Below, one piece after another: positions 1 through 64,000 of a DNA stretch of 64,000 nucleotides; positions within the stretch are counted from its first letter, which is position 1, and every line of letters starts with the position of its first letter. The DNA lies in assembly GCA_016192705.1 (NCBI GenBank), contig JACPTQ010000022.1:1-64000 (forward strand). Direction: 5' to 3'. The position numbers were made by a program, and so were the translations under genes. The notes beneath the pieces were generated by a model. It made no database searches, was not told the DNA's origin, and worked only from the letters and a program-made list of their open reading frames with translations. Source of the stretch: Deltaproteobacteria bacterium (GTDB lineage: Bacteria; Myxococcota; JACPTQ01).

Positions 1-90
1 ACAGCCACGACGTTGCTCGCACTAATCTCGCCAGGCGGTTCGCAGGGGACCCTTTGCAGTATGACTTCCTCCCGCTGCAAAGGCGAAAAG

Positions 91-133
91 TGTCACCCGA
101 TCACCCGGGCTGAAATGTCACCCGATCTCCCGG
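91..133. repeat. Two 18-base direct repeats, possible remnant of an insertion-sequence end
   Basis: TGTCACCCGATCACCCGG (91-108) recurs 25 bases later as TGTCACCCGATCTCCCGG (116-133), differing at one base. Closely spaced repeats beginning TGTCA resemble the multiple transposase-binding repeats at IS21-type ends. No transposase gene follows, so this would be a solo end or chance. Just before it, CCTTTGCAG (51-59) and CTGCAAAGG (75-83) could form a 9-base stem with a 15-base loop but have no T-run. Nothing else is recognisable in 1-221. Confidence 0.35.
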
Positions 134-221
134 TTGCACACAACCGCTCTCCTTTCTCACCGCCTCACGCACCCCATTTCCTTGCGGGGGCCGCGTTCGG
201 CGGTTTCGAAAGGAGTTCTTC

Positions 222-563
222 ATGTCTCATCACTTCATCGCTCTCGACGTTGCGTTTGAGTTCGCCCATCAGCTTGCTCCGGTACTCATTACTCTTCGCA
301 GACGAGATCGCAATCTCGAAGATCAGTTGCGCCGCGCAACTGCAAGCGTTGTATTGAACATCAGCGAGGGCGACGGCAAGTCATCACTTCGCGATCAAGC
401 GCGGTTTTTTGAAATCGCCCGCGGGAGTTGTCGTGAAGCGCGCGCAGCGCTTCGACTCGCGGCGATGTGGGGTCACGGCGACGAGCCGGCCGTCGCCGAA
501 CTCGACGCACTCGCGGATCGAGTATGTGCTTTGCTCTCGAAGCTCATCGCACGAGCACAGTGA
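222..563 (+). CDS. Four-helix-bundle (S23/IVS-type) protein
   Basis: A 113-residue, almost entirely helical protein. It carries the family pattern of an early aromatic/charged helix, then LRRATASVVLNISEG in the middle (the variant of the 'R.A..SI..NIAEG' signature), then an Arg/Glu helix and a long hydrophobic C-terminal helix. The family was first found encoded in intervening sequences of bacterial 23S rRNA genes and forms pentameric bundles; its cellular role is unknown. Here it is free-standing. The start is supported by AGGAG a few bases upstream of ATG. Its 3' end overlaps the 3' end of a second, convergent family member by 20 bases. Family membership is clear; any function is unknown. 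Confidence 0.85.
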   Translation: MSHHFIALDVAFEFAHQLAPVLITLRRRDRNLEDQLRRATASVVLNISEGDGKSSLRDQARFFEIARGSCREARAALRLAAMWGHGDEPAVAELDALADRVCALLSKLIARAQ

Positions 564-870
564 GCATCGCGATAACTCGCGACAAGAGCTCACCGATTAC
601 TTTCGGTGCATCGTCCATCAAATCCAGCAGTGCTGCCGATTCGCACGCTTCGCCTCGCGCAATCGCATAGCATCTTCGCTTATCGGCACGAGCCACGCGG
701 CCTGCGCCCTCTGCGACATTGGTGAGCACTGAAAGCGACGCGCGGCGAAATTGATCGCGAAGAACGGCGTTTGCGATTGGGAGTCGTTGGGCAAGCCGCG
801 CGAAGTCGCGTGCGACTCGAAAGCAGTCGAGGCGTTCGAGCGATGCATTGGCGGGAAGCAACTGATTCAT
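544..870 (-). CDS. Four-helix-bundle (S23/IVS-type) protein, second copy
   Basis: A 108-residue paralogue of the convergent neighbour at 222-563. It has the same central signature (FRRASLSVLTNVAEGAGR, residues about 41-58) and the same overall helix pattern, but the two proteins are well diverged elsewhere. The ATG at 868-870 was chosen because a strong AGGAGG lies directly upstream. A longer open frame reaching 1407 exists, but its extra N-terminus lies antisense to the RCC1-repeat gene and has no family similarity. Two diverged copies placed tail to tail suggest an old inverted duplication or two separate acquisitions. Function unknown. Confidence 0.85.
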   Translation of the reverse strand: MNQLLPANASLERLDCFRVARDFARLAQRLPIANAVLRDQFRRASLSVLTNVAEGAGRVARADKRRCYAIARGEACESAALLDLMDDAPKVIGELLSRVIAMLTVLVR

Positions 871-1039
871 TGGGAACCTCCTTTGGAGCCCGGAGTTGAG
901 TGGGCTCCCGCCCAAAAGGCGCGGAGCGCCGGGGCGAGCCCACGAAACGACGGGGACAAAGGAGGTCGCGAACGAACGCTCCCGCAACCGCTCCCATGTT
1001 TTTACTCGTGTTTTTGTAAAAAACTGACACTTCTTGATG

Positions 1040-1059
1040 CTTCCGGATCGGTCCGGAAG
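1040..1059. terminator. Perfect hairpin between convergent/antisense units
   Basis: CTTCCGGA-TCGG-TCCGGAAG is a perfect 8-base stem with a 4-base loop, followed on the + strand by TGGTTTTT. It lies in the 263-base gap between the end of the giant RCC1 gene (minus strand) and the second S23 gene. The T-run favours termination of + strand transcription, which would insulate the giant gene from antisense reading. A nearby GTTTTTGTAAAAAAC (1013-1027) is a second palindrome. No other feature is visible in 871-1133. Confidence 0.4.
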
Positions 1060-1133
1060 TGGTTTTTCGCGTTCCCGAAGCGATCCGGCGCGTTCCAGAC
1101 GCGTTTTTCCCCGAACCGCACCGCTGCGCCTTC

Positions 1134-4100
1134 CTATGGGAACTCGACAACCGTCACGGGACTCGTGACCGGCGTCTCCGTGTGGCCCGCGCCAACCTGC
1201 CCCTTGTGGTTGTAACCCCAGCACTTCGTTTCGCCACCCGACAAGATGGCGCACGTCGTGTAGCCGCCGCCGCCGAACTTCAGCGCCTTCAGCCCACCCG
1301 CTGCGGTGATCGCCGTCAGCACGCGGTCCGCCGAGTTCCCATTGCCGACATTCCCCTCGCTGTTGTAGCCCCAGCACTTGAGCGTCCCGTCGACAATCGC
1401 CGCGCACCCGTGGAAACTCCCCAGGTGAAGCGATTTCGCCTCGTTGTCACCAATTCCTTCGACCAGAACGGGCGCCGAACTGTTCGCGGTCGACGCGCGG
1501 CCGAGGTTGTTGTACGTCCCTTCGCCCCAGCACTTCACACGCCCATTGCCCACAATCGCGCACGTGAATTTCGACCCGGCCGCGATCTCCGTCGCCGAGA
1601 GACCAACGACGCGCGTCGCCTGGAGTTTCGAATTCGTCGTCCCATCGCCGATCTGCCCGCTGTCGTTCAGCCCCCAGCACTTTGTCGCGCCTTCGCCGTC
1701 GAGAACACACGCGTGGTAATGCCCCATGGCGAGCGACCGTGCCCCCGCGACACCCGAAACAGCGACCGGAATCGCGCTCGTGTTACCGTAAGTTCCGTTC
1801 CCGAGCGTCCCGTGCGTGTTGTCCCCCCAGCACTTCGCCGTCCCATCCGCGATGAGCGCGCACGTCGACAGATGCCCGGCGCCAACGGCGATCGCGTTCA
1901 CAAGCCCCGCAACCTCGCGTGGCGTCGAGCTCTGGTTCGTCGTCCCATCGCCGAGTTGCCCGCGATCGTTCGCGCCCCAGCAGAAAACCTTGCCGGCCTC
2001 CGCCGTTAGCGCGCACGTGTGGTCGACGCCAACCGCGATCCCCAACGCACTCGGGAGTCCCGCGACCGCCTTCGGCAAGCTCGATGTCTCCTTCGTTCCA
2101 TCGCCGAGCTGTCCAACCGAATTGTCGCCCCAACATTTCACCTTGCCGCTCGACATCACGCTGCACGTGTGCGCCTTTTCGTAACCGCCGCTCGCGATCT
2201 GAATCGGGCTCTCGATGCCGATGGGGCCACGCGTCGCGTTCGGGCGGTTGTACGTCGTCGAAAACTGGCCGTCCCAAAGGTTTCCGTAATTGCTCCGCCC
2301 CCACCCGCGCGCCGTGCCGTCCGAAAGCACCGCTATCGTTCGATCCCAACCCGCCATCACGCCCCGCACCGCCTTGAGGTCCACAACCGGGTAACGCGTG
2401 GCGATCGCTTTCGATGACTGAACGTCTCCGCGCTGCCCGACGCTGTTGTCGCCCCAACACGTCGCTTCGCCAGTCGCCAAAACCGCGCAGCTGTGCGACA
2501 GCCCCGCCGAAATCGACGTCGCGCCCCGCGTAATCGCCACACGCGGGTCATGGTGCGACCATGTGGTTGTCGCTTGGCCGGTCTGTCCGGAATAGTTATA
2601 GCCCCAGCAGTAAACCGCGCCGCTCGCTGTCAGCCCGCACGTGTGCCCATTGCCCGCGGCGACCGAAACAAAGTCCCGCGGCCACGACACCTCAACCGGT
2701 TTGACCTTTGTGTCGCGAGGCCAGTTTGTTTGCGGGTCGCGTGACTTCGGATCGACGCCGACCTGCCCCGAGCTGTTCGAGCCCCAACATTTCACGATAC
2801 CATTTGACTGCACGCCACACGCGTGGGCGCCGCCCGCCGAGACCGCAACCATCGGCAGGTACTGATTTGTAATTCGCTGGGGCGTCTTCATATCCTCAGA
2901 GCCCCAAGTCCCCAGCTCACCGCTGTCGTTGCTTCCCCAACAGGTCACATCGCCTGAAACCCGAAGCGCGCAGGTGAAGTTCCATGACGCCGTGATCGCG
3001 ACAATGTCCGTCGCGACGGTCGATAGGGTCGCGCCCATCGGCTTGTCCTTCACGAACGACGGCGTCTTTCGATCTTCAAACGAGTCATCGCCGACTTGGC
3101 CGCGACCATTCTTCCCCCAACAGGCCGCTCGGCCATCTGAAAGCACCGCACACGAATGGTCCGAGCCGACAGCGATATCCACTGCGGTCGATATTCCAGA
3201 AACCGCGACGCCGTCATAAAAGGTCAAAGTCGACCCGTTGCCAAGCTGACCCGACATTCCAAAGCCGACACATCGGATCGTGCCGTCGGCGAGAAGCGCA
3301 CATGAATGCTGCTGGCTTGCGGCAACTTTGACGACCGCGCTCGCCCCCCCGGTTCGCGCGCTCACCTCGCCTGTATTGGCATCGCGATTCCCGGCGAGAT
3401 CGCGCGCGCGCACCGTGAAGAAGTACCGCGTGTTCGCGTCGAGATTCGAAATCGTTGTAGGAGCCGTGGCCACGGACGTCGCGACGAAGCTCGCCGCGCA
3501 CGAGCCGCGCGTCTTCGACACGCAGATGTCGTACGAGATCGAATTCTGCGGCGTCACGGTGTCGGTTGCGAGTTCCCACGTGAGCGCGATCTGGTTCGTC
3601 GTGTTGGGCACGGACGCCGCGGCAATCTTGCTGAGATCGAGGCTCGGCGCCTGGCTGTCTTCGGTGTATGTCACTTGCGAACAGACCGATCTGTTTCCAG
3701 CCGCGTCGACGATTTGAACAAAAAATGTCGTCTGCGAGTTGTCCGCTATAACGCCGGCCGGGATCTTGAGTTCATACCAGTCCAGAATTGCAGGACCCGC
3801 CTCTCGCCGAATGAGCGTGCCACCACATGAACCTGTATAAACGGAAACCGTTGAGCCGCCTTCCACGTAAGCCCAAAGGATCGGCTCATTGTAGTTGGCG
3901 CCGGCGCGCGGGTCCTGACCGCGTCGATAATTGAACTGCAGGGACAGCGGCAAAAACGCGAGGCTGTCCTCGACATACGTCCCCGCCGACGCGCATGCAC
4001 CCGCGTTTCCGGCCGCGTCGATCGCGCGCACCGAGAAGGTGTTCGTCGTGTTATCGCCAACGGAGAGCGTAAGTCCGGTTGAAAACTCCGCGACCGGCTT

Positions 4101-7100
4101 TGTGAACGCCGGAAATCCATAGCAGGTCGAGTTGTAGAAGAGTTGGACCTTCGAACCCGCTTCGGCGGTGCCCTTGAGGACGGGGTTGTTGTTGTTCGCG
4201 GGCGACGTCGGTGAAATGGAAAGCCCCGTCGGCGCCGCGGGCGCGATTGAATCGTGGATGTACGTGGGTCCGGCGGATGAGCAGGCGCTCACGTTCTGCG
4301 CGGCGTCGGTCGTGGTCGCGTAAAACGTCGTCGCCTTGTTGGCTCCGACCGTGAGCGCCGTACTGAACTTGCCATCGGTGCCGGCTCGCACTCCATTCAT
4401 CGACGATCCCGTCGTGCATCCCGCAGCACTGTAAATGACCACATACGCATTCGCCTCCGCGGTGCCGCTCACGGTCGGCGTCGTGCTGCTCGACGGCGAC
4501 GCTGGCGAGACGGCCGTAAGTGTGGGTGGCGACGGTGGCGTGCTGTCCTCGACGTACGTGACGCCGGTCGTGGTGCATGGCCCGTCGTTGCCGGCGCGAT
4601 CAACGGCGCGCCCGTAAAACGTCGTCGTCGAGTCGTCTTTGACGCTCACAATCACGCCGTAGTTGGCGAAGTAGTTGGCCGACGTAGAACCGACAACGAC
4701 ACCAGAACAACCCGCGGTGTCGTAGATCTTGATGGTCGCGTCGGAATCGGCGGCCGCGGCCGAGCCGAACAAAACCGGCGCATTGTGGTTTCGAGGAGAG
4801 TAGAGCGCATTGAACTTCACGGCGCCCGGGGGCGTGCTGTCCATGGTGTAGGCGTATGGCAACGAGCAAGCGCCGACGTTTCCCGCGCGATCGGTGACGC
4901 GCGCGTAGATGTTGGTCGTCGCATTCGCGGCGACCTTAAGGGGAATCCCTGTCGAAACGAAAGTCTCGGTTGAGCCAGATGCCACAGATGTTCCCGAGCA
5001 GCTCGCGTTCGTGAAAAGGTCGACCGTTCCAGCTTCGCCGTTCGCGTAGCTTTTGATCTTCGGCGTGTCGTTGTTGCTCGGTGAGTAAGGCGTGCTGTAC
5101 AGGTTCGTCGGTGCGATGGGCGCCGTGCTGTCCTCGGTGTAGGCCCCGGCGTACGCGCACCCACTCGCGTTCCCGGCGACGTCGACTGAACGAACATAAA
5201 CGTGCGACGTCGAGTTGTCGACAACCGACAGTGCGACGCCCGATGTGAACTCGGCGGCTGTCTTGGAGGCCGCGGGGGTCCCGCCACATGCCGAATTGAC
5301 GAAGATCTGCACGGTAGACCCCGCCTCGGCGGTGCCCTTAACGACCGGCGCGTTGTTGTTCGCGGGCGACGGCGTGAGCCAAAGCCCCGTCGGCGCCACG
5401 GGTGCGGCACTGTCCTCAGTGAAAGAAACGCTCTCGGTTGAGCAGGGGCTCGAATTGCCAGCGCGGTCCTGCGTTCTTGCCCGAATCGTCGTCGTCTTGT
5501 TTCGTTCCACCGGCACGGCCACAGAGAATGTGCGCTGCCCGTCGAGATAAGCGTAAGACGCGTAGTTGCCGCTACAGCCCGCCGTGGCGAAAAAGAATAC
5601 GCGAAGGATATCGGCTTCGACCGCCCCGCTCACCGTGGGCCACGGGTTGTTAGCGGGACCAACGGGCGTGACCTTCAGCCCCGTCGGCGCGGCCGGCGGC
5701 AAGCTGTCGTGCGTGTACGACGTCATCCACGCACACGCGCTCGAATTCCCCGCTTCATCGACGACTTGCGCGTAAAAATTGGTCTTCGTGTTCAAGGGGA
5801 CGGTCACCAAGAAACCAATCGTTGAAAACGCCTCCATGACGCCCTCTTTGAGTGGGGTACCCGCACAGGCTGAATTCGTGAACAGCCGGATGGTTGATTT
5901 CGGCTCTGCCGTGATCTTCACGAGTGGAGTTGAATTGCTCGTCACCGTCGACAGCGGTGAAAAGCTCGACGGCGCCACCGGCGGCGTGGCATCACGTACG
6001 AACGCCGCGATTGCCGAGCATCGGCTCACGTTTCCGGCCTCGTCCGTAGCGCGAACCGTGAACTTCGTCAGTCCTTCGAGGAGATTTGTGAGGCTCAATC
6101 CCGGATTGGCAAAGACGCTTGACGCCCCCGATACGACCGGAGCCCCCGCGCATCCATCATTCGCGAAAAGGTCGACCCGGCTCCTCGCCTCAGCGATTCC
6201 GCGCACGAAGATCGTTGGAGATTTGTTCGGTGACGCGGGCGACGTTCCCAAGATGCTCGGCGGATCAGGCGGCGTGCGATCCTCGACGAACGACGGGCCC
6301 GCCCCACAGTCGGATTGGTTCGGCCCATTCGACGCGCGCACGAAGATCTTCGTCTCGTGGTCGCTCTTGACAGACAGCGCAATCCCCGCGCCCTCAAACT
6401 CTTCGCGCGTTCCAGTCGCCGCCGGCTCGCCGTCGCATCCCGTCCCCGTGTAAATAGACACCGTCGTCGCCTTGTCCGACGTGCCCGTCACGCGAATTTT
6501 TCCGCCCGTCTTGAGAACGTCGAGATTCGCTGGCGACGCTGGATTTGTCGACGCAACCTTGGGCGGCTCCGGCCGATACCCGTTGTGCGTGTACTCGATT
6601 CCCGCGGAGCACGGGCCGAAGTTCCCGGCACGGTCAACGGCGCGCACGTAGTACCACGCGGTCGAATTCTCAGCGACAGCGACCTTAATACCCTTGGCGT
6701 TGAACTCAACCGCCGGCCCCTTCGCGAGGCGCGTCCCGGCGCAGGTCGCGTTCGCGAAGATCTCGACGTCACCATCAGACTCCGCGCCAGCCCCAGAGAT
6801 AAGCGGATTCTGTTCGTTAGAGGGCGAAACCGGCGACGACTTGAGCGCCGTCACGGCAGCCGGGGCGGTGCTGTCCTCCACATACGATGCCGTCGCGCTC
6901 GAGCAGCGGCTCGCGTTACCCGCGCCGTCGATGGCCCGCGCCGAGAATCGGGTCGTCGAATCGTCGGCCATCGCGCGGTTCACCAAGAGCCCCGCTGCTG
7001 CAAACTCCGTTGCGTTCCCAGCCGCCCAAACATCGCCCGTGCAATCGCCCGTGGCATACACGCGAATCTCAGCGCCCGGTTCCGCGTTCCCTTTGATGCG

Positions 7101-9428
7101 CGGATAGTTGTTGTTCGCGGGTGACGACGGGTCGGAGATTAAATCCGTGGGTGCCTCGGGCGCGCGATCGTCGTGAAGGTATGAAACAGGCGCGGCCGAG
7201 CACGGCCCGAGGTTTCCCGCGCGATCTTTGGCTCGCACGGAAAACGTCTGTGAATCGTTTGGTCGTGCATCGACTTCGATGCCGAGCGCGGCAAACTCTT
7301 CCGCCGATCCGCTGGCGACGAACGCCCCCGAGCAATCCGATGACGCGAAGATAAGCGCCGTCGAACCCTGCTCCGCGTTCCCGATGATTCGCGGCTTCGC
7401 GTCGATCGACGGCGAACGCGGCGATGTTGTGAGGCTCGTCGGAGCGAGCGGCGCGATGCCGTCCTCTGTAAACGACAACCCGGCCGAACAGGCCGATTCG
7501 TTCGCGCCGTCGAACGTTTTTGCATAAAACGTCGTCGTGCGGTTTTCTTCGACCGTGACCTCGGCGCCGGTCGACGCGAAGATCGCGGCCGCAATCGTCG
7601 AGAGCGGTGTCAAGCAGTCGGGGCTCGTGTAGAGCGCAATCGTCGACGCGCCGGGCGCGGTGCCGACGAGGCGAATCGTGTTCGGCGAATCGAGGTTCGC
7701 GGGCGACGCGGGCATTGAACGAGCGATCGTCGGGACTTCGGGCGCGATCGAATCTTCGACGTAAACGAGGCTCGCGCAATCGGACGCGTTACCGGCCGTG
7801 TCGCGCGCACGCACGAAGATTTCGGTGACCGAGTTGTCGGCGATGACGTTCGTGGGGATCTGAATCCCCGTCGATGAGAACACTTCGGGGCCTCCACTCG
7901 CGACAAGCGTATCCCCACAGGCCCCTGTGAACAGTTCGACCAGCCTCGCGCCGGGCGCGGTGCCGACAACGAACGGCCGATTGTGGTTCGCGGGTGATGT
8001 GGGCGACGTGGAAAGACCAGTCGGCGTCGCGGGCGGCGTCGAGTCTTCGGTGTAAATGAAAGCCGCGGAGCAGTCGGAAACATTGCCGAGGAGATCGGTC
8101 GCGCGCGCGTAAAACGCCGTCGCCGTGTCGTTTTCGACCTGCACTTCAATCCCGGGGCCCGTAAACGTCGCGGCGCTGTCGGATGCAACGGGGCTTCCCG
8201 CGCAATCGTCGGTTGTGAAGATGTCAACTTGCGCGGTCGCTTCAGCTGTGCCGATAAGGCGCGGCGCATTTTCGTTCGCGGGTGATTCGACCGATGCGCG
8301 CGCGATTTGCGGCGTCGGCGTCGCGTTGTCCGCGAAGTAGGTGAGCCCACTCGCGCACGGCGACACGTTCCCCGCGCGATCGACGGCGTTCACTGAGAGC
8401 GCCGTGACCGCGTTGTTCGCGACGGCGATGCCGATTCCCGCCGTCCCGTAGAGCGCAGCCGAACCGGTCGCGGTCGGCGCCCCCGCGCACGTCGAATTCG
8501 CGAAGACGTTGACCTTCGCGTCGGCTTCCGCGGTTCCCTTCACTTTCGGCGATGTCGATTTGCCGGGCGATTCCGGTGTCGTGCTCACGTTCGACGGCTT
8601 TGCGGGCGCGATCGAGTCTTCGATATACGTGATGCTCGTCGTCGAGCACGGCGAAACGTTTCCGAACGCATCGGTCGCGGTCGCGTAAAACGTCGACGTT
8701 GAGTTGTCGGCGACCGTAACCGCAATGCCGTCGGTCGCGAGCTCGGCGCCCGTTCCTTGGCCAACCACATCCGACGCGCAGTCGGCCGTCGCGTAGATCC
8801 GCACCGTCACGTCGGCGAGCGTCTGTCCGCGCACGCGTGGCGCGTTTTGGTTCGCGGGCGAAGCGGGCGACGTCGCCGTCACGACCGGCGCCGCCATCGT
8901 TCCCGCGCACGAAACGCCCGGTGTGCAGGCCACCTGGATCGGCACGCGCGCCGCGACTCCCTTGACGAGCGTGATCGCATCGCCGCCCGCGGTCACATCG
9001 GCGCTCGCACTCGCTTCGCGCGCCCCTTCGAGGAGAATCGTCGCGCGCACCGTGAGCGGAAGATCGGCGCCCCAATTCCCGTGAAACTTAAAGTCAAAGC
9101 GCCGCCCCGTGAACGGGTTCGTCGCGAACGTCACGACGAATTCCATATCGGGATCGGCGTCGGCGTTTTTGACCTGCGCCGTAAATCGATACGCGCCAAC
9201 GGTGTACTGCGCTTCGTTGCTCGCGACGAGTGGCAACGCCGCACCGTTCGCGCCGTCGATGACGAGGCGAAGCCCCGTGACGAGGCTTGTGTTGAAGTCA
9301 TCCGCGAGCGTAACGCCGACGCGCAACTCGCCTTCGCCCTGCGGCACGGCTTGGCAGCCGAGGACCGCGAGCGCGAGCGCAAGAATTCGCGTCACGCTGA
9401 ACCGGACGTTATTTATTCTATGTCGCAT
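1134..9428 (-). CDS. Giant surface lipoprotein: shared N-domain, 18 Ig-like repeats, FN3, 14 RCC1 blades
   Basis: About 2,764 residues. The N-terminus has a signal peptide ending in the lipobox LAVLGC, so it should be exported and lipid-anchored. Residues about 30-183 form a domain also found (twice) in the divergent neighbour. Residues about 184-1925 hold 18 tandem Ig-like repeats (pattern SPxSPANxNxP, GTAEAG, then DxAGN.S.C, Y.EDS..P), each with two conserved Cys. A fibronectin-III-like domain follows (about 1925-2030), then 14 RCC1-type blades (about 2034-2765) with the pattern C-A-L...G...CWG-N..GQ-LG-DG. Fourteen blades would make two seven-bladed propellers. GAGGAGG (9436-9442) is best spaced for ATG 9428, although an in-frame GTG at 9431 is possible. 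Likely role (inference): adhesion or cell-surface recognition. Confidence 0.9.
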   Translation of the reverse strand: MRHRINNVRFSVTRILALALAVLGCQAVPQGEGELRVGVTLADDFNTSLVTGLRLVIDGANGAALPLVASNEAQYTVGAYRFTAQVKNADADPDMEFVVTFATNPFTGRRFDFKFHGNWGADLPLTVRATILLEGAREASASADVTAGGDAITLVKGVAARVPIQVACTPGVSCAGTMAAPVVTATSPASPANQNAPRVRGQTLADVTVRIYATADCASDVVGQGTGAELATDGIAVTVADNSTSTFYATATDAFGNVSPCSTTSITYIEDSIAPAKPSNVSTTPESPGKSTSPKVKGTAEADAKVNVFANSTCAGAPTATGSAALYGTAGIGIAVANNAVTALSVNAVDRAGNVSPCASGLTYFADNATPTPQIARASVESPANENAPRLIGTAEATAQVDIFTTDDCAGSPVASDSAATFTGPGIEVQVENDTATAFYARATDLLGNVSDCSAAFIYTEDSTPPATPTGLSTSPTSPANHNRPFVVGTAPGARLVELFTGACGDTLVASGGPEVFSSTGIQIPTNVIADNSVTEIFVRARDTAGNASDCASLVYVEDSIAPEVPTIARSMPASPANLDSPNTIRLVGTAPGASTIALYTSPDCLTPLSTIAAAIFASTGAEVTVEENRTTTFYAKTFDGANESACSAGLSFTEDGIAPLAPTSLTTSPRSPSIDAKPRIIGNAEQGSTALIFASSDCSGAFVASGSAEEFAALGIEVDARPNDSQTFSVRAKDRAGNLGPCSAAPVSYLHDDRAPEAPTDLISDPSSPANNNYPRIKGNAEPGAEIRVYATGDCTGDVWAAGNATEFAAAGLLVNRAMADDSTTRFSARAIDGAGNASRCSSATASYVEDSTAPAAVTALKSSPVSPSNEQNPLISGAGAESDGDVEIFANATCAGTRLAKGPAVEFNAKGIKVAVAENSTAWYYVRAVDRAGNFGPCSAGIEYTHNGYRPEPPKVASTNPASPANLDVLKTGGKIRVTGTSDKATTVSIYTGTGCDGEPAATGTREEFEGAGIALSVKSDHETKIFVRASNGPNQSDCGAGPSFVEDRTPPDPPSILGTSPASPNKSPTIFVRGIAEARSRVDLFANDGCAGAPVVSGASSVFANPGLSLTNLLEGLTKFTVRATDEAGNVSRCSAIAAFVRDATPPVAPSSFSPLSTVTSNSTPLVKITAEPKSTIRLFTNSACAGTPLKEGVMEAFSTIGFLVTVPLNTKTNFYAQVVDEAGNSSACAWMTSYTHDSLPPAAPTGLKVTPVGPANNPWPTVSGAVEADILRVFFFATAGCSGNYASYAYLDGQRTFSVAVPVERNKTTTIRARTQDRAGNSSPCSTESVSFTEDSAAPVAPTGLWLTPSPANNNAPVVKGTAEAGSTVQIFVNSACGGTPAASKTAAEFTSGVALSVVDNSTSHVYVRSVDVAGNASGCAYAGAYTEDSTAPIAPTNLYSTPYSPSNNDTPKIKSYANGEAGTVDLFTNASCSGTSVASGSTETFVSTGIPLKVAANATTNIYARVTDRAGNVGACSLPYAYTMDSTPPGAVKFNALYSPRNHNAPVLFGSAAAADSDATIKIYDTAGCSGVVVGSTSANYFANYGVIVSVKDDSTTTFYGRAVDRAGNDGPCTTTGVTYVEDSTPPSPPTLTAVSPASPSSSTTPTVSGTAEANAYVVIYSAAGCTTGSSMNGVRAGTDGKFSTALTVGANKATTFYATTTDAAQNVSACSSAGPTYIHDSIAPAAPTGLSISPTSPANNNNPVLKGTAEAGSKVQLFYNSTCYGFPAFTKPVAEFSTGLTLSVGDNTTNTFSVRAIDAAGNAGACASAGTYVEDSLAFLPLSLQFNYRRGQDPRAGANYNEPILWAYVEGGSTVSVYTGSCGGTLIRREAGPAILDWYELKIPAGVIADNSQTTFFVQIVDAAGNRSVCSQVTYTEDSQAPSLDLSKIAAASVPNTTNQIALTWELATDTVTPQNSISYDICVSKTRGSCAASFVATSVATAPTTISNLDANTRYFFTVRARDLAGNRDANTGEVSARTGGASAVVKVAASQQHSCALLADGTIRCVGFGMSGQLGNGSTLTFYDGVAVSGISTAVDIAVGSDHSCAVLSDGRAACWGKNGRGQVGDDSFEDRKTPSFVKDKPMGATLSTVATDIVAITASWNFTCALRVSGDVTCWGSNDSGELGTWGSEDMKTPQRITNQYLPMVAVSAGGAHACGVQSNGIVKCWGSNSSGQVGVDPKSRDPQTNWPRDTKVKPVEVSWPRDFVSVAAGNGHTCGLTASGAVYCWGYNYSGQTGQATTTWSHHDPRVAITRGATSISAGLSHSCAVLATGEATCWGDNSVGQRGDVQSSKAIATRYPVVDLKAVRGVMAGWDRTIAVLSDGTARGWGRSNYGNLWDGQFSTTYNRPNATRGPIGIESPIQIASGGYEKAHTCSVMSSGKVKCWGDNSVGQLGDGTKETSSLPKAVAGLPSALGIAVGVDHTCALTAEAGKVFCWGANDRGQLGDGTTNQSSTPREVAGLVNAIAVGAGHLSTCALIADGTAKCWGDNTHGTLGNGTYGNTSAIPVAVSGVAGARSLAMGHYHACVLDGEGATKCWGLNDSGQIGDGTTNSKLQATRVVGLSATEIAAGSKFTCAIVGNGRVKCWGEGTYNNLGRASTANSSAPVLVEGIGDNEAKSLHLGSFHGCAAIVDGTLKCWGYNSEGNVGNGNSADRVLTAITAAGGLKALKFGGGGYTTCAILSGGETKCWGYNHKGQVGAGHTETPVTSPVTVVEFP

Positions 9429-9431
9429 CAC

Positions 9432-9695
9432 GTTGCCTCCTCATAAGATGTGGCGGGTCTTTGAGCTGTCACGCCCTCTAGAAAGCAATCCGCTCGCCGT
9501 TTCGCTTGCGTCGAAAGACTTGGAATTCGCCTCATCGCTGTAGCGTGCGAAGCCACAGCCGCGATCGATGAAGTTACACCTTCCAATGGCGTCCCGACTC
9601 AACCCCGCGAGGCAACAGCTAAATTGAATGGCGAGCGAATTGCTCTTCAGTTAATCCGCGCCCGTGGTGGACGCACCGAACGAGGAGGGACTTCC
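9432..9695. promoter_or_regulatory. Divergent intergenic region between two giant lipoprotein genes
   Basis: This 264-base gap must hold the promoters for both divergent giant lipoprotein genes. Both genes have strong, near-identical ribosome-binding sites: GAGGAGG at 9436-9442 (minus strand) and GAGGAGG at 9682-9688 (plus strand). I see no convincing -35/-10 pair or sigma-54 site on either strand. The shared N-terminal domain and shared intergenic region suggest co-regulation, but this is inference. Confidence 0.5.
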
Positions 9696-12600
9696 GTGGC
9701 GAACAAAACCGGCCGACTCGGCAAATGTGCGGGGCGACTCCCGCTCGTCGCGCTGGCGCTTCTCGCCTGCGTCACAAAAAGAGTCGACTCATCGAACACC
9801 GTCACCGTCACGTTCAATCTCCCCGCTGGGATGAGCCCCGCGACGGTTTCAAAAATCGGTCGCGTCGAGATTTACTTGGACGAACCCGGAGGCGCGAGTC
9901 TTTTCGGCGCGGAGACGCAACTTGCACTCGGTACAACGCAAGAGGGCGTCCCGTACGAAGCGCAATTCGCGGACATCGATGGCGACAAGAAAAATGAGTT
10001 CTATCTCCGCTTTCGGCAAAACCCGTTTGGCCTCGCGCGCACATGGACGATCAGTTTCGCGGGCGGTGGGCAAACGGCGTCGACGTTCCTGATTCGCGGG
10101 CGCATCTGGAGCGGCGATGGCGTGGCGCTCCTTGCAACCGCCGTCGCGACGGCCGACCGAAACGGCGAAGCGATCCAGTTTGGACCAACCGAGCGCGCCG
10201 TCGCGCTCGACTTCGGGTGCGAGCCAACCGTGAGTTGTTTGTGGTCGGCCGACGCGGGACAGACGACCGACGCCGTTGGGACCCTGGTCGCCAATTTCGC
10301 TTTACCGCCCGACATGAGCCAACTCGTTGCGAGCCAGTTGAACTACATGGACCTTTACTTCGACGAGCCGGAAACGACGGCACTCTTCTCGGCGGACTCG
10401 GTCGCGGAGACGGGCTATACCACCGACGGAATCGCGTACGAGCGACAAGTGACCGATGTCGATGGCGACGGCCGACGCGAGTACTACGTGCGATTGCTCT
10501 CGAACCCCTTCGCGGTTTCAGCGAACTGGCAAAGTTGGTCGATGAACTTCACGGGAAGCGCGTCGGTCGGTGTTTTCTTGGTGCGCGCGCGGCTTTGGTA
10601 CGGGACGCCGAACACGCTCATCGCGACGGTCACCGCATCGGTTGATTCGACGGGCGGACCGATCCAATTTGGGTTTGACCAGCGAACAGTGACATTACCG
10701 TTCACGTGTGCGTCGCCGATTCTGTGCGGCGGTTCGAGTTCGGGCGACGCAGGCGCGTCGAGCGACGGTGGCGCGCCGGTCGACGCCGGGAGTCTCAGCG
10801 ATGCCGGTGCCCCCGTCTGCAACCTCGACAGCGAGTGTGGGATTGGAAAGTACTGCCGTCTCACCGAGCCGCGCGGCTGTGCGCCATGCTCCGCGACCGA
10901 GACGGCCCATTGCGGGACAGCGTCGTCGTCGCCCGGCTGCGTCCCGTGCTCGGGCGCGACCCCCGCCTGCATCGGTGGCGTTTGTGGCTGCACCGAACAC
11001 GCGGCGTGCGGCCAAGGTCAGTTCTGTGAAGCGGTGCCGCCCTTCGATGCGGGCTCGGGCGGTGGCGCTGAAGAGGCCACGGGGTGCGTCGATGGACCGC
11101 TCGGTTCGATTCTCGGCGTTGTTGCGAGCGGGAGCACCGCCACGGCCGACGCAGGATACAGCGGCAGCTGTGGCGGCGGCGCCGCGCGCGACCGGGCGTT
11201 TGGCTGGGTCGCACCGGCGACCGGACAGTACATCGTCGACACGATCGGCTCGAACTTCGATACGATTCTCACCATGCGCGACGGAGGGTGCGACGGCCCG
11301 CAGATCGCGTGCAACGACGACTTGGCTTACGGCAATACGCGCTCGAAGCTCACGGTGAATCTCTTGGCGGGCCAATCGGTCGGCATCATCGTCGACGGTT
11401 ACTCCAGCGCGTCCGGGAGTTTCGCGCTCAACATCGCGCTCGACGGCGGGTTACCGGACGCGGGACCCGCGGCGCCCGAGATTGGCGCGTGCGCCGCTTG
11501 CTCGGCGACAAATTCACTCCGCTGCGGCAGCGCGACGACCGACGCCGGTTGCAAGACCTGCCTCGGTGAGACGCCCTCGTGCGTGGACGGCGAATGCCGA
11601 TGCACCGCGCACGCGTCGTGCGGTGCCGGCCAGTACTGCACGAACCTCGACGGCGGCGTTTGCGCGTCCTGCTCCTTGACCGATGCGCTTCACTGCGGCA
11701 GCGGATCGGCGCCGGCCGGGTGCAGCGTCTGCACGGGCGTGCAATCAACTTGCGTCAACGGGTCGTGCGCTTGCACATCGCATGAATCGTGCGGCACCGG
11801 GAAGTACTGCACGAACGTTGACGGCGGCGTTTGCGCCTCCTGCTCGTCGACCAACGCGAACTTCTGCGGAACCGGCGCGTCGCCCCCGGGGTGCTCGCAG
11901 TGCGCGAACCCGCTGCCATCGTGCGTGAGCGGCGCTTGCGCTTGCACAAGTCACGCGCAGTGCGGCGTTGGAAAGTACTGCACGAACTTGAGCGGCGGAA
12001 CGTGCGGCGACTGCAACCCATCGTCGGCGCCGATCTGTGGAACAAGCGCGTCGCCAGCCGGCTGCACGCCCTGCTCGGGCGCGACACCCGCCTGCAGCGG
12101 CGGCGCGTGCGTCTGCTCGGGCGAGCGCGAAACCGATTCGTGCTTCGCCGCGGCAAGCCTCGTGTGCGTCGGCGGCGCTTGCTCCGCGTGCACATCGACA
12201 GGGCAATGCCCATCTGGTTACTGCTGCCGTCCGTCGACCGATCGCTGCGAGGAAACGCTCTACTCATGGACCGGTATCGCACCGCCTGGGGTGCGCACCG
12301 GCCACTCGGCCATTTTCGACGCGGCGAACCAACGCATGATCGTTTTCGGCGGTGGCGGTGAGACGGCCAATTTTCAGAACGACGTCTGGTCGCTGTCGCT
12401 CGCGGGTGGGCCAAGCGTGTGGACGCCGCTCGTCACAACCAACGCACCGCCATCGGGTCGCGCGTACCACACAGCGGTTTACGATGCGGCGAACCAACGC
12501 ATGATCGTTTTCGGCGGGCGCAGCAACGCGTCGAGCTATCTCGATGAAACGTGGGCGCTGTCGCTTGCCGCGACTGGCCCGTACACCTGGACGTCCCTCA

Positions 12601-14267
12601 GCGCGGCGTCGATCGCGCGGCGCCATCACAGCGCCATCGTCGACACGGCGAACGGGCGAATGGTGGTGTTCGGCGGCGAGAGCAGCTCGTCGAGCGGAGG
12701 GTGCAACGGCGCGCGGTGCAACGACACGCTCGCGTTCTCATTCTCGTCGAACGCGTGGTCGGCCCTTTCGACGACGGGCACGCCGTCTCCCCGCGCCCGA
12801 CAGAGCGCGGTTTACGACGTAACCTACGCACGGATGGTCGTGTTCGGCGGAGAAACCGCGTCAGCCATCGTGCAAGAGGTGTACGAACTCACTTTGGCGT
12901 CCGGCGTTTGGCGACTGCTGCCGCAAGACGGTACGGCACCGAGCGCGCGTCGCTCGCCGTCGGCCATCTTCGATGCGCCAAGGCAACGCATGATCGTCTT
13001 TGGCGGCGGTTTCAACACCGGCCCCTGGTATTGGAACACGACGTGGGAGCTCACGCTCCCGAATCCAGCAAGCGAACCCGGCACCAAGGCGACCTGGACA
13101 CTGCTCTCACCAGGCGGTGCGCCGGCCGCGCGATACAATTCGAGCGCCATCGTCGACACCGTCAACAACAAGATGGTCGTCTTCGCAGGCATGGGGAGCA
13201 CGGACTACAATGACGCGCACGCGCTCGACCTGCCGACACCATCGTGGACACAGCTCGCGCCGTTGCCCAACACGACGCCGGTCGGACGAGACTCGCACAG
13301 CGCCATCTACGACATCACGAACGGCCGGGTCGTCATATTTGGCGGGGACAGCGAGACAGGGTACCGGAACGACACGTGGGCGCTTGCGATGTCCGCTGAC
13401 GGCGGCGCAAATTGGAGCAACCTACTCCCCGCCGGAACGCCGCCATCCGCCCGAGAAAGACTCAGCGCCATCTTCGACAAGCCCAACGGGCGCATGATCG
13501 TTTTCGGTGGTTACGGCAGCGGCGGCAATACGAACAACACCTACGCACTCAGCCTACCCGACGCCGGAACCGCGACCTGGTCAACGCTCTCGCCATCCGG
13601 CACACTGCCATCCGCGCGAAGCGGTCACACCGCAATCTACGACGACCATGTGAGCCCGCCGCGGATTGTTGTTTTTGGTGGCTACACAGGCGGCTCGCCG
13701 GATCGATCCAACGAAGTGTTCTACCTGTCGCTGCCCGGCGGTACTCCCGCGTGGTCGAAAAAATACCCAACGGGCACCACACCCATCGAACGGGACGCCC
13801 ACACGGCGATCTACGACAGCGCCAATAAGCGCATGATCGTATTCGGTGGGAGCGCTGGAGGCAGCATTGGTCGAAACGACGTCTGGGCGCTTGCTCTGCC
13901 GAACGATTACCCGAGCGAGCCAGCATGGAGCGAAATCTCACCGACCGGAACGAAACCAAATAAGCGATACGGGCAGTCCGCGACGTACGACGCGGTGAAT
14001 CAGCGAATGCTGGTGTTTGGCGGGAAAGACACTGATATTGGCCAAACGACGAACGAGGTTTGGGCGCTGACGCTTCCCGATGCGGGCACTCCAGAGTGGC
14101 AGCAGTTGAGCACGACGGGTGTCGTCCCTGACCGACGATCTTTTTCGACCGCTGTTCTTGAAACGGTCGGCCATCGGCTCGTCGTCTTTGGCGGGTACGG
14201 CCCGCAGCCACCAAGATATTATCGCGCCGACGCGTGGTTCCTTGAGCGCGAGTCGTGCAAGCCGTGA
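9696..14267 (+). CDS. Giant surface lipoprotein: duplicated N-domain, Cys-rich repeats, PPC-like domain, Kelch propellers
   Basis: 1,523 residues from GTG 9696, chosen because GAGGAGG lies 7 bases upstream; a longer frame from 9624 lacks a ribosome-binding site and a signal peptide. The signal peptide ends in the lipobox ALLAC. Two copies of a domain (about 34-185 and 195-350, each with a D.DGD...E[FY]Y.R...NPF motif) match the N-terminus of the divergent neighbour. Five Cys-rich units of about 58 residues (H..CG.G.YC, CG, GC..C, C..G.C.C) span about 375-850, with a beta-rich domain resembling the pre-peptidase C-terminal (PPC) fold at about 468-580. Twelve Kelch motifs (HSAI.D..N.RMIVFGG) fill 855-1520, enough for two six-bladed propellers. 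Probably a surface binding protein; ligand unknown. Confidence 0.9.
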   Translation: MANKTGRLGKCAGRLPLVALALLACVTKRVDSSNTVTVTFNLPAGMSPATVSKIGRVEIYLDEPGGASLFGAETQLALGTTQEGVPYEAQFADIDGDKKNEFYLRFRQNPFGLARTWTISFAGGGQTASTFLIRGRIWSGDGVALLATAVATADRNGEAIQFGPTERAVALDFGCEPTVSCLWSADAGQTTDAVGTLVANFALPPDMSQLVASQLNYMDLYFDEPETTALFSADSVAETGYTTDGIAYERQVTDVDGDGRREYYVRLLSNPFAVSANWQSWSMNFTGSASVGVFLVRARLWYGTPNTLIATVTASVDSTGGPIQFGFDQRTVTLPFTCASPILCGGSSSGDAGASSDGGAPVDAGSLSDAGAPVCNLDSECGIGKYCRLTEPRGCAPCSATETAHCGTASSSPGCVPCSGATPACIGGVCGCTEHAACGQGQFCEAVPPFDAGSGGGAEEATGCVDGPLGSILGVVASGSTATADAGYSGSCGGGAARDRAFGWVAPATGQYIVDTIGSNFDTILTMRDGGCDGPQIACNDDLAYGNTRSKLTVNLLAGQSVGIIVDGYSSASGSFALNIALDGGLPDAGPAAPEIGACAACSATNSLRCGSATTDAGCKTCLGETPSCVDGECRCTAHASCGAGQYCTNLDGGVCASCSLTDALHCGSGSAPAGCSVCTGVQSTCVNGSCACTSHESCGTGKYCTNVDGGVCASCSSTNANFCGTGASPPGCSQCANPLPSCVSGACACTSHAQCGVGKYCTNLSGGTCGDCNPSSAPICGTSASPAGCTPCSGATPACSGGACVCSGERETDSCFAAASLVCVGGACSACTSTGQCPSGYCCRPSTDRCEETLYSWTGIAPPGVRTGHSAIFDAANQRMIVFGGGGETANFQNDVWSLSLAGGPSVWTPLVTTNAPPSGRAYHTAVYDAANQRMIVFGGRSNASSYLDETWALSLAATGPYTWTSLSAASIARRHHSAIVDTANGRMVVFGGESSSSSGGCNGARCNDTLAFSFSSNAWSALSTTGTPSPRARQSAVYDVTYARMVVFGGETASAIVQEVYELTLASGVWRLLPQDGTAPSARRSPSAIFDAPRQRMIVFGGGFNTGPWYWNTTWELTLPNPASEPGTKATWTLLSPGGAPAARYNSSAIVDTVNNKMVVFAGMGSTDYNDAHALDLPTPSWTQLAPLPNTTPVGRDSHSAIYDITNGRVVIFGGDSETGYRNDTWALAMSADGGANWSNLLPAGTPPSARERLSAIFDKPNGRMIVFGGYGSGGNTNNTYALSLPDAGTATWSTLSPSGTLPSARSGHTAIYDDHVSPPRIVVFGGYTGGSPDRSNEVFYLSLPGGTPAWSKKYPTGTTPIERDAHTAIYDSANKRMIVFGGSAGGSIGRNDVWALALPNDYPSEPAWSEISPTGTKPNKRYGQSATYDAVNQRMLVFGGKDTDIGQTTNEVWALTLPDAGTPEWQQLSTTGVVPDRRSFSTAVLETVGHRLVVFGGYGPQPPRYYRADAWFLERESCKP

Positions 14268-14284
14268 CAAGCGCGATGACGAAT

Positions 14285-15085
14285 TCACGGCGGCGAGAGT
14301 CGGTGGCGACCGTCGCGATGCAGGATGAAAAGCGTTGTCGACGCGACGCTAAGTAGCGTGCCGCCGATGAGGAGGCCGCCGCCCGCGCGAAGGCTCGCGT
14401 TGTGGCTATCGACGCCGCCGTTGTAGGCGTCGAGGCTCGCTTTCGATGGCGACGGTGGGTTGAAGTAAAGGACGGCGCCGACGGCGAGGGAGAGCACGCT
14501 CACTCCGAGCGTCACCCACGCCCATTTGCGCGTGGAACGCGGCGGGATGAGCCAGGTAGGTTTCGATGCGAGAATGGACGCGGGTGCAGGGGCGGATGCG
14601 GTTGCGGGCGCGGGTGCGGGTGCGGGAACTTGACGCAAAGGCGCGGAGACGCCGAGGGAAGAGGTCTCATTCCTTGCGTCTTTGCTCCTTTGCGCCTTGG
14701 CGTTAAAAGCTTCTGCGGGTGCGGGCACGGGAGCGGTCACCGGCACCACTTTCTCGCGAATCGCCCGGAAGAAAACCACAACCGCCGGCGGTTCATCGTT
14801 CGGGTCAAGTTCAACGCGCGCATCGGCGCCGAGGGCCCGCCGAAACGCCTCTTCCGCGCCCTTCTTGTCGCCAAGCTCCCAACGCGCAAGCCCCAAGTGT
14901 TTGTAGGCGACGGCCCGCGCTTTCGCCTCCTTAACGCGCGGCGCGGCGGCCGCCAATAACTTCGCAGCTTGCCGCCATTTCCCTTTGTTCGCAAAACCAA
15001 TCCCTTGCTTCACGAGCGTCTCTGGCGTCTTGGCGTCGGCGACACCAGCAAAGATCAACGCCGCGATCGCGACGAGACGAATCAC
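14285..15085 (-). CDS. Secreted/membrane TPR protein downstream of kinase
   Basis: 266 residues starting at GTG 15085, overlapping the kinase stop codon by 4 bases (GTGA), so translation is probably coupled. It has a signal peptide (cleavage near ADA, residue 18), then two TPR-like helical pairs (about 25-100), then a Pro/Ala-rich linker of about 60 residues, then two hydrophobic segments (about 186-206 and 236-256) that should span the membrane. The linker includes a CGCAAAGGCGC-type palindromic repeat read in frame (NAKAQRSKDARNETSS). The layout resembles accessory proteins paired with myxobacterial Ser/Thr kinases. Its role as a partner or substrate of the kinase is inference from position. 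Confidence 0.75.
   Translation of the reverse strand: MIRLVAIAALIFAGVADAKTPETLVKQGIGFANKGKWRQAAKLLAAAAPRVKEAKARAVAYKHLGLARWELGDKKGAEEAFRRALGADARVELDPNDEPPAVVVFFRAIREKVVPVTAPVPAPAEAFNAKAQRSKDARNETSSLGVSAPLRQVPAPAPAPATASAPAPASILASKPTWLIPPRSTRKWAWVTLGVSVLSLAVGAVLYFNPPSPSKASLDAYNGGVDSHNASLRAGGGLLIGGTLLSVASTTLFILHRDGRHRLSPP
14631..14708. repeat. CGCAAAGGCGC palindromic repeat, in-frame copy 1
   Basis: An imperfect palindrome of about 78 bases: GACGCAAAGGCGCGGAGACG on one side and CTTTGCGCCTTGGCGTTAAA on the other. It lies inside the coding linker of the TPR/membrane protein. Related copies lie at 41559-41640 and 46731-46808, also within coding linkers. Confidence 0.75.
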
Positions 15086-16665
15086 GGCGACTTCTCAAGA
15101 TTGATCGAGACACGCTCGGTCGCCCGCGAAACCCGGACCTTCTTCTCAACGGTCACATAACCTTCCTTTTGAACCAACACCCGGTGCACTCCAAGCCGCG
15201 CTCGAAAGACCGCCGCTTTCGATTCCTTACGTGAGCCACCGTCAAGCGAAACATTTGCCCAGCAGGGTCGCGCCGTGTCGACGCATCGCACGTTCACGGT
15301 GAGCTCAGCGAACGGCACGACCGCACGTTGGGGAGCAACTTCCGCCGTACGCGCGCGCGCAGTGGGAGCGGGTGCGGGCGCGGTTGCGGGAGCGGGAGCA
15401 GGTGCGGGCGCGGTTGCGGGTGCGGGTGCGGGAGCGGGAGCGGGCGCGGTAGCCGTAGCGGGTGCGGGAGCCGTAGCGGGTGCGGGTGCGGGAGCAGGAG
15501 CGGATGCGGGAGCGGGTTCAGAAGTACCCTCGGAGCCACTCGCCACTTCAACCGCCTGCGTTCCGCCCGACCGTTCAAACACACCCAGGCCAACGACAAT
15601 CGCCGCCATCGCCGCGGCCGCGACGATCGACAAAAGCGCACCGCGCCGAAACCAGCGCGACCGCGACGCCGTCATCATCTCGCCGTGCGCGAGCGAAGAA
15701 TCGTGCCCGCGCGCCTCAAAATCCCGTCGAAGCACGGCGGTGGACGCCTCAGCGATTCCGAGAGGTGCAACCGGCGCTTCGCCAAGAAGAGCCAACCGCA
15801 TATCGCGGGCCGACTGGAACCGGTCGAACGGCCGCTTCTCAAGCGCCCGAAGCCCTGTTGCCCGCGCCCGCGTAACAGCCTCGGCGCCACCAAGTGCCCC
15901 CGGCCACACCGGCATCTCGCTCACCTGCTTCATGAGCAGCTCGCGCGTCGATGCCCCCTTAAACAGCCGTCCGCCCGTGACCATTTCGTACAGCATGACG
16001 CCAACCGCGTAAATATCGGTCCGCGCATCGGCCGGTTCCCCAAGGACCTGCTCCGGGGCCATGTACGACGGCGTCCCAACCATCATCCCGCTTCGCGTCA
16101 GCGCCGAATCGACCTGCAATTCATCGACGAGCTTTGCCATCCCAAAATCAAGCAGCTTTACGAAATTTGGATTCCCGCCGATCTCCACAAGCATCACGTT
16201 GACGGGCTTCAAGTCGCGGTGAATGATCTTCTGCGCGTGCGCGTGTTCAAGCGCCGAAAGAATCTGGGCTGTAATCGCGACCGCCTCGTCCGTTGAAAGC
16301 GGCGGATCGCGCCGCTGACGGTCAGCAAGCGACGGCCCCTCGACGTACTCCATGACAAGGTAAAGATCGCCGTCGGCCGTTCGCCCATAATCGATCATCG
16401 TCACGATGTTGGGGTGGCTCAGCTTCGAAATCGCCGTCGCCTCGCGTTCGAAGCGCTTTGACATCGCGTCGTCGCTGCTGAAGCTGTTTTGAAGCACCTT
16501 GAGCGCCACGCAACGCCCAACGTTGAGCTGCGTCGCGGCGTAAACCAAACCGATCCCGCCGACACCGATCGTCGATTCGATACGGAACCGATGGTCGATC
16601 ACGTCGCCAACTTTGAACGGTCCGTCCGTTTTGGTCTCGGTCAACCCGCAGCCCCCTGCTCCCAT
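15082..16665 (-). CDS. Membrane Ser/Thr protein kinase with PEGA tail
   Basis: A 527-residue Hanks-type kinase. Visible are the glycine loop GVGGIG (34-39), ATP-binding Lys56 in ALKVL, catalytic HRDLKPVN (149-156), DFG (173-175) and the GTPSYMAPE activation segment, so it should be active. A juxtamembrane segment and one transmembrane helix (about 342-362) follow. A Pro/Ala tract (about 383-436), encoded by hexanucleotide repeats, leads to an extracytoplasmic PEGA-type domain (about 453-527). ATG 16665 has no clear ribosome-binding site; an in-frame TTG at 16644 sits 7 bases after AGGGGG and may be the real start. A perfect hairpin AGGGCTC-TCG-GAGCCCT (16676-16692) lies just upstream. It forms an operon with the TPR/membrane gene. 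The signal is unknown. Confidence 0.92.
   Translation of the reverse strand: MGAGGCGLTETKTDGPFKVGDVIDHRFRIESTIGVGGIGLVYAATQLNVGRCVALKVLQNSFSSDDAMSKRFEREATAISKLSHPNIVTMIDYGRTADGDLYLVMEYVEGPSLADRQRRDPPLSTDEAVAITAQILSALEHAHAQKIIHRDLKPVNVMLVEIGGNPNFVKLLDFGMAKLVDELQVDSALTRSGMMVGTPSYMAPEQVLGEPADARTDIYAVGVMLYEMVTGGRLFKGASTRELLMKQVSEMPVWPGALGGAEAVTRARATGLRALEKRPFDRFQSARDMRLALLGEAPVAPLGIAEASTAVLRRDFEARGHDSSLAHGEMMTASRSRWFRRGALLSIVAAAAMAAIVVGLGVFERSGGTQAVEVASGSEGTSEPAPASAPAPAPAPATAPAPATATAPAPAPAPAPATAPAPAPAPATAPAPAPTARARTAEVAPQRAVVPFAELTVNVRCVDTARPCWANVSLDGGSRKESKAAVFRARLGVHRVLVQKEGYVTVEKKVRVSRATERVSINLEKSP
15361..15515. repeat. Hexanucleotide GCGGGN tract encoding a Pro/Ala linker
   Basis: A long run of GCGGGT/GCGGGA/GCGGGC units, read on the minus strand as alternating Pro and Ala between the kinase membrane helix and its PEGA domain. 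Because the units are multiples of three, length change by slippage would alter linker length without a frameshift. Related tracts occur at 14581-14635, 30068-30130, 47311-47402 and 53674-53780. Confidence 0.85.
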
Positions 16666-16764
16666 TGACCATCGTAGGGCTCTCGGAGCCCTGATTCAAT
16701 GCCCGCTTGACGAAGATGCGCCAACATCCCATACTTCCCTACTTATTTTCACCGGGAGATAGCG

Positions 16765-18243
16765 ATGGAAAAGTTGAACTGCTTTATTGACGGAGCTTGG
16801 GTCGAGGGAACCGCCGGAAAATGGACGCGCGATGTGAACCCGGCCGATAGCGACGACGTGATCGCGGAAGCTACGGTTGCGACGCGGGACGACGCGGTGC
16901 GCGCGGTCGAGGCGGCGTCAAGGGCGTACGGCGCGTGGCGCGCGAAGACCGCCCCGGAGCGTGCGCGAATTCTTGCGCGGGTGAGCGAGCTGGCTAAGGC
17001 GCGAATCGACGCACTCGCCGCGATCATGACGCGCGAGGAGGGGAAAACGCTTCGAGAGGCGCGCGGCGAAATCTTGAAGGGCCTTAACCTCATCGATTTT
17101 TACGTCGGCGAGGGCTGGCGTTTGGGTGGAAAAACGACGCCGTCCGAAATGCCGTCGACCTTCACTTACACGATTCGGCAGCCGCTCGGCGTCGCGGCGC
17201 TCATCACGCCGTGGAATTTCCCGTGGGCGATCCCCTGCTGGAAAGTCGCGCCGGCGCTCGTCGCGGGGAACACCGTCATTCTGAAACCCGCGAGCGCAAC
17301 GCCCAAGATGGCGGTTGAGCTGGTTCGGCTGTTCGAAGAGGCGGGGCTTCCCCCAGGCGTTTTGAACCTCGTGCTCGGCTCGGGTGGGACCGTTGGCGAC
17401 GCGCTCGTCACGCACAAAGCGGTCCGGGCTGTGTCGTTTACCGGTTCAAACGACGTCGGCACAAAACTCCACGCGGTGGCGACCGCGCGTCAAGCCCGCT
17501 GCACGTGCGAAATGGGCGGGAAAAACCCGGCGGTTGTGCTTGCCGACGCCGACCTTGCGCTCGCAACCGAGGGGATCGTGCAAGGCGCGTTCGGTTCGAC
17601 CGGGCAGCGCTGCACCGCGACATCGCGCGTCGTTGTCGACCGGCGCGTCGCACGCGAGCTCACCGACCGCCTCGTCGAACGCACCCGCGCGCTCAAAGTC
17701 GGGAACGGCGCCCACCCCACGACCGATATCGGCCCGGTCGTCGACGACGCTCAGCTCAAAACAGTTCTACATTATATCGGTGTCGCCAAGGAGGACGGCG
17801 CAAAGTTGCTGCAGGGTGGCACGCGGCTCGCCGATGGCTCGCACGCGAAGGGCCATTTCGTCGCGCCGACAATCTTCGGCGACGTGACACCGTCGATGCG
17901 CATCGCGCGCGAAGAAGTTTTCGGCCCCGTGCTTGCGATCCTCGCCGTCGACTCGTTCGACGAGGCGGTGTCGGTCGCCAACGCCGTCGATTACGGCCTC
18001 ACAAGCGCCATTTACGCCAGCGACCCGGGCGCCATCATGCGCTTCATCGAACGGAGCGAAGTCGGCATCGTCCACGTCAATTCGCCGACCGTCGGTGGCG
18101 AAGCGCAGCTTCCGTTCGGCGGCTCGAAAGCGACGGGAACGGGATGGCGCGAAATGTCTGAAGAAGGGATCCACTTCTTCACGGAGCCGAAGACGGTTTA
18201 CTTCGACTACACGGGAACCAAGCGCGACACCAATATCTATTGA
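16765..18243 (+). CDS. NAD(P)-dependent aldehyde dehydrogenase
   Basis: 492 residues, full length for the ALDH superfamily, cytoplasmic. Visible motifs are TPWNFPW (148-154, catalytic Asn151), [11 protein letters not shown] and [11 protein letters not shown] in the nucleotide-binding half, Glu249 in EMGGKNP, and the catalytic Cys283 in [11 protein letters not shown]. That last motif, and the [11 protein letters not shown] and EEG..FF.E..TVY tail, resemble alpha-ketoglutaric semialdehyde (2,5-dioxovalerate) dehydrogenases, which oxidise the semialdehyde to 2-oxoglutarate in sugar-acid or hydroxyproline breakdown. No pathway genes sit beside it, so the substrate is uncertain. GGGAG precedes the ATG. 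The next gene starts inside its stop codon. Confidence 0.9.
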
Positions 18244-19199
18244 GTGCCGCGGTTCAACTGCACCTTCTCTGGGGTCTCGACGATGACAAAGAAGCGCAGG
18301 CCCGTTTCGCGCGTCGCGTCTCGGCCGAGCTGGGCTCGAACCTGCGTTGGGAGTGGACCAACAACCGCGCGAGCCTCGTGACCATTCACCCGCGGTCCGA
18401 CGGCACGAAAATCGTGCGGGTCAGTCGGCGCCTCGTTCTCCTCGACCCCGCAGGCGAACGCGCCCTCGCGCTGTTTATCGCGAAACCAACGCGCCGGCGC
18501 TCCGCCGCGCTCAGACGAGAGTTCGCCAAACTCCCGCCCATGCCCCACGACCCCAATCGTCCCCATCGCATCCGCGCGCACGGACAATTCCACGACCTCT
18601 CGACGCTCCGCGACGACATCATGCACCGATTCGCTCCGCGGTTTGACGCGCTCGCCCCAACTCCCCGCATCACGTGGGGCCGCGCCCGCGCCGATCGCCA
18701 CCGCTCGATTCGGCTTGGAAGTTACACGCGCGCGGACCGCCTCATTCGAATTCACCCCGCCCTCGACGATCCGCGCGTGCCGACCACGTTTGTCGGCTGG
18801 ATCGTTTACCACGAGCTGCTGCACGCGCTCCTCGACCAACCAACGCACGGCCGCACCCGGCGTCACACCGCCCTCTTTCGAAAGCTCGAGCATGAATTCC
18901 CCGACGCGAACCGGCTCGCCGCGTGGGAAACCGAAAACCTACCGTGGCTCATTCCAGGACGGGTCCACGCTCCCGCAAACCCGCGCGTTTCGCCTCAAGT
19001 TCGCGTATCTTTTTCTCCGCGGCTTCTCGATTCCCTGGAATCTCGCGCAACTCGCGGCAAATCGCGATGGCACCTTCGATGTCGCGTCCCCTTTCGCGCA
19101 CCGATACAAGCGCCCATGCGGCCGTGGCCCAGTTCGGGGCGAGTCGCCTTGCACGCTCCAACTCGCGGCGTGCCCCCACCAGATCTCCCGATTGCGTGA
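18240..19199 (+). CDS. SprT/WLM-like zinc metalloprotease
   Basis: The frame starts at TTG 18240, overlapping the aldehyde dehydrogenase stop (TTGA), so translation is probably coupled. Around residues 187-200, VGWIVYHELLHALL gives the HExxH zinc site, followed by GRTRRHTALFRKLEHEFPDA, where a further His could be the third ligand; this layout resembles SprT-type and WLM-type peptidases. After about residue 236 the sequence becomes Pro/Arg-rich with no domain character, exactly where it becomes antisense to the O-antigen ligase-like gene. The last 83 residues may therefore be a readthrough extension. Substrate unknown; SprT relatives act on DNA-bound or cytoplasmic proteins. Confidence 0.72.
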   Translation: MSAAVQLHLLWGLDDDKEAQARFARRVSAELGSNLRWEWTNNRASLVTIHPRSDGTKIVRVSRRLVLLDPAGERALALFIAKPTRRRSAALRREFAKLPPMPHDPNRPHRIRAHGQFHDLSTLRDDIMHRFAPRFDALAPTPRITWGRARADRHRSIRLGSYTRADRLIRIHPALDDPRVPTTFVGWIVYHELLHALLDQPTHGRTRRHTALFRKLEHEFPDANRLAAWETENLPWLIPGRVHAPANPRVSPQVRVSFSPRLLDSLESRATRGKSRWHLRCRVPFRAPIQAPMRPWPSSGRVALHAPTRGVPPPDLPIA

Positions 19200-21489
19200 G
19201 AACGTTGGCCAAGCGGAAGTGGAGATTCGCGCGACCCCCTGGGCTCGTGTCGATGAGAGAAACGCTCTCGAGGATGTCGATGGCCTCGCGAAACCGTCGG
19301 CGCCCAATGTAAATGCGCTCGAGCTCGAACGCGGCGCTGACAAAAGGCGGTTCCGCTTTGAGCGCAGCGCGATACGCCTTGATGGCATCGTCCTCTCGGC
19401 GCGCGGCCTCAGAAATTCGACCGCGCCAATACCTCACAACGCCCCTTGCCTCTCGTTGCCGTTCCAACAAAGCAAGCCGGCCTTCAGCGCCCGCAAAATC
19501 TTTATCCAAAAACGCCCGTTCGATAAGCGTCAGGAGCGCCGCGCTATTTTCTGGGTCGTCTTCGAGGATCTCGCGAGCCGCCGGCACCGCGACCGCCCAG
19601 AGCTGCGAGCGCGTGAGCCATCCGAGGAACTCCGCGCGAAGGACCGGGTACGGCAAGACTCGTTTGAACGACGCCGCATCGAGCGCCTTCGCGCGATGAA
19701 TCGCTGACAGGAGCCCAATCGCCGACGCCGGGCTTCTCTCAATCGCGAGCCGAGCCTCAACCACCGCTTGGTCGGTGTTTCCGGTCGCGAGGAGGAGACC
19801 AACCGCAAGACGATGCGGATCCGCCGCGCTGGGATTGAAAAAGATCGCGCGGTTTAAGAAGTAGATGGCGAGCTCGTCATCGCGCCGGGTCTCTGTCATG
19901 AGCACTTGCGCAACCGCAAGGTGGAGGTAAGGATCAACCGGATGCCGGTCGAGAACCCCGCGCGTCGCGCGCATCCACGCGTCGTTCGTTACGGTCGTGT
20001 TGGCCGCGAGTCTTCGAAGCGCGATGATTTCGGCATCGCGATCGTGCTTGACCGCGCGCGGAAACACCAAAACCCCAACCGCGATGGCGGCCGGACCCAA
20101 GCCGAGCGCAACAAAGGCGAACTTTCGGCGCCGCCTGACTGAACGACCCGCCTCAAGCCGCTTTTGCTCCACCAATCGGCTTCGTCGTCCCAGCAAGGCC
20201 CCGAGCAATATGGCCGCGGGGAAAGCGATTCCCCCCGCTTCGAGGTTAAAATCGACCAAGTTGTGAATTGCGAGCCCGATGAGTCCGGCGACACCGCCCG
20301 CTTCGACGCACCCGAATCCGGTGAACGCGAGTAAAAGAAGGGTGATGAGGAGTGCCACGACAAAGAGCCCGCCAGCAATAACGCCCCACTCCACCAACCA
20401 AAGAATCGGCTCGTTTTCAGGATGGGTGTACGTCGCGTCGATGGGATCGGTTTTGACCGCCGGAAACGCAACCGCGAATGCGCCGCGCCCAACACCGATC
20501 GTTGGGAACGCCTTGACCAGCTTCACCGAGTCCTTCCAAATCCCAACGCGCCCCTCGTCCGAAAGCTGTTGCTCCAGCACCTCGGGTGAGAACTTTCCAA
20601 AAATACGTTTCGCGCCAAACCACATCGCCACGCTGCCGGCGACAATCGCAACGAGCGCAAAGCCCCAGAGCGCGCGCCGGCTCTTCCGTATGCTCGTTCC
20701 GCTCCTCAAGAGAACAGTCAGCGCCATCGCCCCTACGACGCCCGAGACCAACCCTCCCCGCGACCGCGATAAAACAATGGCGATGGCGATGACGCAGGCG
20801 AGCCCCGCGGCAATGGAGCGGCGAACCGACGATCGCTCCACGTCGATCGCACACCCGATCGCCGTGGGCAATGCAAGGACAAGATACGCCGCGAAATGGT
20901 TGATGTTACGAAACGTCGTCGACAAAACGCCGGGTTGGTGAATCACGCCGCGATCGTCGGGCCAAAGCGAAAACTGGAACATCCGAAACCCAAATGAAAC
21001 GAGCATGACCGCCGTCGCACCAACAAGGAGCGCAATTTGAATGTCGCGGAGCCCGGTTTCGCGTCGACCCGCACGGTAGGCGACGACGAGGGCCATCGTG
21101 AGACCGAGCGCCACCAGCGCTTGGAGCAGGGTTGCGGGGGGATCGAGCGACAGTGGACGACTCGCAGCGTCACCGTAGAGGACGATCTTCTCAAGCGCGT
21201 ACGAAAACGTCTCGTGTGTTTGAGCGGAAAGCATCTTGATGAGCGACGCGGGGAGGTCGATGGTTTGAAACAGCGTGTAAACGGCGAGGAGCGCGAACAC
21301 CCAACCAAGAACGGGCACGGCTGGGGGGCGACGCCGCCAAACGTAATTGAGCGAGGAGGCGAGAAAAGCGGCCGTTGCGAGCAGAGTCGCCACGCCGAGA
21401 CTGGGCGGATGAACCGTGCCCCGCGCGAGCGGCGTCCCAACAACGAGGAGCAACAAAACCCCAAACGCGACGCGCCACAGCATCTCCAC
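18949..21489 (-). CDS. O-antigen ligase/polymerase-like membrane protein with TPR domain
   Basis: 846 residues. The N-terminal half has about 10-12 hydrophobic segments. A periplasmic loop carries THPENEPILWLVEWGVIAGG, resembling the H..(x)L...E.G signature of the O-antigen ligase/Wzy_C superfamily, with VLSRSRGGL upstream. After about residue 440 it becomes soluble, with several TPR-like helical pairs to the C-terminus. Members join or polymerise surface polysaccharide or glycosylate proteins; the TPR part may recruit partners. Its 3' end overlaps the SprT-like gene by 251 bases on the opposite strand. The exact substrate cannot be told from sequence, and no glycan cluster surrounds it. Confidence 0.82.
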   Translation of the reverse strand: MEMLWRVAFGVLLLLVVGTPLARGTVHPPSLGVATLLATAAFLASSLNYVWRRRPPAVPVLGWVFALLAVYTLFQTIDLPASLIKMLSAQTHETFSYALEKIVLYGDAASRPLSLDPPATLLQALVALGLTMALVVAYRAGRRETGLRDIQIALLVGATAVMLVSFGFRMFQFSLWPDDRGVIHQPGVLSTTFRNINHFAAYLVLALPTAIGCAIDVERSSVRRSIAAGLACVIAIAIVLSRSRGGLVSGVVGAMALTVLLRSGTSIRKSRRALWGFALVAIVAGSVAMWFGAKRIFGKFSPEVLEQQLSDEGRVGIWKDSVKLVKAFPTIGVGRGAFAVAFPAVKTDPIDATYTHPENEPILWLVEWGVIAGGLFVVALLITLLLLAFTGFGCVEAGGVAGLIGLAIHNLVDFNLEAGGIAFPAAILLGALLGRRSRLVEQKRLEAGRSVRRRRKFAFVALGLGPAAIAVGVLVFPRAVKHDRDAEIIALRRLAANTTVTNDAWMRATRGVLDRHPVDPYLHLAVAQVLMTETRRDDELAIYFLNRAIFFNPSAADPHRLAVGLLLATGNTDQAVVEARLAIERSPASAIGLLSAIHRAKALDAASFKRVLPYPVLRAEFLGWLTRSQLWAVAVPAAREILEDDPENSAALLTLIERAFLDKDFAGAEGRLALLERQREARGVVRYWRGRISEAARREDDAIKAYRAALKAEPPFVSAAFELERIYIGRRRFREAIDILESVSLIDTSPGGRANLHFRLANVLTQSGDLVGARRELERARRLAPNWATAAWALVSVRERGRDIEGAIAICRELREIPGNREAAEKKIRELEAKRAGLRERGPVLE

Positions 21490-21540
21490 CCACAGTACTT
21501 GGTGGACCCGCGTGGCTCAAGCGTTTCTGCGCGCAATCCA

Positions 21541-22085
21541 ATCCCCGCTTAAGCGGTTCGTTCGCTCGTGAGCGTGAGGGTCGACAGGAGCCCGCTACGG
21601 CGCGCCGACGTCCTCGGGTCTGATTTGAGACGTGCGATTGATCCGCAGTTTAGAGACAAGCGAAAGCCCGATGGTCCCAGCCGATATCGCGCTGCAGACC
21701 CTGCGGAGGCACGCCTTCGCGGCGCCCCTGCCGACCCTACGCAAATCCGGGCGGACCGCTTTCCGGGGACGTATTCCTTAGGCTTGAGGGCGGTACGAAG
21801 AGTTCACCCGCTGGGTGTCGGCTGACGATCAATCGACCCCCAAAGTCTCCTAACCGCCATTCCAGGAAAACGGCCGGAATCTGATTGGGCGGGCGGGGAT
21901 TGGGCAAGCGGAGGCTCGCATCCGCAGGGGATGAGGTGCCGATGGGGCGTGGAATTGCCGTTCTCATGATGCTTGATTCACTTCGTGCAGACTCACATTT
22001 AACGTCAGCCCCGAGGACTTTTGCGAGCCGGAGCGCGCCCAGACCCCGCCCGCTCCACGCAAATCTTTCCCGTTATCCGAGAATC
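21541..22085. mobile_element. Inverted-repeat (MITE-like) element, copy 1
   Basis: A non-coding element of about 545 bases. The left end is ATCCCCGCTTAAGCGG; the right end, CCGTTATCCGAGAAT, is its degenerate reverse complement. A direct repeat CTGCGCGCA lies just outside both ends (21527-21535 and 22089-22097), as expected of a target-site duplication. Inside, GTCCTCGGGTCTGA in the left half and TCAGCCCCGAGGAC in the right half are inverted, so the two halves can fold back. Related copies are at 30828-31068 and 51521-52155. It fills most of the 669-base gap before the DUF2203 gene, and I see no protein gene in it. Confidence 0.75.
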
Positions 22086-22158
22086 AGGCTGCGCGCACAA
22101 ATGCCTTGCAGAATACTCCCGGCGTGTGCAAAATAGATTTCTCGGTGGGGTGAACACG

Positions 22159-22620
22159 ATGTTGACGCTGCAACCACAAACGAATCATTACTTCACGGTC
22201 GAGCGCGCGACGGGGCTCATTCCCGCGTTTGAGGCGCACATCAAGCGAATACGCGCCCATCGCGCCTCGGCGCAACGCGTCGCGGCTCAACTCGAATCGG
22301 TGGGGATTTCCGTGTTCAGCGGAACGGCGCTGCCAGAGGTCGAGGGGCCACCCGACGTCGTCAAGAAACTCGATTCGATTCGCCGCTACTTGTCGGGAAT
22401 TCGGGCAGAAATCGAACAAATCGCGTCGTACGGGTGCGCACTCAAAGACGTCGACCGCGGCCTCATTGACCTCCCGTCGCGGCGCGACGGTCGCGCGGTC
22501 TTTCTTTGCTGGCAAAGCGGCGAACTTGCCATTTCCCACTGGCACGAAATCGACGCCGGCTTTTCGGGACGCCGCGCGATCGACGCACCCTCCGATTTCG
22601 TTGGCGCCCTGCTGAATTGA
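22159..22620 (+). CDS. DUF2203 family protein
   Basis: 153 residues from ATG 22159. It matches the small DUF2203 family: HYFTVERATGLIPAF at the N-terminus, a central helical pair, then GCALKDVDRGLIDLPSRRDGR and VFLCWQSGELAISHWHEIDAGFSGR, the family's conserved C-terminal block. A longer frame from 22021 would begin inside the repeat element and add residues without family similarity. A G-rich GGTGGGG precedes the ATG. Members are cytoplasmic and of unknown function. It stands alone between the repeat element and the TPM-like gene. Confidence 0.85.
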   Translation: MLTLQPQTNHYFTVERATGLIPAFEAHIKRIRAHRASAQRVAAQLESVGISVFSGTALPEVEGPPDVVKKLDSIRRYLSGIRAEIEQIASYGCALKDVDRGLIDLPSRRDGRAVFLCWQSGELAISHWHEIDAGFSGRRAIDAPSDFVGALLN

Positions 22621-22673
22621 CACCCCCTTCACTCCTCGGTTAGTCCTCGCTGGTCACAGAGGAGAATTCCGCC

Positions 22674-24485
22674 ATGTTGAAACGCTCGTTCGCTCTTTGT
22701 TCGGTTGTTGTTGTCGGCGCCCTTCTGACGGCGGCGCCCATCGCGCGCGCCCAGTCGCCCAAAGCCCTGTTCACCGAGGGAAAGGCGCTCTACGACGGCG
22801 CAAAGTATCGCGAAGCTCTTGCGAAATTTCAGGCGGCGCTCGGAAAAGAAGCGACGGGTAAGGCGGCGTATCATGCGGGACTTGCCGCGCTGAAACTCAA
22901 GCAGCACGCGGATGCGGTGCGATATTTCGCGGAGGCCGAAAAACTCGATGCAAACTTGAAGTCGAACGCGGTGTTCCAGTCGCGGTACGCGGACGCTAAA
23001 GCGCGCGCCGGGGCGTCGGCGGCGGCGTCCCCTGCGGTCCCGTCTGCTTCTCCTCCGGTTCCAGCGCCCGCGGGATCGGGCGGTGTTCGGCTGTCGGCGG
23101 ATCCCGTCAAAGACCGGATTATGCGCGACCTCGCCGGCAACAAGACGTGGGTTAAAGACTACACAAACACGTTCACACCCGATGAAGTCGCGATGATCCA
23201 GAGCGTGGCCAACGACGCCGCGGGCCGGGGCGTCTTCATGAAAGTCGTCATGGTGCCGACGCCGCCTGAGGGTGAAGCGGCGTTTGCGACGCGGCTCGGA
23301 CGGGATTGGGCGAACTTGCCGCGCGAGGTGCTTGTCGTCGGGTTCGCGCGGGGCGCGTTTGCGTATGCGAAAAACCTGACGCCGCAGCAAATCACACAGG
23401 TGTGGGAGGGCGAGCCAAAGCGCGCGTTCATCGCGAATCGCGCGCGCGGGCTTTCGCTCTACGCGTCGGGCGTCTTGGGGCTCGAGCTGCGGAAACTCGA
23501 AGCGCCCGTCGCGCGGCCCGTCGCCCCGACTCAGCCGATGCGGGTGATGGTTGTGCGAACGTCGACGTCCAACACGATGTGGATCATCATCCTCGCAATC
23601 GTCGGCGGGATCATTCTCATCGTGATCATCGCGGCGGTCGTGAATCGCGGCCGGCAAAAGGCGGCGCAAACGGCCGATTACAAAACGCTCTACAAAAATG
23701 CGATCGAAGCGCTTCTGCCACTCGGAAAAGAGATTTCCGACGTGCAGCTAACCCTCCAAATTGTGCCCGACGACGAAGCGCAGCGACTTGTTGACCGCGC
23801 TGAGGAGGGGTATTTCCAGGCGCAAGAGATTGTCGGAAAACTGCCGCGTCCCGACGACGGGAATGATCTCGGTTCGGCGCAACGCGCAAATGGGCTTATC
23901 GCACAGGCGGAAAAGGAAGCGGAGCACGCAAGCACGATTGCGAATGCACGCGCCGAGGGGAAGGAAATTAATCTTGAGGAGCTGCGAAAATCCGAGAAAG
24001 GGAAACTCGGATGCTATTTCTGCTCGAAGCCGATCTCAACGGCGCTCGCGAAGACCGTCGGCGTGGAAAGCAAGGGCATGAAGATGGACGTCACGGCGTG
24101 CAATCGCTGCTTTCGAAAATACGAAGAGGGACAGCAGCCCGAAATCAAGATGGTCAACTATCAAGGACAGCGCGTTCACTGGAGCCAAGTGCCCGGGTAC
24201 GATCCGTACTACGACTACTACTATTACAATCGCTACCAGCCGTCGTGGGTCGACTGGATGATCATGGATTCGCTTTTCCATTCGCATTCGTACTATTCGA
24301 GCCCGTACGTCACGATTCACGAGGGCGGCGGCGGCGCGTCGAACTATTTCAATTACGATACGTACCGCACGGAGCACGCGGCCGAGGAAGCGGCGGCCGG
24401 GAGCGCGGCGGGTGGCGGGCTCGTCGGCGATGGCTCGGCGGACGCGGGAGCGAGCGCGGGCTCGGGTATGGCGGACCGCAGCTAG
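22674..24485 (+). CDS. Membrane protein: TPR, TPM-like domain, zinc-ribbon-like cytoplasmic part
   Basis: 603 residues preceded by GAGGAG. There is a signal peptide (about 1-27), then TPR-like helices (30-105), then a Ser/Ala/Pro linker. A segment resembling the TPM domain follows (about 160-275, DYTNTFTPDEVAMIQ...VVMVPTP...EVLVVGF), then one transmembrane helix (about 303-325). The C-terminal part has two CxxC pairs (CYFC and CNRC, 32 residues apart) that could hold a metal, then a Tyr-rich stretch (YDPYYDYYYYNRY) and a Gly/Ala/Ser-rich tail. TPM domains occur in photosystem II repair and membrane-associated phosphatase-like proteins. The full combination is unfamiliar and its function unknown. 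Confidence 0.7.
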   Translation: MLKRSFALCSVVVVGALLTAAPIARAQSPKALFTEGKALYDGAKYREALAKFQAALGKEATGKAAYHAGLAALKLKQHADAVRYFAEAEKLDANLKSNAVFQSRYADAKARAGASAAASPAVPSASPPVPAPAGSGGVRLSADPVKDRIMRDLAGNKTWVKDYTNTFTPDEVAMIQSVANDAAGRGVFMKVVMVPTPPEGEAAFATRLGRDWANLPREVLVVGFARGAFAYAKNLTPQQITQVWEGEPKRAFIANRARGLSLYASGVLGLELRKLEAPVARPVAPTQPMRVMVVRTSTSNTMWIIILAIVGGIILIVIIAAVVNRGRQKAAQTADYKTLYKNAIEALLPLGKEISDVQLTLQIVPDDEAQRLVDRAEEGYFQAQEIVGKLPRPDDGNDLGSAQRANGLIAQAEKEAEHASTIANARAEGKEINLEELRKSEKGKLGCYFCSKPISTALAKTVGVESKGMKMDVTACNRCFRKYEEGQQPEIKMVNYQGQRVHWSQVPGYDPYYDYYYYNRYQPSWVDWMIMDSLFHSHSYYSSPYVTIHEGGGGASNYFNYDTYRTEHAAEEAAAGSAAGGGLVGDGSADAGASAGSGMADRS

Positions 24486-24497
24486 AAGGCGGCTGGA

Positions 24498-25571
24498 ATG
24501 CGGCGGATACTGTTTTACGCCGTTAACGGGCTTGGTCTCGGGCACGTTACGCGGCTTCTCGCCATCGCGCGGAAGGTGAGGCGGCTCGAACCCGAAACCG
24601 AGATTCTCTTCGTCACCTCAAGCGAGGCGGATGGCGTCATTTATCGTGAAGGGTTCGCGGCGATCAAAGTTCCGTCGAAGACGATTCGCAAAACCGCGGG
24701 CTTGTCGCACGGAACGTACGTGCAGACCGTGCAGTCGGTCGTGTGGAGCGCGGTGGCGGCATTTCGACCCGACACGATCGTCGTCGACACGTTTCCGACG
24801 GGGTCTTTGCAGGAGCTGTTGCCGCTTCTCTCGTGGAACGCGCGCAAAGTCTTTGTTTACCGAGAGCAGCGGGAAGAAGCCGCGAAGAGCGCTCTCTTTC
24901 AAAGCTCGCTCAAACTCTACGACGTCGTGATCGTCCCGCACGATCGAGGAGAAGCCGCGCCCATCCTTCCGGAAGGCCTTTGTCCCACTTTCGTCGGCCC
25001 CGTCCTCATTCGCGACCGCGCTGAGATTCTACCGCGCCAGGACGCGCGCGCCCGACTCCAACTCAGCGCAAGTTCCGTGGCCGCGTACGCGACGTTTGGC
25101 GGCGGTGGCGACCCCGAGATCGAACGGGTCTTCGGCATCGTTGATGAGATCGCGACGACCGCGTCCACCGTTGACGTGCGTTACTCGGTTGGCCCACTCG
25201 AACGTCAACGCCGAACCGCCGGCGCTGCGAAGCCAATCGCCGACCTCTTTCCCGCGATGGAGACGTTCGCCGCGTTTGATTTCGCAATCGCCTCCGCGGG
25301 CTACAACACGGTGCATGAGATTTTGCACGCGGGCGTTCCCGCTGTCTTCATTCCGTTTCGACGAGGACTCGACGACCAAGAGCTCCGAGCCGAGCGTGTT
25401 GCGGCTGCTGGCGCTGGTATCGCGCTCTGTGACCCAAGTCGAGAATCACTCGCCGAAGCTTGGTCGCGCATAGCGGACCCCCGCGCGCGAGCCCAAATCG
25501 CCGACGCCGCGCTCTCCTTCGTGCCGCGGAACGGCGCCGAGAACGCCGCGCGCGCCATTATCGAGTTGTGA
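24498..25571 (+). CDS. MurG-like (GT28-type) glycosyltransferase
   Basis: 357 residues, two-lobed GT-B layout. The N-terminal GLGLGHVTR is the glycine-rich loop and conserved His of MurG-like enzymes. In the C-terminal lobe, ATFGGGGDPEIERV and FAIASAGYNTVHEILHAGVPAVFIPF form the nucleotide-sugar-binding region. It starts 12 bases after the TPM-like gene and may share its transcript. It ends 4 bases before the convergent chemoreceptor gene. It is not in a peptidoglycan cluster, so it is more likely a MurG relative acting on another lipid or glycan acceptor than MurG itself. Confidence 0.85.
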   Translation: MRRILFYAVNGLGLGHVTRLLAIARKVRRLEPETEILFVTSSEADGVIYREGFAAIKVPSKTIRKTAGLSHGTYVQTVQSVVWSAVAAFRPDTIVVDTFPTGSLQELLPLLSWNARKVFVYREQREEAAKSALFQSSLKLYDVVIVPHDRGEAAPILPEGLCPTFVGPVLIRDRAEILPRQDARARLQLSASSVAAYATFGGGGDPEIERVFGIVDEIATTASTVDVRYSVGPLERQRRTAGAAKPIADLFPAMETFAAFDFAIASAGYNTVHEILHAGVPAVFIPFRRGLDDQELRAERVAAAGAGIALCDPSRESLAEAWSRIADPRARAQIADAALSFVPRNGAENAARAIIEL

Positions 25572-25575
25572 GCCG

Positions 25576-27618
25576 TTAGTGGGCGTGGTGTTTGCCGTTG
25601 AGAAGCGGCGTCGATGGCGACCCGTGAGCGCCTGGAAACGCACTTGCCGCAACGACTCCAGCGGACATGCCCGGCTGGTTTGTTCCCGCGGTCGTCGCAA
25701 TCTTAAATCGACTGACCGACTGCTCGAGCAAGTTCGCCGCCTCAACGAGTCGCTGACCCAGCCCGCACGTCTCTTCCGAAGTCGAGAGGACGTTTTGCGT
25801 TATGCGCTGCACGGCGTCCATGTTTCGCGCGATCTCGTCCGACGCAATCGCCTGCTCCTTGACCGCCGTCGCCGTGTCCTGAACCACTTCCACGATCGCC
25901 GTCAAATTCGACAGCGTCGTACTCACGAGCGTCGAACCGTCAACGACCTCCTCTTGCCCTTTCCGCATCGCGAGCACCGCCTCCTCGGTCTGCGTCTTAA
26001 TCGTCGCGATTAAATCCTCGATGTCTTTCGCACTCTGGCCCGTTCGCTCCGCGAGCTGCGACACTTCATCCGCAACAACGCTAAACCCGCGCCCGTGTTC
26101 GCCCGCGTGCGCCGCCTCAATCGACGCGTTGAGCGCGAGGAGGCTCGTCTGCTCGCTGATCTGCCGAATCACCTCAACGATGTTTCCAATCCGCTTTGAG
26201 CTCTCGCCGAGCGCCCGAATCTTTTCGGCCGCGTCCTCAACCGTCGTCCGAATCCGCGACATGCCATCTATCGCGCGGTTCACCGCCTGGCCGCCCTCCT
26301 GCGCCACCTTCGTCGCCTGCGACGCGTTTTCGGCGACCTGCTGAATCGACGCCGACATCTCCGTCACCGCGGCCGTTGAATCGTGAATCCGTGTCGCCTG
26401 CTCGCGCGCCCCGCCGAGCATCGACTGCGCCGACCCGCAAATCTGCGTCGACGACGAGGCAACCGACGTGCTGATCCCTTGCACGCGCGCCGCGAGTTCG
26501 CCGAGCTTCCCGAAGACGCGATTGAGATTCCGCGCCAACTCGCCAAGCTCGTCCTTAGACTGAATATCGACCCGCCGCGACAGATCCCCCTCGCCCTCCG
26601 CGATGTCGCGCGACACCTCAATGAACCGCCGCAAATTCCGCGTAATCACCCACGCGATGAGCCACCCGAACACCAGCGCCGATCCGATCGCCACGCCCGA
26701 TATAACGTACATCGTTTTGACCATGCGGCCCTTGAACTGCTCGACAAGCTCGCGACTTCGCAACACGCGAAAGTTCCCGATCGTCGCGAGCTTCGATTCG
26801 TTGTAGCCCGAAACCGACTGCTCAAACTTGTCGTAATTGCGCCCCTCGAGCCGAAGCACCGGGTGCACGTCGCCCGTCGCTCGCTCCGTCGCCGCGATCG
26901 ACGACCAAAGCACTTGCCACTTCTCAGACGGGAGCGATGACGACACCACCTTATTCCCCGACGTGAAAATAAGTTGCACGCGCCGCTCCTCATCGCTGTC
27001 CGAGTTAAGCGAAAACTCGTTCATCACGCGGTTGAGGTTCGTCCCAAAAATGACGCTCCCGAAACTCTCCATCCCCTCCTTCTCGACAACCGTCCCGTCG
27101 GCCTGCTTCTCGTAAATCGGACGGCGCATCGACGCGCCACCAAAAACGTACGCGTTCCCTTCAAACAAGATGTACGGCTCTTTACGCGTGTCGAGCGATT
27201 GCCGCAAATCGACGACGAGCCGCTGCTTCGTCAGCACATCGCGCCCCACCTCGCGCCCTTCGACAACCGCAAAGACTGGCGCCGACGCGCGATCCGCGAC
27301 GATGATGAGGTCCGCACCCTCCTTGACGTACGCGTTCAGCAAATGCTGGACGCGCTCCTTCCCTTTCTTCAGCTCACCGTTCGCGAGCAAGTCGACAAGC
27401 TCCGGGTCGCGCGCGATAACCCGCGATTCGACCGAAAGCGTTTGGTGGTAGCTCACCTGAACGAACTTGTGAAATCGATCGATCTGGCTGTCGAGAAACT
27501 GCCCGCGCTCGATCACGCGGCTTGTCAAATCCCACGCGACGAACGCATTGACGATCAAAATGAGCACGGTCAGCCCGACCGTCGCGAACATAATCTTGAC
27601 GCGCAATCCTACCCGCAT
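25576..27618 (-). CDS. Methyl-accepting chemotaxis protein
   Basis: 680 residues from ATG 27618, which has AAGGAGA directly upstream; a frame extending to 27657 would begin inside a repeat element. Layout: transmembrane helix (about 8-30), periplasmic sensor of about 275 residues, second transmembrane helix (about 310-332), HAMP domain, then a long coiled-coil signalling domain. The tip carries the hairpin motif SEQTSLLALNASIEAAHAGEHGRGFSVVADEV, written here in two parts: SEQTSLLALNASIEAAHAG, then EHGRGFSVVADEV. It should bind CheW/CheA and be methylated, but no che genes lie nearby. The ligand is unknown. Confidence 0.93.
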   Translation of the reverse strand: MRVGLRVKIMFATVGLTVLILIVNAFVAWDLTSRVIERGQFLDSQIDRFHKFVQVSYHQTLSVESRVIARDPELVDLLANGELKKGKERVQHLLNAYVKEGADLIIVADRASAPVFAVVEGREVGRDVLTKQRLVVDLRQSLDTRKEPYILFEGNAYVFGGASMRRPIYEKQADGTVVEKEGMESFGSVIFGTNLNRVMNEFSLNSDSDEERRVQLIFTSGNKVVSSSLPSEKWQVLWSSIAATERATGDVHPVLRLEGRNYDKFEQSVSGYNESKLATIGNFRVLRSRELVEQFKGRMVKTMYVISGVAIGSALVFGWLIAWVITRNLRRFIEVSRDIAEGEGDLSRRVDIQSKDELGELARNLNRVFGKLGELAARVQGISTSVASSSTQICGSAQSMLGGAREQATRIHDSTAAVTEMSASIQQVAENASQATKVAQEGGQAVNRAIDGMSRIRTTVEDAAEKIRALGESSKRIGNIVEVIRQISEQTSLLALNASIEAAHAGEHGRGFSVVADEVSQLAERTGQSAKDIEDLIATIKTQTEEAVLAMRKGQEEVVDGSTLVSTTLSNLTAIVEVVQDTATAVKEQAIASDEIARNMDAVQRITQNVLSTSEETCGLGQRLVEAANLLEQSVSRFKIATTAGTNQPGMSAGVVAASAFPGAHGSPSTPLLNGKHHAH

Positions 27619-27634
27619 CGGTGTCTCCTTTTCA

Positions 27635-27763
27635 GCGGGTTGCTGAAAAACGCCCATCTGCGGCGTTGGCGCGCCGCCGCTCGCTTCCGCGTATATCTGA
27701 ATACAGCGTCAGCTCGCGGCTTTCCGCGCCTGCCTTGCATCTGGACGTTTTTGAGCAACCTGG
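27635..27763. repeat. GGTTGCTGAAAAA palindromic repeat, copy A
   Basis: About 129 bases bounded by GGGTTGCTGAAAAACGCCCA on the left and its near reverse complement, GGACGTTTTTGAGCAACCTG, on the right. It has GC-rich internal palindromic segments and no coding potential. It lies between the CoA-binding gene and the start of the chemoreceptor gene. Copy B at 34353-34554 matches it in inverted orientation. I recall similar intergenic repeats in other deltaproteobacterial genomes, but this is memory, not a search. Confidence 0.75.
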
Positions 27764-27775
27764 GAAATCCACTTG

Positions 27776-28195
27776 TCATCGCAAAACCCAATCGGTCGCG
27801 AGGCACCGATTCATCACGACGAGAATTCCTGACCGCCGTGCCTTCAGAGCGGCCTCCGCATTTTCAATGCCCGTCTGCATCCAAATCGCCTTCACGCCCT
27901 TTTCGATGGCCTCGTCCACAACCGGGGGGACATCATCAGACTTTCGAAAGACCTGCACGCAGTCGATATCGCCCGGAACCGTACCCAGGGTGGGATAACA
28001 CCGTTCACCCAGAATCTCTTGCGCACCCGGGTTGACCGGGACGATCTTGAGCCCGGCCCGCTGCAGCCGCGCCGCCACACCAAAACTCGGGCGCTCGGGG
28101 TTCGGCGAAAGCCCCACGACGGCCAAAACCCGCGCTTGACCCGCATCCCCCCGCGGCGATCTTAGAAGCGCGAGCACCTTTTCATACTCCTCCAT
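27776..28195 (-). CDS. CoA-binding (YccU-type) protein
   Basis: 139 residues, a small stand-alone Rossmann-fold protein of the CoA_binding_2 family. Motifs include VVGLSPNPERPSFGVAARLQ (nucleotide-binding loop), VNPGAQEILGERCYPTL, and VKAIWMQTGIENAEA followed by MNRCLATDW at the C-terminus, where Cys is conserved. Family members bind CoA but their cellular job is not established. Spacing to the upstream receiver-histidine kinase gene on the same strand is 9 bases, so they are probably cotranscribed. Confidence 0.9.
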   Translation of the reverse strand: MEEYEKVLALLRSPRGDAGQARVLAVVGLSPNPERPSFGVAARLQRAGLKIVPVNPGAQEILGERCYPTLGTVPGDIDCVQVFRKSDDVPPVVDEAIEKGVKAIWMQTGIENAEAALKARRSGILVVMNRCLATDWVLR

Positions 28196-28204
28196 CCCAA
28201 CCTC

Positions 28205-29476
28205 TCAATTCTGAATCGGCAACTGCACCGTAAAGACCGACCCTCCGCCCAACTCAGACCGAACGCGGATCATTCCGCCGTGCCGATGCACGATTTCGCG
28301 CGTGATGTTCAACCCGAGCCCAACGCCGCGCCCCGACTCATCGGTCGTGAAAAACGGCTCGAACACGCGGTCCAAATGCTCGGGCGAGATTCCGCGCCCG
28401 TTGTCGCCAACGTCAACGACAACCTGCCCGTCGCCGAGGTGCATCTTGACCCGCACTTCGCCGCCCGTGCGCCCTTCGATCGCCGACAGCGCATTGAGGA
28501 GCAGATTGATAAACACCTGCGTCAATTGCCGCGGGAACCCGCGCGCCAGTGTCGTCTCAACGAGCACCACATCGATCTTGACCTTCGTCGACTCCGCCCC
28601 AACCACGATTTGGATCGCCCGTTCGACGCACTCGCGCAGATCTACTTTCTCCTCGGTCGTCCGCTCGAGGTACGTAAAATCCTTCATGCGCCGCACGATT
28701 GTGACCGCGCGGTCGAGCCCGTCCTTAACCTCCTTAAACGCGTTCCGCGTGTCCTCCGAGAAAAAAGCCAACTCATCAAAAAACGGAAGGCCGATGATCG
28801 CGCGGACCGCTGCCTCTACCGCGCCGGGCCCCTCGTCCAAAGCCACCTTAAGTGGCACCGCAAGCTCAATCACTTTTTGAAAAAACTCGACATACTCTTC
28901 GATGATGTAGACGTTGCTCTTTACGAAAGCGAGTGGGTTATTCAGCTCGTGCGCGACGCCCGACGCGAGCTGCCCCATGCTCGCCATTCGACCCTGCCTG
29001 AGCAGCTCGTCGCGCGCGACCGTGATCTCCTCGTTTTTCTTTTCTAGCTCGACGTTCGCCTCGCGCAGTTCCGCGACGAGACTCCGATTCGCGATTTCTA
29101 TCGCTCGCCGCGCCACCGCGCGCCGCAGCTTCTCGAGAATGAGTGCGATGTTTCCAAACGGCTTCTCAAGGTAATCGAACGCGCCGAGACGCATCGCCGA
29201 AACGGCCGTGTCGATTGAAGCGTACCCCGTCATGAGAATCGCGGCGATATCGGGGTCAGCGGCTTTCAATTTCTCGATAAGGTCGAGACCACTCATCCCC
29301 GGAAGATTCTTGTCGAGGAGCGCCGCGTGCCACTTTCCCGGCGCGAACTCGGCGAGCGCGTCCTCAGCCGACTGGTAGATGTCGACTTCGAACTCCGTCC
29401 CCTCGAAAACCTGACGCATAATTTCGCCGAACACCAATTCGTCGTCGACCACGAGGACGGGAGAACGCTCGGCCAT
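28205..29476 (-). CDS. Receiver-histidine kinase fusion
   Basis: 423 residues from ATG 29476. An N-terminal receiver domain (phospho-acceptor Asp55 in LLDKNLPG, Thr in ILMTGYAS, Lys in LEKPF) is followed by a helical linker. Then comes a histidine kinase core with His176 in GVAHELNNPLAFV, the N-box NLLLNALSAI, DNGRGISPEHLDRVF and the GVGLGLNI nucleotide lid. It has no membrane segment or sensor domain, so it takes its input by phosphotransfer to the receiver. No ribosome-binding site precedes the ATG; the spacing of TATATT upstream would fit a leaderless transcript. The upstream M16 peptidase gene ends 30 bases away. Confidence 0.92.
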   Translation of the reverse strand: MAERSPVLVVDDELVFGEIMRQVFEGTEFEVDIYQSAEDALAEFAPGKWHAALLDKNLPGMSGLDLIEKLKAADPDIAAILMTGYASIDTAVSAMRLGAFDYLEKPFGNIALILEKLRRAVARRAIEIANRSLVAELREANVELEKKNEEITVARDELLRQGRMASMGQLASGVAHELNNPLAFVKSNVYIIEEYVEFFQKVIELAVPLKVALDEGPGAVEAAVRAIIGLPFFDELAFFSEDTRNAFKEVKDGLDRAVTIVRRMKDFTYLERTTEEKVDLRECVERAIQIVVGAESTKVKIDVVLVETTLARGFPRQLTQVFINLLLNALSAIEGRTGGEVRVKMHLGDGQVVVDVGDNGRGISPEHLDRVFEPFFTTDESGRGVGLGLNITREIVHRHGGMIRVRSELGGGSVFTVQLPIQN

Positions 29477-29506
29477 CGCGGCCAATATACTCAAAGTCGC
29501 CCGCCG

Positions 29507-30811
29507 TCACCATTCGACGTCACGCGGGCCAAGCGCCGCGAGGGTGAGCGGCCGCTGGAAGATGCGCGCAGCAACCTCACGCAGGCGGACCGGGTTGACC
29601 GCGTCAATGCGGGGCTTGAGATCGCGGTAGTCGTCGCTGAGCCCGAGTATTTCGCGGTAAATGAGGCTCTCCGCGTGGAAAATCGGGCTCTCCACGGCGT
29701 CGTCGTGGCCAGCGAGAATGAGCGCCTTTGCTTTGTCGAGCTCGCGCTCTGGCACCGGCTCGGTCGTAAGGCGCGCCAATTCGCGTCGAATGAGTCGCTC
29801 CGCCTCAGCGAAGCGCGCGGGATCGAATCCAGGAATCGCCGCGACGAGGTGCCCTGCGGGACCGAGCGACTCCCACTCGGCAATGACGTCGTAACCGATG
29901 CCGCGATCGTCGCGCAGGAGGCGAAAGAGGCGTGACGACGGGCCGAGACCAAGGACCGCCGAAAGGAGCGCCAGCGCCGACGCGTCTCGCGAGCGGTGCG
30001 ACGGCGTCCGAACGCCGAGCATCAAATAAACTTGCGCCATATCTTCCCAGCGCTCGATGGCTCGTCGCCCGCTCCCGCTACCGCTTCCGCGACCGCTTCC
30101 GCGCCCGCTCCCGCGCCCGCGCCCGCGCCCCCTCCACCTCGCAAACGTCACCCCAATCGCATCATCAAGCTCCGCGCGCTCGCAACTCCCGGCCACCGCG
30201 AGCACAGCGTTCTCCGGCCGATAATGCCGCGCCTTCCACGCCCTCACTTCCGCGACCGTCAACCGCTCGACCACCTCGGGCCGTCCATCGATCGGCCTCG
30301 CGAACGGTGCCTCGCCGAACAGCGCGGGCAAGTAAAGCTGCGTTCGCGCGTAATCATCGGGCGACTCTAGGTTTCCTGTTATCTCCGTCAGCACAACCCC
30401 GCGCTCACGTTCAAATTCGCGCCGGTCAAAGTGATCGTTCACAAGACTCTCGAAAAGAATCGGCATCCCCCGCGTCACGGTCGCGCTTGGCGCCCGCAAC
30501 TCAAACACCGTCGCGACCGTATCGGTAAACGCATTGAGGCTGCCGCCGAGCGCGTCAACACGCCTCGCCATCTCCGCGCAACTCAAGCGGGGCGTCGATT
30601 TGAACGCGAGGTGCTCAATGAAGTGCGAAATCCCACCGAGTCGTCGCGGCTCGCTCGCCGACCCAACGCGAACGCCCAGCATAACCACGGTTTTCTTCGC
30701 GGCCGGGAGCGGCGCCAACAATAGCGTGAGCCCATTCGGTAAGAGCGCTCGCTCTACCCCTTTGAGCCGACGATCGGGCGCCCACGCGATTTCGCCGTTC
30801 CGCTTTGTCAT
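29507..30811 (-). CDS. M16 family zinc peptidase (insulinase/MPP-like)
   Basis: 434 residues from ATG 30811, chosen for GAAGGAT upstream; the open frame continues to 30961, but those codons lie inside a repeat element. The zinc site is the inverted HxxEH, HFIEH at residues 63-67, and a further conserved Glu follows in VVLTEI. The second lobe has SSRLFRLLRDDRGIGYDV, the family's substrate-binding signature. Between the lobes a Gly/Arg/Ser tract of about 18 residues is encoded by a hexanucleotide repeat (30068-30130). Members degrade peptides or process proteins. No signal peptide is evident. Next on the strand is the receiver-histidine kinase gene. Confidence 0.9.
   Translation of the reverse strand: MTKRNGEIAWAPDRRLKGVERALLPNGLTLLLAPLPAAKKTVVMLGVRVGSASEPRRLGGISHFIEHLAFKSTPRLSCAEMARRVDALGGSLNAFTDTVATVFELRAPSATVTRGMPILFESLVNDHFDRREFERERGVVLTEITGNLESPDDYARTQLYLPALFGEAPFARPIDGRPEVVERLTVAEVRAWKARHYRPENAVLAVAGSCERAELDDAIGVTFARWRGRGRGRGSGRGSGRGSGSGSGRRAIERWEDMAQVYLMLGVRTPSHRSRDASALALLSAVLGLGPSSRLFRLLRDDRGIGYDVIAEWESLGPAGHLVAAIPGFDPARFAEAERLIRRELARLTTEPVPERELDKAKALILAGHDDAVESPIFHAESLIYREILGLSDDYRDLKPRIDAVNPVRLREVAARIFQRPLTLAALGPRDVEW
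30068..30130. repeat. Hexanucleotide tract encoding an RGSG linker in the M16 peptidase
   Basis: Units such as CCCGCT, ACCGCT and TCCGCG on the + strand are read on the coding minus strand as Arg-Gly and Ser-Gly pairs. The tract lies between the two lobes of the M16 peptidase. It is the same kind of repeat as in the kinase (15361-15515), but in the opposite orientation, so a Gly-rich rather than a Pro/Ala linker results. Confidence 0.8.
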
Positions 30812-30827
30812 CGGTATCTTATCCTTC

Positions 30828-31068
30828 ATCCCCGGCGCCGCCGTTCGAGGTAAACGGCCGAGTTCTGATTGGGCGGACGGGGATTGGGCAAGCGGAGGCT
30901 CGCATCCGCAGGGGATGAGGTGCCGATGGGGCGTGGGATTGCCGTTCTCATGATGTTTCATTCATTCTGTGCAGACTCACATTTCATGTCAGACCCGAGG
31001 ACTTTTGCGAGCCGGAGCGAGCCCAAACCCGACCGCCTGACGCTGGTCTTGGCCGCTTAACCGGGGAT
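30828..31068. mobile_element. Inverted-repeat (MITE-like) element, copy 2, internally deleted
   Basis: About 241 bases. The left end ATCCCCGG and the right end CCGCTTAACCGGGGATC are inverted. A 12-base direct repeat CGGTATCTTATC flanks it (30812-30823 and 31071-31082), the strongest sign of insertion in this window. About 185 bases match the right half of copy 1 at roughly nine positions in ten; the left half is missing. The element sits just upstream of the M16 peptidase start and separates it from the divergent oxygenase-like gene. No gene lies in 30824-31070. Confidence 0.78.
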
Positions 31069-31166
31069 CGCGGTATCTTATCTATCGTTCTCGACTCCCG
31101 TTGTCGACGACGCCTCAAATGTTGTAGCATCTTTTAGATCATCTGTACGCGACCGGGAGACGATTT

Positions 31167-32423
31167 ATGGCTTATTTCTCGACCACCACCTTGCGCGACG
31201 ACTACCACAACGCCATCGTCGACTGGCAGCAACGCCATTTTCGCGAGCTCGACCTCCTTACGAAAAACTGGGGGAACGCGTTTCCGGGTCAAACGCAGTT
31301 TCAACTGTGCGCAAAAATCGGTGCCCAAAAAAGCGAAGTCGTCGAACACGGTCGGTTCAAAGGCGAAAAGAAGTTCGAACGCGCGAGCGAACTTCGCGGC
31401 AACATGTTTTACCAGGCGCGCGGCATCATTAAAGCCCAGTGCTCGACCGAGTTTGGATCGATTCAGCAGCACCGCATGACGCTCGATTCCGCGATTTCCG
31501 ACGAATCAAAATACGCGGTCTTGCGCATCATGGCCGAGGAGCTACGCCACGCGTATCAAATGTTTTGGATTCTCGACAGCGACGCCTCGTGGAAGCGCGA
31601 AGGGCACACCGACGTCGCGAAAGAAACGATGGACGAGCTTCTCGCCATGGAAACCGGGCAGCACGTGCTCGACGCGTTCAACATCGATTTCGTCACCTTC
31701 CTCGACAACATCGTTTTCGCGGCCGTCATCGACCTCGTCGGCAAATACCAGCTCGACATGCAGCGCGTTTTTTCGTATGCGCCGGTCGCACGCTCCATGG
31801 GGCCGATGTACAGCGAGGAGGGGTTTCACATCGGTTCCGGCAAGCGCATTTTGCGCGAGATTTCCGTGAGCGCCGCGCGCGGCGCGGGCGACGTCTCGCT
31901 GGGTGATGTCCAGCGGTGCTTGAACCAGTGGGTGCCGCGCGGACTTGAGATGTTCGGCAACGAAATGGGCGGGTTCGTCAACGTCGAGCTCGGTTTCAAA
32001 GACCGGACGAACGGACAGGCACAACAGGAGTATTTCGAAGAAGTTTCGCACATCGTTGACGACATCAACGCTTCGATCCTGCGCGATCGCGTGCCGACAC
32101 TCGAGAAGGCGGACGCGATCGACGCCGCGCGAGCGATTGTAGCGGAGGGCGAAACCCGTCACGGCGTCAAGCGATCGGAGCTGCTCTACCTGCCTGCGCG
32201 TTCGTTTTTTCGGATGCGGGGCCCCGAAACGATCGTGTTTCGAACGAACGACGTGCACGGCCAACCGCTCGGTGCGGGCGGCGCGAATCTCGCATGGCCG
32301 GAATACGAAACGTACCTCGCGACGGTGCTTCCAACGCACTTCCTCAAGAGCCGCGAATACGCGAAATACCGCGACCGCGCGCTTCTGTATAACGGTGGGG
32401 CGATCGGTAGCGGAGGCTGGTAA
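31167..32423 (+). CDS. PaaA/BoxB-family diiron oxygenase-like protein
   Basis: 418 residues, with GGGAG before the ATG. Diiron-type motifs are visible: a first Glu helix near residue 60-110, AEELRHAYQMFW (E..RH motif, about 125-136), and a second helix set with YAPVARSMGPMYSEEGFHIGSG (E..(x)H, about 205-226). These parallel the YGPYARAM...EE.FH segment of PaaA (phenylacetyl-CoA epoxidase) and BoxB (benzoyl-CoA epoxidase). Such enzymes use O2 to epoxidise the aromatic ring of a CoA thioester with a reductase partner. No paa, box or CoA-ligase genes are nearby, so the substrate is unknown. No signal peptide; cytoplasmic. Confidence 0.78.
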   Translation: MAYFSTTTLRDDYHNAIVDWQQRHFRELDLLTKNWGNAFPGQTQFQLCAKIGAQKSEVVEHGRFKGEKKFERASELRGNMFYQARGIIKAQCSTEFGSIQQHRMTLDSAISDESKYAVLRIMAEELRHAYQMFWILDSDASWKREGHTDVAKETMDELLAMETGQHVLDAFNIDFVTFLDNIVFAAVIDLVGKYQLDMQRVFSYAPVARSMGPMYSEEGFHIGSGKRILREISVSAARGAGDVSLGDVQRCLNQWVPRGLEMFGNEMGGFVNVELGFKDRTNGQAQQEYFEEVSHIVDDINASILRDRVPTLEKADAIDAARAIVAEGETRHGVKRSELLYLPARSFFRMRGPETIVFRTNDVHGQPLGAGGANLAWPEYETYLATVLPTHFLKSREYAKYRDRALLYNGGAIGSGGW

Positions 32424-32442
32424 ACGGCCGACCCCCGATTCC

Positions 32443-32471
32443 TTGACAAAGACCAGATACGCGAATTACAA
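32443..32471 (+). promoter_or_regulatory. Sigma-70-type promoter of the proton-channel operon
   Basis: TTGACA (32443-32448), spacer of 17 bases, TTACAA (32466-32471), followed about 50 bases later by GGAGGAG and the ATG of the ExbB-like gene. The -35 box is a perfect match and the -10 is moderate. Confidence 0.6.
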
Positions 32472-32523
32472 GTTAATACGGTGACATTCTGAGTTTCGAT
32501 TTGTTTCCGCGGCGGAGGAGTTA

Positions 32524-33180
32524 ATGCACGCTATTGCTGAGTTTTTCGAAAAAGGCGGATTTTTTATGTATATCAACGCGGTCATCTCCGTCGTGACCGT
32601 CGCGATCATCGCCGACCGCGCGATTTTTTTTCTCGGCCGCTCCAACGTAAACGCGAAGGGGTTTCTGGACCAGCTCCGAAAATTGCTGTCGGCCAACAAC
32701 GTCGATCTGGCCGTCAAACTTTGTTCAGCGACGAAGGCGCCGGAAGCGCGTGTCGCCAAGGCTGCGCTCTCGCGCCTCAATAAGGGCGAAGCGGTCGTGA
32801 CCATGGCCATAGAGGAAACCCTCGTCGATGTTACGCCCGACCTGAAGAAGCGGGTTTCAGCGCTTTGGTCGCTTGCGAACATCGGCACGCTGATCGGACT
32901 TCTCGGAACCGTCACGGGCCTCATCAAAACGTTCAGCTCGCTCGGTGTCGGTAATCCCGCGGATCGCGCGAAGACGCTCTCCGACGGGATCAGCGAGGCA
33001 ATGAACAACACCGCGGTCGGACTCGGCATTGCGGTCACATGCATGATTGGACACCTCTTCTTGAACGGCATGTCGAAGAAACGCCAGGGCGACCTCGAAG
33101 CGTTTTCACTCAAACTCGAAAATATGCTCAGCGACTCGACGCGGCATGCGGCGCACCCTGGGGAGAGTAGCAGTCGATGA
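32524..33180 (+). CDS. MotA/TolQ/ExbB proton-channel protein (AglR-like)
   Basis: 218 residues. One transmembrane helix near the N-terminus (about 13-37), a cytoplasmic loop, then two long helices. SALWSLANIGTLIGLLGTVTGLIKTF and NNTAVGLGIAVTCMIGHLFLNG are the conserved channel helices of the family, with the polar residues lining the proton path. It should form a pentamer around an ExbD dimer and use the proton gradient. The next gene overlaps its stop by 4 bases (ATGA). In Myxococcus, AglR-AglQ-AglS (one ExbB-like, two ExbD-like) is the motor for gliding. The assignment here rests on the matching one-plus-two layout and the convergent Glt-like operon. Confidence 0.88.
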   Translation: MHAIAEFFEKGGFFMYINAVISVVTVAIIADRAIFFLGRSNVNAKGFLDQLRKLLSANNVDLAVKLCSATKAPEARVAKAALSRLNKGEAVVTMAIEETLVDVTPDLKKRVSALWSLANIGTLIGLLGTVTGLIKTFSSLGVGNPADRAKTLSDGISEAMNNTAVGLGIAVTCMIGHLFLNGMSKKRQGDLEAFSLKLENMLSDSTRHAAHPGESSSR

Positions 33181-33734
33181 AGGTCTCCGCGCGCGCGCGC
33201 GGGATGCTGCGCAGAGAGCGTGAGAAGCTCGAGGAAGAAGCCGAAGAAAGCGGCGGCGAGCTCAACATCGTTCCGTTTCTCGATATCGTTATGAACATCC
33301 TCATCTTCCTGTTCGCGACGATCACGTCGATGCTCGCTGTCGGACACATCGGCGTCAATTTGCCCTCGCGGTCGAGCGGTGCCTCGGCGAGTGTTGTTGA
33401 GGATGATCCGAACAAAAAACCCGACTTGGGGTTGATGGTTGGGATTACGTCAAACGGGTTCATTCTGATCAAGCAGGGAAGAAAAGTGTTTCAGGATGAC
33501 GTCCCGGACAAGTTGCCGACGATCCCCAAAAAGGGAGATGGGACCTACGATTACGCGGCTCTCTCGAAAACTCTGGTGAAATGGAAAGGGGAGTTCCCGG
33601 AATCGAAAACGGCGATCTTAATCGCGGATTCGGAAATAACGTACGAGTTCGTTATTGGGACAATGGACGTCTTGCGAAAAGACGGAGAGAAAGAGCTGTT
33701 CCCGGTTGTGCTCTTTTCGGCGGGTTTCCAGTAA
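33177..33734 (+). CDS. ExbD/TolR-like protein (AglQ/AglS-like), first copy
   Basis: 185 residues, overlapping the ExbB-like gene by 4 bases. A short charged cytoplasmic N-terminus is followed by one transmembrane helix, NIVPFLDIVMNILIFLFAT, with the essential proton-carrying Asp in the P.LD motif. A periplasmic domain of about 130 residues follows. ExbD/TolR proteins couple proton flow to force on periplasmic partners. It is followed 3 bases later by a second ExbD-like gene, so the motor may contain a heterodimer, as in the Agl system. Confidence 0.88.
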   Translation: MKVSARARGMLRREREKLEEEAEESGGELNIVPFLDIVMNILIFLFATITSMLAVGHIGVNLPSRSSGASASVVEDDPNKKPDLGLMVGITSNGFILIKQGRKVFQDDVPDKLPTIPKKGDGTYDYAALSKTLVKWKGEFPESKTAILIADSEITYEFVIGTMDVLRKDGEKELFPVVLFSAGFQ

Positions 33735-33737
33735 GCG

Positions 33738-34313
33738 ATGGCAACCAAGATTAACGTGGAAGAGATGGAGCGCGCGCGCGAGCAGCGGCGTGCGGATCGC
33801 CGAGTCGTGCTGGCGTTAAGACGTCGCTTTGATGGCGTAGAGATCAACTATCTCAACATCACGCCGATGCTCGACATGATGACGATTCTGCTGGTCTTCC
33901 TCATCCTGAACTTCACCGCGTCGAGCACCAACGTCAACCTGTCCGACCAACTCGCGCTTCCGGGCTCAACAACCAGCGAGCCCCCCAAGGAGAGCACGGC
34001 CATTTCGGTTACTAAAACGGCAATTCTCGTCGAGGATGAGCCGGTCGTTCCGGTCGTGCGTGGAACGATCGAGGCCTCGCACAAGCGCGGTGGAGATACG
34101 GGGTTCGTTATCTTGCCACTTCTCGCGGCGCTTTCGAAGCAGTCCGAGCGAATGCGAAAACTGGCGGCGGCCAAAGACTCTGCGTTCGAACCAGAAGCCA
34201 TCATCGTCGCCGACAAGACGACGCCGTACCGGCTTCTCAATGAGGTGTTTTACACGTCCGGCGAGGCCAAGTTCGCGAAGTTTCGGCTTGTTGTTCTCGA
34301 CCGCAAAAATTAG
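33738..34313 (+). CDS. ExbD/TolR-like protein (AglQ/AglS-like), second copy
   Basis: 191 residues. The cytoplasmic N-terminus is Arg-rich, and the transmembrane helix NITPMLDMMTILLVFLI carries the proton-binding Asp. The periplasmic domain ends with IIVADKTTPYRLLNEVFYTSGEAKF, resembling the C-terminal ExbD fold. It is clearly a paralogue of the preceding gene, with low identity outside the membrane helix. Last gene of the operon; a palindromic repeat (34353-34554) separates it from the convergent Glt-like operon. Confidence 0.88.
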   Translation: MATKINVEEMERAREQRRADRRVVLALRRRFDGVEINYLNITPMLDMMTILLVFLILNFTASSTNVNLSDQLALPGSTTSEPPKESTAISVTKTAILVEDEPVVPVVRGTIEASHKRGGDTGFVILPLLAALSKQSERMRKLAAAKDSAFEPEAIIVADKTTPYRLLNEVFYTSGEAKFAKFRLVVLDRKN

Positions 34314-34352
34314 CCCGATCTGACTACCAGGCTGCTAAAAAAGTCGGTTTTG

Positions 34353-34554
34353 CAGGTTGCTGAAAAATGTCCAGATGCAAGGCAGGCGCGGAAAGCCGCG
34401 ACCGGACGCTGTACTCAGATGTACGCGGAAGGGAGCGGCGACGCGCCAACGCCATCGAGGTGAAGCGACAGGTTTGCGAAGCCGATGGTCGTTTTGCTCG
34501 AATGATATTGGTGTCGCGGCAGTGCCGCGTAGATGGGCGTTTTTCAGCAACCTG
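34353..34554. repeat. GGTTGCTGAAAAA palindromic repeat, copy B
   Basis: Left end CAGGTTGCTGAAAAATGTCC, right end GGGCGTTTTTCAGCAACCTG, so the ends are long inverted repeats. It matches copy A (27635-27763) in inverted orientation but has about 75 extra internal bases, including GCGGCAGTGCCGC. It abuts the stop codon of the GltG-like gene (34555) and sits between two convergent operons, where a folded RNA could terminate both. A shorter GCTGCTAAAAAAGTC just upstream may be a decayed partial copy. Confidence 0.78.
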
Positions 34555-36000
34555 CTACTGCGCGACTTTCTGCGGCGCGAATGATACCGAGTACGTAATC
34601 GTCGCTTCGCCCGCGTCGCCCTTAATTCTAAAGCGCCATCGGCGAACGCTCTTCCGTACGCACGACGCCATCTCGCTATCGTTCACCGTGTCCTCGTCCA
34701 GCCCCTCATCCACGACGCGTCCGCCTTCACCGATCGTAAAGCGAATCACGTATTTCCCGCGGAGGCTTGGGTTTTTCTTGAGCGAACGCTCATAACACGC
34801 CTTGATTTGCCCAAAGTTCGACTTAATCTGCGATCGAATCGTGGCTTGCGCCTCGGGATCGTCGATCGCAACCGTAGGCGCCGCACTCTTCACCTGCGGG
34901 ACCACCGCTTCTTTCGGCCCCTCTTGTGTAACCGCCGTCGTCCGCGCTCGCGTAATCTTCGGAATGTTTTTCCCGGCACTCGCCGATTCCGGTCCATCGT
35001 AACCCGTCGACAGCCGCGGCGTCGTCGAGCCCGTCGCAAACCCCGTCGAAACCTTCCCGGCCCGAGCCAGCGTCCGCTCCAGGTCTTTGTCAACGCGCTC
35101 ACGCAAAGGATCCGCCGTCGTCGCGCCCGTGTTCTCCCCAAAGGCCGAGACCAGCGCCGCCCCCACCTTTGCAACCGCCTTCTCGACCGCCTTCGCCTCA
35201 CGCGCCGAGATTTGCCGCCCCGTGCTCGTCCGCACGGTTGCGGACGGCCGCGTGCTCTCATCGTCCCGCCGTCGCGCCGTCGGACGATCGCGCGGATCCT
35301 CTCGCCGGACTTCGTCTCGCCGCGCAACCTTGGTCGGGTCCGGCGCCTTCTTCTGCTCCATCGCCTTCTTGAGCTCTGTGAGCGCCTTCGTTTCGTTGAC
35401 AAGCTTCGCGAACCGCTCTTCCTGAATCAGATGGGCCGGCTTCTTTTCCATCTCGCTCGCAATGATCAAGAAGCCAAAATGAAAGACGAACGAGCACATG
35501 ATGATTGACGCGAAGATCCAGTCGATCGTTTCCCAAATCCCGCCGCGCGCGAGCTTCGGCAACTGCGGACGCATGGGCGCGGCCGGCGCGGAAACAAATT
35601 GAAAGAGAAACGTGACCTTCCCGACGACGACCTTCCCGCGCGACTTCTCGGACAAACGGAACGACCACAGGTCGCCCTTCTTCTCGGCCAAACTCTCGCG
35701 CCGCAACGTCGCAAAATCGACAACGCGGTCGTTGACCGAAACGCGACCCTCCATCGCGTCCGTAAATAGGAGCACGTAACCGCGGGGCGTCGACTCAAAA
35801 AGCTTGAACGATTTCGGCAACCCCGAACCGGCGAGCGAAAACGTGTTCTTGGTCTCTTCGCCAACCGAAACCGACTCGCGCTTTCGAAAAATGCTTTCGC
35901 CGACAATCTTGCCGGCATCAATCACACCGACGCGAAGGACTTTCGGCTCGCGCCTTTGGGCGTCGCCACTTTCGCCTGCAGTTGCTCCCGTGCCATTCAC
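34555..36000 (-). CDS. GltG-like protein: FHA-like N-domain, membrane helix, AgmX/PglI C-domain
   Basis: 481 residues from GTG 36000, with AGGAGG 7 bases upstream. Residues about 20-125 form a beta-rich, FHA-like cytoplasmic domain (KVLRVGVIDAGKIV...SVNDRVVDF). One transmembrane helix (about 160-182) is followed by a charged, helical periplasmic stretch. The C-terminal domain (about 385-480) has IKSNFGQIKACYERSLKKNP, then GKYVIRFTIGEGGRV and CVRKSVRRWRF: the TonB-like domain of AgmX/GltJ, GltG and PglI. In Myxococcus, GltG spans the inner membrane and links the Agl motor to outer-membrane parts. It is the last gene of the operon. Confidence 0.82.
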   Translation of the reverse strand: MNGTGATAGESGDAQRREPKVLRVGVIDAGKIVGESIFRKRESVSVGEETKNTFSLAGSGLPKSFKLFESTPRGYVLLFTDAMEGRVSVNDRVVDFATLRRESLAEKKGDLWSFRLSEKSRGKVVVGKVTFLFQFVSAPAAPMRPQLPKLARGGIWETIDWIFASIIMCSFVFHFGFLIIASEMEKKPAHLIQEERFAKLVNETKALTELKKAMEQKKAPDPTKVARRDEVRREDPRDRPTARRRDDESTRPSATVRTSTGRQISAREAKAVEKAVAKVGAALVSAFGENTGATTADPLRERVDKDLERTLARAGKVSTGFATGSTTPRLSTGYDGPESASAGKNIPKITRARTTAVTQEGPKEAVVPQVKSAAPTVAIDDPEAQATIRSQIKSNFGQIKACYERSLKKNPSLRGKYVIRFTIGEGGRVVDEGLDEDTVNDSEMASCVRKSVRRWRFRIKGDAGEATITYSVSFAPQKVAQ

Positions 36001-36011
36001 GCTACATCCTC

Positions 36012-36368
36012 CTAGAACGGGGCCTTGCGGACCGCCTCAACTATCTTGGGAACGAAGGTCCTCTTCATCAACAGCCCCTCGAAATTCAAACTGGTTCGCG
36101 GCAAAATGTAAAACGCCTCCGGCTTTTGGATTGTGCCGCGCACAGTATCGCCCTTATCGATCTTCAAAACAAACTTCGGCTTGGGTCCCTTGGCTTTGCC
36201 CTTCCCGCCCTTTGCCGCGCCCTTCGCGGCCGCCACCCCCTTCCCTTTCTTTCCGCCTTCCTTCTTCTGAGCCACGGCGCTGCCACCCAAGAGGACCAGG
36301 AAAAAGGCGACACAAATCGCCACGACCCCGCATCGCCGGAGACCTCGACTCTTCGCCAACGTTTTCAT
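36012..36368 (-). CDS. Small secreted Lys/Gly/Ala-rich protein (GltF-like by position)
   Basis: 118 residues, overlapping the TPR lipoprotein stop by 4 bases. It has a strong signal peptide (about 1-33, cleavage after AVAQ), a Lys/Gly/Ala-rich stretch (about 35-65), then a compact C-terminal segment, FYILPRTSLNFEGLLMKRTF, followed by VPKIVEAVRKAPF. Its size and position between GltE-like and GltG-like genes match GltF of the Myxococcus gliding operon. The similarity is by context and a short motif only. Confidence 0.6.
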   Translation of the reverse strand: MKTLAKSRGLRRCGVVAICVAFFLVLLGGSAVAQKKEGGKKGKGVAAAKGAAKGGKGKAKGPKPKFVLKIDKGDTVRGTIQKPEAFYILPRTSLNFEGLLMKRTFVPKIVEAVRKAPF

Positions 36369-37939
36369 TTGTCCTTCGTCCTCACCTTACGCCCCTCGAC
36401 CGGCGTCCCCTCGTCCGAGCCCGCCGAGCCACCGCGCTTCAGCTTCTTCTCGCCTGCCTTTTCCGCGTCATCAGCCTTCTTCTTCTTCGCCGCTTCATCC
36501 GCAGCCTTTTTCTTTTCAGCGGTGTCATCATCGGCCTTCTTCTTTGCCGCATCATCCGCCGATTTCTTCTTCGCCTCCTCACGCGCTTTTTTCGTCGCCG
36601 CCGCCTTATCACGCCTCTCCTTGGCGTCCTTCTTTCGCTTTTCAATCTTAAGCCTTTTGTCCGCCTCCTGCACGTAACGATCGACCGGGTCATCCTTATC
36701 GAGCTTCGCCCCAGCCTCCCCCTTGTACCGCCGAAACTCCTGGATCGCCCGCTCGTACCTCGCCATCGGCTCCATCCCCTTCCATTCGTGATCGAGGTAC
36801 ATGACGCCGATGTTAAATGTCGCCTCCGCGAGCCCCGGGTTCATTTTCCGGGCCTGTTCATAAAGCTCGAGCGCCTTGTCGAGCTGTTCAAGCCCTCGGT
36901 GCGCATTCCCCAAATTGACAACCGCGCGAACATAACCTGGCCGAAACGCCAACGCCTTTTCAAGCAGCGAAACCGCCCCTTTGAAGTCCTTCTTCTCAGT
37001 TAAGAGCACGGCCAAATTATTGAGAACCTCTGGAAAATCTCCCCGCAGCGCGATCGCCTCCCGAAACGCCGCGATGGCCGCGTCCTTGTTGTCAACCTTC
37101 AAATACGAAAGCGCGAGTGCCTGATGAATCGCCGCGCTTCGTCGATATCCCGCGGCAAACTTCTTCTCATTTTCGCGGTCGATCGTGTCAGCGTTTTGAA
37201 ACGCGAATATCGCGAGCTCTGTCTTTCCTTGACGATAAAAAACGGCCCCCATGTTCATGATGGCGCCGATGTTGCGCTCGTCCTTTCGTAACGCCGACTT
37301 GGCGAGCGCAACCGCACCGTCCGAATCGCCCACGCGGATTTTCCATTTCCCGAGCAGATTCACCAGGTCCAGCGATTTTGGATTCTTCGCAACCAGCACA
37401 TCGACAAAACGAACAGCCTCCGCGGCGCCGCGCCGTTTCGCCTGTTGATTCGCAAGAGCCTCGGCCGCCGGCAAAAAGTCGCCCTTCGCCCGAAGCGCCG
37501 AGCGATACGCCTCCTCGGCGAGCCCGTTTTCGCCCGTTCGCTCGTACAAAACGCCGAGGTTGAAATGCGCGTGCGGCAAGTCGGGGTTTCGCTCCGCAAG
37601 CCGCTTAAACGCGTCGATCCCCTTCTTCGCGTCCTCGAGCCCCGCCTTCGTCGCCTCGGTGAACTCCGCCGAAACCGCCTCACCAATCGGAGGTTCAACT
37701 TTGGCGGGCGGCTCGTCGACCGGCGCGCCCGCATCGACAGTTGCCCTTTCAACAGTTGCAACCGGAAGAGCCACACCCGAATCCGGTAGCGGTGTTACTT
37801 CCATGACCGTTGTCCCTCGCGCGCCAGCGTCGACGAAAACGGCGTCCGCCCCAACGGTCGGCGTATCCGGCTTTTTCTCGACCCCACTGCACCGCACCAA
37901 ACCCGCCGCGAGCACACCTATGACCACCCACCGGCTCAT
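36365..37939 (-). CDS. GltE-like TPR lipoprotein
   Basis: 524 residues from ATG 37939. A longer frame to 38062 overlaps the upstream gene by 71 bases and lacks a signal peptide. The signal peptide has a lipobox ending LVRC (residue about 17). TPR pairs fill about 85-390 (e.g. PHAHFNLGVLYERTGENGLAEEAYRSAL, given here as PHAHFNLGVLYERTGENG then LAEEAYRSAL). The C-terminal 100 residues are a Lys/Ala/Asp/Glu-rich helix that is probably coiled. No clear ribosome-binding site is seen. Myxococcus GltE is also a TPR lipoprotein placed between GltD and GltF, and it assembles the trans-envelope gliding complex in the periplasm. Confidence 0.78.
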   Translation of the reverse strand: MSRWVVIGVLAAGLVRCSGVEKKPDTPTVGADAVFVDAGARGTTVMEVTPLPDSGVALPVATVERATVDAGAPVDEPPAKVEPPIGEAVSAEFTEATKAGLEDAKKGIDAFKRLAERNPDLPHAHFNLGVLYERTGENGLAEEAYRSALRAKGDFLPAAEALANQQAKRRGAAEAVRFVDVLVAKNPKSLDLVNLLGKWKIRVGDSDGAVALAKSALRKDERNIGAIMNMGAVFYRQGKTELAIFAFQNADTIDRENEKKFAAGYRRSAAIHQALALSYLKVDNKDAAIAAFREAIALRGDFPEVLNNLAVLLTEKKDFKGAVSLLEKALAFRPGYVRAVVNLGNAHRGLEQLDKALELYEQARKMNPGLAEATFNIGVMYLDHEWKGMEPMARYERAIQEFRRYKGEAGAKLDKDDPVDRYVQEADKRLKIEKRKKDAKERRDKAAATKKAREEAKKKSADDAAKKKADDDTAEKKKAADEAAKKKKADDAEKAGEKKLKRGGSAGSDEGTPVEGRKVRTKDK

Positions 37940-37991
37940 ACGAATAAGACGGATGATTGCGCCATACGATCTCTTTGGGCTCGCCCCCAAC

Positions 37992-40900
37992 TTATTTCTC
38001 CTTCGGGCGCTTTGCCCCGGGTCCTTCTTGCGGCGTCCGCGGCGACACCTCAAGCCCCACATCAGCTCCGAGTTCCGTCTCGAGCATGACCTTCTCGTCC
38101 TTCACAACGCGAAACTCCGTCGGCCGCACCTTCGCGCGCGTCTCCATCGCGAGTTTGACCCACCGGCTCTTCACGCCGAACTTGTTCGCGGTGTCGATGA
38201 CCTTCGTGTAAAAGCCGATCGCGTCGTCCTCGAATTTATCCGCGCGCTTCCGCATTTGCGCCGAAAACTCTTCGCACGCCTCGGGCCCAAGCCCCGTCGG
38301 GCACGGCGCGAGCGCAAGCTCGTCCGCAAACTGATTGTACAAAAGCCCCTGGCGATACCGAGACGCGAGAACCCACTCGACCGACAAATACCGCGTAACC
38401 TCTTCATAAGCCCCGTCGAGCTCCTTCACGACCTTTGCCTTCGCGTTCAACTTCTTGATGAAGTCCTTCAGCTTGCCCGCCATCTTCATCACTTGAAACG
38501 TTTGATACCGGTCTTCGAGCGCGACAAACTTCGCCTCGGCGGCAAAATTCGACGCGGGCAACGTGCCATGTCCAATTCTCTGGCGCGCATACTCCTTCAA
38601 TATGTTCGCGTAACCGCGCTTCGCGTCGTACGTTCGCCCCTGCTTCTCGTAAGCCTTCGCGATGCGCCACGCCGCCTCGACCGCCGGCTGCGCGAACGCC
38701 CCGTCCGACCCGTACCTCGAAATGAAATTTGAAAACGTGCGAATCGCTCCCGACCAATCTTTCCCCTTCTCGCGAACGAGCCCCGCACGAAAGTACATCG
38801 CTGGCCCCTTCGGCAATTCGGCCGCCGCCTGCTTCATCTCCGGAAACTTCTTCAAATACCCATCAAGGTCTCGGTATTCATTCGCGTACTTCTCGTACAT
38901 CTCAGCCGCGCGCGGGTAATCTTGATTATTTTCAAGTCCCTGCGCGCCAAACGCGAGCGCGAACGGCTGCCACCGCGACCCCGGATACTGCGTGCCGAGC
39001 TTTCGCCAGCTGTCGATCGCCTTCTCGACGTTGTAAAACAGCATCGAATTCACGCCGATGCGGTGCAGCGAAAAATCGACGCTCTCCGATTTCGGGTACT
39101 CGTTAACGACGCGCTCGTAAACCTTCGTCGCCGACTCATACTTCGCGAGCTTTTCGTAGTTTCGCGCGACCCGGAAAAGCGCCGTTGGCGCATATTCGTT
39201 TTTTGGGTCCTCGGCCACGAGCGACAGGTACTTCTTGGCCGCGTCGTCGAACCTCCCTTGCTTTTCGAGCTCCTCGCCCCCCTTGAACTTTGCGCCCAAG
39301 TAAAACACCTGCAGGTCTTTTCCGAGATCCTTGCGAGACCCGCCGCGCGAAACCTGCATCGCAAGGAGCTTTCGCGCCCACTCTTCGCCGGCCCCCCAGT
39401 TTCCAACCAGCCGATAACTTTCGATGATGAGCTTTGCCGCGTTCTCGGCCTCGACGGTCGTCGGATGCTGCGTCGCGATTCGCTCAAACCGTCGCCGCGC
39501 TTCGTCGAAGTGCTTGTACTTAAAAAACCACTCGGCCGCGAGATACCCGACCGTCGGCACGCGCTCCGACTTCGGCACGATCGTCGCGAACAGATCGCGC
39601 GCCTTGATCCCGTCCATCACAACATCCGGGATGGCATCTGGCCCCGGACCACCCTCAAGCGCTTTCCCATCCTTTGTCTGTTGCGGGTGCCCGCGCTTCT
39701 CCATCTTCTTATTCGCGACGAGCTGCTCAATCCGCCGGTCAAGCGCAAGCGTTACGTTATAAGCCGCATCGGCTCGGTGCTTCTCGCCCGCATTCGTGTC
39801 ACGCACGCGCACAAATCCGGCCGCCGCCTTGTCGTAGTCACCTGACCAAAAGTAACACTCTGCGAGCGAAAACAGCAGATCGTAAAACTGCGCCGAGTGC
39901 GGGAACCGCTCGATGTACTTCTCGTACGCCACGGCCGCGAATCCGTACTCGCTCCGCGCCTTCGTCCATCGCGCGTCGGCCAGCGCGTCCCCCGCCTTCG
40001 CGAGCGCTTCCGCTTCCTTCTTGATGTTCCGGCCTTCGCTGTGGTGGTACCGCGCCGCCGTGATGAGCGACTCCTCGACGAGCTCCCGCGCCTTTTCGAT
40101 GGCACCCGTGTCACCGCGGTTTTTCTCGGCCCACTCGCTCCCCTGTTTGTACCGGTCAAAAATATTCTCACGCTCTTTCATCGCAAGCGCCTGCGTCTCC
40201 GGCTTGTCGTCGCGCGATTCGAGCGCCTTCACGAGCGCCGCTTGAATGAGCGGATTGCGCGGATGCAGCGGGTACGCCGCGAGCACTTGCGTATACGCCT
40301 GGACCGCTTCCGCGTGCCGATTCTGTTTCGCGAGGTTTTCGCCGAGCTTCGCAAAGATCTCCTGGATGTACGGCTTCCCGGCGAGGCGCTTCTGCGCGTA
40401 CGCCCACGCCCGCGAAACCGACATCGGAATCTGCTCGCCGCACTGCCCGTTTTTGCAGACCGACCCCTCCTGACAATCCCCATCTGCTTTGCAAACGCCC
40501 GAGATGCAGTAACCCTCAACACACTGGCGCCCCGCCGAACACGTCAGATCGACGCTACACGGCCACCTTTCCTCGCCAAACGAGATGGCCATGTACTGAA
40601 CGGTCTCCGCCCGCATGTCGCTCCCGGCTTCGCCCTTTTCAGCCGCCATCTTGTCCGACAGGTCAAGGAGGTCCGCGAAATATTTGATCGCTGAGTGAAA
40701 ATCGTCGTCGCGGTAGTACGACCATGCGAGTTTATAAAGGGCCTTGTCATAAAGGATGTGGTCCGTGAAGCCGAGCATCCGCGAGTAGGCGTCGATCGCT
40801 TCCTTCAGCTTCCCGGAGTCAAAGAACTGTTCGCCGAGCCGCATCCACGCCTCAGCGACGAATTTCGATTTCGGGTATTTGCGCACGAGCTCGTTGAAAA

Positions 40901-41756
40901 CCTCGACCGCTTCTTTTTCTTCCGCTTGTTCGACCAAGCAGTAACCCAAAATGTAGTAAACGCCGTCGAGCACAGAAAACCGCGGGAATTTGTTGATGAT
41001 CCGCTGCGTGAGTTCGATGGTGCGCTCGAATCGCTTGCGCGGCGGCTGCGGGTAATCGGGCTCCTTGGGCTCGACCTTAAGCTTCTTTTCTTTGAAAAGG
41101 CGAACTTGCTCGTCGTACGCTTTTGAAATTCGCTCGACGTCTTGGCGGTACGCCTCGCGCGCGACTTCGGCTTCCGCTTCGGACCGCTCAAAGTAAAGCT
41201 CCGCAAGGCGAAACATGACGTCGGGTGTGTACTGCGCGTTGTCGGGGTAGTCCTTTATGAATCGCTCAAACCGCGCAATGGCATCATCGCGGCGCCTCTT
41301 CTCCTCGGCCTCAAGGACCTTGAGTTCCTTCTCAAAAGTGTCTTCGAGCCGCTTCTTGCGTTCACTGTATTTCGCTTCAATGATGCCGCGAACTTCGCCG
41401 TTATACGATTTTGTTTCATCTTGAAACCGACCGAGCGCCTCGCGCATCTCTTTCAACCCTTCGCGCCGCTCCGGCGTGTCGGGAAGCGACTCGGGCGTCA
41501 CAATGCGCGGCACCGACTTAACAGGGAGTGCGCCCGCCCCCGCATCCGCATCCGCTGGGGATTTCAACGCAGGGGCGCCAAGCCGCGAAGGCGCAGCGGA
41601 GGCATCCTCCCTTGGCGTCTCCGCATCTTTGCGTTTAACCTCTTCCCCCGCATCCACCGCGGCTTTGGGCACCGCCGCGCTCCCAAGCCGCATGCGCACG
41701 CCGCCATCAACATCCGCGCCAAAGGCCAACGCGACGAACAACAAGGCCGACGTCAC
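37992..41756 (-). CDS. GltD (AgmU)-like giant TPR protein
   Basis: 1,254 residues, close to the size I recall for Myxococcus AgmU/GltD. GTG 41756 overlaps the upstream stop (GTGA). A signal peptide is followed by an Ala/Pro/Asp linker containing a palindromic repeat (41559-41640), then a charged coiled-coil region and many TPR-like pairs throughout (GxxxxxAxxxYxxxLxxYP style, e.g. RNYEKLAKYESATKVYERVV). Around residues 400-440 is a Cys-rich insertion with eight Cys, CSVDLTCSAGRQCVEGYC and C..DGDC..GSVCKNGQC. TPR proteins of this kind scaffold the motility complex in the periplasm. The Cys pattern implies an oxidising compartment. Confidence 0.8.
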   Translation of the reverse strand: MTSALLFVALAFGADVDGGVRMRLGSAAVPKAAVDAGEEVKRKDAETPREDASAAPSRLGAPALKSPADADAGAGALPVKSVPRIVTPESLPDTPERREGLKEMREALGRFQDETKSYNGEVRGIIEAKYSERKKRLEDTFEKELKVLEAEEKRRRDDAIARFERFIKDYPDNAQYTPDVMFRLAELYFERSEAEAEVAREAYRQDVERISKAYDEQVRLFKEKKLKVEPKEPDYPQPPRKRFERTIELTQRIINKFPRFSVLDGVYYILGYCLVEQAEEKEAVEVFNELVRKYPKSKFVAEAWMRLGEQFFDSGKLKEAIDAYSRMLGFTDHILYDKALYKLAWSYYRDDDFHSAIKYFADLLDLSDKMAAEKGEAGSDMRAETVQYMAISFGEERWPCSVDLTCSAGRQCVEGYCISGVCKADGDCQEGSVCKNGQCGEQIPMSVSRAWAYAQKRLAGKPYIQEIFAKLGENLAKQNRHAEAVQAYTQVLAAYPLHPRNPLIQAALVKALESRDDKPETQALAMKERENIFDRYKQGSEWAEKNRGDTGAIEKARELVEESLITAARYHHSEGRNIKKEAEALAKAGDALADARWTKARSEYGFAAVAYEKYIERFPHSAQFYDLLFSLAECYFWSGDYDKAAAGFVRVRDTNAGEKHRADAAYNVTLALDRRIEQLVANKKMEKRGHPQQTKDGKALEGGPGPDAIPDVVMDGIKARDLFATIVPKSERVPTVGYLAAEWFFKYKHFDEARRRFERIATQHPTTVEAENAAKLIIESYRLVGNWGAGEEWARKLLAMQVSRGGSRKDLGKDLQVFYLGAKFKGGEELEKQGRFDDAAKKYLSLVAEDPKNEYAPTALFRVARNYEKLAKYESATKVYERVVNEYPKSESVDFSLHRIGVNSMLFYNVEKAIDSWRKLGTQYPGSRWQPFALAFGAQGLENNQDYPRAAEMYEKYANEYRDLDGYLKKFPEMKQAAAELPKGPAMYFRAGLVREKGKDWSGAIRTFSNFISRYGSDGAFAQPAVEAAWRIAKAYEKQGRTYDAKRGYANILKEYARQRIGHGTLPASNFAAEAKFVALEDRYQTFQVMKMAGKLKDFIKKLNAKAKVVKELDGAYEEVTRYLSVEWVLASRYRQGLLYNQFADELALAPCPTGLGPEACEEFSAQMRKRADKFEDDAIGFYTKVIDTANKFGVKSRWVKLAMETRAKVRPTEFRVVKDEKVMLETELGADVGLEVSPRTPQEGPGAKRPKEK
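41559..41640. repeat. CGCAAAGGCGC palindromic repeat, in-frame copy 2
   Basis: TTTCAACGCAGGGGCGCCAA on one side and TTGGCGTCTCCGCATCTTTG on the other, about 82 bases, inside the N-terminal linker of the GltD-like gene. It is inverted relative to the gene compared with copy 1 (14631-14708), yet still leaves an open frame. Confidence 0.7.
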
Positions 41757-44152
41757 GGCTTCTTCTTCTCCTTGCTCTCGGCCGCCGCGGCGTCGTCGTC
41801 TTCGGAGCGAAGTTCCTTAAAGTCCTTTTCGAGCGTCTTCATTTCGCGTTCCCGGTCTTGGAGCGTCCCCGTATACTTCTTGCTGTTGTCTTCCTTCTTT
41901 TTCCACACGACATCGATGAGGCCAACATCCGCCTCGACGACCAGATCACCAATTCGGCGCCGCACGCTGTCGAACGTCTCGTGCGCGACCTTTCCCGCGA
42001 GCGTCTCAGATTCTCCGGAATACCTCTTGCTTTCGCGGCGAAACTTCCAAACTTCCTTCCGCTCCGCGTTGACGCGCGCCTGGAGCCCTATCACTTTCTT
42101 CTCAACCTCGCGACGCAGCCGCGATTGAAACTCGCGCAGCCGCAACGACAGAGTGTCCATCGTCGTTCGATCGTCGTCAGCCTTCTCGGCGAGCCGCGCC
42201 GCTTCTCCCGACAACCTCGACCGAAGCTGCCGCAAAAAAGCCTGCTCACCCGCAAGCGCCTCCTTCAGTTTCTCGCGAACATTCGCGTCTTCCGCGGCAT
42301 TGTCTTCAAGCGAAAGCTGCGCGATCCCACGCGCCGTTTCTTTACGCGCCGTTTCGATTTCGCGGATCATTTCGCGAATTGTCTTTTGCTCAAGGTCGAT
42401 CTGCGAAATAAAAATGCGCTCTTGGTCCTCCGATATGCCGCGCGACTTCTTTGTGTCGTTGAAATACTTAACGAGCGCGACAACTTGGGCGAGTCTTCCC
42501 TCAAGCTCGAACAGGAGCCGAAACAGCTCGTGGTCCTGTTTCCGAAATCGCGCTTCGCTTGTGAGCCGTCGGTTCAAGTAATCCTCGCGCGTCTTCGGCG
42601 CGTCTTTGTATTTCTCCTCCCAAGTCGCGATTCGCTTCCGAATCTCAACGAGCTCAGCCTGCTCAGCCTCCGACAACTTTCCTGCAAACAGCTTCGCCTC
42701 AACTTGGGTGAGCTGGCGCCGCATCATCAAAATCGAATTCTCGTACCCCAGCGCCCGCGCCCGCGCATCGCGCAAATCGGGAAAGATATCGATCTTGTTT
42801 GGCGCGCGCAGACTCGACTCCAAGTGACTTAAAATCCGGTCGATTTCGCGCAGCGACGCTTCGTTGCCGCGCACGTCGGCGATGAGTGAAACCGCCTTGG
42901 ACACATCGAGGTCCTTTTTCACCCAACGTGACGCGATCTTCGGAAAGATCGCGGCGAAATCAAATTTGTCGAGGTTCTCCGTGATCATGCGCCGGAAAAA
43001 CCCGTCCGCCGCTTCGGCTTTCGAGACGAATTTCGCCATTTCGTCCTGAAGCGGCTTGTACAGTTGGATGATCTCCTCGTAAGTCTTATCCGCCTTCTCA
43101 TACTCCGCGAGGTGTAAATGGAGGTTGCCCTGGAGAAGGCGTGCCCGCGGCAACAGCGGTGAATCAGGAAGAAGCATCAGCACGTCGGCCGTTCGAAGCG
43201 CTTGCTTGAAGTTCTTCGCCTTCACGTGAACCCAGGCCAATTCAAAAAGCGATTCATCAAACACATCTGACGTGTGGCGAATTCGCGTGTAGTAATCCTC
43301 GGCCTGCTTATAGTCTTTGAGATCGTGGAAAACTCGTCCCAACGCGAGGTTCAGAAGGTCGACGACACGTCGCTCCTCCTCGGTCGCGGGCGCCAACTTG
43401 AGCGCCTCGACGGCGGCGGCGATCGCCTCCTTGTATTTTCCTTCGCGAACCCAAAGCGCAACCACATGGAATCGCGCGCGAAGCAAAAACGGCGACGCCA
43501 GAGGAATCGACAAAAACGCGTCCCGCGCGCGCCGCCCTTCTTTCACAGCGGCCTCTGTGGCCTGAGGAATATCCTCGACGATGTTGTAGAGCGCCTTCGC
43601 GCGCAAGTAAGGCGAATCGACATCGTCGCCGAGCGCGTTGGTCTTAACGAGAAGCGCCCAGAGGGTCTCGATGTCCGCGTAACGGCGCTCCTGAAACGCG
43701 AGAGCGATAAGTCGTCGAAGCGCGTCCGGCCGCCACCTTCGTCCACCCCGCTCTACGAGCTGCAAAAAATGCCGCATAGCGCCAAAATAGTTCTTGTTGC
43801 GGTAAAGCGATTCCGCCAAGTGATAAAGCGCCTCATCAAATGCGACGCTCGCCTGAAACCGCGCGTCGTCGACAATGTCCAGCAAGACGATCGCCGCTTC
43901 CGTGTAATTGCCGATCTGAAATGCCGTGAGTCCCCGAGCGAGCCGCTCGTTAACGCCCACCGTAAGCACCGAGGCGTCCGCCGCAAAGTGCTCCTTAAAG
44001 AGTCGGTCGATGTCGCTTCCAACGCTGCGGAGGTGAATATGGATGCGACCGAGTTCAACGGCCGAGCTTTGCGTTTGAGCGTACGCGGAGGCGGCGCCGA
44101 AAAGCGCCACAAGGCTAAAGACCGCCGCGCCTGATTTGCCGAGCGACTTCAC
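41753..44152 (-). CDS. GltC-like periplasmic TPR/coiled-coil protein
   Basis: 799 residues, overlapping the upstream gene by 4 bases. A signal peptide (about 1-26, cleavage after AYAQ) carries no lipobox, so it should be soluble in the periplasm. Helical TPR-like repeats fill about 60-380 ([39 protein letters not shown]). The C-terminal half (about 440-790) is a long charged coiled coil. Myxococcus GltC is likewise a soluble periplasmic TPR protein of the gliding complex. The name is assigned by architecture and operon position. Confidence 0.7.
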
Positions 44153-45216
44153 TTCGACTTAGGCGTTGGCGTTGGCGTCGGTGCTGGCGTTGGCGTCGGT
44201 GCTGGCGTTGGCGTTGGCGTCGGTGCTGGCGTTGGCGTTGGCGTCGGGGTTGGCGTTGGAGACGGTGTCGGGGTTGGAGACGGTGTCGGCTCGGTCGTCG
44301 GCTTTCCCTTCTCCTTGTCCTTGTCTTTCTCCTTGTCCTTGTCGCCCTGCACAGCCGCGCGCGACGGCTTCTTCACGTCAACTTCAAATCGGACATCGGG
44401 ACGGTCTTTCCACTGCGTCGTCAGCATCCCCTTCTCGTAGCCGACGATTTTAATGTGCGTAACTTTCCCCTCTTCCGCATGGAACTGATAGCTCGACTTG
44501 ATCCGAAACCGATACCCCTCGAGATACGACAAGAGCCCGTGCCCGCGATAAACCAAGTAAACGGCAACGCTGTGGGCACCCGGAACGATGCTCCCGTTAA
44601 AAATCTGAAACTCCTCGCGCTTCTCAAGGTCGCCCTCGGTATCAACCTTTTGGTAAATCGGCGCACCGTCGAGATGATATTGGACCTCTTCGAGCTTGAA
44701 GCTCGACCCCATTTCATTGCGATGAACGAGAATCGCCGACGCGCCCGTGATCACACCCTGAAGCACCGTCTCCTGAAGAACCAACAGCCGCGCCTTGGAC
44801 CGGTAAATCCGCTCTTTCAGCTCGTTGACCTTCTCTTCGAGCGTCCGAATCTGCACCGATTGAAAATCCTCTTTGGGCGGAAGCTCAGGCGGCTTTGTCT
44901 CGTCGGGCTTCGCGGTGGTTTTGGGCGGCGTTGTTGCAGTTGCAGGAGCGGTTGCGGGTGTTGGGGTTGGCGTTAGGGTCGGCGTGGGCGTTGGAGTCGG
45001 GGTTGGAGTCGGCGTCGGGGTGGGGCTCTTCGTCCCCGCTGTGGTCCCTGATTCCGGGGTCTTCGCACCCCCCTCGCCTTTACCCTTTGCGTCGGCCTCC
45101 TTTTCGTTATCCTTTTTCTCGCCACCGCCCGTTGTCTGCGCAATCGCCCCGAACGAAAAAACGAGCGCGGAAACAATCGGGAAAACGATCGCCGACTGAA
45201 TAGACGTAGTTTTCAT
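44149..45216 (-). CDS. Secreted PT-rich protein with coiled coil, first gene of Glt-like operon
   Basis: 355 residues from ATG 45216 (GGGGTGG upstream); a frame from 45231 adds five residues. After a signal peptide (cleavage after AIAQ) comes an acidic/Lys-rich stretch and a Pro-Thr repeat tract (about 70-105). A coiled coil follows ([20 protein letters not shown], about 128-160), then a beta-rich domain (about 160-280) with [16 protein letters not shown], reminiscent of PEGA-like or carbohydrate-binding beta sandwiches. The C-terminus is a second long PT tract (about 310-355). Similar genes in myxobacterial glt clusters are often misannotated as dihydrolipoamide acetyltransferase because of the low-complexity region. 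Function unknown. Confidence 0.7.
44160..44290. repeat. GTTGGC/GTCGGC hexanucleotide tract encoding a Pro-Thr tail
   Basis: Tandem GCGTTGGCGTTGGCGTCGGT units read on the minus strand as Pro-Thr, with some Pro-Ala and Pro-Ser, at the C-terminal end of the secreted coiled-coil protein. A second tract of the same kind lies at 44945-45030 near the N-terminus of the same protein. Confidence 0.85.
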
Positions 45217-45485
45217 ACAACACCACCCCATAGGGTCAAGGTTTAGCCTACAGAAAGTTTATAACAAACGGTTACCACCCGCGTCAATGAAACGAGCGCC
45301 CGGAGGTCCGCGTCCTTCTTACGGTTTTTGGTGAATTGCACAGATTCGCCGCGTTGTCCGTCTAACATCTATAGATGGTCCACTTAGAAGATCGACCGAA
45401 GCCGCCCCCGTCGAACCTCGATGTGGAACATCGCTTGCTGAAGAGACAATGGGGGAACGGTGAGAGCGATGAAAAGGATGAGACG
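45217..45485. other. Intergenic region upstream of the Glt-like operon
   Basis: This stretch holds the operon promoter (45259-45287). On the + strand side I see no convincing promoter for the small gene at 45486 and no RNA gene. Confidence 0.5.
45259..45287 (-). promoter_or_regulatory. Sigma-70-type promoter of the Glt-like operon
   Basis: Read on the minus strand: TTGACG (45287-45282), a 17-base spacer, TTATAA (45264-45259). Transcription would start near 45252, giving a leader of about 36 bases to ATG 45216. This is one of the best promoter matches in the window. Confidence 0.65.
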
Positions 45486-45716
45486 ATGAAATCGGCTTCG
45501 GAACATAAATGTGATGCTCGGATCGCGAACCGCAATGAGATCCTTTCGATGATTGCCGAAGTGTCGGTTCGTTTTTTCGACGAGGCGCTTTCGCGATGTC
45601 GAAACGAGAGGGATGCGTCGCGCCTCGCGACCGCACTCTTCGTTTCGGCGTGGCTGAACGACCGACCCGACGAACTCTGGACGGAAGACTCCCGACTGAC
45701 GGTATCCGAAACCTAG
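45486..45716 (+). CDS. Small hypothetical protein
   Basis: 76 residues from ATG 45486, chosen because AAGGA lies 7 bases upstream; the open frame itself extends back to 45375 without a ribosome-binding site. The protein is helical (ILSMIAEVSVRFFDEALSRC, then DASRLATALFVSAWL). I do not recognise a family. It lies alone 41 bases before the FHA-TPR gene on the same strand. Codon use looks like its neighbours, but it could be spurious. Confidence 0.4.
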   Translation: MKSASEHKCDARIANRNEILSMIAEVSVRFFDEALSRCRNERDASRLATALFVSAWLNDRPDELWTEDSRLTVSET

Positions 45717-45757
45717 CTTCTTGAACCAACCGGCCCGCCGAGACTACACTCATACCT

Positions 45758-47686
45758 GTGATTAAGCTCGTCATTCGAGACGACGAAGGTCGGAGCACCG
45801 TCGTTCCGATTTTGCGCGACGAAATAACGATTGGACGACGCGAAGGAAACACAATCCGGCTCACGGAGCGCAACGTTTCGCGCGACCACGCACGCCTGAC
45901 GCGTGTCGATTCCGGAGTTCTCATCGAGGATCTCGACAGCTACGGCGGCATCCGCGTCAACGGCTCAAGGATCAAAGCGAAAACTGCGCTGCGCGAAGGC
46001 GACCTCATTCAGATTGGCGACTACCAGCTCGCCATCGAGGCCGACACGAGTGAAATCAACCCGCTCGGGGGCGGACGCGATTCGTCCACGGCGCGGATGA
46101 AAAACCCGAACGCGCATGAGACGGTTCGGATCGAGTCTGCCGAGCTGGCCACTGCGTCGTCGGGCGTTGACGCCCAGGTTGAAACCAATTGGGAACCACC
46201 ACGACTCGTGGGGCTCTCGGCACCGATCGCGGGACAAACGTTTCCTCTCAAGAACGCCGAAACCGTCATTGGGCGCGTGCCCGACAACGATATCGTCATC
46301 GACGACAAGGGGCTCGCACGGCACCACGTGAAAATAATAGCGTTGGACGGAAGATGGAAAGTCATCGACCTCGGCAGCCCGACGGGCTTCACCATTAACG
46401 GTGAGGAGTTTGAGACAGCCGAGCTTCGCCAGGGCGACGAGGTGACGCTCGGGCCGGTGAAGCTGCGGTTTGAGTGGCCACCGGTGAAGGAAGAAGAGAA
46501 GAAAAATGCGGGAAACAATGGGGCGAAGGGCGCGTTGCCGTCGACGACGAAGTTGCGGGGACTTGGAGAGAAACCGAAGGAGGCGCCCAAGAGCACGAAG
46601 ATCGTCGTTGTCGGCTCGATCGTCGTGGCGATCGCGTGTGTCGTGGTGTTTGCCCTGACGCTGGGCGGTGACAAACCCGCTCCTTCACCCACTCCCGCAA
46701 CCTTGTCCGCAACCGCTCCCGCAGGGGATTTCAACGCAGAGGCGCAAAGCCGCAAAGCCGAAAAAACAGCTGCTTCTCCTCGTGGCGACTCCGCGCCTTT
46801 GCGTCAAATCCATGCTTCCGCGCCCGCTACGCTCTCTCCACGCGACGCCGATGACCGCCAATCAAAACTCTCAATCGCTAAACGCGACATGGAGGCCGAA
46901 CGCTGGGAAGACGCCGTTCGCGTGCTTTACCCATGGGTCCTCGCCCATGGCGACGACAAAGAAATCCGTGCGCTGTACGACGAAGCCCGACGTGAGGATG
47001 CAGCGTCACGAACGTTTCAGCTTCTCAAGTCCGCGTTTGGACGTGAATCATGGGGCGAATTTGTTTTACTCGCGAAGCGCATCCCGGACGACAGTCGCTA
47101 TCGACGCGAGATGATGTTGTTCGTCGGCAAACTTTACGAACGCGCCGAAGGTGCCGTGGCCGCGGGTGCGAGCGACCGCGCCATCATGCTGATTCAGCAG
47201 ATACTGCGAGCCGATCCAACCAACGACCCCGCAAAGCGACTCCTCGCCGATCTCGGGAAACGCCTCGATGCGCGAGCGGCTGAAGCCGCAACTCCGATCC
47301 GACGCCGGGCAACCGCACCCGCACCCGCTCCCGCTTCCGCAACCGCTCCCGCTCCCGCAACCGGTTCCGCAACCGCAACCGCTCCAGCAACCGCTTCCGC
47401 GCGTGAGGGCGCCCGCGCAAACGATGCGGCGCAAGTCCCGGCCCTCGAGAAGGCGGGGCTCGACGCCCTCTGGAACGATCCGCCCACGGCCATCGAGAAA
47501 TTTAACGCCGTCCTCAAGATCGCGCCAAACCGCGCCGTTACGCACCGCTTGCTCGGCGTCGCCTACGCCAATCTCGAAAAACGTGAACTCGCGCTCCACT
47601 TTTACAAGCGTTACCTTGCGCTCGCCCCCGACGCGCGCGATCGACCTTCTGTGGAGCGGGCCATCGAAAAGTTGGAGGCGCACTGA
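45758..47686 (+). CDS. Double-FHA membrane protein with TPR C-terminus
   Basis: 642 residues from GTG 45758. Two FHA domains bind phospho-Thr peptides: the first (about 1-88) has TIGRREGNTIRL, NVSRDHARL and VNG; the second (about 145-240) has VIGRVPDNDIVI, LARHHVKI and INGEEF. One transmembrane helix follows (about 285-307), then an Ala/Pro linker holding a palindromic repeat (46731-46808). The rest is TPR-like pairs, with a Pro/Ala tract in between and a final TPR (LDALWNDPPTAIEKFNAVLK). The FHA pair faces the cytoplasm, where a Ser/Thr kinase could write its ligand; the TPR part is outside. No ribosome-binding site is obvious. Confidence 0.88.
   Translation: MIKLVIRDDEGRSTVVPILRDEITIGRREGNTIRLTERNVSRDHARLTRVDSGVLIEDLDSYGGIRVNGSRIKAKTALREGDLIQIGDYQLAIEADTSEINPLGGGRDSSTARMKNPNAHETVRIESAELATASSGVDAQVETNWEPPRLVGLSAPIAGQTFPLKNAETVIGRVPDNDIVIDDKGLARHHVKIIALDGRWKVIDLGSPTGFTINGEEFETAELRQGDEVTLGPVKLRFEWPPVKEEEKKNAGNNGAKGALPSTTKLRGLGEKPKEAPKSTKIVVVGSIVVAIACVVVFALTLGGDKPAPSPTPATLSATAPAGDFNAEAQSRKAEKTAASPRGDSAPLRQIHASAPATLSPRDADDRQSKLSIAKRDMEAERWEDAVRVLYPWVLAHGDDKEIRALYDEARREDAASRTFQLLKSAFGRESWGEFVLLAKRIPDDSRYRREMMLFVGKLYERAEGAVAAGASDRAIMLIQQILRADPTNDPAKRLLADLGKRLDARAAEAATPIRRRATAPAPAPASATAPAPATGSATATAPATASAREGARANDAAQVPALEKAGLDALWNDPPTAIEKFNAVLKIAPNRAVTHRLLGVAYANLEKRELALHFYKRYLALAPDARDRPSVERAIEKLEAH
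46731..46808. repeat. CGCAAAGGCGC palindromic repeat, in-frame copy 3
   Basis: TTCAACGCAGAGGCGCAAAG on the left and TCCGCGCCTTTGCGTCAAA on the right, about 78 bases, read in frame within the linker of the FHA-TPR protein (FNAEAQSRKAEK...SAPLRQ). The translated motif closely parallels that of copy 1 (FNAKAQRSKDAR...SAPLRQ). Confidence 0.75.
47311..47402. repeat. Hexanucleotide CCCGCN tract encoding a Pro/Ala/Thr linker
   Basis: CCCGCA/CCCGCT/TCCGCA/ACCGCT units encode a Pro/Ala/Thr-rich linker between TPR-like segments of the FHA-TPR protein. Same repeat class as 15361-15515. Confidence 0.8.
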
Positions 47687-47729
47687 CGGCTCTTTACGAC
47701 AACGCGCGGACAATATAAAAGCGGGTGCG

Positions 47730-48515
47730 ATGATTAGTACGCCAACGTGGGCCTGTCTCTTTATGTTCCTCGCAACCGCTGTCGCGTGCGATGCACAAGA
47801 GAACGTCAAGGTCGCGCTCGCGTCGTCGCCACGCGAGAACTTTCAACGCGGGCTTAAAGCGTACAACAAGGGCGAATGGGCGGAAGCCGAAAAATATTTT
47901 AACTACACGAAGGCGCGCGGGCACGGTGACTGGGCGGTGCTTGCGGAGATTCGCCTCGCCGACACTTACTTCGAGCGCGAACGCTACGCCGAGGCCGTCG
48001 ACGCTTACCAACTTTTCACGAAGACACACTCGACGCACCCGGAAGCCGACCATGCGACGTATCGCATCGCCCTCTCGGCGTTTCGCCAAATCCCCGACGA
48101 CTGGTTCATCCTACCGCCCGCCCACGAACGCGATCTCCGCTCGACGACCGACGCGCGCCGCGCCTTGGAGAACTACCTCGCGCGATACCCGAATGGGCGG
48201 TACGCCGCGAACGCGCGCACCGAATATCTTGAGATTCGGTCGCGTCTCATTTCGTACGAAATCTACGCCGCCGACTTTTACGCAAACCGTGCCAAGTGGC
48301 CAGCCGTTGTGCTGCGCCTTGAATTCGCGATGCGCGAATACCCGGGGATGGGACGCGACGAAGAGATTCTTTTTAAACTCGGCTCGGCCTACATCAGCAG
48401 CGGCGATTTTGGGCGCGGTGTCGAAACGCTGAAGTCGGTCATCGCGCGTTTTCCGGGTGGGCGGTATCGAAAGGCGGCTGAGAAGATCGTCGCCCGCGTC
48501 GTTCCAAAACGTTAA
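47730..48515 (+). CDS. bamD: BamD-like outer-membrane assembly lipoprotein
   Basis: 261 residues from ATG 47730; the longer upstream frame is antisense-like and lies in the previous gene. The signal peptide ends TAVAC, a plausible lipobox. Five TPR-type helical pairs follow, with the BamD/YfiO pattern: FQRGLKAYNKGEWAEAEKYF, LADTYFERERYAEAVDAYQL, PEADHATYRIALSAF, then TTDARRALENYLARYPNGRY. BamD is the essential partner of BamA for inserting beta-barrel proteins into the outer membrane. It lies 44 bases after the FHA-TPR gene and 15 bases before another TPR gene. Confidence 0.88.
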   Translation: MISTPTWACLFMFLATAVACDAQENVKVALASSPRENFQRGLKAYNKGEWAEAEKYFNYTKARGHGDWAVLAEIRLADTYFERERYAEAVDAYQLFTKTHSTHPEADHATYRIALSAFRQIPDDWFILPPAHERDLRSTTDARRALENYLARYPNGRYAANARTEYLEIRSRLISYEIYAADFYANRAKWPAVVLRLEFAMREYPGMGRDEEILFKLGSAYISSGDFGRGVETLKSVIARFPGGRYRKAAEKIVARVVPKR

Positions 48516-48529
48516 GGGGGGTTGGGCCT

Positions 48530-49231
48530 ATGGATCAAGGGATTCGACGGTTGCTCACGCTCGGGCGCGAACATTTCGATGCGCGCGATTACCCGTCCGC
48601 GGAGTCGTGCCTTCGCCAGGTCGTTGAGAAGTACCCGAGCTTCGCCGACGTCCACAATTTGCTCGGACAGGTTTATCACGCGCTCGGCAAGTTCCCGGAA
48701 GCGCAGGCGGCCTTCGAGGAGGCGCTCCGCATCAACCCGCATTACACCGAGGCCGCGCTCAACCTCGCCGTCACGTACAACGATGTCGGACGGTACCAGC
48801 GCGCAAAGGAAGTCTACGCGAATGTTCTCGCGTCAACGGCCGGCGCCCCCGGCAAGCTCGACCCGTTCGTGCGGGGCAAAATCGCAAATCTGCACGCCGA
48901 GCTCGGCGACGCGTACCAGGGCGCGGGGCTGCCGGACCTCGCCGTCGATGAGTATCGGCGCGCGCTGTCGCTGTCGCCGCAGTTCGCCGACGTTCGCACG
49001 AAACTCGCGCGCCTTTACCGAGACCTCGGCCAACTTGACGAGTCGCTCCGCGAGATCGAAGAGGCGGTGCGCGCAAATCCAGCGTACGCCCCAGCACGCG
49101 TGCACCTCGGCATTACGCTTCACGCCATGGGAAGAAACGACGCCGCTCGCCATGAGTGGGAAGAAGTTTTGAAGCTCGACCCCGGAAATCGCAGCGCCGA
49201 AACGTACCTTCGAATCGTACGCAGCGATTGA
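48530..49231 (+). CDS. Cytoplasmic TPR protein
   Basis: 233 residues with AAGGGGGG before the ATG. There is no signal peptide or membrane helix. About five to six TPR pairs occupy nearly the whole length (YPSAESCLRQVVEKYPSFAD, LGKFPEAQAAFEEALRINP, LPDLAVDEYRRALSLSP, GQLDESLREIEEAVRANP). TPR domains hold protein partners; which ones is unknown. It follows bamD by 15 bases and is probably cotranscribed, and it converges with the parvulin gene. The short gap has a weak ACGCCG/CGGCGT hairpin (49234-49254) followed by GTTT that might act as a terminator. Confidence 0.85.
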   Translation: MDQGIRRLLTLGREHFDARDYPSAESCLRQVVEKYPSFADVHNLLGQVYHALGKFPEAQAAFEEALRINPHYTEAALNLAVTYNDVGRYQRAKEVYANVLASTAGAPGKLDPFVRGKIANLHAELGDAYQGAGLPDLAVDEYRRALSLSPQFADVRTKLARLYRDLGQLDESLREIEEAVRANPAYAPARVHLGITLHAMGRNDAARHEWEEVLKLDPGNRSAETYLRIVRSD

Positions 49232-49275
49232 CCGACGCCGCACGCGGCTCGGCGTGTTTCACGCGACGGCGAACA

Positions 49276-50142
49276 TTATCTTTTCGCGCGCAACGTCGCG
49301 GCCAGCCGATCGCGAACACGATTAAAAATGATGTCGCGCCGGATCGTCTCGCGCGCCGATTCAAAAGGGAGCGTGTGGGACTCGGCCGTCTCCGTCACGG
49401 CGAACAGTCTAAACCCGTTTCCCACCTCGACGACCGGCGACAAATCACCGACGGCCCGCAAGGCACGCGCCCCCTCCGGAATGAACTCGCTCCCAACGTC
49501 ATACCACCCAACGTCGCCGCCTTCCGCGCGGTTTTCCGGGTCTTCGTTGTGCTCCTTCGCAACCGCCGCGAACGATTTCCCAGCCGCGATCTCGCCGCGA
49601 AGTCGCGCTAAGAGCGCGCGCTGCTCATCGCGACGCGCCGCAAGATCCATCGGCGTCCAAAGCCGGAGAATCGTCCGAATCCGCACCCGCAGCGGCTCTC
49701 TCCACTCGTTTTTCCGCGCATCAAACGCGGCCCGAAGCTCTCTGTCTTCCACGACTTCGCCCGCGCCACTTCGCGCGACCTCCGCGGCAACCAGCTCGCG
49801 CGCAAGCGCCCGTACGACCGCCGCCCGCACCTCTGGCCTCACGCGCATCGCTTCGCTCTTCCACCCTTCAGAAAACAAAACCTCCCGGTCCGCGATGCTC
49901 GCGACCAAATCGACCTGCTTCACTTCCGAACGAAATCGCCCCGCGACCAGGGCGTGCGCAAGCGTCTGCTCGACCAAAAAATGCCCCATTCGGATGTCGC
50001 GGCCACTGACAACCGCCAAAACCGCGTCGCCCGATCCACCGCGCCCGGCCATCGCGTCTTCCGAGAGCGGCTTTGGCGCGCACGATGCGAGCGGCATGAA
50101 GACCAAAAACAACAACCGATACGAACGGCACGTCATCATCAA
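49276..50142 (-). CDS. Parvulin-type peptidyl-prolyl isomerase lipoprotein
   Basis: 288 residues, overlapping the HtrA stop by 4 bases (ATGA). The signal peptide ends PLASC, a lipobox. An N-terminal helical region resembles the SurA/PrsA chaperone part. The parvulin domain occupies about 150-255: VRIRTILRLW, ALLARLRGEIAAGKSFAAVA, EHNEDPENRAEGGDVGWYDVG, and GDLSPVVEVGNGFRLFAVTE. The second His of many parvulins is not evident. It should help fold exported proteins in the periplasm. The pairing with HtrA makes an envelope quality-control unit. Confidence 0.9.
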   Translation of the reverse strand: MMMTCRSYRLLFLVFMPLASCAPKPLSEDAMAGRGGSGDAVLAVVSGRDIRMGHFLVEQTLAHALVAGRFRSEVKQVDLVASIADREVLFSEGWKSEAMRVRPEVRAAVVRALARELVAAEVARSGAGEVVEDRELRAAFDARKNEWREPLRVRIRTILRLWTPMDLAARRDEQRALLARLRGEIAAGKSFAAVAKEHNEDPENRAEGGDVGWYDVGSEFIPEGARALRAVGDLSPVVEVGNGFRLFAVTETAESHTLPFESARETIRRDIIFNRVRDRLAATLRAKR

Positions 50143-51458
50143 AGCGGCAGCGTCACGTAATACCCGAGTCGCCCGCGCTGGATCAACACGAGCACCGACT
50201 TCGCCCCGACAACACGCGCGACGGCCGCTTCAAAGTCTTGCAACTTGTTGATCGACGCGTTCGCGATTTGCAAAACCCGGTCGCCGGGCCGAAGCCCGAC
50301 GCGCTGCGCGAGCCCGCCGCGAACGAGCCCCGAAATGACAACGCCGCTCGCCGCGCGCTCGCCCTCGCGCGCAAAGGCGCGAACCACGAATCCCAGGCGC
50401 CGCTTCACGAAGTCACGCGCTCGGTTCGCAGGAAATCGCCCTGCGGTCACGGTGATCGGCACGAATGCGCTCCCGCGAATCATGACCATCGACACAAGCT
50501 CACCCACCGTGACGCCGCGAATGCGTTCGCTGAAATCGCGGTGCGACGCGACGCCTTCATCCCGGAGCTTTGCGAGCCAATCGCCGCGCCGCACGCCGGC
50601 TTTTTCCGCGGGACTCCCCGGCTCGACGTGAACCACCACCACCCGAGCGCGATCGCCATCCTCCACGTCGCGAACGTCGAAACCGAGCCACCCGCGCACA
50701 ACTTCGCCGAACTGGAGCAGGTCGTCGACGATGCGTCGCGCACGATCGATCGGAATCGCGAAGCCGATCCCGCGCCCCGACTGGTAAATCGCTGTGTTGA
50801 TACCGACGATTTCGCCCTTCAAATTAAGGAGTGGCCCGCCCGAATTTCCCGGGTTGATCGACGCGTCCGTTTGAATGAGGTCGCGGTAGATGCGGCGCTC
50901 GGTTTTAAGCGCGCGGCCGAGTGCGCTGACGACGCCAACGGTGACGGTGTGCGAAAGGCCGAACGGATTCCCAATGGCGATGACCGATTCGCCGGGTGAC
51001 AACGCCGAAGACCGCCCAAGCGGAATCGACGCGAGGCCGCCCGGCGCACGCACTCTAATGATGGCGATGTCGAACTCCGCGTCGCCCGCAACAAGCTCAC
51101 CCGCGAGTTCGCGGCCATCGGCGAGCACGACGCGAATCGACCCGGCGCGCGCGACGACGTGCTCATTGGTGAGAACGAACCCGCGCGGATCGACGACCAC
51201 GCCCGATCCGAGGCTAACGCCGCGCTTCCGTCGCGCATGGGAGTCGAAGCCGAACTCGTCAAACCAGGGATCGCGCATGAAACCCGAAAACGGCGATTCA
51301 CGAACCTGGTCCGTGAAAAGGCTGACGACGGCGGGCCCGGCGCGTTTGACCGCCTCGACGACCGCTTCGCTGTGCGGGTGCGCGAAAGTCTCGCGCGGGA
51401 AAGAGCCGCTAAGCCCGAGGGCGATGACGAGACAGCGCGACGCGAATCGACAATCCAT
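50139..51458 (-). CDS. HtrA/DegP-like periplasmic serine protease
   Basis: 439 residues with an N-terminal signal segment. Catalytic triad: His100 in TNEHVV, Asp130 in EFDIAII, Ser206 in NPGNSGGPL. Two PDZ domains follow (about 255-345 and 350-435, the second with GLAQRVGLRPGDRVLQIANASI). This is the DegP/DegQ layout, for degrading or holding misfolded envelope proteins. The parvulin gene starts inside its stop codon, so the two are cotranslated. A promoter (51474-51502) lies close upstream. Confidence 0.93.
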   Translation of the reverse strand: MDCRFASRCLVIALGLSGSFPRETFAHPHSEAVVEAVKRAGPAVVSLFTDQVRESPFSGFMRDPWFDEFGFDSHARRKRGVSLGSGVVVDPRGFVLTNEHVVARAGSIRVVLADGRELAGELVAGDAEFDIAIIRVRAPGGLASIPLGRSSALSPGESVIAIGNPFGLSHTVTVGVVSALGRALKTERRIYRDLIQTDASINPGNSGGPLLNLKGEIVGINTAIYQSGRGIGFAIPIDRARRIVDDLLQFGEVVRGWLGFDVRDVEDGDRARVVVVHVEPGSPAEKAGVRRGDWLAKLRDEGVASHRDFSERIRGVTVGELVSMVMIRGSAFVPITVTAGRFPANRARDFVKRRLGFVVRAFAREGERAASGVVISGLVRGGLAQRVGLRPGDRVLQIANASINKLQDFEAAVARVVGAKSVLVLIQRGRLGYYVTLPL

Positions 51459-51473
51459 GACTCTTTCGCGCTC

Positions 51474-51502
51474 AATAGAAACCCCGGTCGAGTTGTTGTC
51501 AA
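51474..51502 (-). promoter_or_regulatory. Sigma-70-type promoter of the HtrA-parvulin operon
   Basis: Read on the minus strand: TTGACA (51502-51497), 17-base spacer, TCTATT (51479-51474). The predicted start near 51467 leaves only about 9 bases before ATG 51458, so the leader would be very short. The -35 is perfect; the -10 has four of six consensus bases. Confidence 0.55.
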
Positions 51503-51520
51503 ACCCTCTTATAGGACGCC

Positions 51521-52155
51521 GATCCCGGGTTAAGCGGTGACGTTAGTCGAGGGCGTCGGGTTGGCAGAGGGCCGCGTCGGCGCGCCGAAGTCCTCGGGTC
51601 TGAATGCAATCGTGCGATCAAATCAGTGTAAAGTGACGCGCGAAAACCCGTAGATTTCAACGGATACTGCGCTGCAGACCCTGCGGAGGCGCGCCTTTGC
51701 GGCCCCCCTGCCAACCCGACGCAACAGCTGGCGAACCGCTTACCGGGTAGATATTTTTTTGGCCCTTGAGGGCGGTGCGATGTGTTCACCCCACGGGTAC
51801 AGACGTGCGATCGTTCAACCCCCAAGCCCACCGCCGCCATTTCCCGCTGAACGGTGAACTTCTGAGATGGCGGGAGGGGTTTGGGCAAGCAGAGGCTCGC
51901 GTATTCTGTGAGCAATGGTTGGCAAGCCTGTGGCTTGCCGACGCGAACAGAATCGCGAGGGCGACGGAACGGAGCCCGCAGCGCACCTTTGCGCAGGGGC
52001 TGAGGTGTTGATCTGGCGTGGATTTGACTCCACTGTGGGCCTTGATTCAACTGGCGCAACCGTTCTTTTAGTGTCAGCCCCGAGGACGTCCGCGAGCCGA
52101 AGCGAGCCCAGCCCCCTCCCGCTCTCTTGATGGTCTTCGCCGTTAACCGGGAATC
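51521..52155. mobile_element. Inverted-repeat (MITE-like) element, copy 3
   Basis: About 635 bases, bounded by GATCCCGGGTTAAGCGG (51521-51537) and CCGTTAACCGGGAATC (52140-52155), which are inverted. It follows copy 1 along most of its length (e.g. GCTGCAGACCCTGCGGAGGC and CAGCCCCGAGGAC) but is more diverged. It has an extra internal segment with nested palindromes at 51899-51958. GACGCC flanks both sides as a short possible direct repeat. It lies directly upstream of the HtrA promoter. Confidence 0.72.
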
Positions 52156-52364
52156 AGCACTAAAAAGACGCCCAAAAAAGCAACGGTTGCACAGTGTCGT
52201 GACATCTGCGAAAGCACACGAAATCCGCGAAAAACACGTGACTTTATGCGTCATGCCGAGTTCTGCGACGCCCAGCACGCGAGAAACTGCGCGAAATCGG
52301 CCAAAATCAGCTGAAAAACCACAGGCATACGGCTTGCTCTCCGTTCGCCCTCGACGGAGGGGCC
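52156..52364. other. Gene-free stretch before FHA mini-gene
   Basis: I see no gene, clear promoter or RNA gene here. The segment is relatively A-rich, and GGAGGGG at its end is the ribosome-binding site of the next gene. Confidence 0.5.
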
Positions 52365-52685
52365 ATGTTAGAGAAACGAGGCGGCACGAGGAATCGGCCG
52401 GTCATTGAGGTGATTTCGGGGGCGCTCGAGGGGAAAAAGATCGCGCTCGGCCTCACGATGGTGACGGTCGGTAAAGACGAGGGAATGGACCTCCCGATCA
52501 CAGACGACGAGGCCGCCGCAGCGCACGCGGGGTTTTTGCTGTGGAAGGGCGAGGTGCGCGTCTTCGATTTTGGGACCGAAGCCGGGACGTTTGTGAACGG
52601 CGAGCGAGTTGCCGAGACGGCGCTCGCGGACAACGACGAAATTCAGATCGGCTCGACCCGTTTTCGCTTCATCGGTAACGCGTAG
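52365..52685 (+). CDS. Stand-alone FHA-domain protein
   Basis: 106 residues, preceded by GGAGGGG, and consisting of one FHA domain and little else. Visible are VIEVISGALEGKKIALG (first strands), TVGKDEGMDLPITDDEAAAAHAGF (the usual GR..S/H stretch, with Gly-Lys instead of Gly-Arg), and FDFGTEAGTFVNGERV, then DNDEIQIGSTRFRF. The Ser/His of the phospho-Thr-binding loop is partly replaced (AAAAHA keeps the His), so binding may be altered. Likely a small adapter in Ser/Thr kinase signalling. It converges with the MYXO-CTERM gene. Confidence 0.8.
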   Translation: MLEKRGGTRNRPVIEVISGALEGKKIALGLTMVTVGKDEGMDLPITDDEAAAAHAGFLLWKGEVRVFDFGTEAGTFVNGERVAETALADNDEIQIGSTRFRFIGNA

Positions 52686-52752
52686 GGAAAAGAGACAAGA
52701 TTCACCACGGAGACACTGAGAAACGGAGCGCTCTCAGTCGAAGGCGAACGGT

Positions 52753-54477
52753 TTATCTCGATGCCCGCGCCCTGCGACGGAAGCGCGCACCGAAAACACC
52801 TAAGACCAGAACGATCGGCGCGAAAAGGCTTTCGCCCCCAACCGCTCCCACGCCACACGCGCAGCCACCTGGAGGCGCGTCGGTGATTTCGTAACCCGCG
52901 TTCGGATCGACGAGCGTCGGCGGCGTCGAGGTCGGCGTGCCGCCTGATCCCGCATCCGGTGTGGTCGCCGCGCCCGCATCCGGCGGTTCGTAACACGTCC
53001 CTCGCGCAAAGCAGGCGTTCGCGTACCCGTCCTGCGTGCGACCGCAGCAGTACCCCTCGCCGCACTCCGCATCACGAAAACACCGCTTTGTACACGTGAA
53101 CCGCCACACCGATTGATACGCCCGCGTGCAAAGCGGCGCATCGGCCGCGCAATCGGCCTCCGTCGCGCAATGCTCACCGAGCGGCTTCGCTTCGGGGATA
53201 TTCGTGTCCGACGACACCGCAACCAGCGTCGACCGCCCACGCGTCGCCGTGCCGTATTTCGCCACCAAATCGTCGACGACCGACTTCATGCGATCGAGAA
53301 GCCGTGTGTCGTTCGCCTCCCCGGCGCGCACCACGAGCACAAACCCAACGCGATGCTCTTTGCGGCTCGTCGTTGAATCGGGCACGCGCGCACCCTCCAC
53401 GCGAATGATGTCTTCAATCCCCACGCGACGCGGCAGCCCCGTGATTTGCACTGGCCGCGCCCACTGCGGCGGCGATGCGCGGTTCACGCGTTGCCCATAC
53501 ATGTCGTACGCGCGCGCAACATCGGGCGACTGAATGAGCAGCATGGGCGGAACCTCGTCGGGTCGCGCAAGCCCCATCACGTAAAGGTCGAGCCACGAGT
53601 AGTCGAGGTTGGTGTATTGGGTGGTCGTCGTGAAGCGATGTCGCGTGCGAACCGGCGGCCCCGCGTCGACGACCGTTCCCGCATCCCCGTCCGCACCAGC
53701 TCCCGCGTCGGGCTCCGCTCCCGCGTCCGCATCCGCAACCGCTCCCGCATCCGCATCGGCTCCGGCTCCCGCATCGACCGGCTCAACCCAACTCGGCCCG
53801 TCGTCGTCGCGCCACGCGTTCCCTTCCATCGGCGACCCGCCCGACTCAAAAAAATACGACCAATGGCTGTCGTCTCGCCCGAGCAACTCATCCGAGTCGA
53901 CGCCGTTATCATCAAAGTGCACGAACGAACACCAACGATGCGCGAGCTCCTGCAGAAAAACCGCGTTCCCCCAGTCGCTCCCGCGCCCGTACCAACCGAG
54001 TTGGTTGATCATCAAGATCCCCTCGAGCAGGCCGAACGTTTGGTCGAAAACCTCGTCGCCACCGGGCGTCGAGTTGCGATAGCCGATCCCCCGCGTGTCG
54101 TTCGAAAGCGGCAGATAAAACGCCCCGGGAAAATCGATCGGAAACGACGTGATGATCGTGATGAAGTGCACATCGTCGGGTTGGGTATCGTAGTACGCGC
54201 GCACCGCGCTCTCGACCGCGCCGTAAACCTCGCGGCCGCTCGACCAGTTGGTCGCCTCGTAGGCGCCGTCGTCGTCGACGAGAAGGACGAAGTTCCGACC
54301 GCTCTTTCGTGCGCGCAAATAGTTCGGCGCACCGCGATACGACTCGAACGCGCCGAGCGTCACGAGTTTTTGCACGTCGCGTATGACCGGCTTCCCGGAA
54401 AAGCAGGCGGCGCGAGGATTCGCAGGTTCAACGACCTGCGTGAGCGTCATCGCAACTAAAAGAGGGAAGAGAACCAT
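52753..54477 (-). CDS. Secreted MYXO-CTERM protein with altered zinc-protease-like site
   Basis: 574 residues, AAGGGG before the ATG, N-terminal signal segment. The main domain contains FLQELAHRW, where relatives have HELAHRW; the first zinc-ligand His is replaced by Gln. It continues with LLGRDDSHWSYF and SPMEGNAWRDD. A DAGA/DADA tract (about residues 235-270), encoded by a hexanucleotide repeat, interrupts the domain before YSWLDLYVMGL. A Cys-rich region follows (CATEADCAADAPLC, CFRDAECGEGYCCGR). The C-terminus, GGCACGVG then a hydrophobic stretch and RRRARASR, is a MYXO-CTERM sorting signal, cleaved and lipid-anchored in Myxococcota. Possibly a non-catalytic metalloprotease relative. Confidence 0.85.
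   Translation of the reverse strand: MVLFPLLVAMTLTQVVEPANPRAACFSGKPVIRDVQKLVTLGAFESYRGAPNYLRARKSGRNFVLLVDDDGAYEATNWSSGREVYGAVESAVRAYYDTQPDDVHFITIITSFPIDFPGAFYLPLSNDTRGIGYRNSTPGGDEVFDQTFGLLEGILMINQLGWYGRGSDWGNAVFLQELAHRWCSFVHFDDNGVDSDELLGRDDSHWSYFFESGGSPMEGNAWRDDDGPSWVEPVDAGAGADADAGAVADADAGAEPDAGAGADGDAGTVVDAGPPVRTRHRFTTTTQYTNLDYSWLDLYVMGLARPDEVPPMLLIQSPDVARAYDMYGQRVNRASPPQWARPVQITGLPRRVGIEDIIRVEGARVPDSTTSRKEHRVGFVLVVRAGEANDTRLLDRMKSVVDDLVAKYGTATRGRSTLVAVSSDTNIPEAKPLGEHCATEADCAADAPLCTRAYQSVWRFTCTKRCFRDAECGEGYCCGRTQDGYANACFARGTCYEPPDAGAATTPDAGSGGTPTSTPPTLVDPNAGYEITDAPPGGCACGVGAVGGESLFAPIVLVLGVFGARFRRRARASR
53674..53780. repeat. Hexanucleotide tract encoding a DAGA/DADA insert
   Basis: Units such as CCCGCA, TCCGCA and GCTCCC on the + strand are read on the minus strand as Asp-Ala-Gly-Ala. 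The tract lies within the conserved domain of the MYXO-CTERM protein. It is read in a different frame from the M16 tract, so Asp/Ala replaces Arg/Ser/Gly. Confidence 0.8.
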
Positions 54478-54719
54478 CCAGCACCCCTTTCAGGTGTCCC
54501 CCGTTCTTCCGAGTCGGTCCTTGTTGAGCAAAAGCCGGGCCCACGTCGCCTCGCGAGAAATGCGTCGATTTTGAAAACCCAGCGCGCGCCAACGATGACA
54601 AATCGAGCGGCGCGAAACCAAAGCCGTCACACCGCTGACGGTCGCGACGGCCCGTGAATCACAAGCGTTTCGGGACGTCGTTTGACCGTTTCGATCGACT
54701 CTGGTAGTCGGTCAGAGCG

Positions 54720-57389
54720 ATGTCGATCGAAGCCGTCGAAGATTCATCGCAACCGCTTCAACGAAGGGTCGAGTCTGGGGCGCCGGGGTCGCCTGTCCCC
54801 ACTCCCGCGCGGCTCACCCCCATGATGCGGCAATACTTGTCGGCAAAATCCGAAAACCCCGACGCGCTTCTCATGTTTCGGTTGGGCGATTTTTACGAGC
54901 TTTTTTTTGAGGACGCGACAATCGCTGCGCGTCTCCTCAACTTGACGCTCACGTCGCGCGACAAGGGCGATGACGCCGTTCCGATGTGCGGCGTTCCACA
55001 CCACGCCGCAACGACGTACGTGGCGCGCCTGAATGCCGCGGGGTATCGCGTCGCGCTTTGCGATCAGGTCGAGGATCCGAAAGCGGCCAAGGGGATCGTG
55101 CGGCGCGAAGTGACGCGTGTTGCAACGCCCGGCGTGCCGCTCTCGCCCGACGCCATCGACGTGCGCGAGCCGAATTTTTTCCTCGCGATTGCACGCGCGG
55201 CGAATGCGGCCGACGAATCGTTTGCGTACGCCCTCGTCGAACCAACGACCGGCGAGATGAAAACGCGCGCCGTGGCGACCGCACGCGACATTAAAGAGGC
55301 GATCGCGATTTTTGGACCGAAAGAGATCTTGGTCGCGCGCGACGACGCAGATTCGACGTGGGTGTCGGAGATTCGCGCGGGCAACGGAACGGCGGGGGCG
55401 GCGTGGACAACGGTCGAGGCGCCGGCTTCACGCGGCGAAAGCGCGTCTGCGGCGGCCGTGGCGACGGCGCTCGCAATCGATTATGTCGCGGCAACTTCGC
55501 GCGGCGTTGCGCATCTCGCGGCAACCGCGGGAGCGGCGACGGCTCCGCCCGTGCTCGATGTGACCGCCGTCAAGAACCTCGAAATTGTCGCAGGCCCCGA
55601 CGGCCGTCGCGACGGCTCGCTGCTCGCGAGCCTCGACGAAACGGTGACGCCGATGGGGGCGCGGCTCGTTCGCTCACGCCTTCTCGAACCGCTCACCGAC
55701 AAGGCGGCCATCGACGCGCGACTTGACGATGTCGAACGATGGTTTTCGCGCCCGACCGACCGCGACGCCATCCGACGCGAACTCCGCGGTGTGAACGATA
55801 TCGAACGCCTCGTCGGCAAGGCATGCGTCGGCAACCTGACGCCGCGTGACCTCCTCGCACTCGCAAATTCGTTGCGCAGCGCGGATTTGGTGCGCACGCG
55901 CGCCGGCGCATCGTTCGACGCGCACACGGCCCTCGCAACCCGCATCGCCACAACACTCGTCGACGAACCCCCGCTCGCGCCCGGCGACGGCGGTCTCATC
56001 CGACGCGGCGTTCGCGCCGACATCGACGAGCTTCAACTCGCCGAAGAGAACGCGCGCGGCTTCATCGCGACGATCGAATCGCGCGAACGCGAGAGGACCG
56101 GCATCACGTCGCTCAAGGTGCGCTACAACCGCGTCTTTGGGTTTGTGATCGAAGTCACAAAAACGCACCTTGCGCGCGTCCCAAGCGACTACGAACGCCG
56201 CCAAACGATCGCGGGCGGCGAGCGGTTCGTCACGGCCGAGCTGAAACGCGAAGAAGAAAAAGTTCTGCACGCGCACGAACGCCGCGCCGCGCTTGAACTT
56301 GCGCTCTTCGAGGAGCTTCGCGCCGCGGTCGTTGACGCCGCCGCCACGCTTCGCGCCACAGCGTTCGCCATCGCCGACATCGACGTCGCGACCGCGCTCG
56401 CCCACCTCGCCGCAACGCGCAACTTTGTTCGTCCGACCATCGTGACCGAGCCCGTGACATCGATCACCGATGGTCGCCACGTGGTCCTCGAGCGCGTCGT
56501 CGCCGCCTCTGGCGCGCGCTTCGTCCCGAACTCGGTCACGCTCGACGCCAGCGACCAGCAGATCCTCATCCTCACGGGCCCCAACATGGCGGGCAAGTCG
56601 ACCGTGATGCGCCAAACGGCCATCATTCATCTTCTTGCGCAAGTGGGGTCGTTCGTCCCCGCAAAAGCCGCAACGCTCGGCATCGTCGACCGCCTTTTCA
56701 CGCGCGTCGGTGCCCACGACGAGCTCACGCGAGGGCAATCGACCTTCATGGTTGAGATGACCGAGACATCGCGCATCCTCGCGCGCGCCACGCGGCAAAG
56801 CCTCATCGTGCTGGACGAGCTCGGCCGCGGAACAAGTACGTTCGACGGGATTTCGATCGCGTGGGCGGTTGCCGAGCAGATTCACGACCGCATCGGCGCC
56901 CGCACGCTCTTCGCGACGCACTACCACGAGCTGGCCGACCTGCCGCACCTTTTGCCACGCGCGAAGAACGCGCAGCTCGCCGTCCGCGAGTGGAACGACA
57001 ACATCATCTTCTTGTGGCGCCTCGTTGACGGTGCCGCGGGGCGATCGTACGGCATCCAAGTCGCGCGACTCGCCGCGCTGCCGACCGAGGTGATTGCGCG
57101 CGCGCAGGAGATTTTGGCCGCTCTCGAGGAGTCGAACGCGGCTTTCGAAGAGAAACCGACCATCGCAACGCCGCCGGGCGCCCCCGCGCGACGCGTCGGT
57201 CGCCGCTCGCTCCTGCAGCAACTCACAATGTTTGGCGGAAAGCCGGCGCCGCACGAACCTGTCGAGCCCAGCGCTTCGTCTGCGCTTGAAAGTGAGCTGC
57301 AGCGTCTCGAGCTCGATCGGTTGACACCACTCGAGGCACTCGAAACGCTTTACCGACTCAAAAAAACAGTCGGCGACAAAAAGAAATAA
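54720..57389 (+). CDS. mutS: DNA mismatch repair protein MutS
   Basis: 889 residues, full length. The mismatch-contacting motif is F58-Y59-E60 in RLGDFYELFF. Connector, lever and clamp regions follow. The ATPase core has Walker A GPNMAGKST (about 620), the Walker B LIVLDELGRGTSTFDG and THYHELADL. It binds mismatches as a dimer and recruits MutL. It stands alone here; no mutL is near. The ATG has only a weak ribosome-binding site. The first 33 residues are variable. No antibiotic or mobile genes adjoin it. Confidence 0.97.
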   Translation: MSIEAVEDSSQPLQRRVESGAPGSPVPTPARLTPMMRQYLSAKSENPDALLMFRLGDFYELFFEDATIAARLLNLTLTSRDKGDDAVPMCGVPHHAATTYVARLNAAGYRVALCDQVEDPKAAKGIVRREVTRVATPGVPLSPDAIDVREPNFFLAIARAANAADESFAYALVEPTTGEMKTRAVATARDIKEAIAIFGPKEILVARDDADSTWVSEIRAGNGTAGAAWTTVEAPASRGESASAAAVATALAIDYVAATSRGVAHLAATAGAATAPPVLDVTAVKNLEIVAGPDGRRDGSLLASLDETVTPMGARLVRSRLLEPLTDKAAIDARLDDVERWFSRPTDRDAIRRELRGVNDIERLVGKACVGNLTPRDLLALANSLRSADLVRTRAGASFDAHTALATRIATTLVDEPPLAPGDGGLIRRGVRADIDELQLAEENARGFIATIESRERERTGITSLKVRYNRVFGFVIEVTKTHLARVPSDYERRQTIAGGERFVTAELKREEEKVLHAHERRAALELALFEELRAAVVDAAATLRATAFAIADIDVATALAHLAATRNFVRPTIVTEPVTSITDGRHVVLERVVAASGARFVPNSVTLDASDQQILILTGPNMAGKSTVMRQTAIIHLLAQVGSFVPAKAATLGIVDRLFTRVGAHDELTRGQSTFMVEMTETSRILARATRQSLIVLDELGRGTSTFDGISIAWAVAEQIHDRIGARTLFATHYHELADLPHLLPRAKNAQLAVREWNDNIIFLWRLVDGAAGRSYGIQVARLAALPTEVIARAQEILAALEESNAAFEEKPTIATPPGAPARRVGRRSLLQQLTMFGGKPAPHEPVEPSASSALESELQRLELDRLTPLEALETLYRLKKTVGDKKK

Positions 57390-57421
57390 TCGAACAAATT
57401 TATTGCCTCACGTCGCCGTGC

Positions 57422-58333
57422 GTGTTAAAAAAACTTATGCGTTTTCTCTCGGCGGCTCTCGCATTAATGCTCATCGCCACCTCGGCGCTTGCGAGCGAGC
57501 CGTTCCATCGCCGAAGCCTAACGCCCGACCAACGCGGCTCGGGCGGTTCGGCGACTGACGCGAGTTTGCCAACCAGCGCGCCACGCCCCTTCATCGCTGG
57601 GTGCCCGGTCGAATTCGAAGTCCGCTGGAGCAAAATCCCTTTCTCGCATCCGCCACTCCCGGCTGAGTTCGATCGCGCGTGCGCCGACAAGACGAAGAAA
57701 GTCGCTTACCTGGCGCCGTCGCAGCTTCCAGACGTCGGCGCCGCAACGCGACCCGCGCCGCCCGCAGGGCCCGTCGCGGCCGTTACGACCAATGCGCAAA
57801 AGGTTCTCGTCGAGCTCGCACGCAGTTACATCGGTAAAGCGACGCTGACGCTCGGCTCGAAAAAACACTTCACCGACGAGGCGCCGCTTTTCGTGCGCGC
57901 CGTGTTGAAGCAGGCGGGACACGATCCGTTTGAGGGCAAGAAACGCTGGAAGACGGCGAACAAAGTTATGTGGATCTGGTTCCACTCGAAGCAGGCGAAC
58001 ACGGTCCATTTCCAAAAACGGCCGAACGTTGGCGACGTGGTCTTCTTCAACAACACGTTTGACTTGAATCGCGACAAACTTACCAACGACTGGTTTAGCC
58101 ACGTCGGAATCGTCGAGGAGATTGATGCCGACGGAACGGTCACGTTTATTCAGCGTGGACCCGAGGGGATTGGGCGGCGCAAGATGAATCTTCTCCAACC
58201 GCGCGCGCGGCGCGACCCGTCGAACTCCAAGGTGTGGAACAGCGTGCTCCGGCTCGCGTCCAAAGCCGATAACGCGCAGGTCCCCCGGCTCTCATCTGAG
58301 CTGTTTGCCGGGTTCGCAACCTTCGCGAAGTAA
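57422..58333 (+). CDS. Secreted CHAP/NlpC-like protein lacking an evident catalytic Cys
   Basis: 303 residues, starting at GTG 57422 (an in-frame ATG follows at 57437). A signal peptide is cleaved near ALA-S (about residue 25). The C-terminal half has the layout of a peptidoglycan-cleaving papain-like fold: ARSYIGKA, then FTDEAPLFVRAVLKQAGHDPF, then RPNVGDVVFFNNTF and SHVGIVEEIDADGTVTFIQRG. The usual DCSGFV motif is here DEAPLFV, so the nucleophilic Cys is missing, while the GD.V.F and SHVGIV (His) motifs remain. It may be a non-catalytic peptidoglycan binder or use another nucleophile. It lies 32 bases after mutS. Confidence 0.75.
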   Translation: MLKKLMRFLSAALALMLIATSALASEPFHRRSLTPDQRGSGGSATDASLPTSAPRPFIAGCPVEFEVRWSKIPFSHPPLPAEFDRACADKTKKVAYLAPSQLPDVGAATRPAPPAGPVAAVTTNAQKVLVELARSYIGKATLTLGSKKHFTDEAPLFVRAVLKQAGHDPFEGKKRWKTANKVMWIWFHSKQANTVHFQKRPNVGDVVFFNNTFDLNRDKLTNDWFSHVGIVEEIDADGTVTFIQRGPEGIGRRKMNLLQPRARRDPSNSKVWNSVLRLASKADNAQVPRLSSELFAGFATFAK

Positions 58334-58525
58334 GGAAGGTTCGCTCAGTTCTTGCCCTTCGACTTTCGAGCGTCCTGTTCCGTCCGTTAGTAACGTGACG
58401 GCAGCGGTGTTGAGGTTTTGGCCGCGGTGCGCCAGCGTGGCGCGAAAATGTCGTTGCGGCTCGGCGAACCGCTTAAAAAGAGACGTAATTTCATGGGCAT
58501 CGGGGGTGGCGGCGCCCGTGCTCTG

Positions 58526-58541
58526 TGGCATGGGAATGGCT
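58526..58541 (+). promoter_or_regulatory. Sigma-54-type (-24/-12) promoter before the sigma-54 activator gene
   Basis: TGGCATGGGAATGGCT matches the TGGCAYR-N4-TTGCW consensus at all fixed positions except one T, with GG (58527-58528) and GC (58539-58540) at the proper spacing. A start near 58552 would give a leader of about 75 bases to ATG 58627. No other clear promoter is visible in 58334-58626. Confidence 0.6.
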
Positions 58542-58626
58542 TGTAAGATTCTTCGGAAAAACGGTAGACTCGCGCTCCTTGGTATCCGCCCTTACGGAAT
58601 TCGGGCAGAGATTAGGAAGAGGATCG

Positions 58627-62400
<3,774 letters not shown>

Positions 62401-62408
62401 GGCTGACG

Positions 62409-63350
62409 ATGACAACAAAACCGTTTTTCAACTCAATCTTTGCTTTGGCCGCAGTTGCCGCATGGGCCGCCGGCGCGGGCTGCATCGCCGAAATTGGCGC
62501 CGACCCCGATGGCATCCGTCCGATCATTTCTCCAGCGCCGGGGCGCACAGGTTCCGGTGACACAGCGCGCACAGCCGACGCGCCTCGGGATGCGGTCTCG
62601 CAGTCGATAACGGTTGAGGTCCGTGGCCTCGGCCGTAAGCCCGGAACCGTCGGCACATCGCTCAACCTTTCCGAGCTGTCGTTTCACATCGAGTCGGTCC
62701 GCGGCTTTGGCGACGACCTCGATTCCTCGGGCGAGGACCTGGGTGGGATGACATTTGAGTCGTTTGATGGCGAGCCGTCGTTTGAATCGCCGCGAAAGGG
62801 GAGTTTTTCGGGTGCCTTGAAGAAAGTCAAACGCGTGGGGATCGACTTCAGCCCATCGCCCGCGACGCTCGACGGCCGCGCGTCGGACAGCCGGATTGAC
62901 AGCCCCGGTGCGTCCGTCGTTTTGCGTGGAGCGTTCTCGTTCCCGCGTTCAAAGCGCTCAAAGCCGAGTCACCCGACGCCTTCGCCCGACCATCCGACGC
63001 CGTCGCCGGATCACCCGACGCCATCACCCGATACGCCGGCGCCGCCCACATTCGAGCGCTCCGACGTCGGTGACATCGAGTCGCTCCCGTTTGTGTTCCG
63101 CGACTCCGGCGCCATCGCGGTGCGCGCGACGCTCGAGCAGATTGCGATCGGCGACGTTCGCCAAATTGTGATTGTGATCGACCTCGACAAGATCGTGGAT
63201 GCTGAGCTGTTCAATTTGTTCGATCGCGCATCGCACGAATCGCAGGCGACCGAGCTCTTGATTGGCGCCGATTCGACAGGGAGCACGCTCGCGCTGTTTG
63301 ACGGGATGCGAAATCGCTTCTCGTCGGCGATCAGCATCGAACTCCGGTAG
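62409..63350 (+). CDS. Putative secreted lipoprotein
   Basis: 313 residues from ATG 62409, with GAGG 6 bases upstream; GTG 62397, overlapping the activator stop, is an alternative start. An N-terminal hydrophobic signal ends AAGAGC, a weak lipobox. The remainder alternates beta-rich segments (ITVEVRGLGRK, LSFHIESVRGF) with a Ser/Pro stretch of three HPTPSPD repeats (about 197-217). It ends with a beta-rich part (FRDSGAIAVRATLEQI, IVIVIDLDKIVD). I recognise no family. It follows the activator closely and is probably cotranscribed. Confidence 0.65.
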   Translation: MTTKPFFNSIFALAAVAAWAAGAGCIAEIGADPDGIRPIISPAPGRTGSGDTARTADAPRDAVSQSITVEVRGLGRKPGTVGTSLNLSELSFHIESVRGFGDDLDSSGEDLGGMTFESFDGEPSFESPRKGSFSGALKKVKRVGIDFSPSPATLDGRASDSRIDSPGASVVLRGAFSFPRSKRSKPSHPTPSPDHPTPSPDHPTPSPDTPAPPTFERSDVGDIESLPFVFRDSGAIAVRATLEQIAIGDVRQIVIVIDLDKIVDAELFNLFDRASHESQATELLIGADSTGSTLALFDGMRNRFSSAISIELR

Positions 63351-63403
63351 GGCTCGCCTACAATTGCCGCTTTCGCGCTCCGATGTTACAAACAAAGAGA
63401 GCC

Positions 63404-64000
63404 ATGAAAGCGAACTCGCTGGGCATGAAGTGTCTCGTCGCCGCGGTCGCGCCCGTTCTCGCCTGCGCGGGGCGCGAGGCCGCGTGGCAGAGCGAATCGC
63501 GTGGAGCGGCGATTTCACCGGCGGCTCGCGCTGAAGCGGCACAGCTCGAAAGACGAGCCGACGAACTTTGGCGTGATCGCCTCGACCGATCGCGCCTCGA
63601 AGCGGCGATCGCAACGCTCGCCCGCGCGGTTGAAATCGACGCAACAAACGCGACACGGCTGACTCGACTCGCGCGCGCTTACTACTTTCTCGCCGACGGG
63701 CACCTGTCGTTCGAGCTCGAGCGGGCAAAGCGCGAAGACGAGTCGGGCGAATCGGCCGCCATCAAATCGATCAAACGCCGGCTGCGGGCCACATACCAAC
63801 ATGGTGCGAACGCCGCCGAGCGGGCCATCGCCGCGCACGCTCCCCGCTTTGCGACGGCGATGCGATCTGGGGCGCGCCTTGAATCCGCGCTCCACCTCGT
63901 CGCCGACAAATCCGCCGCGGGCGCGCTCTTCTGGTACGCCGCAAATCTCGGACGCTGGGCGCTCCTCATGGGAATCGCAGAAATCCTTTACCACAAAGAC
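63404..64000 (+). CDS. TatT-like TRAP-associated lipoprotein, truncated by window end
   Basis: At least 199 residues, open to the last base. ATG 63404 was chosen with AAAGAGAG upstream. A signal peptide ends VLACAG, a lipobox. The helical body contains YYFLADGHLSFE and then TYQHGANAAERAIAAHAPRF. Near the edge it reads ALFWYAANLGRWALLMGIAEILYHKD, the pattern of the TatT component of TPR-associated TRAP transporters. TatT proteins are periplasmic TPR lipoproteins that work with a TatP solute receptor. The partner genes, if present, lie beyond the window. Confidence 0.8.
   Translation, partial: MKANSLGMKCLVAAVAPVLACAGREAAWQSESRGAAISPAARAEAAQLERRADELWRDRLDRSRLEAAIATLARAVEIDATNATRLTRLARAYYFLADGHLSFELERAKREDESGESAAIKSIKRRLRATYQHGANAAERAIAAHAPRFATAMRSGARLESALHLVADKSAAGALFWYAANLGRWALLMGIAEILYHKD

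Follow-up and report, generated by a model that had tools for sequence, protein, structure and literature searches.

A probable MITE-like family built from paired hairpin modules lies on the promoter side of genes in a Myxococcota genome

Gene-less repeats of bacterial genomes have mostly been described simply as 'intergenic', whereas the placement of the family described here is strongly directional. The closest described systems include Chunjie, a type II MITE of Geobacter uraniireducens with a full length of 235 bp that is present as 38 copies with terminal inverted repeats (TIRs) and direct repeats and as 57 partial copies (review PMC10969869), and the Correia elements (CREE) of Neisseria, which are reported to carry strong promoters (PMC10969869). 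MITEs have TIRs of about 4 to 30 bp, are flanked by direct repeats that arise by target duplication, contain no transposase or other conserved gene, and occur as many intergenic copies per genome; the present family shows each of these traits, with TIRs of about 21 bp. Its commonest full form is 540 to 553 bp (range 107 to 800 bp), compared to a typical MITE size of <500 bp, and it lacks the AT-richness that is usual for MITEs but does not define them: the G+C content of the family is 62.9%, relative to 62.1% for the genome and 59.1% for other intergenic DNA.

The stretch of DNA that we analysed (64,000 nucleotides, referred to as the window) belongs to a genome of 5.2 Mb in 88 contigs. The original prediction had placed a foldback, transposable-like element at 21527-22097, a span that includes both flanking duplications; the element proper, copy 1, occupies 21536-22088, and its features are as follows:

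21527-21535, no strand: left target-site duplication CTGCGCGCA, exact, of the duplication class seen across copies
21536-22088, plus strand: copy 1, full element of 553 bp (module A, spacer, inverted module B)
21536-21556, plus strand: left TIR ATCCAATCCCCGCTTAAGCGG, family consensus CCCYR-ATYCCCGGWTAASSGS
21536-21769, plus strand: module A, imperfect hairpin of about 235 bp, with an internal TIR-like block at 21754-21769
21599-21622, plus strand: module A core hairpin, 5' side, GGCGCGCC GAC GTCCTC GGGTCTG
21695-21715, plus strand: module A core hairpin, 3' side, CAGACCC TGCGGA GGCACGCC
21770-21853, plus strand: conserved spacer joining the modules
21854-22088, minus strand: module B, inverted hairpin of about 235 bp, with an internal TIR-like block at 21859-21874
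21913-21933, minus strand: module B core hairpin, 3' side (minus strand CATCCCC TGCGGA TGCGAGCC)
22006-22029, minus strand: module B core hairpin, 5' side (minus strand GGCTCGCAAAAGTCCTCGGGGCTG)
22069-22088, minus strand: right TIR CCCGTTATCCGAGAATCAGG (reverse complement CCTGATTCTCGGATAACGGG)
22089-22097, no strand: right target-site duplication CTGCGCGCA, exact

The ends, which had been claimed to be inverted, are indeed imperfect inverted repeats of 20 to 21 bp (ATCCAATCCCCGCTTAAGCGG and CCCGTTATCCGAGAATCAGG), and the claimed 9-base target duplication is present on both flanks without a mismatch. The family TIR can also be written CCYYRATYCCCGGWTAASSG, and the end motif occurs three times in the window, compared to 0.21 times in shuffles. 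The inverted internal blocks that had been proposed, GTCCTCGGGTCTGA (21610-21623) and TCAGCCCCGAGGAC (22005-22018), were found to be part of a pair of 45-nt arms that are 73% complementary. A codon-usage gene caller predicted no gene in the interior of copy 1, and no promoter-like site was found in this copy.

Alignment of 30 full copies (566 columns) showed that the full element consists of two hairpin modules of about 235 bp, A and an inverted B, flanking a spacer that is conserved and about 85 bp long. Neither this two-module structure nor the strong promoter-side placement described below was part of the original prediction. Some elements, copy 2 among them, consist of one module flanked by its own duplications, which is evidence that a module can move alone. 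The two further copies in the window are as follows:

30815-30823, no strand: target-site duplication of copy 2 (GATAAGATA on the minus strand)
30824-31073, minus strand: copy 2, 250-bp single-module element (B only) that lies upstream of a divergently oriented M16 peptidase gene
31074-31082, no strand: target-site duplication of copy 2 (GATAAGATA on the minus strand)
51517-52158, plus strand: copy 3, full element with about 90 extra bases inside, the duplication of which is no longer clear

The window also contains very long repeat-rich genes at 1134-9431 (minus strand) and 9624-14267 (plus strand), with coding repeats of about 290 nt and about 165 nt. Arrays of 6-base units (GCGGGT, GGCGTT, CCCGCT, and similar) are scattered across it, at 14552-14653, 15334-15537, 30044-30150, 44140-44307, 44941-45036, 47282-47448, and 53660-53814.

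The size of the family was evaluated by searching the genome with copy 1, which gave 52 matches with 40 of 217 first-look candidates scored, and with the consensus TIR, as the original prediction had proposed; the TIR was found 179 times, whereas the reversed control pattern was found zero times. The stretches that were read, 1.84 Mb chosen around end motifs and not by gene context, contain 150 of these 179 ends and 160 family pieces, 65 of which are at least 500 bp in length, and so the genome total is estimated to be about 190 copies. A further 0.78 Mb that was not selected by ends contained merely six pieces. Matching, locus-specific flanks were present at 53 of 76 facing TIR pairs, in comparison to 0.2% for flanks taken from different copies, and the facing pairs at 222 to 226 bp that lack matching flanks are module borders inside elements rather than element ends. 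With the best end pairing, the duplication is 8 to 9 bp long at 43 of 60 sites; variable duplications of 7 to 16 bp, considered as a sign of a non-DDE mechanism, were set aside because the lengths were mostly 8 to 9 bp after the element ends had been fixed. Compared to DNA farther out, the 8 bp next to the elements are slightly richer in A+T, and they contain no clear target-site motif. Insertion into the -10 box was also rejected, as TANNNT is rarer at the sites than in shuffles.

Element length ranges from 107 to about 800 bp as a result of insertions and deletions, with both ends retained, and the deletion derivatives keep both TIRs and the duplication, including the very short copies L084 and L117. 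Internal length variants in which both ends are kept are the usual mark of non-autonomous elements whose ends serve for recognition. Taken together, these results show that copy 1 is a genuine copy of a mobile element, and the earlier proposal of a gene-less element moved in trans is supported by the locus-specific target duplications of the roughly 190 copies.

The capacity of the whole element to fold back on itself, also proposed originally, was evident when the full element was folded as RNA, as it exceeded shuffles in stability on either strand (z of -4.9 and -5.0). Folded as DNA, the full element had a z of -3.2 relative to shuffles, and a single-module copy was little better than shuffles (z of -0.93). 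The core of each module has the layout stem, GTCCTC, stem, a loop of about 70 to 80 nt, stem, TGCGGA, stem. In 124 distinct modules, which were located by the internal-loop letters such that the stem counts alone serve as a test, the core stem was 90% paired, compared to 36 to 56% when the stem was slid and 82% (maximum 83%) when its partners were shuffled. Doubly changed core-stem cells numbered 144, compared to 69 (maximum 81) in shuffles, where the counts are of sequences and not of independent events, the differences between the A, B, and C stems amounting to a few events. The stem variants are GGCGCGCC/GGCGCGCC in A and GGCTCGCG/CGCGAGCC or GGCTCGCA/TGCGAGCC in B, with the internal-loop letters unchanged, and in a divergent subfamily (L056, L094, and relatives) the stem is GGCTTGCG/CGCAAGCC, again with an unchanged GTCCTC/TGCGGA loop. 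This subfamily (L056:3048-3432, L094:16549-16932, L171:11662-12037, and L122:14565-14894) has the same ends and core loop, another interior, and compensatory stem changes.

A GC-to-AT exchange at columns 68 and 170 is the strongest long-range signal of module B. Covariation over whole modules is weak, with structure pairs averaging above slid pairs in A but not in B, and among the module pairings the core stem alone is convincing as covarying. G-U-type cells (16) and A-C-type cells (25) in the core stem are about equally frequent, and therefore there is no sign of one strand acting as RNA. No match to an Rfam covariance model was found. Template-switch correction of near-palindromes can also yield compensatory changes, although the persistence of the unpaired loop makes it less likely to be their only cause. 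That pairing is retained as the stem letters vary suggests that, here, a TIR-type transposon is recognised as folded DNA.

Columns picked as conserved from half of the copies proved conserved in the remaining half as well, even between close copies (ratio of 0.29 at <6% divergence). Private mutations, however, strike the conserved columns at 50 to 90% of the rate elsewhere: private transitions per opportunity were 0.0049 at conserved columns versus 0.0054 elsewhere, and private transversions were 0.0029 versus 0.0061. Most simply, the core would be required for moving and resident copies would decay under little selection; blocks that serve movement rather than persistence should indeed show near-neutral private mutation of conserved columns. 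Because the core blocks are conserved beyond the needs of a simple MITE and transversions are about halved, resident copies may be under weak selection. Incompatible column pairs increase from 24% at short distance to 48% at long distance, which indicates that copies also exchange sequence. The identity between nearest neighbours has a median of 92% and a maximum of 96.6%, and thus no very recent jump is visible.

The original prediction called for a transposase gene with the same ends, and none was found in the stretches that were read. TIR pairing revealed no gene-bearing version in the 1.84 Mb, where no TIR pair exceeded about 0.8 kb, and no autonomous partner with the same ends was found in the assembly or in 194 genomes of the phylum. 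The seven transposase families DDE_Tnp_1, IS256, IS1595, rve, Y1, IS66, and ISL3, each of which was detected in control genomes, had no match at E 0.01 across the assembly apart from two small contigs (G000:C18 and G000:C59; L068 and L108) that consist wholly of N, in a draft assembly of a kind that may miss multi-copy IS. We therefore rejected a non-autonomous derivative of IS4/IS5/ISAs1 (DDE_Tnp_1), IS256, IS3/IS21/IS30/IS481 (rve), IS1595, IS66, or ISL3, for which there is no matching transposase in the draft assembly. Multi-copy open reading frames in the stretches read, considered as hidden transposases, encode, as judged by eye, only small proteins, some resembling four-helix bundles and the others unrelated. 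The enzyme itself may have been lost, or it may be missing from the assembly.

Small gene pairs that overlap in opposite orientation are repeated in the genome (L087:2736-3501, L069:5779-6562, L039:12527-13394, and others), with six and five members at 60% identity or more, and adjoin GCTCCC-type hexamer repeats; by eye, their proteins resemble four-helix-bundle proteins (23S rRNA intervening-sequence/Avd-like).

In its own genome, the family gave 137 matches to the core pattern and 103 to the end pattern, and neither pattern was found in 194 other genomes of the phylum. A DNA search of 57 relatives, none closer than phylum, gave no match, and no family match was found in viral contigs, plasmids, or phages. 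The core pattern had five single matches in 257 Gb of genomes, which is about chance level and was discounted.

The placement of the family relative to genes was evaluated with the codon-usage gene caller for 78 elements located away from sequence ends. It was found that 42 are in divergent gaps, 31 in tandem gaps, 1 in a convergent gap, and 4 inside predicted open reading frames, whereas 18, 43, and 13 were expected in divergent, tandem, and convergent gaps, respectively, from element-free gap length (chi-square p of about 1e-10). The bias stays at p <1e-6 with gaps of at least 50 or at least 80 bp, or when gaps rather than bases are counted. The median distance was 72 bp to start codons and 8 bp to stop codons, few insertions are <30 bp from a start codon, and all three copies in the window lie between divergent genes.

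A second dispersed palindromic repeat (ends GGTTGCTGAAAAA...) is present in the window at 27634-27774 and 34341-34556, with 14 clear copies in the stretches read. This second family occupies eight convergent, four tandem, and zero divergent gaps, and this opposite placement indicates that the bias is not an artefact of the gene caller. The promoter-side placement is a strong result, and the opposite placement of two repeat families in one genome offers a testable system for supercoiling or promoters that steer insertion, or for a parasite turned insulator.

We conclude that this is very probably a MITE-like family of non-autonomous DNA transposons, with about 190 copies, moved in trans by a candidate DDE-type enzyme. 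The family is new, its two-hairpin structure is unusual, and its upstream placement is striking; its mobile nature is well supported, and the mechanism of targeting is put forward as a hypothesis. A DDE-type transposase acting in trans would recognise the TIRs together with each module's folded core, and copies would have been inserted through a staggered cut; much less certainly, there may be a preference for negatively supercoiled DNA upstream of promoters, with hairpins that would extrude easily. An ordinary dead MITE family, which lost an ordinary IS transposase and whose placement is due solely to selection against copies that land in genes and core promoters, is a possibility of some weight, though not the one we favour; it overlaps with our conclusion, being itself a MITE family, and differs in the cause of placement. 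The missing transposase (for seven families in a draft assembly), the median nearest-neighbour identity of 92%, and the scarcity of insertions within 30 bp of start codons are consistent with it. However, selection that avoids harm should fill convergent gaps most, and these least harmful sites are nearly empty (1 versus about 13 expected), which favours targeting upstream of promoters over selection. One candidate cause of such targeting is negative supercoiling, which is expected to arise between divergent promoters. A more specific form, in which the enzyme belongs outside the seven tested families, senses folded or negatively supercoiled DNA through the hairpin core at each end, and inserts just upstream of promoters, above all divergent ones, is speculative and on present evidence rather doubtful.

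It is similarly unlikely that the element serves the host as a regulatory or topological element, that is, a domesticated repeat, insulator, or supercoil buffer acting between divergent promoters through extruded hairpins. The excess of divergent gaps, the distances to start and stop codons, the core pairing kept across subfamilies, and the opposite placement of the other repeat family would agree with such a role, whereas the rate of private mutation at conserved columns, the highly variable copy length, the lack of a promoter-like site in copy 1, and the target duplications, which show arrival by insertion, argue against it. That the copies are a structured non-coding RNA gene family spread by duplication, an RNA function having been the alternative offered in the original prediction, is very improbable. 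The stable fold (z of about -5 on both strands) and the compensatory core-stem changes are compatible with an RNA, but the inverted core motifs would give any transcript one sense and one antisense copy, wobble cells are not in excess of A-C cells, Rfam gave no match, decay is near-neutral, a single module as DNA barely exceeds shuffles, and TIRs with target duplications would be unexpected.

The MITE-like transposon that we favour resembles several described systems. The REP/BIME sequences moved by RAYT (Y1) transposases are likewise palindromic, intergenic, and present in >100 copies (PMC2817692), whereas the present family has TIRs and target duplications; identity with REP/BIME-RAYT was rejected, as Y1 (PF01797) is absent from the genome. 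Eukaryotic foldback transposons (FB/Galileo/Tetris-like), likened here by description, share long modular inverted arms, mosaic copies, and gene loss, but the present family has a bacterial host and short TIRs with separate hairpin modules. Correia elements duplicate TA, unlike the 8 to 9 bp duplicated here. They share with the family a high copy number and a location mostly just upstream of genes (PMC10969869), but copy 1 is without a promoter-like site. Chunjie and other bacterial type II MITEs, which are likened here by description and not by sequence, share TIRs, direct repeats, the absence of genes, internal length variants, intergenic location, and tens to hundreds of copies, whereas the present family differs from Chunjie in having two hairpin modules in inverted orientation around a conserved spacer, a length of 553 bp, a composition that is not AT-rich, no known autonomous partner, and a strong upstream placement.

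Follow-up and report, generated by a model that had tools for sequence, protein, structure and literature searches.

Three gene clusters of Myxococcus xanthus, G4, G5 and M2, have been described without an assigned function (Luciano et al., 2011, PMC3169522). The gltD homologues of this species are MXAN_4870 in G1, MXAN_3374 in nfs, MXAN_1922 in G4 and MXAN_1327 in G5, and the M2 motor, published in the same work, is formed by MXAN_3003-3005 (PMC3169522). The MXAN_1922 mutant moves normally, and normal motility was also described for the MXAN_3004 mutant (PMC3169522); MXAN_3004 is dispensable for sporulation as well, and the AglR of M2 bound neither GltG nor NfsG in two-hybrid assays (Wartel et al., PMC3858216). 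A core complex of aglRQS with gltC, gltD, gltE, gltG and one extra gene is found as a single cluster in Gammaproteobacteria, Geobacter and Fibrobacter (PMC3169522).

The DNA analyzed here, a window of 64,000 nucleotides from a genome assembly of the Myxococcota, carries a locus that likely encodes a complete third envelope machine of the Agl/Glt type, orthologous to the G4 cluster of M. xanthus together with its cognate motor M2. Nine genes were verified by NCBIfam and Pfam searches and lie where a preliminary description of the sequence had placed them: one ExbB-like and two ExbD-like genes in the AglR-AglQ-AglS layout (plus strand, 32524-34313) face a convergent Glt-like operon (minus strand, read from 45216 to 34555). 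The motor genes encode an AglR/ExbB-like channel protein of the M2 type (218 aa, 32524-33180; PF01618, 2.1e-23), an AglQ/ExbD-like protein (185 aa, 33177-33734; PF02472, 7.4e-12) and an AglS/ExbD-like protein (191 aa, 33738-34313; PF02472, 2.9e-14). The transmembrane aspartates are kept in both ExbD-like proteins of the window, as seen in the alignment, within the motifs NIVPFLDIVMN and NITPMLDMMTI, respectively. At another locus (L113, 12212-12778, plus strand), an operon-embedded AglQ of the M2 type has an asparagine at the position expected for this aspartate, and the AglS of that operon keeps the aspartate.

The gene order proposed for the facing operon, GltC-GltD-GltE-GltF-GltG, was also correct according to the NCBIfam matches and, in the case of GltD, to a blastp match with another GltD of the same genome (1.7e-44). 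Read in the direction of transcription, the operon opens with the predicted PT-rich coiled-coil protein (hereafter PT; 44149-45216, minus strand), defined by its core conservation, alignments and an AlphaFold2 model. It is followed on the same strand by a GltC-like TPR/coiled-coil protein (799 aa, 41753-44152; NF033756, 9.6e-20, and synteny), a large periplasmic GltD-like TPR protein of the G4 clade (1254 aa, 37992-41756; GltD profile and tree), a GltE-like TPR protein (36365-37939; NF033758, 2.2e-30, and synteny), a small exported GltF/CglF-like protein (118 aa, 36012-36368) and a GltG-like protein (34555-36000; NF033760, 1.1e-36). The GltF/CglF-like assignment is weak by NF033764 alone (0.003) and is backed by the kept position and by 47-70% identity to the counterparts at other loci, with about 50-60% as the general level in the phylum. 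The GltG-like protein combines an N-terminal match to the GltG profile, from profile position 204, with a transmembrane segment and a TonB-like AgmX/PglI C-terminal tail (NF033768, 4.9e-24), and no Pfam FHA match was obtained for it or for five of its orthologues.

Several features of the surroundings were recorded. Just upstream of aglR, a stand-alone gene at 31167-32423 (plus strand) encodes a protein distantly related to di-iron oxygenase subunits of the BoxB/PaaA kind (TIGR03225, 46 bits, cut-off 499). Divergent from the PT operon, the region 45758-49231 (plus strand) encodes a protein with two FHA domains and TPRs, after which come a BamD/YfiO-like and a TPR protein. The GC content is 58-60% between positions 32001 and 48000 and 61-65% elsewhere in the window, and the branches of the window AglR and GltD are also long in the trees.

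The scores of the Glt-like proteins stayed well below the NCBIfam equivalog cut-offs (71 of 450 bits for GltC, 106 of 225 for GltE, 17.5 of 90 for GltF and 127 of 650 for GltG), a first sign that the locus might encode a paralogous system. The Myxococcus orthologues of these genes scored similarly low, far below the same cut-offs, as is expected of a paralogous system. A second Glt set of the window's own genome, located on contig C73, also fell below the cut-offs, and a low score alone is therefore a weak criterion against the gliding machine.

To place the scaffold, the G4-type GltD profile was used, and it gave 1444 bits for the window protein, with 544 and 339 bits for the remaining two GltD copies in this genome; since this profile includes the window's own sequence, the GltD tree is the stronger test. 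In the tree, the window GltD grouped with the Myxococcus copy located at 2.20 Mb in a G4 clade with support of 100/100, apart from the copies at 6.15, 3.95 and 1.56 Mb. These four positions fit MXAN_1922 (G4), MXAN_4870 (G1), MXAN_3374 (nfs) and MXAN_1327 (G5), respectively, in a Myxococcus genome whose closeness to M. xanthus is taken from its gene order and from the MXAN numbers in the literature. The G4 locus of this genome runs on one strand as mglB-mglA-PT-gltC-gltD-gltE-gltF-gltG, followed by a cNMP gene, a further gene, a barrel gene and a Wza gene. This arrangement agrees with MXAN_1926 to 1915, both in the tags MXAN_1926, 1925, 1922, 1916 and 1915 and in the gap of 23 bp between the barrel and Wza genes, the same distance that separates wzpB (MXAN_1916) from wzaB (MXAN_1915) (PMC9603273). 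The G4 genes from PT to gltG correspond to MXAN_1924 to about 1919, beside mglA (MXAN_1925) and mglB (MXAN_1926).

The position of GltD also bears on the idea that the locus encodes a spore-coat device of the Nfs type or a similar sporulation machine; the preliminary description had considered a related secretion device such as Nfs. In favor of this idea, Nfs is itself paralogous to Glt and runs on an AglRQS motor (PMC3858216). The window GltD nevertheless falls outside the nfs clade, no nfsA, nfsB or nfsH was seen at the locus, MXAN_3004 can be lost without affecting sporulation and its cognate AglR did not bind NfsG (PMC3858216). The Nfs reading was rejected on the trees and the paralogue inventory and retains hardly any probability.

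The motor was assigned in the same way, with an AglR profile built from the AglR proteins that are embedded in Glt operons. In each of six genomes this profile found one match of 282-401 bits and a second one of 185-217 bits, and all others reached at most 106 bits. In the AglR tree, the window protein grouped with the operon-embedded AglRs and the Myxococcus motor at 3.50 Mb (clade support 100/99), and the sister clade contained the Myxococcus motor at 8.56 Mb and a second motor of the window's genome, on contig C51. Because the branch of the window protein is long, a second tree was computed after removal of four long rows, and the M2 clade persisted in it (support 91/89, not starred). The exact placement of the window AglR and GltD inside their clades is unsure, since both lie on long branches.

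The AglR tree also decided the case of an energy transducer of the Tol-Pal/Exb type whose TPR neighbors would be unrelated, for which the top NCBIfam names of the ExbB- and ExbD-like proteins, TolQ and TolR, could be invoked. These matches lie far below the cut-off, the TolQ and ExbB types fall outside the Agl superclade that holds the window AglR, and all of the neighbors match Glt families. This explanation was refuted by the AglR tree and its probability is negligible. The membership in the Agl/Glt family that had been proposed from the sequence was thus confirmed gene by gene, and the outcome named in advance as its refutation, namely ExbB/ExbD proteins branching with Tol or Exb and TPR proteins with no Glt matches, did not occur in the trees or the profile searches.

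Another reading takes the locus for the gliding machine of the organism itself, an orthologue of M1, G1 and G2 in which motor and transducer are neighbors, since every group B core gene, as well as gltF, was found here in the right order. The inventory of the assembly (5.21 Mb in 88 contigs, with five ExbB-type and six ExbD-type matches) argues against it. The second complete AglR-AglQ-AglS triple, on C51, belongs to the gliding AglR clade, and the set on C73, ordered as a VWA-like lipoprotein, an OMP_myx barrel, GltC, GltD, GltE and GltF, is reminiscent of a gliding set, including parts that are GltA/B-like and CglB-like. Grouping of the window AglR with the gliding AglR was rejected in the test on the AglR rows without the four long ones (p-AU 0.014), the window GltD lies outside G1, its GltG has no FHA domain and the M. 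xanthus orthologues are dispensable for gliding (PMC3169522). The gliding reading was accordingly rejected on the trees and the paralogue inventory, and it is very improbable.

The suggestion that the locus is a reduced form of the machine, made because GltA/B/H/K and GltI/J are missing from the window, was rejected as well: on C73 the genome has another set, which includes the GltA/B-like barrel and the CglB-like lipoprotein, and the genes of the window make up the full G4 composition. The alternative suggestion of an ancestral form fared better, as single-operon versions occur in many families and give the locus an ancestral look.

The window is not the only Agl/Glt-type locus of the organism, given the other sets of the genome. 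Besides the copies on C73, GltC and GltD are encoded on C27, the contig of the window, past the end of the window (about 86-94 kb; L041, 2145-9476), in a GltC-GltD-GltF set with a TPR lipoprotein; no other GltC match in the genome scores as high as the one in this set (326 bits). On contig C41 (L038, equal to C41:5000-24999), the region 10184-14108 (minus strand) encodes a full-length GltG-like protein that has a canonical FHA region at its N-terminus, then ExbB and ExbD, possibly a further motor set. Two very large lipoprotein-like proteins, encoded in the window at 1134-9395 (minus strand) and in L041 at 13985-20000 (plus strand), have similar N-termini ('VGVTLADDFNTSL' and 'CWVRLSEDFNVSL', respectively) and may represent an expanded surface-protein family.

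The PT protein has a signal peptide and a conserved core (residues 118-292) between PT-rich low-complexity flanks. Matches to the core were obtained in 151 of 195 Myxococcota genomes, usually at 50-65% identity, in a genome set where the host's order is represented by the window's own genome alone. No Pfam family was matched by the core and no matches were found in 72,556 plasmids. Among the best 80 matches in genome contigs, the titles referred to Myxococcota, to deltaproteobacteria or to unspecified MAGs, with one exception that is probably misnamed. That record (L140, BNCN01000011.1), titled 'Comamonas sp. KCTC 72670', carries an mglBA-G4 locus whose MglA is 100% identical to a Myxococcus copy, and it is probably misnamed or contaminated. 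In genome G013 (L107, 12894-15500, minus strand), the core is repeated several times in tandem in a larger second protein beside the single-domain one.

The AlphaFold2 model of the core (pLDDT 84.6) consists of a long coiled-coil helix and an eight-stranded beta domain. Compared with solved folds, the beta domain gave non-significant matches, with a transthyretin-like fold and a Bacteroides adhesin as the best ones (E 0.0037, TM 0.36). The attempt to deduce a function from the structure was dropped, as the fold matches were weak and non-significant. PT is a conserved signature subunit of the system that belongs to no known family, a view that looks new; from its operon position and signal peptide, our guess is that it may serve as an adaptor between the scaffold and the outer membrane.

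The relationship between scaffold and motor was analyzed in 37 loci fetched around PT-core matches, all arranged as PT-gltC-gltD-gltE-gltF-gltG. The whole set forms a single operon in many families, PT-gltC-gltD-gltE-gltF-aglR-aglQ-aglS-gltG, with the motor genes on the same strand between gltF and gltG, and in Myxococcus-like genomes the motor genes lie at another place. The earlier statement that these parts occupy separate loci in Myxococcus therefore stands for the gliding clusters G1, G2 and M1 and fails for G4, where PT and gltC to gltG are together and only the motor is elsewhere. The Glt order and the motor linkage recurred across Myxococcota when synteny was checked, as had been proposed. 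The convergent layout of the window was not seen at the other loci examined, where aglRQS lies between gltF and gltG or at another locus. Since the motor genes are inside the operon in many families, this layout is best taken for a rearrangement, local to the window, of genes that elsewhere make up a single transcription unit.

PT and the M2-type AglR (called at E ≤ 1e-75) also co-occur: the motor protein was found in 132 of the 151 genomes with PT and in 9 of the other 44 (Fisher p 8e-17, uncorrected for relatedness), and a number of the genomes that depart from this pattern are incomplete. The window shares the features of this group, with its GltD in the G4 clade, its AglR in the M2/operon clade and PT as the first gene. 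These results suggested that G4 and M2 form one machine, a conclusion which looks new and which draws on the single operon of several families and on the co-occurrence, and that this putative machine is conserved through most of Myxococcota. The search of the open-access literature by locus tag found neither later functional work on these genes nor a statement that M2 belongs to G4. Likewise, the pairing of the M2 AglR with the GltG of G4 is not stated in the open-access literature searched and looks new; with this GltG as the partner, the failure of the M2 AglR to bind GltG or NfsG would be simply explained.

Additionally, the neighborhood of the operon was compared. MglA is encoded directly upstream of PT at 50 of the 101 distinct loci with enough flank; the gene for MglB is adjacent too. 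A universal linkage to mglA, suggested by 29 of 37 loci in a first sample, was discarded when the wider set gave 50 of 101. As mglBA is present at only about half of the loci, it was not taken as defining, and it is absent directly upstream of the window locus. A Wza-like gene and an outer-membrane barrel gene follow gltG at 18 loci from five families (f8, f10, f12, f13 and f14); in Myxococcia the order after gltG is a cNMP gene, a further gene, wzpB and wzaB. WzpB-WzaB is an outer-membrane translocon assigned to the biosurfactant polysaccharide (BPS), and WzaB was considered 'orphan-like', with the BPS cluster 1.016 Mb away (PMC7310880). The mglA and wzpB-wzaB linkages look like a new context for G4. 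In the window's genome, contig C22 carries mglBA and contig C82 the single Poly_export (Wza-like) gene, neither linked to the window locus.

From the gene neighborhood of the relatives, MglA and MglB are the probable spatial regulator, and the cargo in Myxococcia may be the polysaccharide exported by the neighboring WzpB-WzaB translocon. A narrower form of our explanation would hence make the locus an MglA-regulated machine for an exported polysaccharide (BPS or an equivalent), comparable to Agl-Nfs with the spore coat polymer. The order after gltG in Myxococcia, the Wza relatives at the 18 loci, the orphan-like WzaB far from its BPS cluster (PMC7310880), the upstream mglBA and the Nfs precedent (PMC3858216) favor it. 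However, the Wza linkage is absent outside the five families and in the window, G4 also occurs in lineages without an adjacent exporter and the adjacency of genes does not amount to function, so this version is conceivable and rather unlikely. A fuller proposal is doubtful: G4 and M2 would form one proton-driven machine for the handling of polysaccharides under the control of MglA. This would be a third branch of Agl/Glt/Nfs, which in Myxococcia would serve the BPS-type exporter WzpB-WzaB and in other lineages would act on equivalent polymers. If it were true, MglA would have been tied to the G4 operon before its recruitment to gliding and pili.

For the G4 and M2 machine as such, a working model can be proposed by analogy with the Agl-Glt and Agl-Nfs machines. 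The AglR-AglQ-AglS-like complexes would conduct protons, and the ExbD-like subunits would couple this flow to the periplasmic TonB-like tail of GltG, which would pull or cycle the TPR scaffold of GltC, GltD and GltE. Through GltF and PT, the scaffold would then move a partner at the outer membrane, an exported polysaccharide being a plausible candidate for the cargo. In the gliding GltG, the FHA domain is a cytoplasmic phospho-dependent input; a G4 GltG without a canonical FHA domain would lack this input.

Since 2011, two M. xanthus clusters have remained paralogues without an explanation, and the phylum-wide operon and the mglBA and wzpB-wzaB linkages make their function directly testable in a tractable organism. 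This context also bears on which trait came first in the family: gliding, polysaccharide handling or control by MglA.

Compared with known systems, the machine of the window is of an uncharacterized and already published kind, G4 plus M2, here with motor and scaffold together. It shares with the M. xanthus clusters the same genes and order, orthology of AglR and GltD at the clade level and the same sub-threshold NCBIfam profile. The two M. xanthus clusters differ in lying about 1.3 Mb apart, with G4 after mglBA and before wzpB-wzaB, whereas those of the window are adjacent and convergent. The Agl-Glt gliding machine (M1, G1 and G2) has the AglRQS motor, homologues of GltC, GltD, GltE, GltF and GltG and a presumed proton-driven transmission in common with the window, which differs in the AglR and GltD clades, in a GltG without FHA, in a locus without GltA/B/H/K/I/J and in the extra PT protein. 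The Nfs machine (G3) shares the paralogous set from C to G used with an AglRQS motor, and the window differs from it in its GltD clade, in the absence of nfsA, nfsB and nfsH and in having its own dedicated motor. Finally, the core complex of Gammaproteobacteria, Geobacter and Fibrobacter resembles the window in joining aglRQS with gltC, gltD, gltE and gltG in one cluster, to which the window adds gltF and PT.
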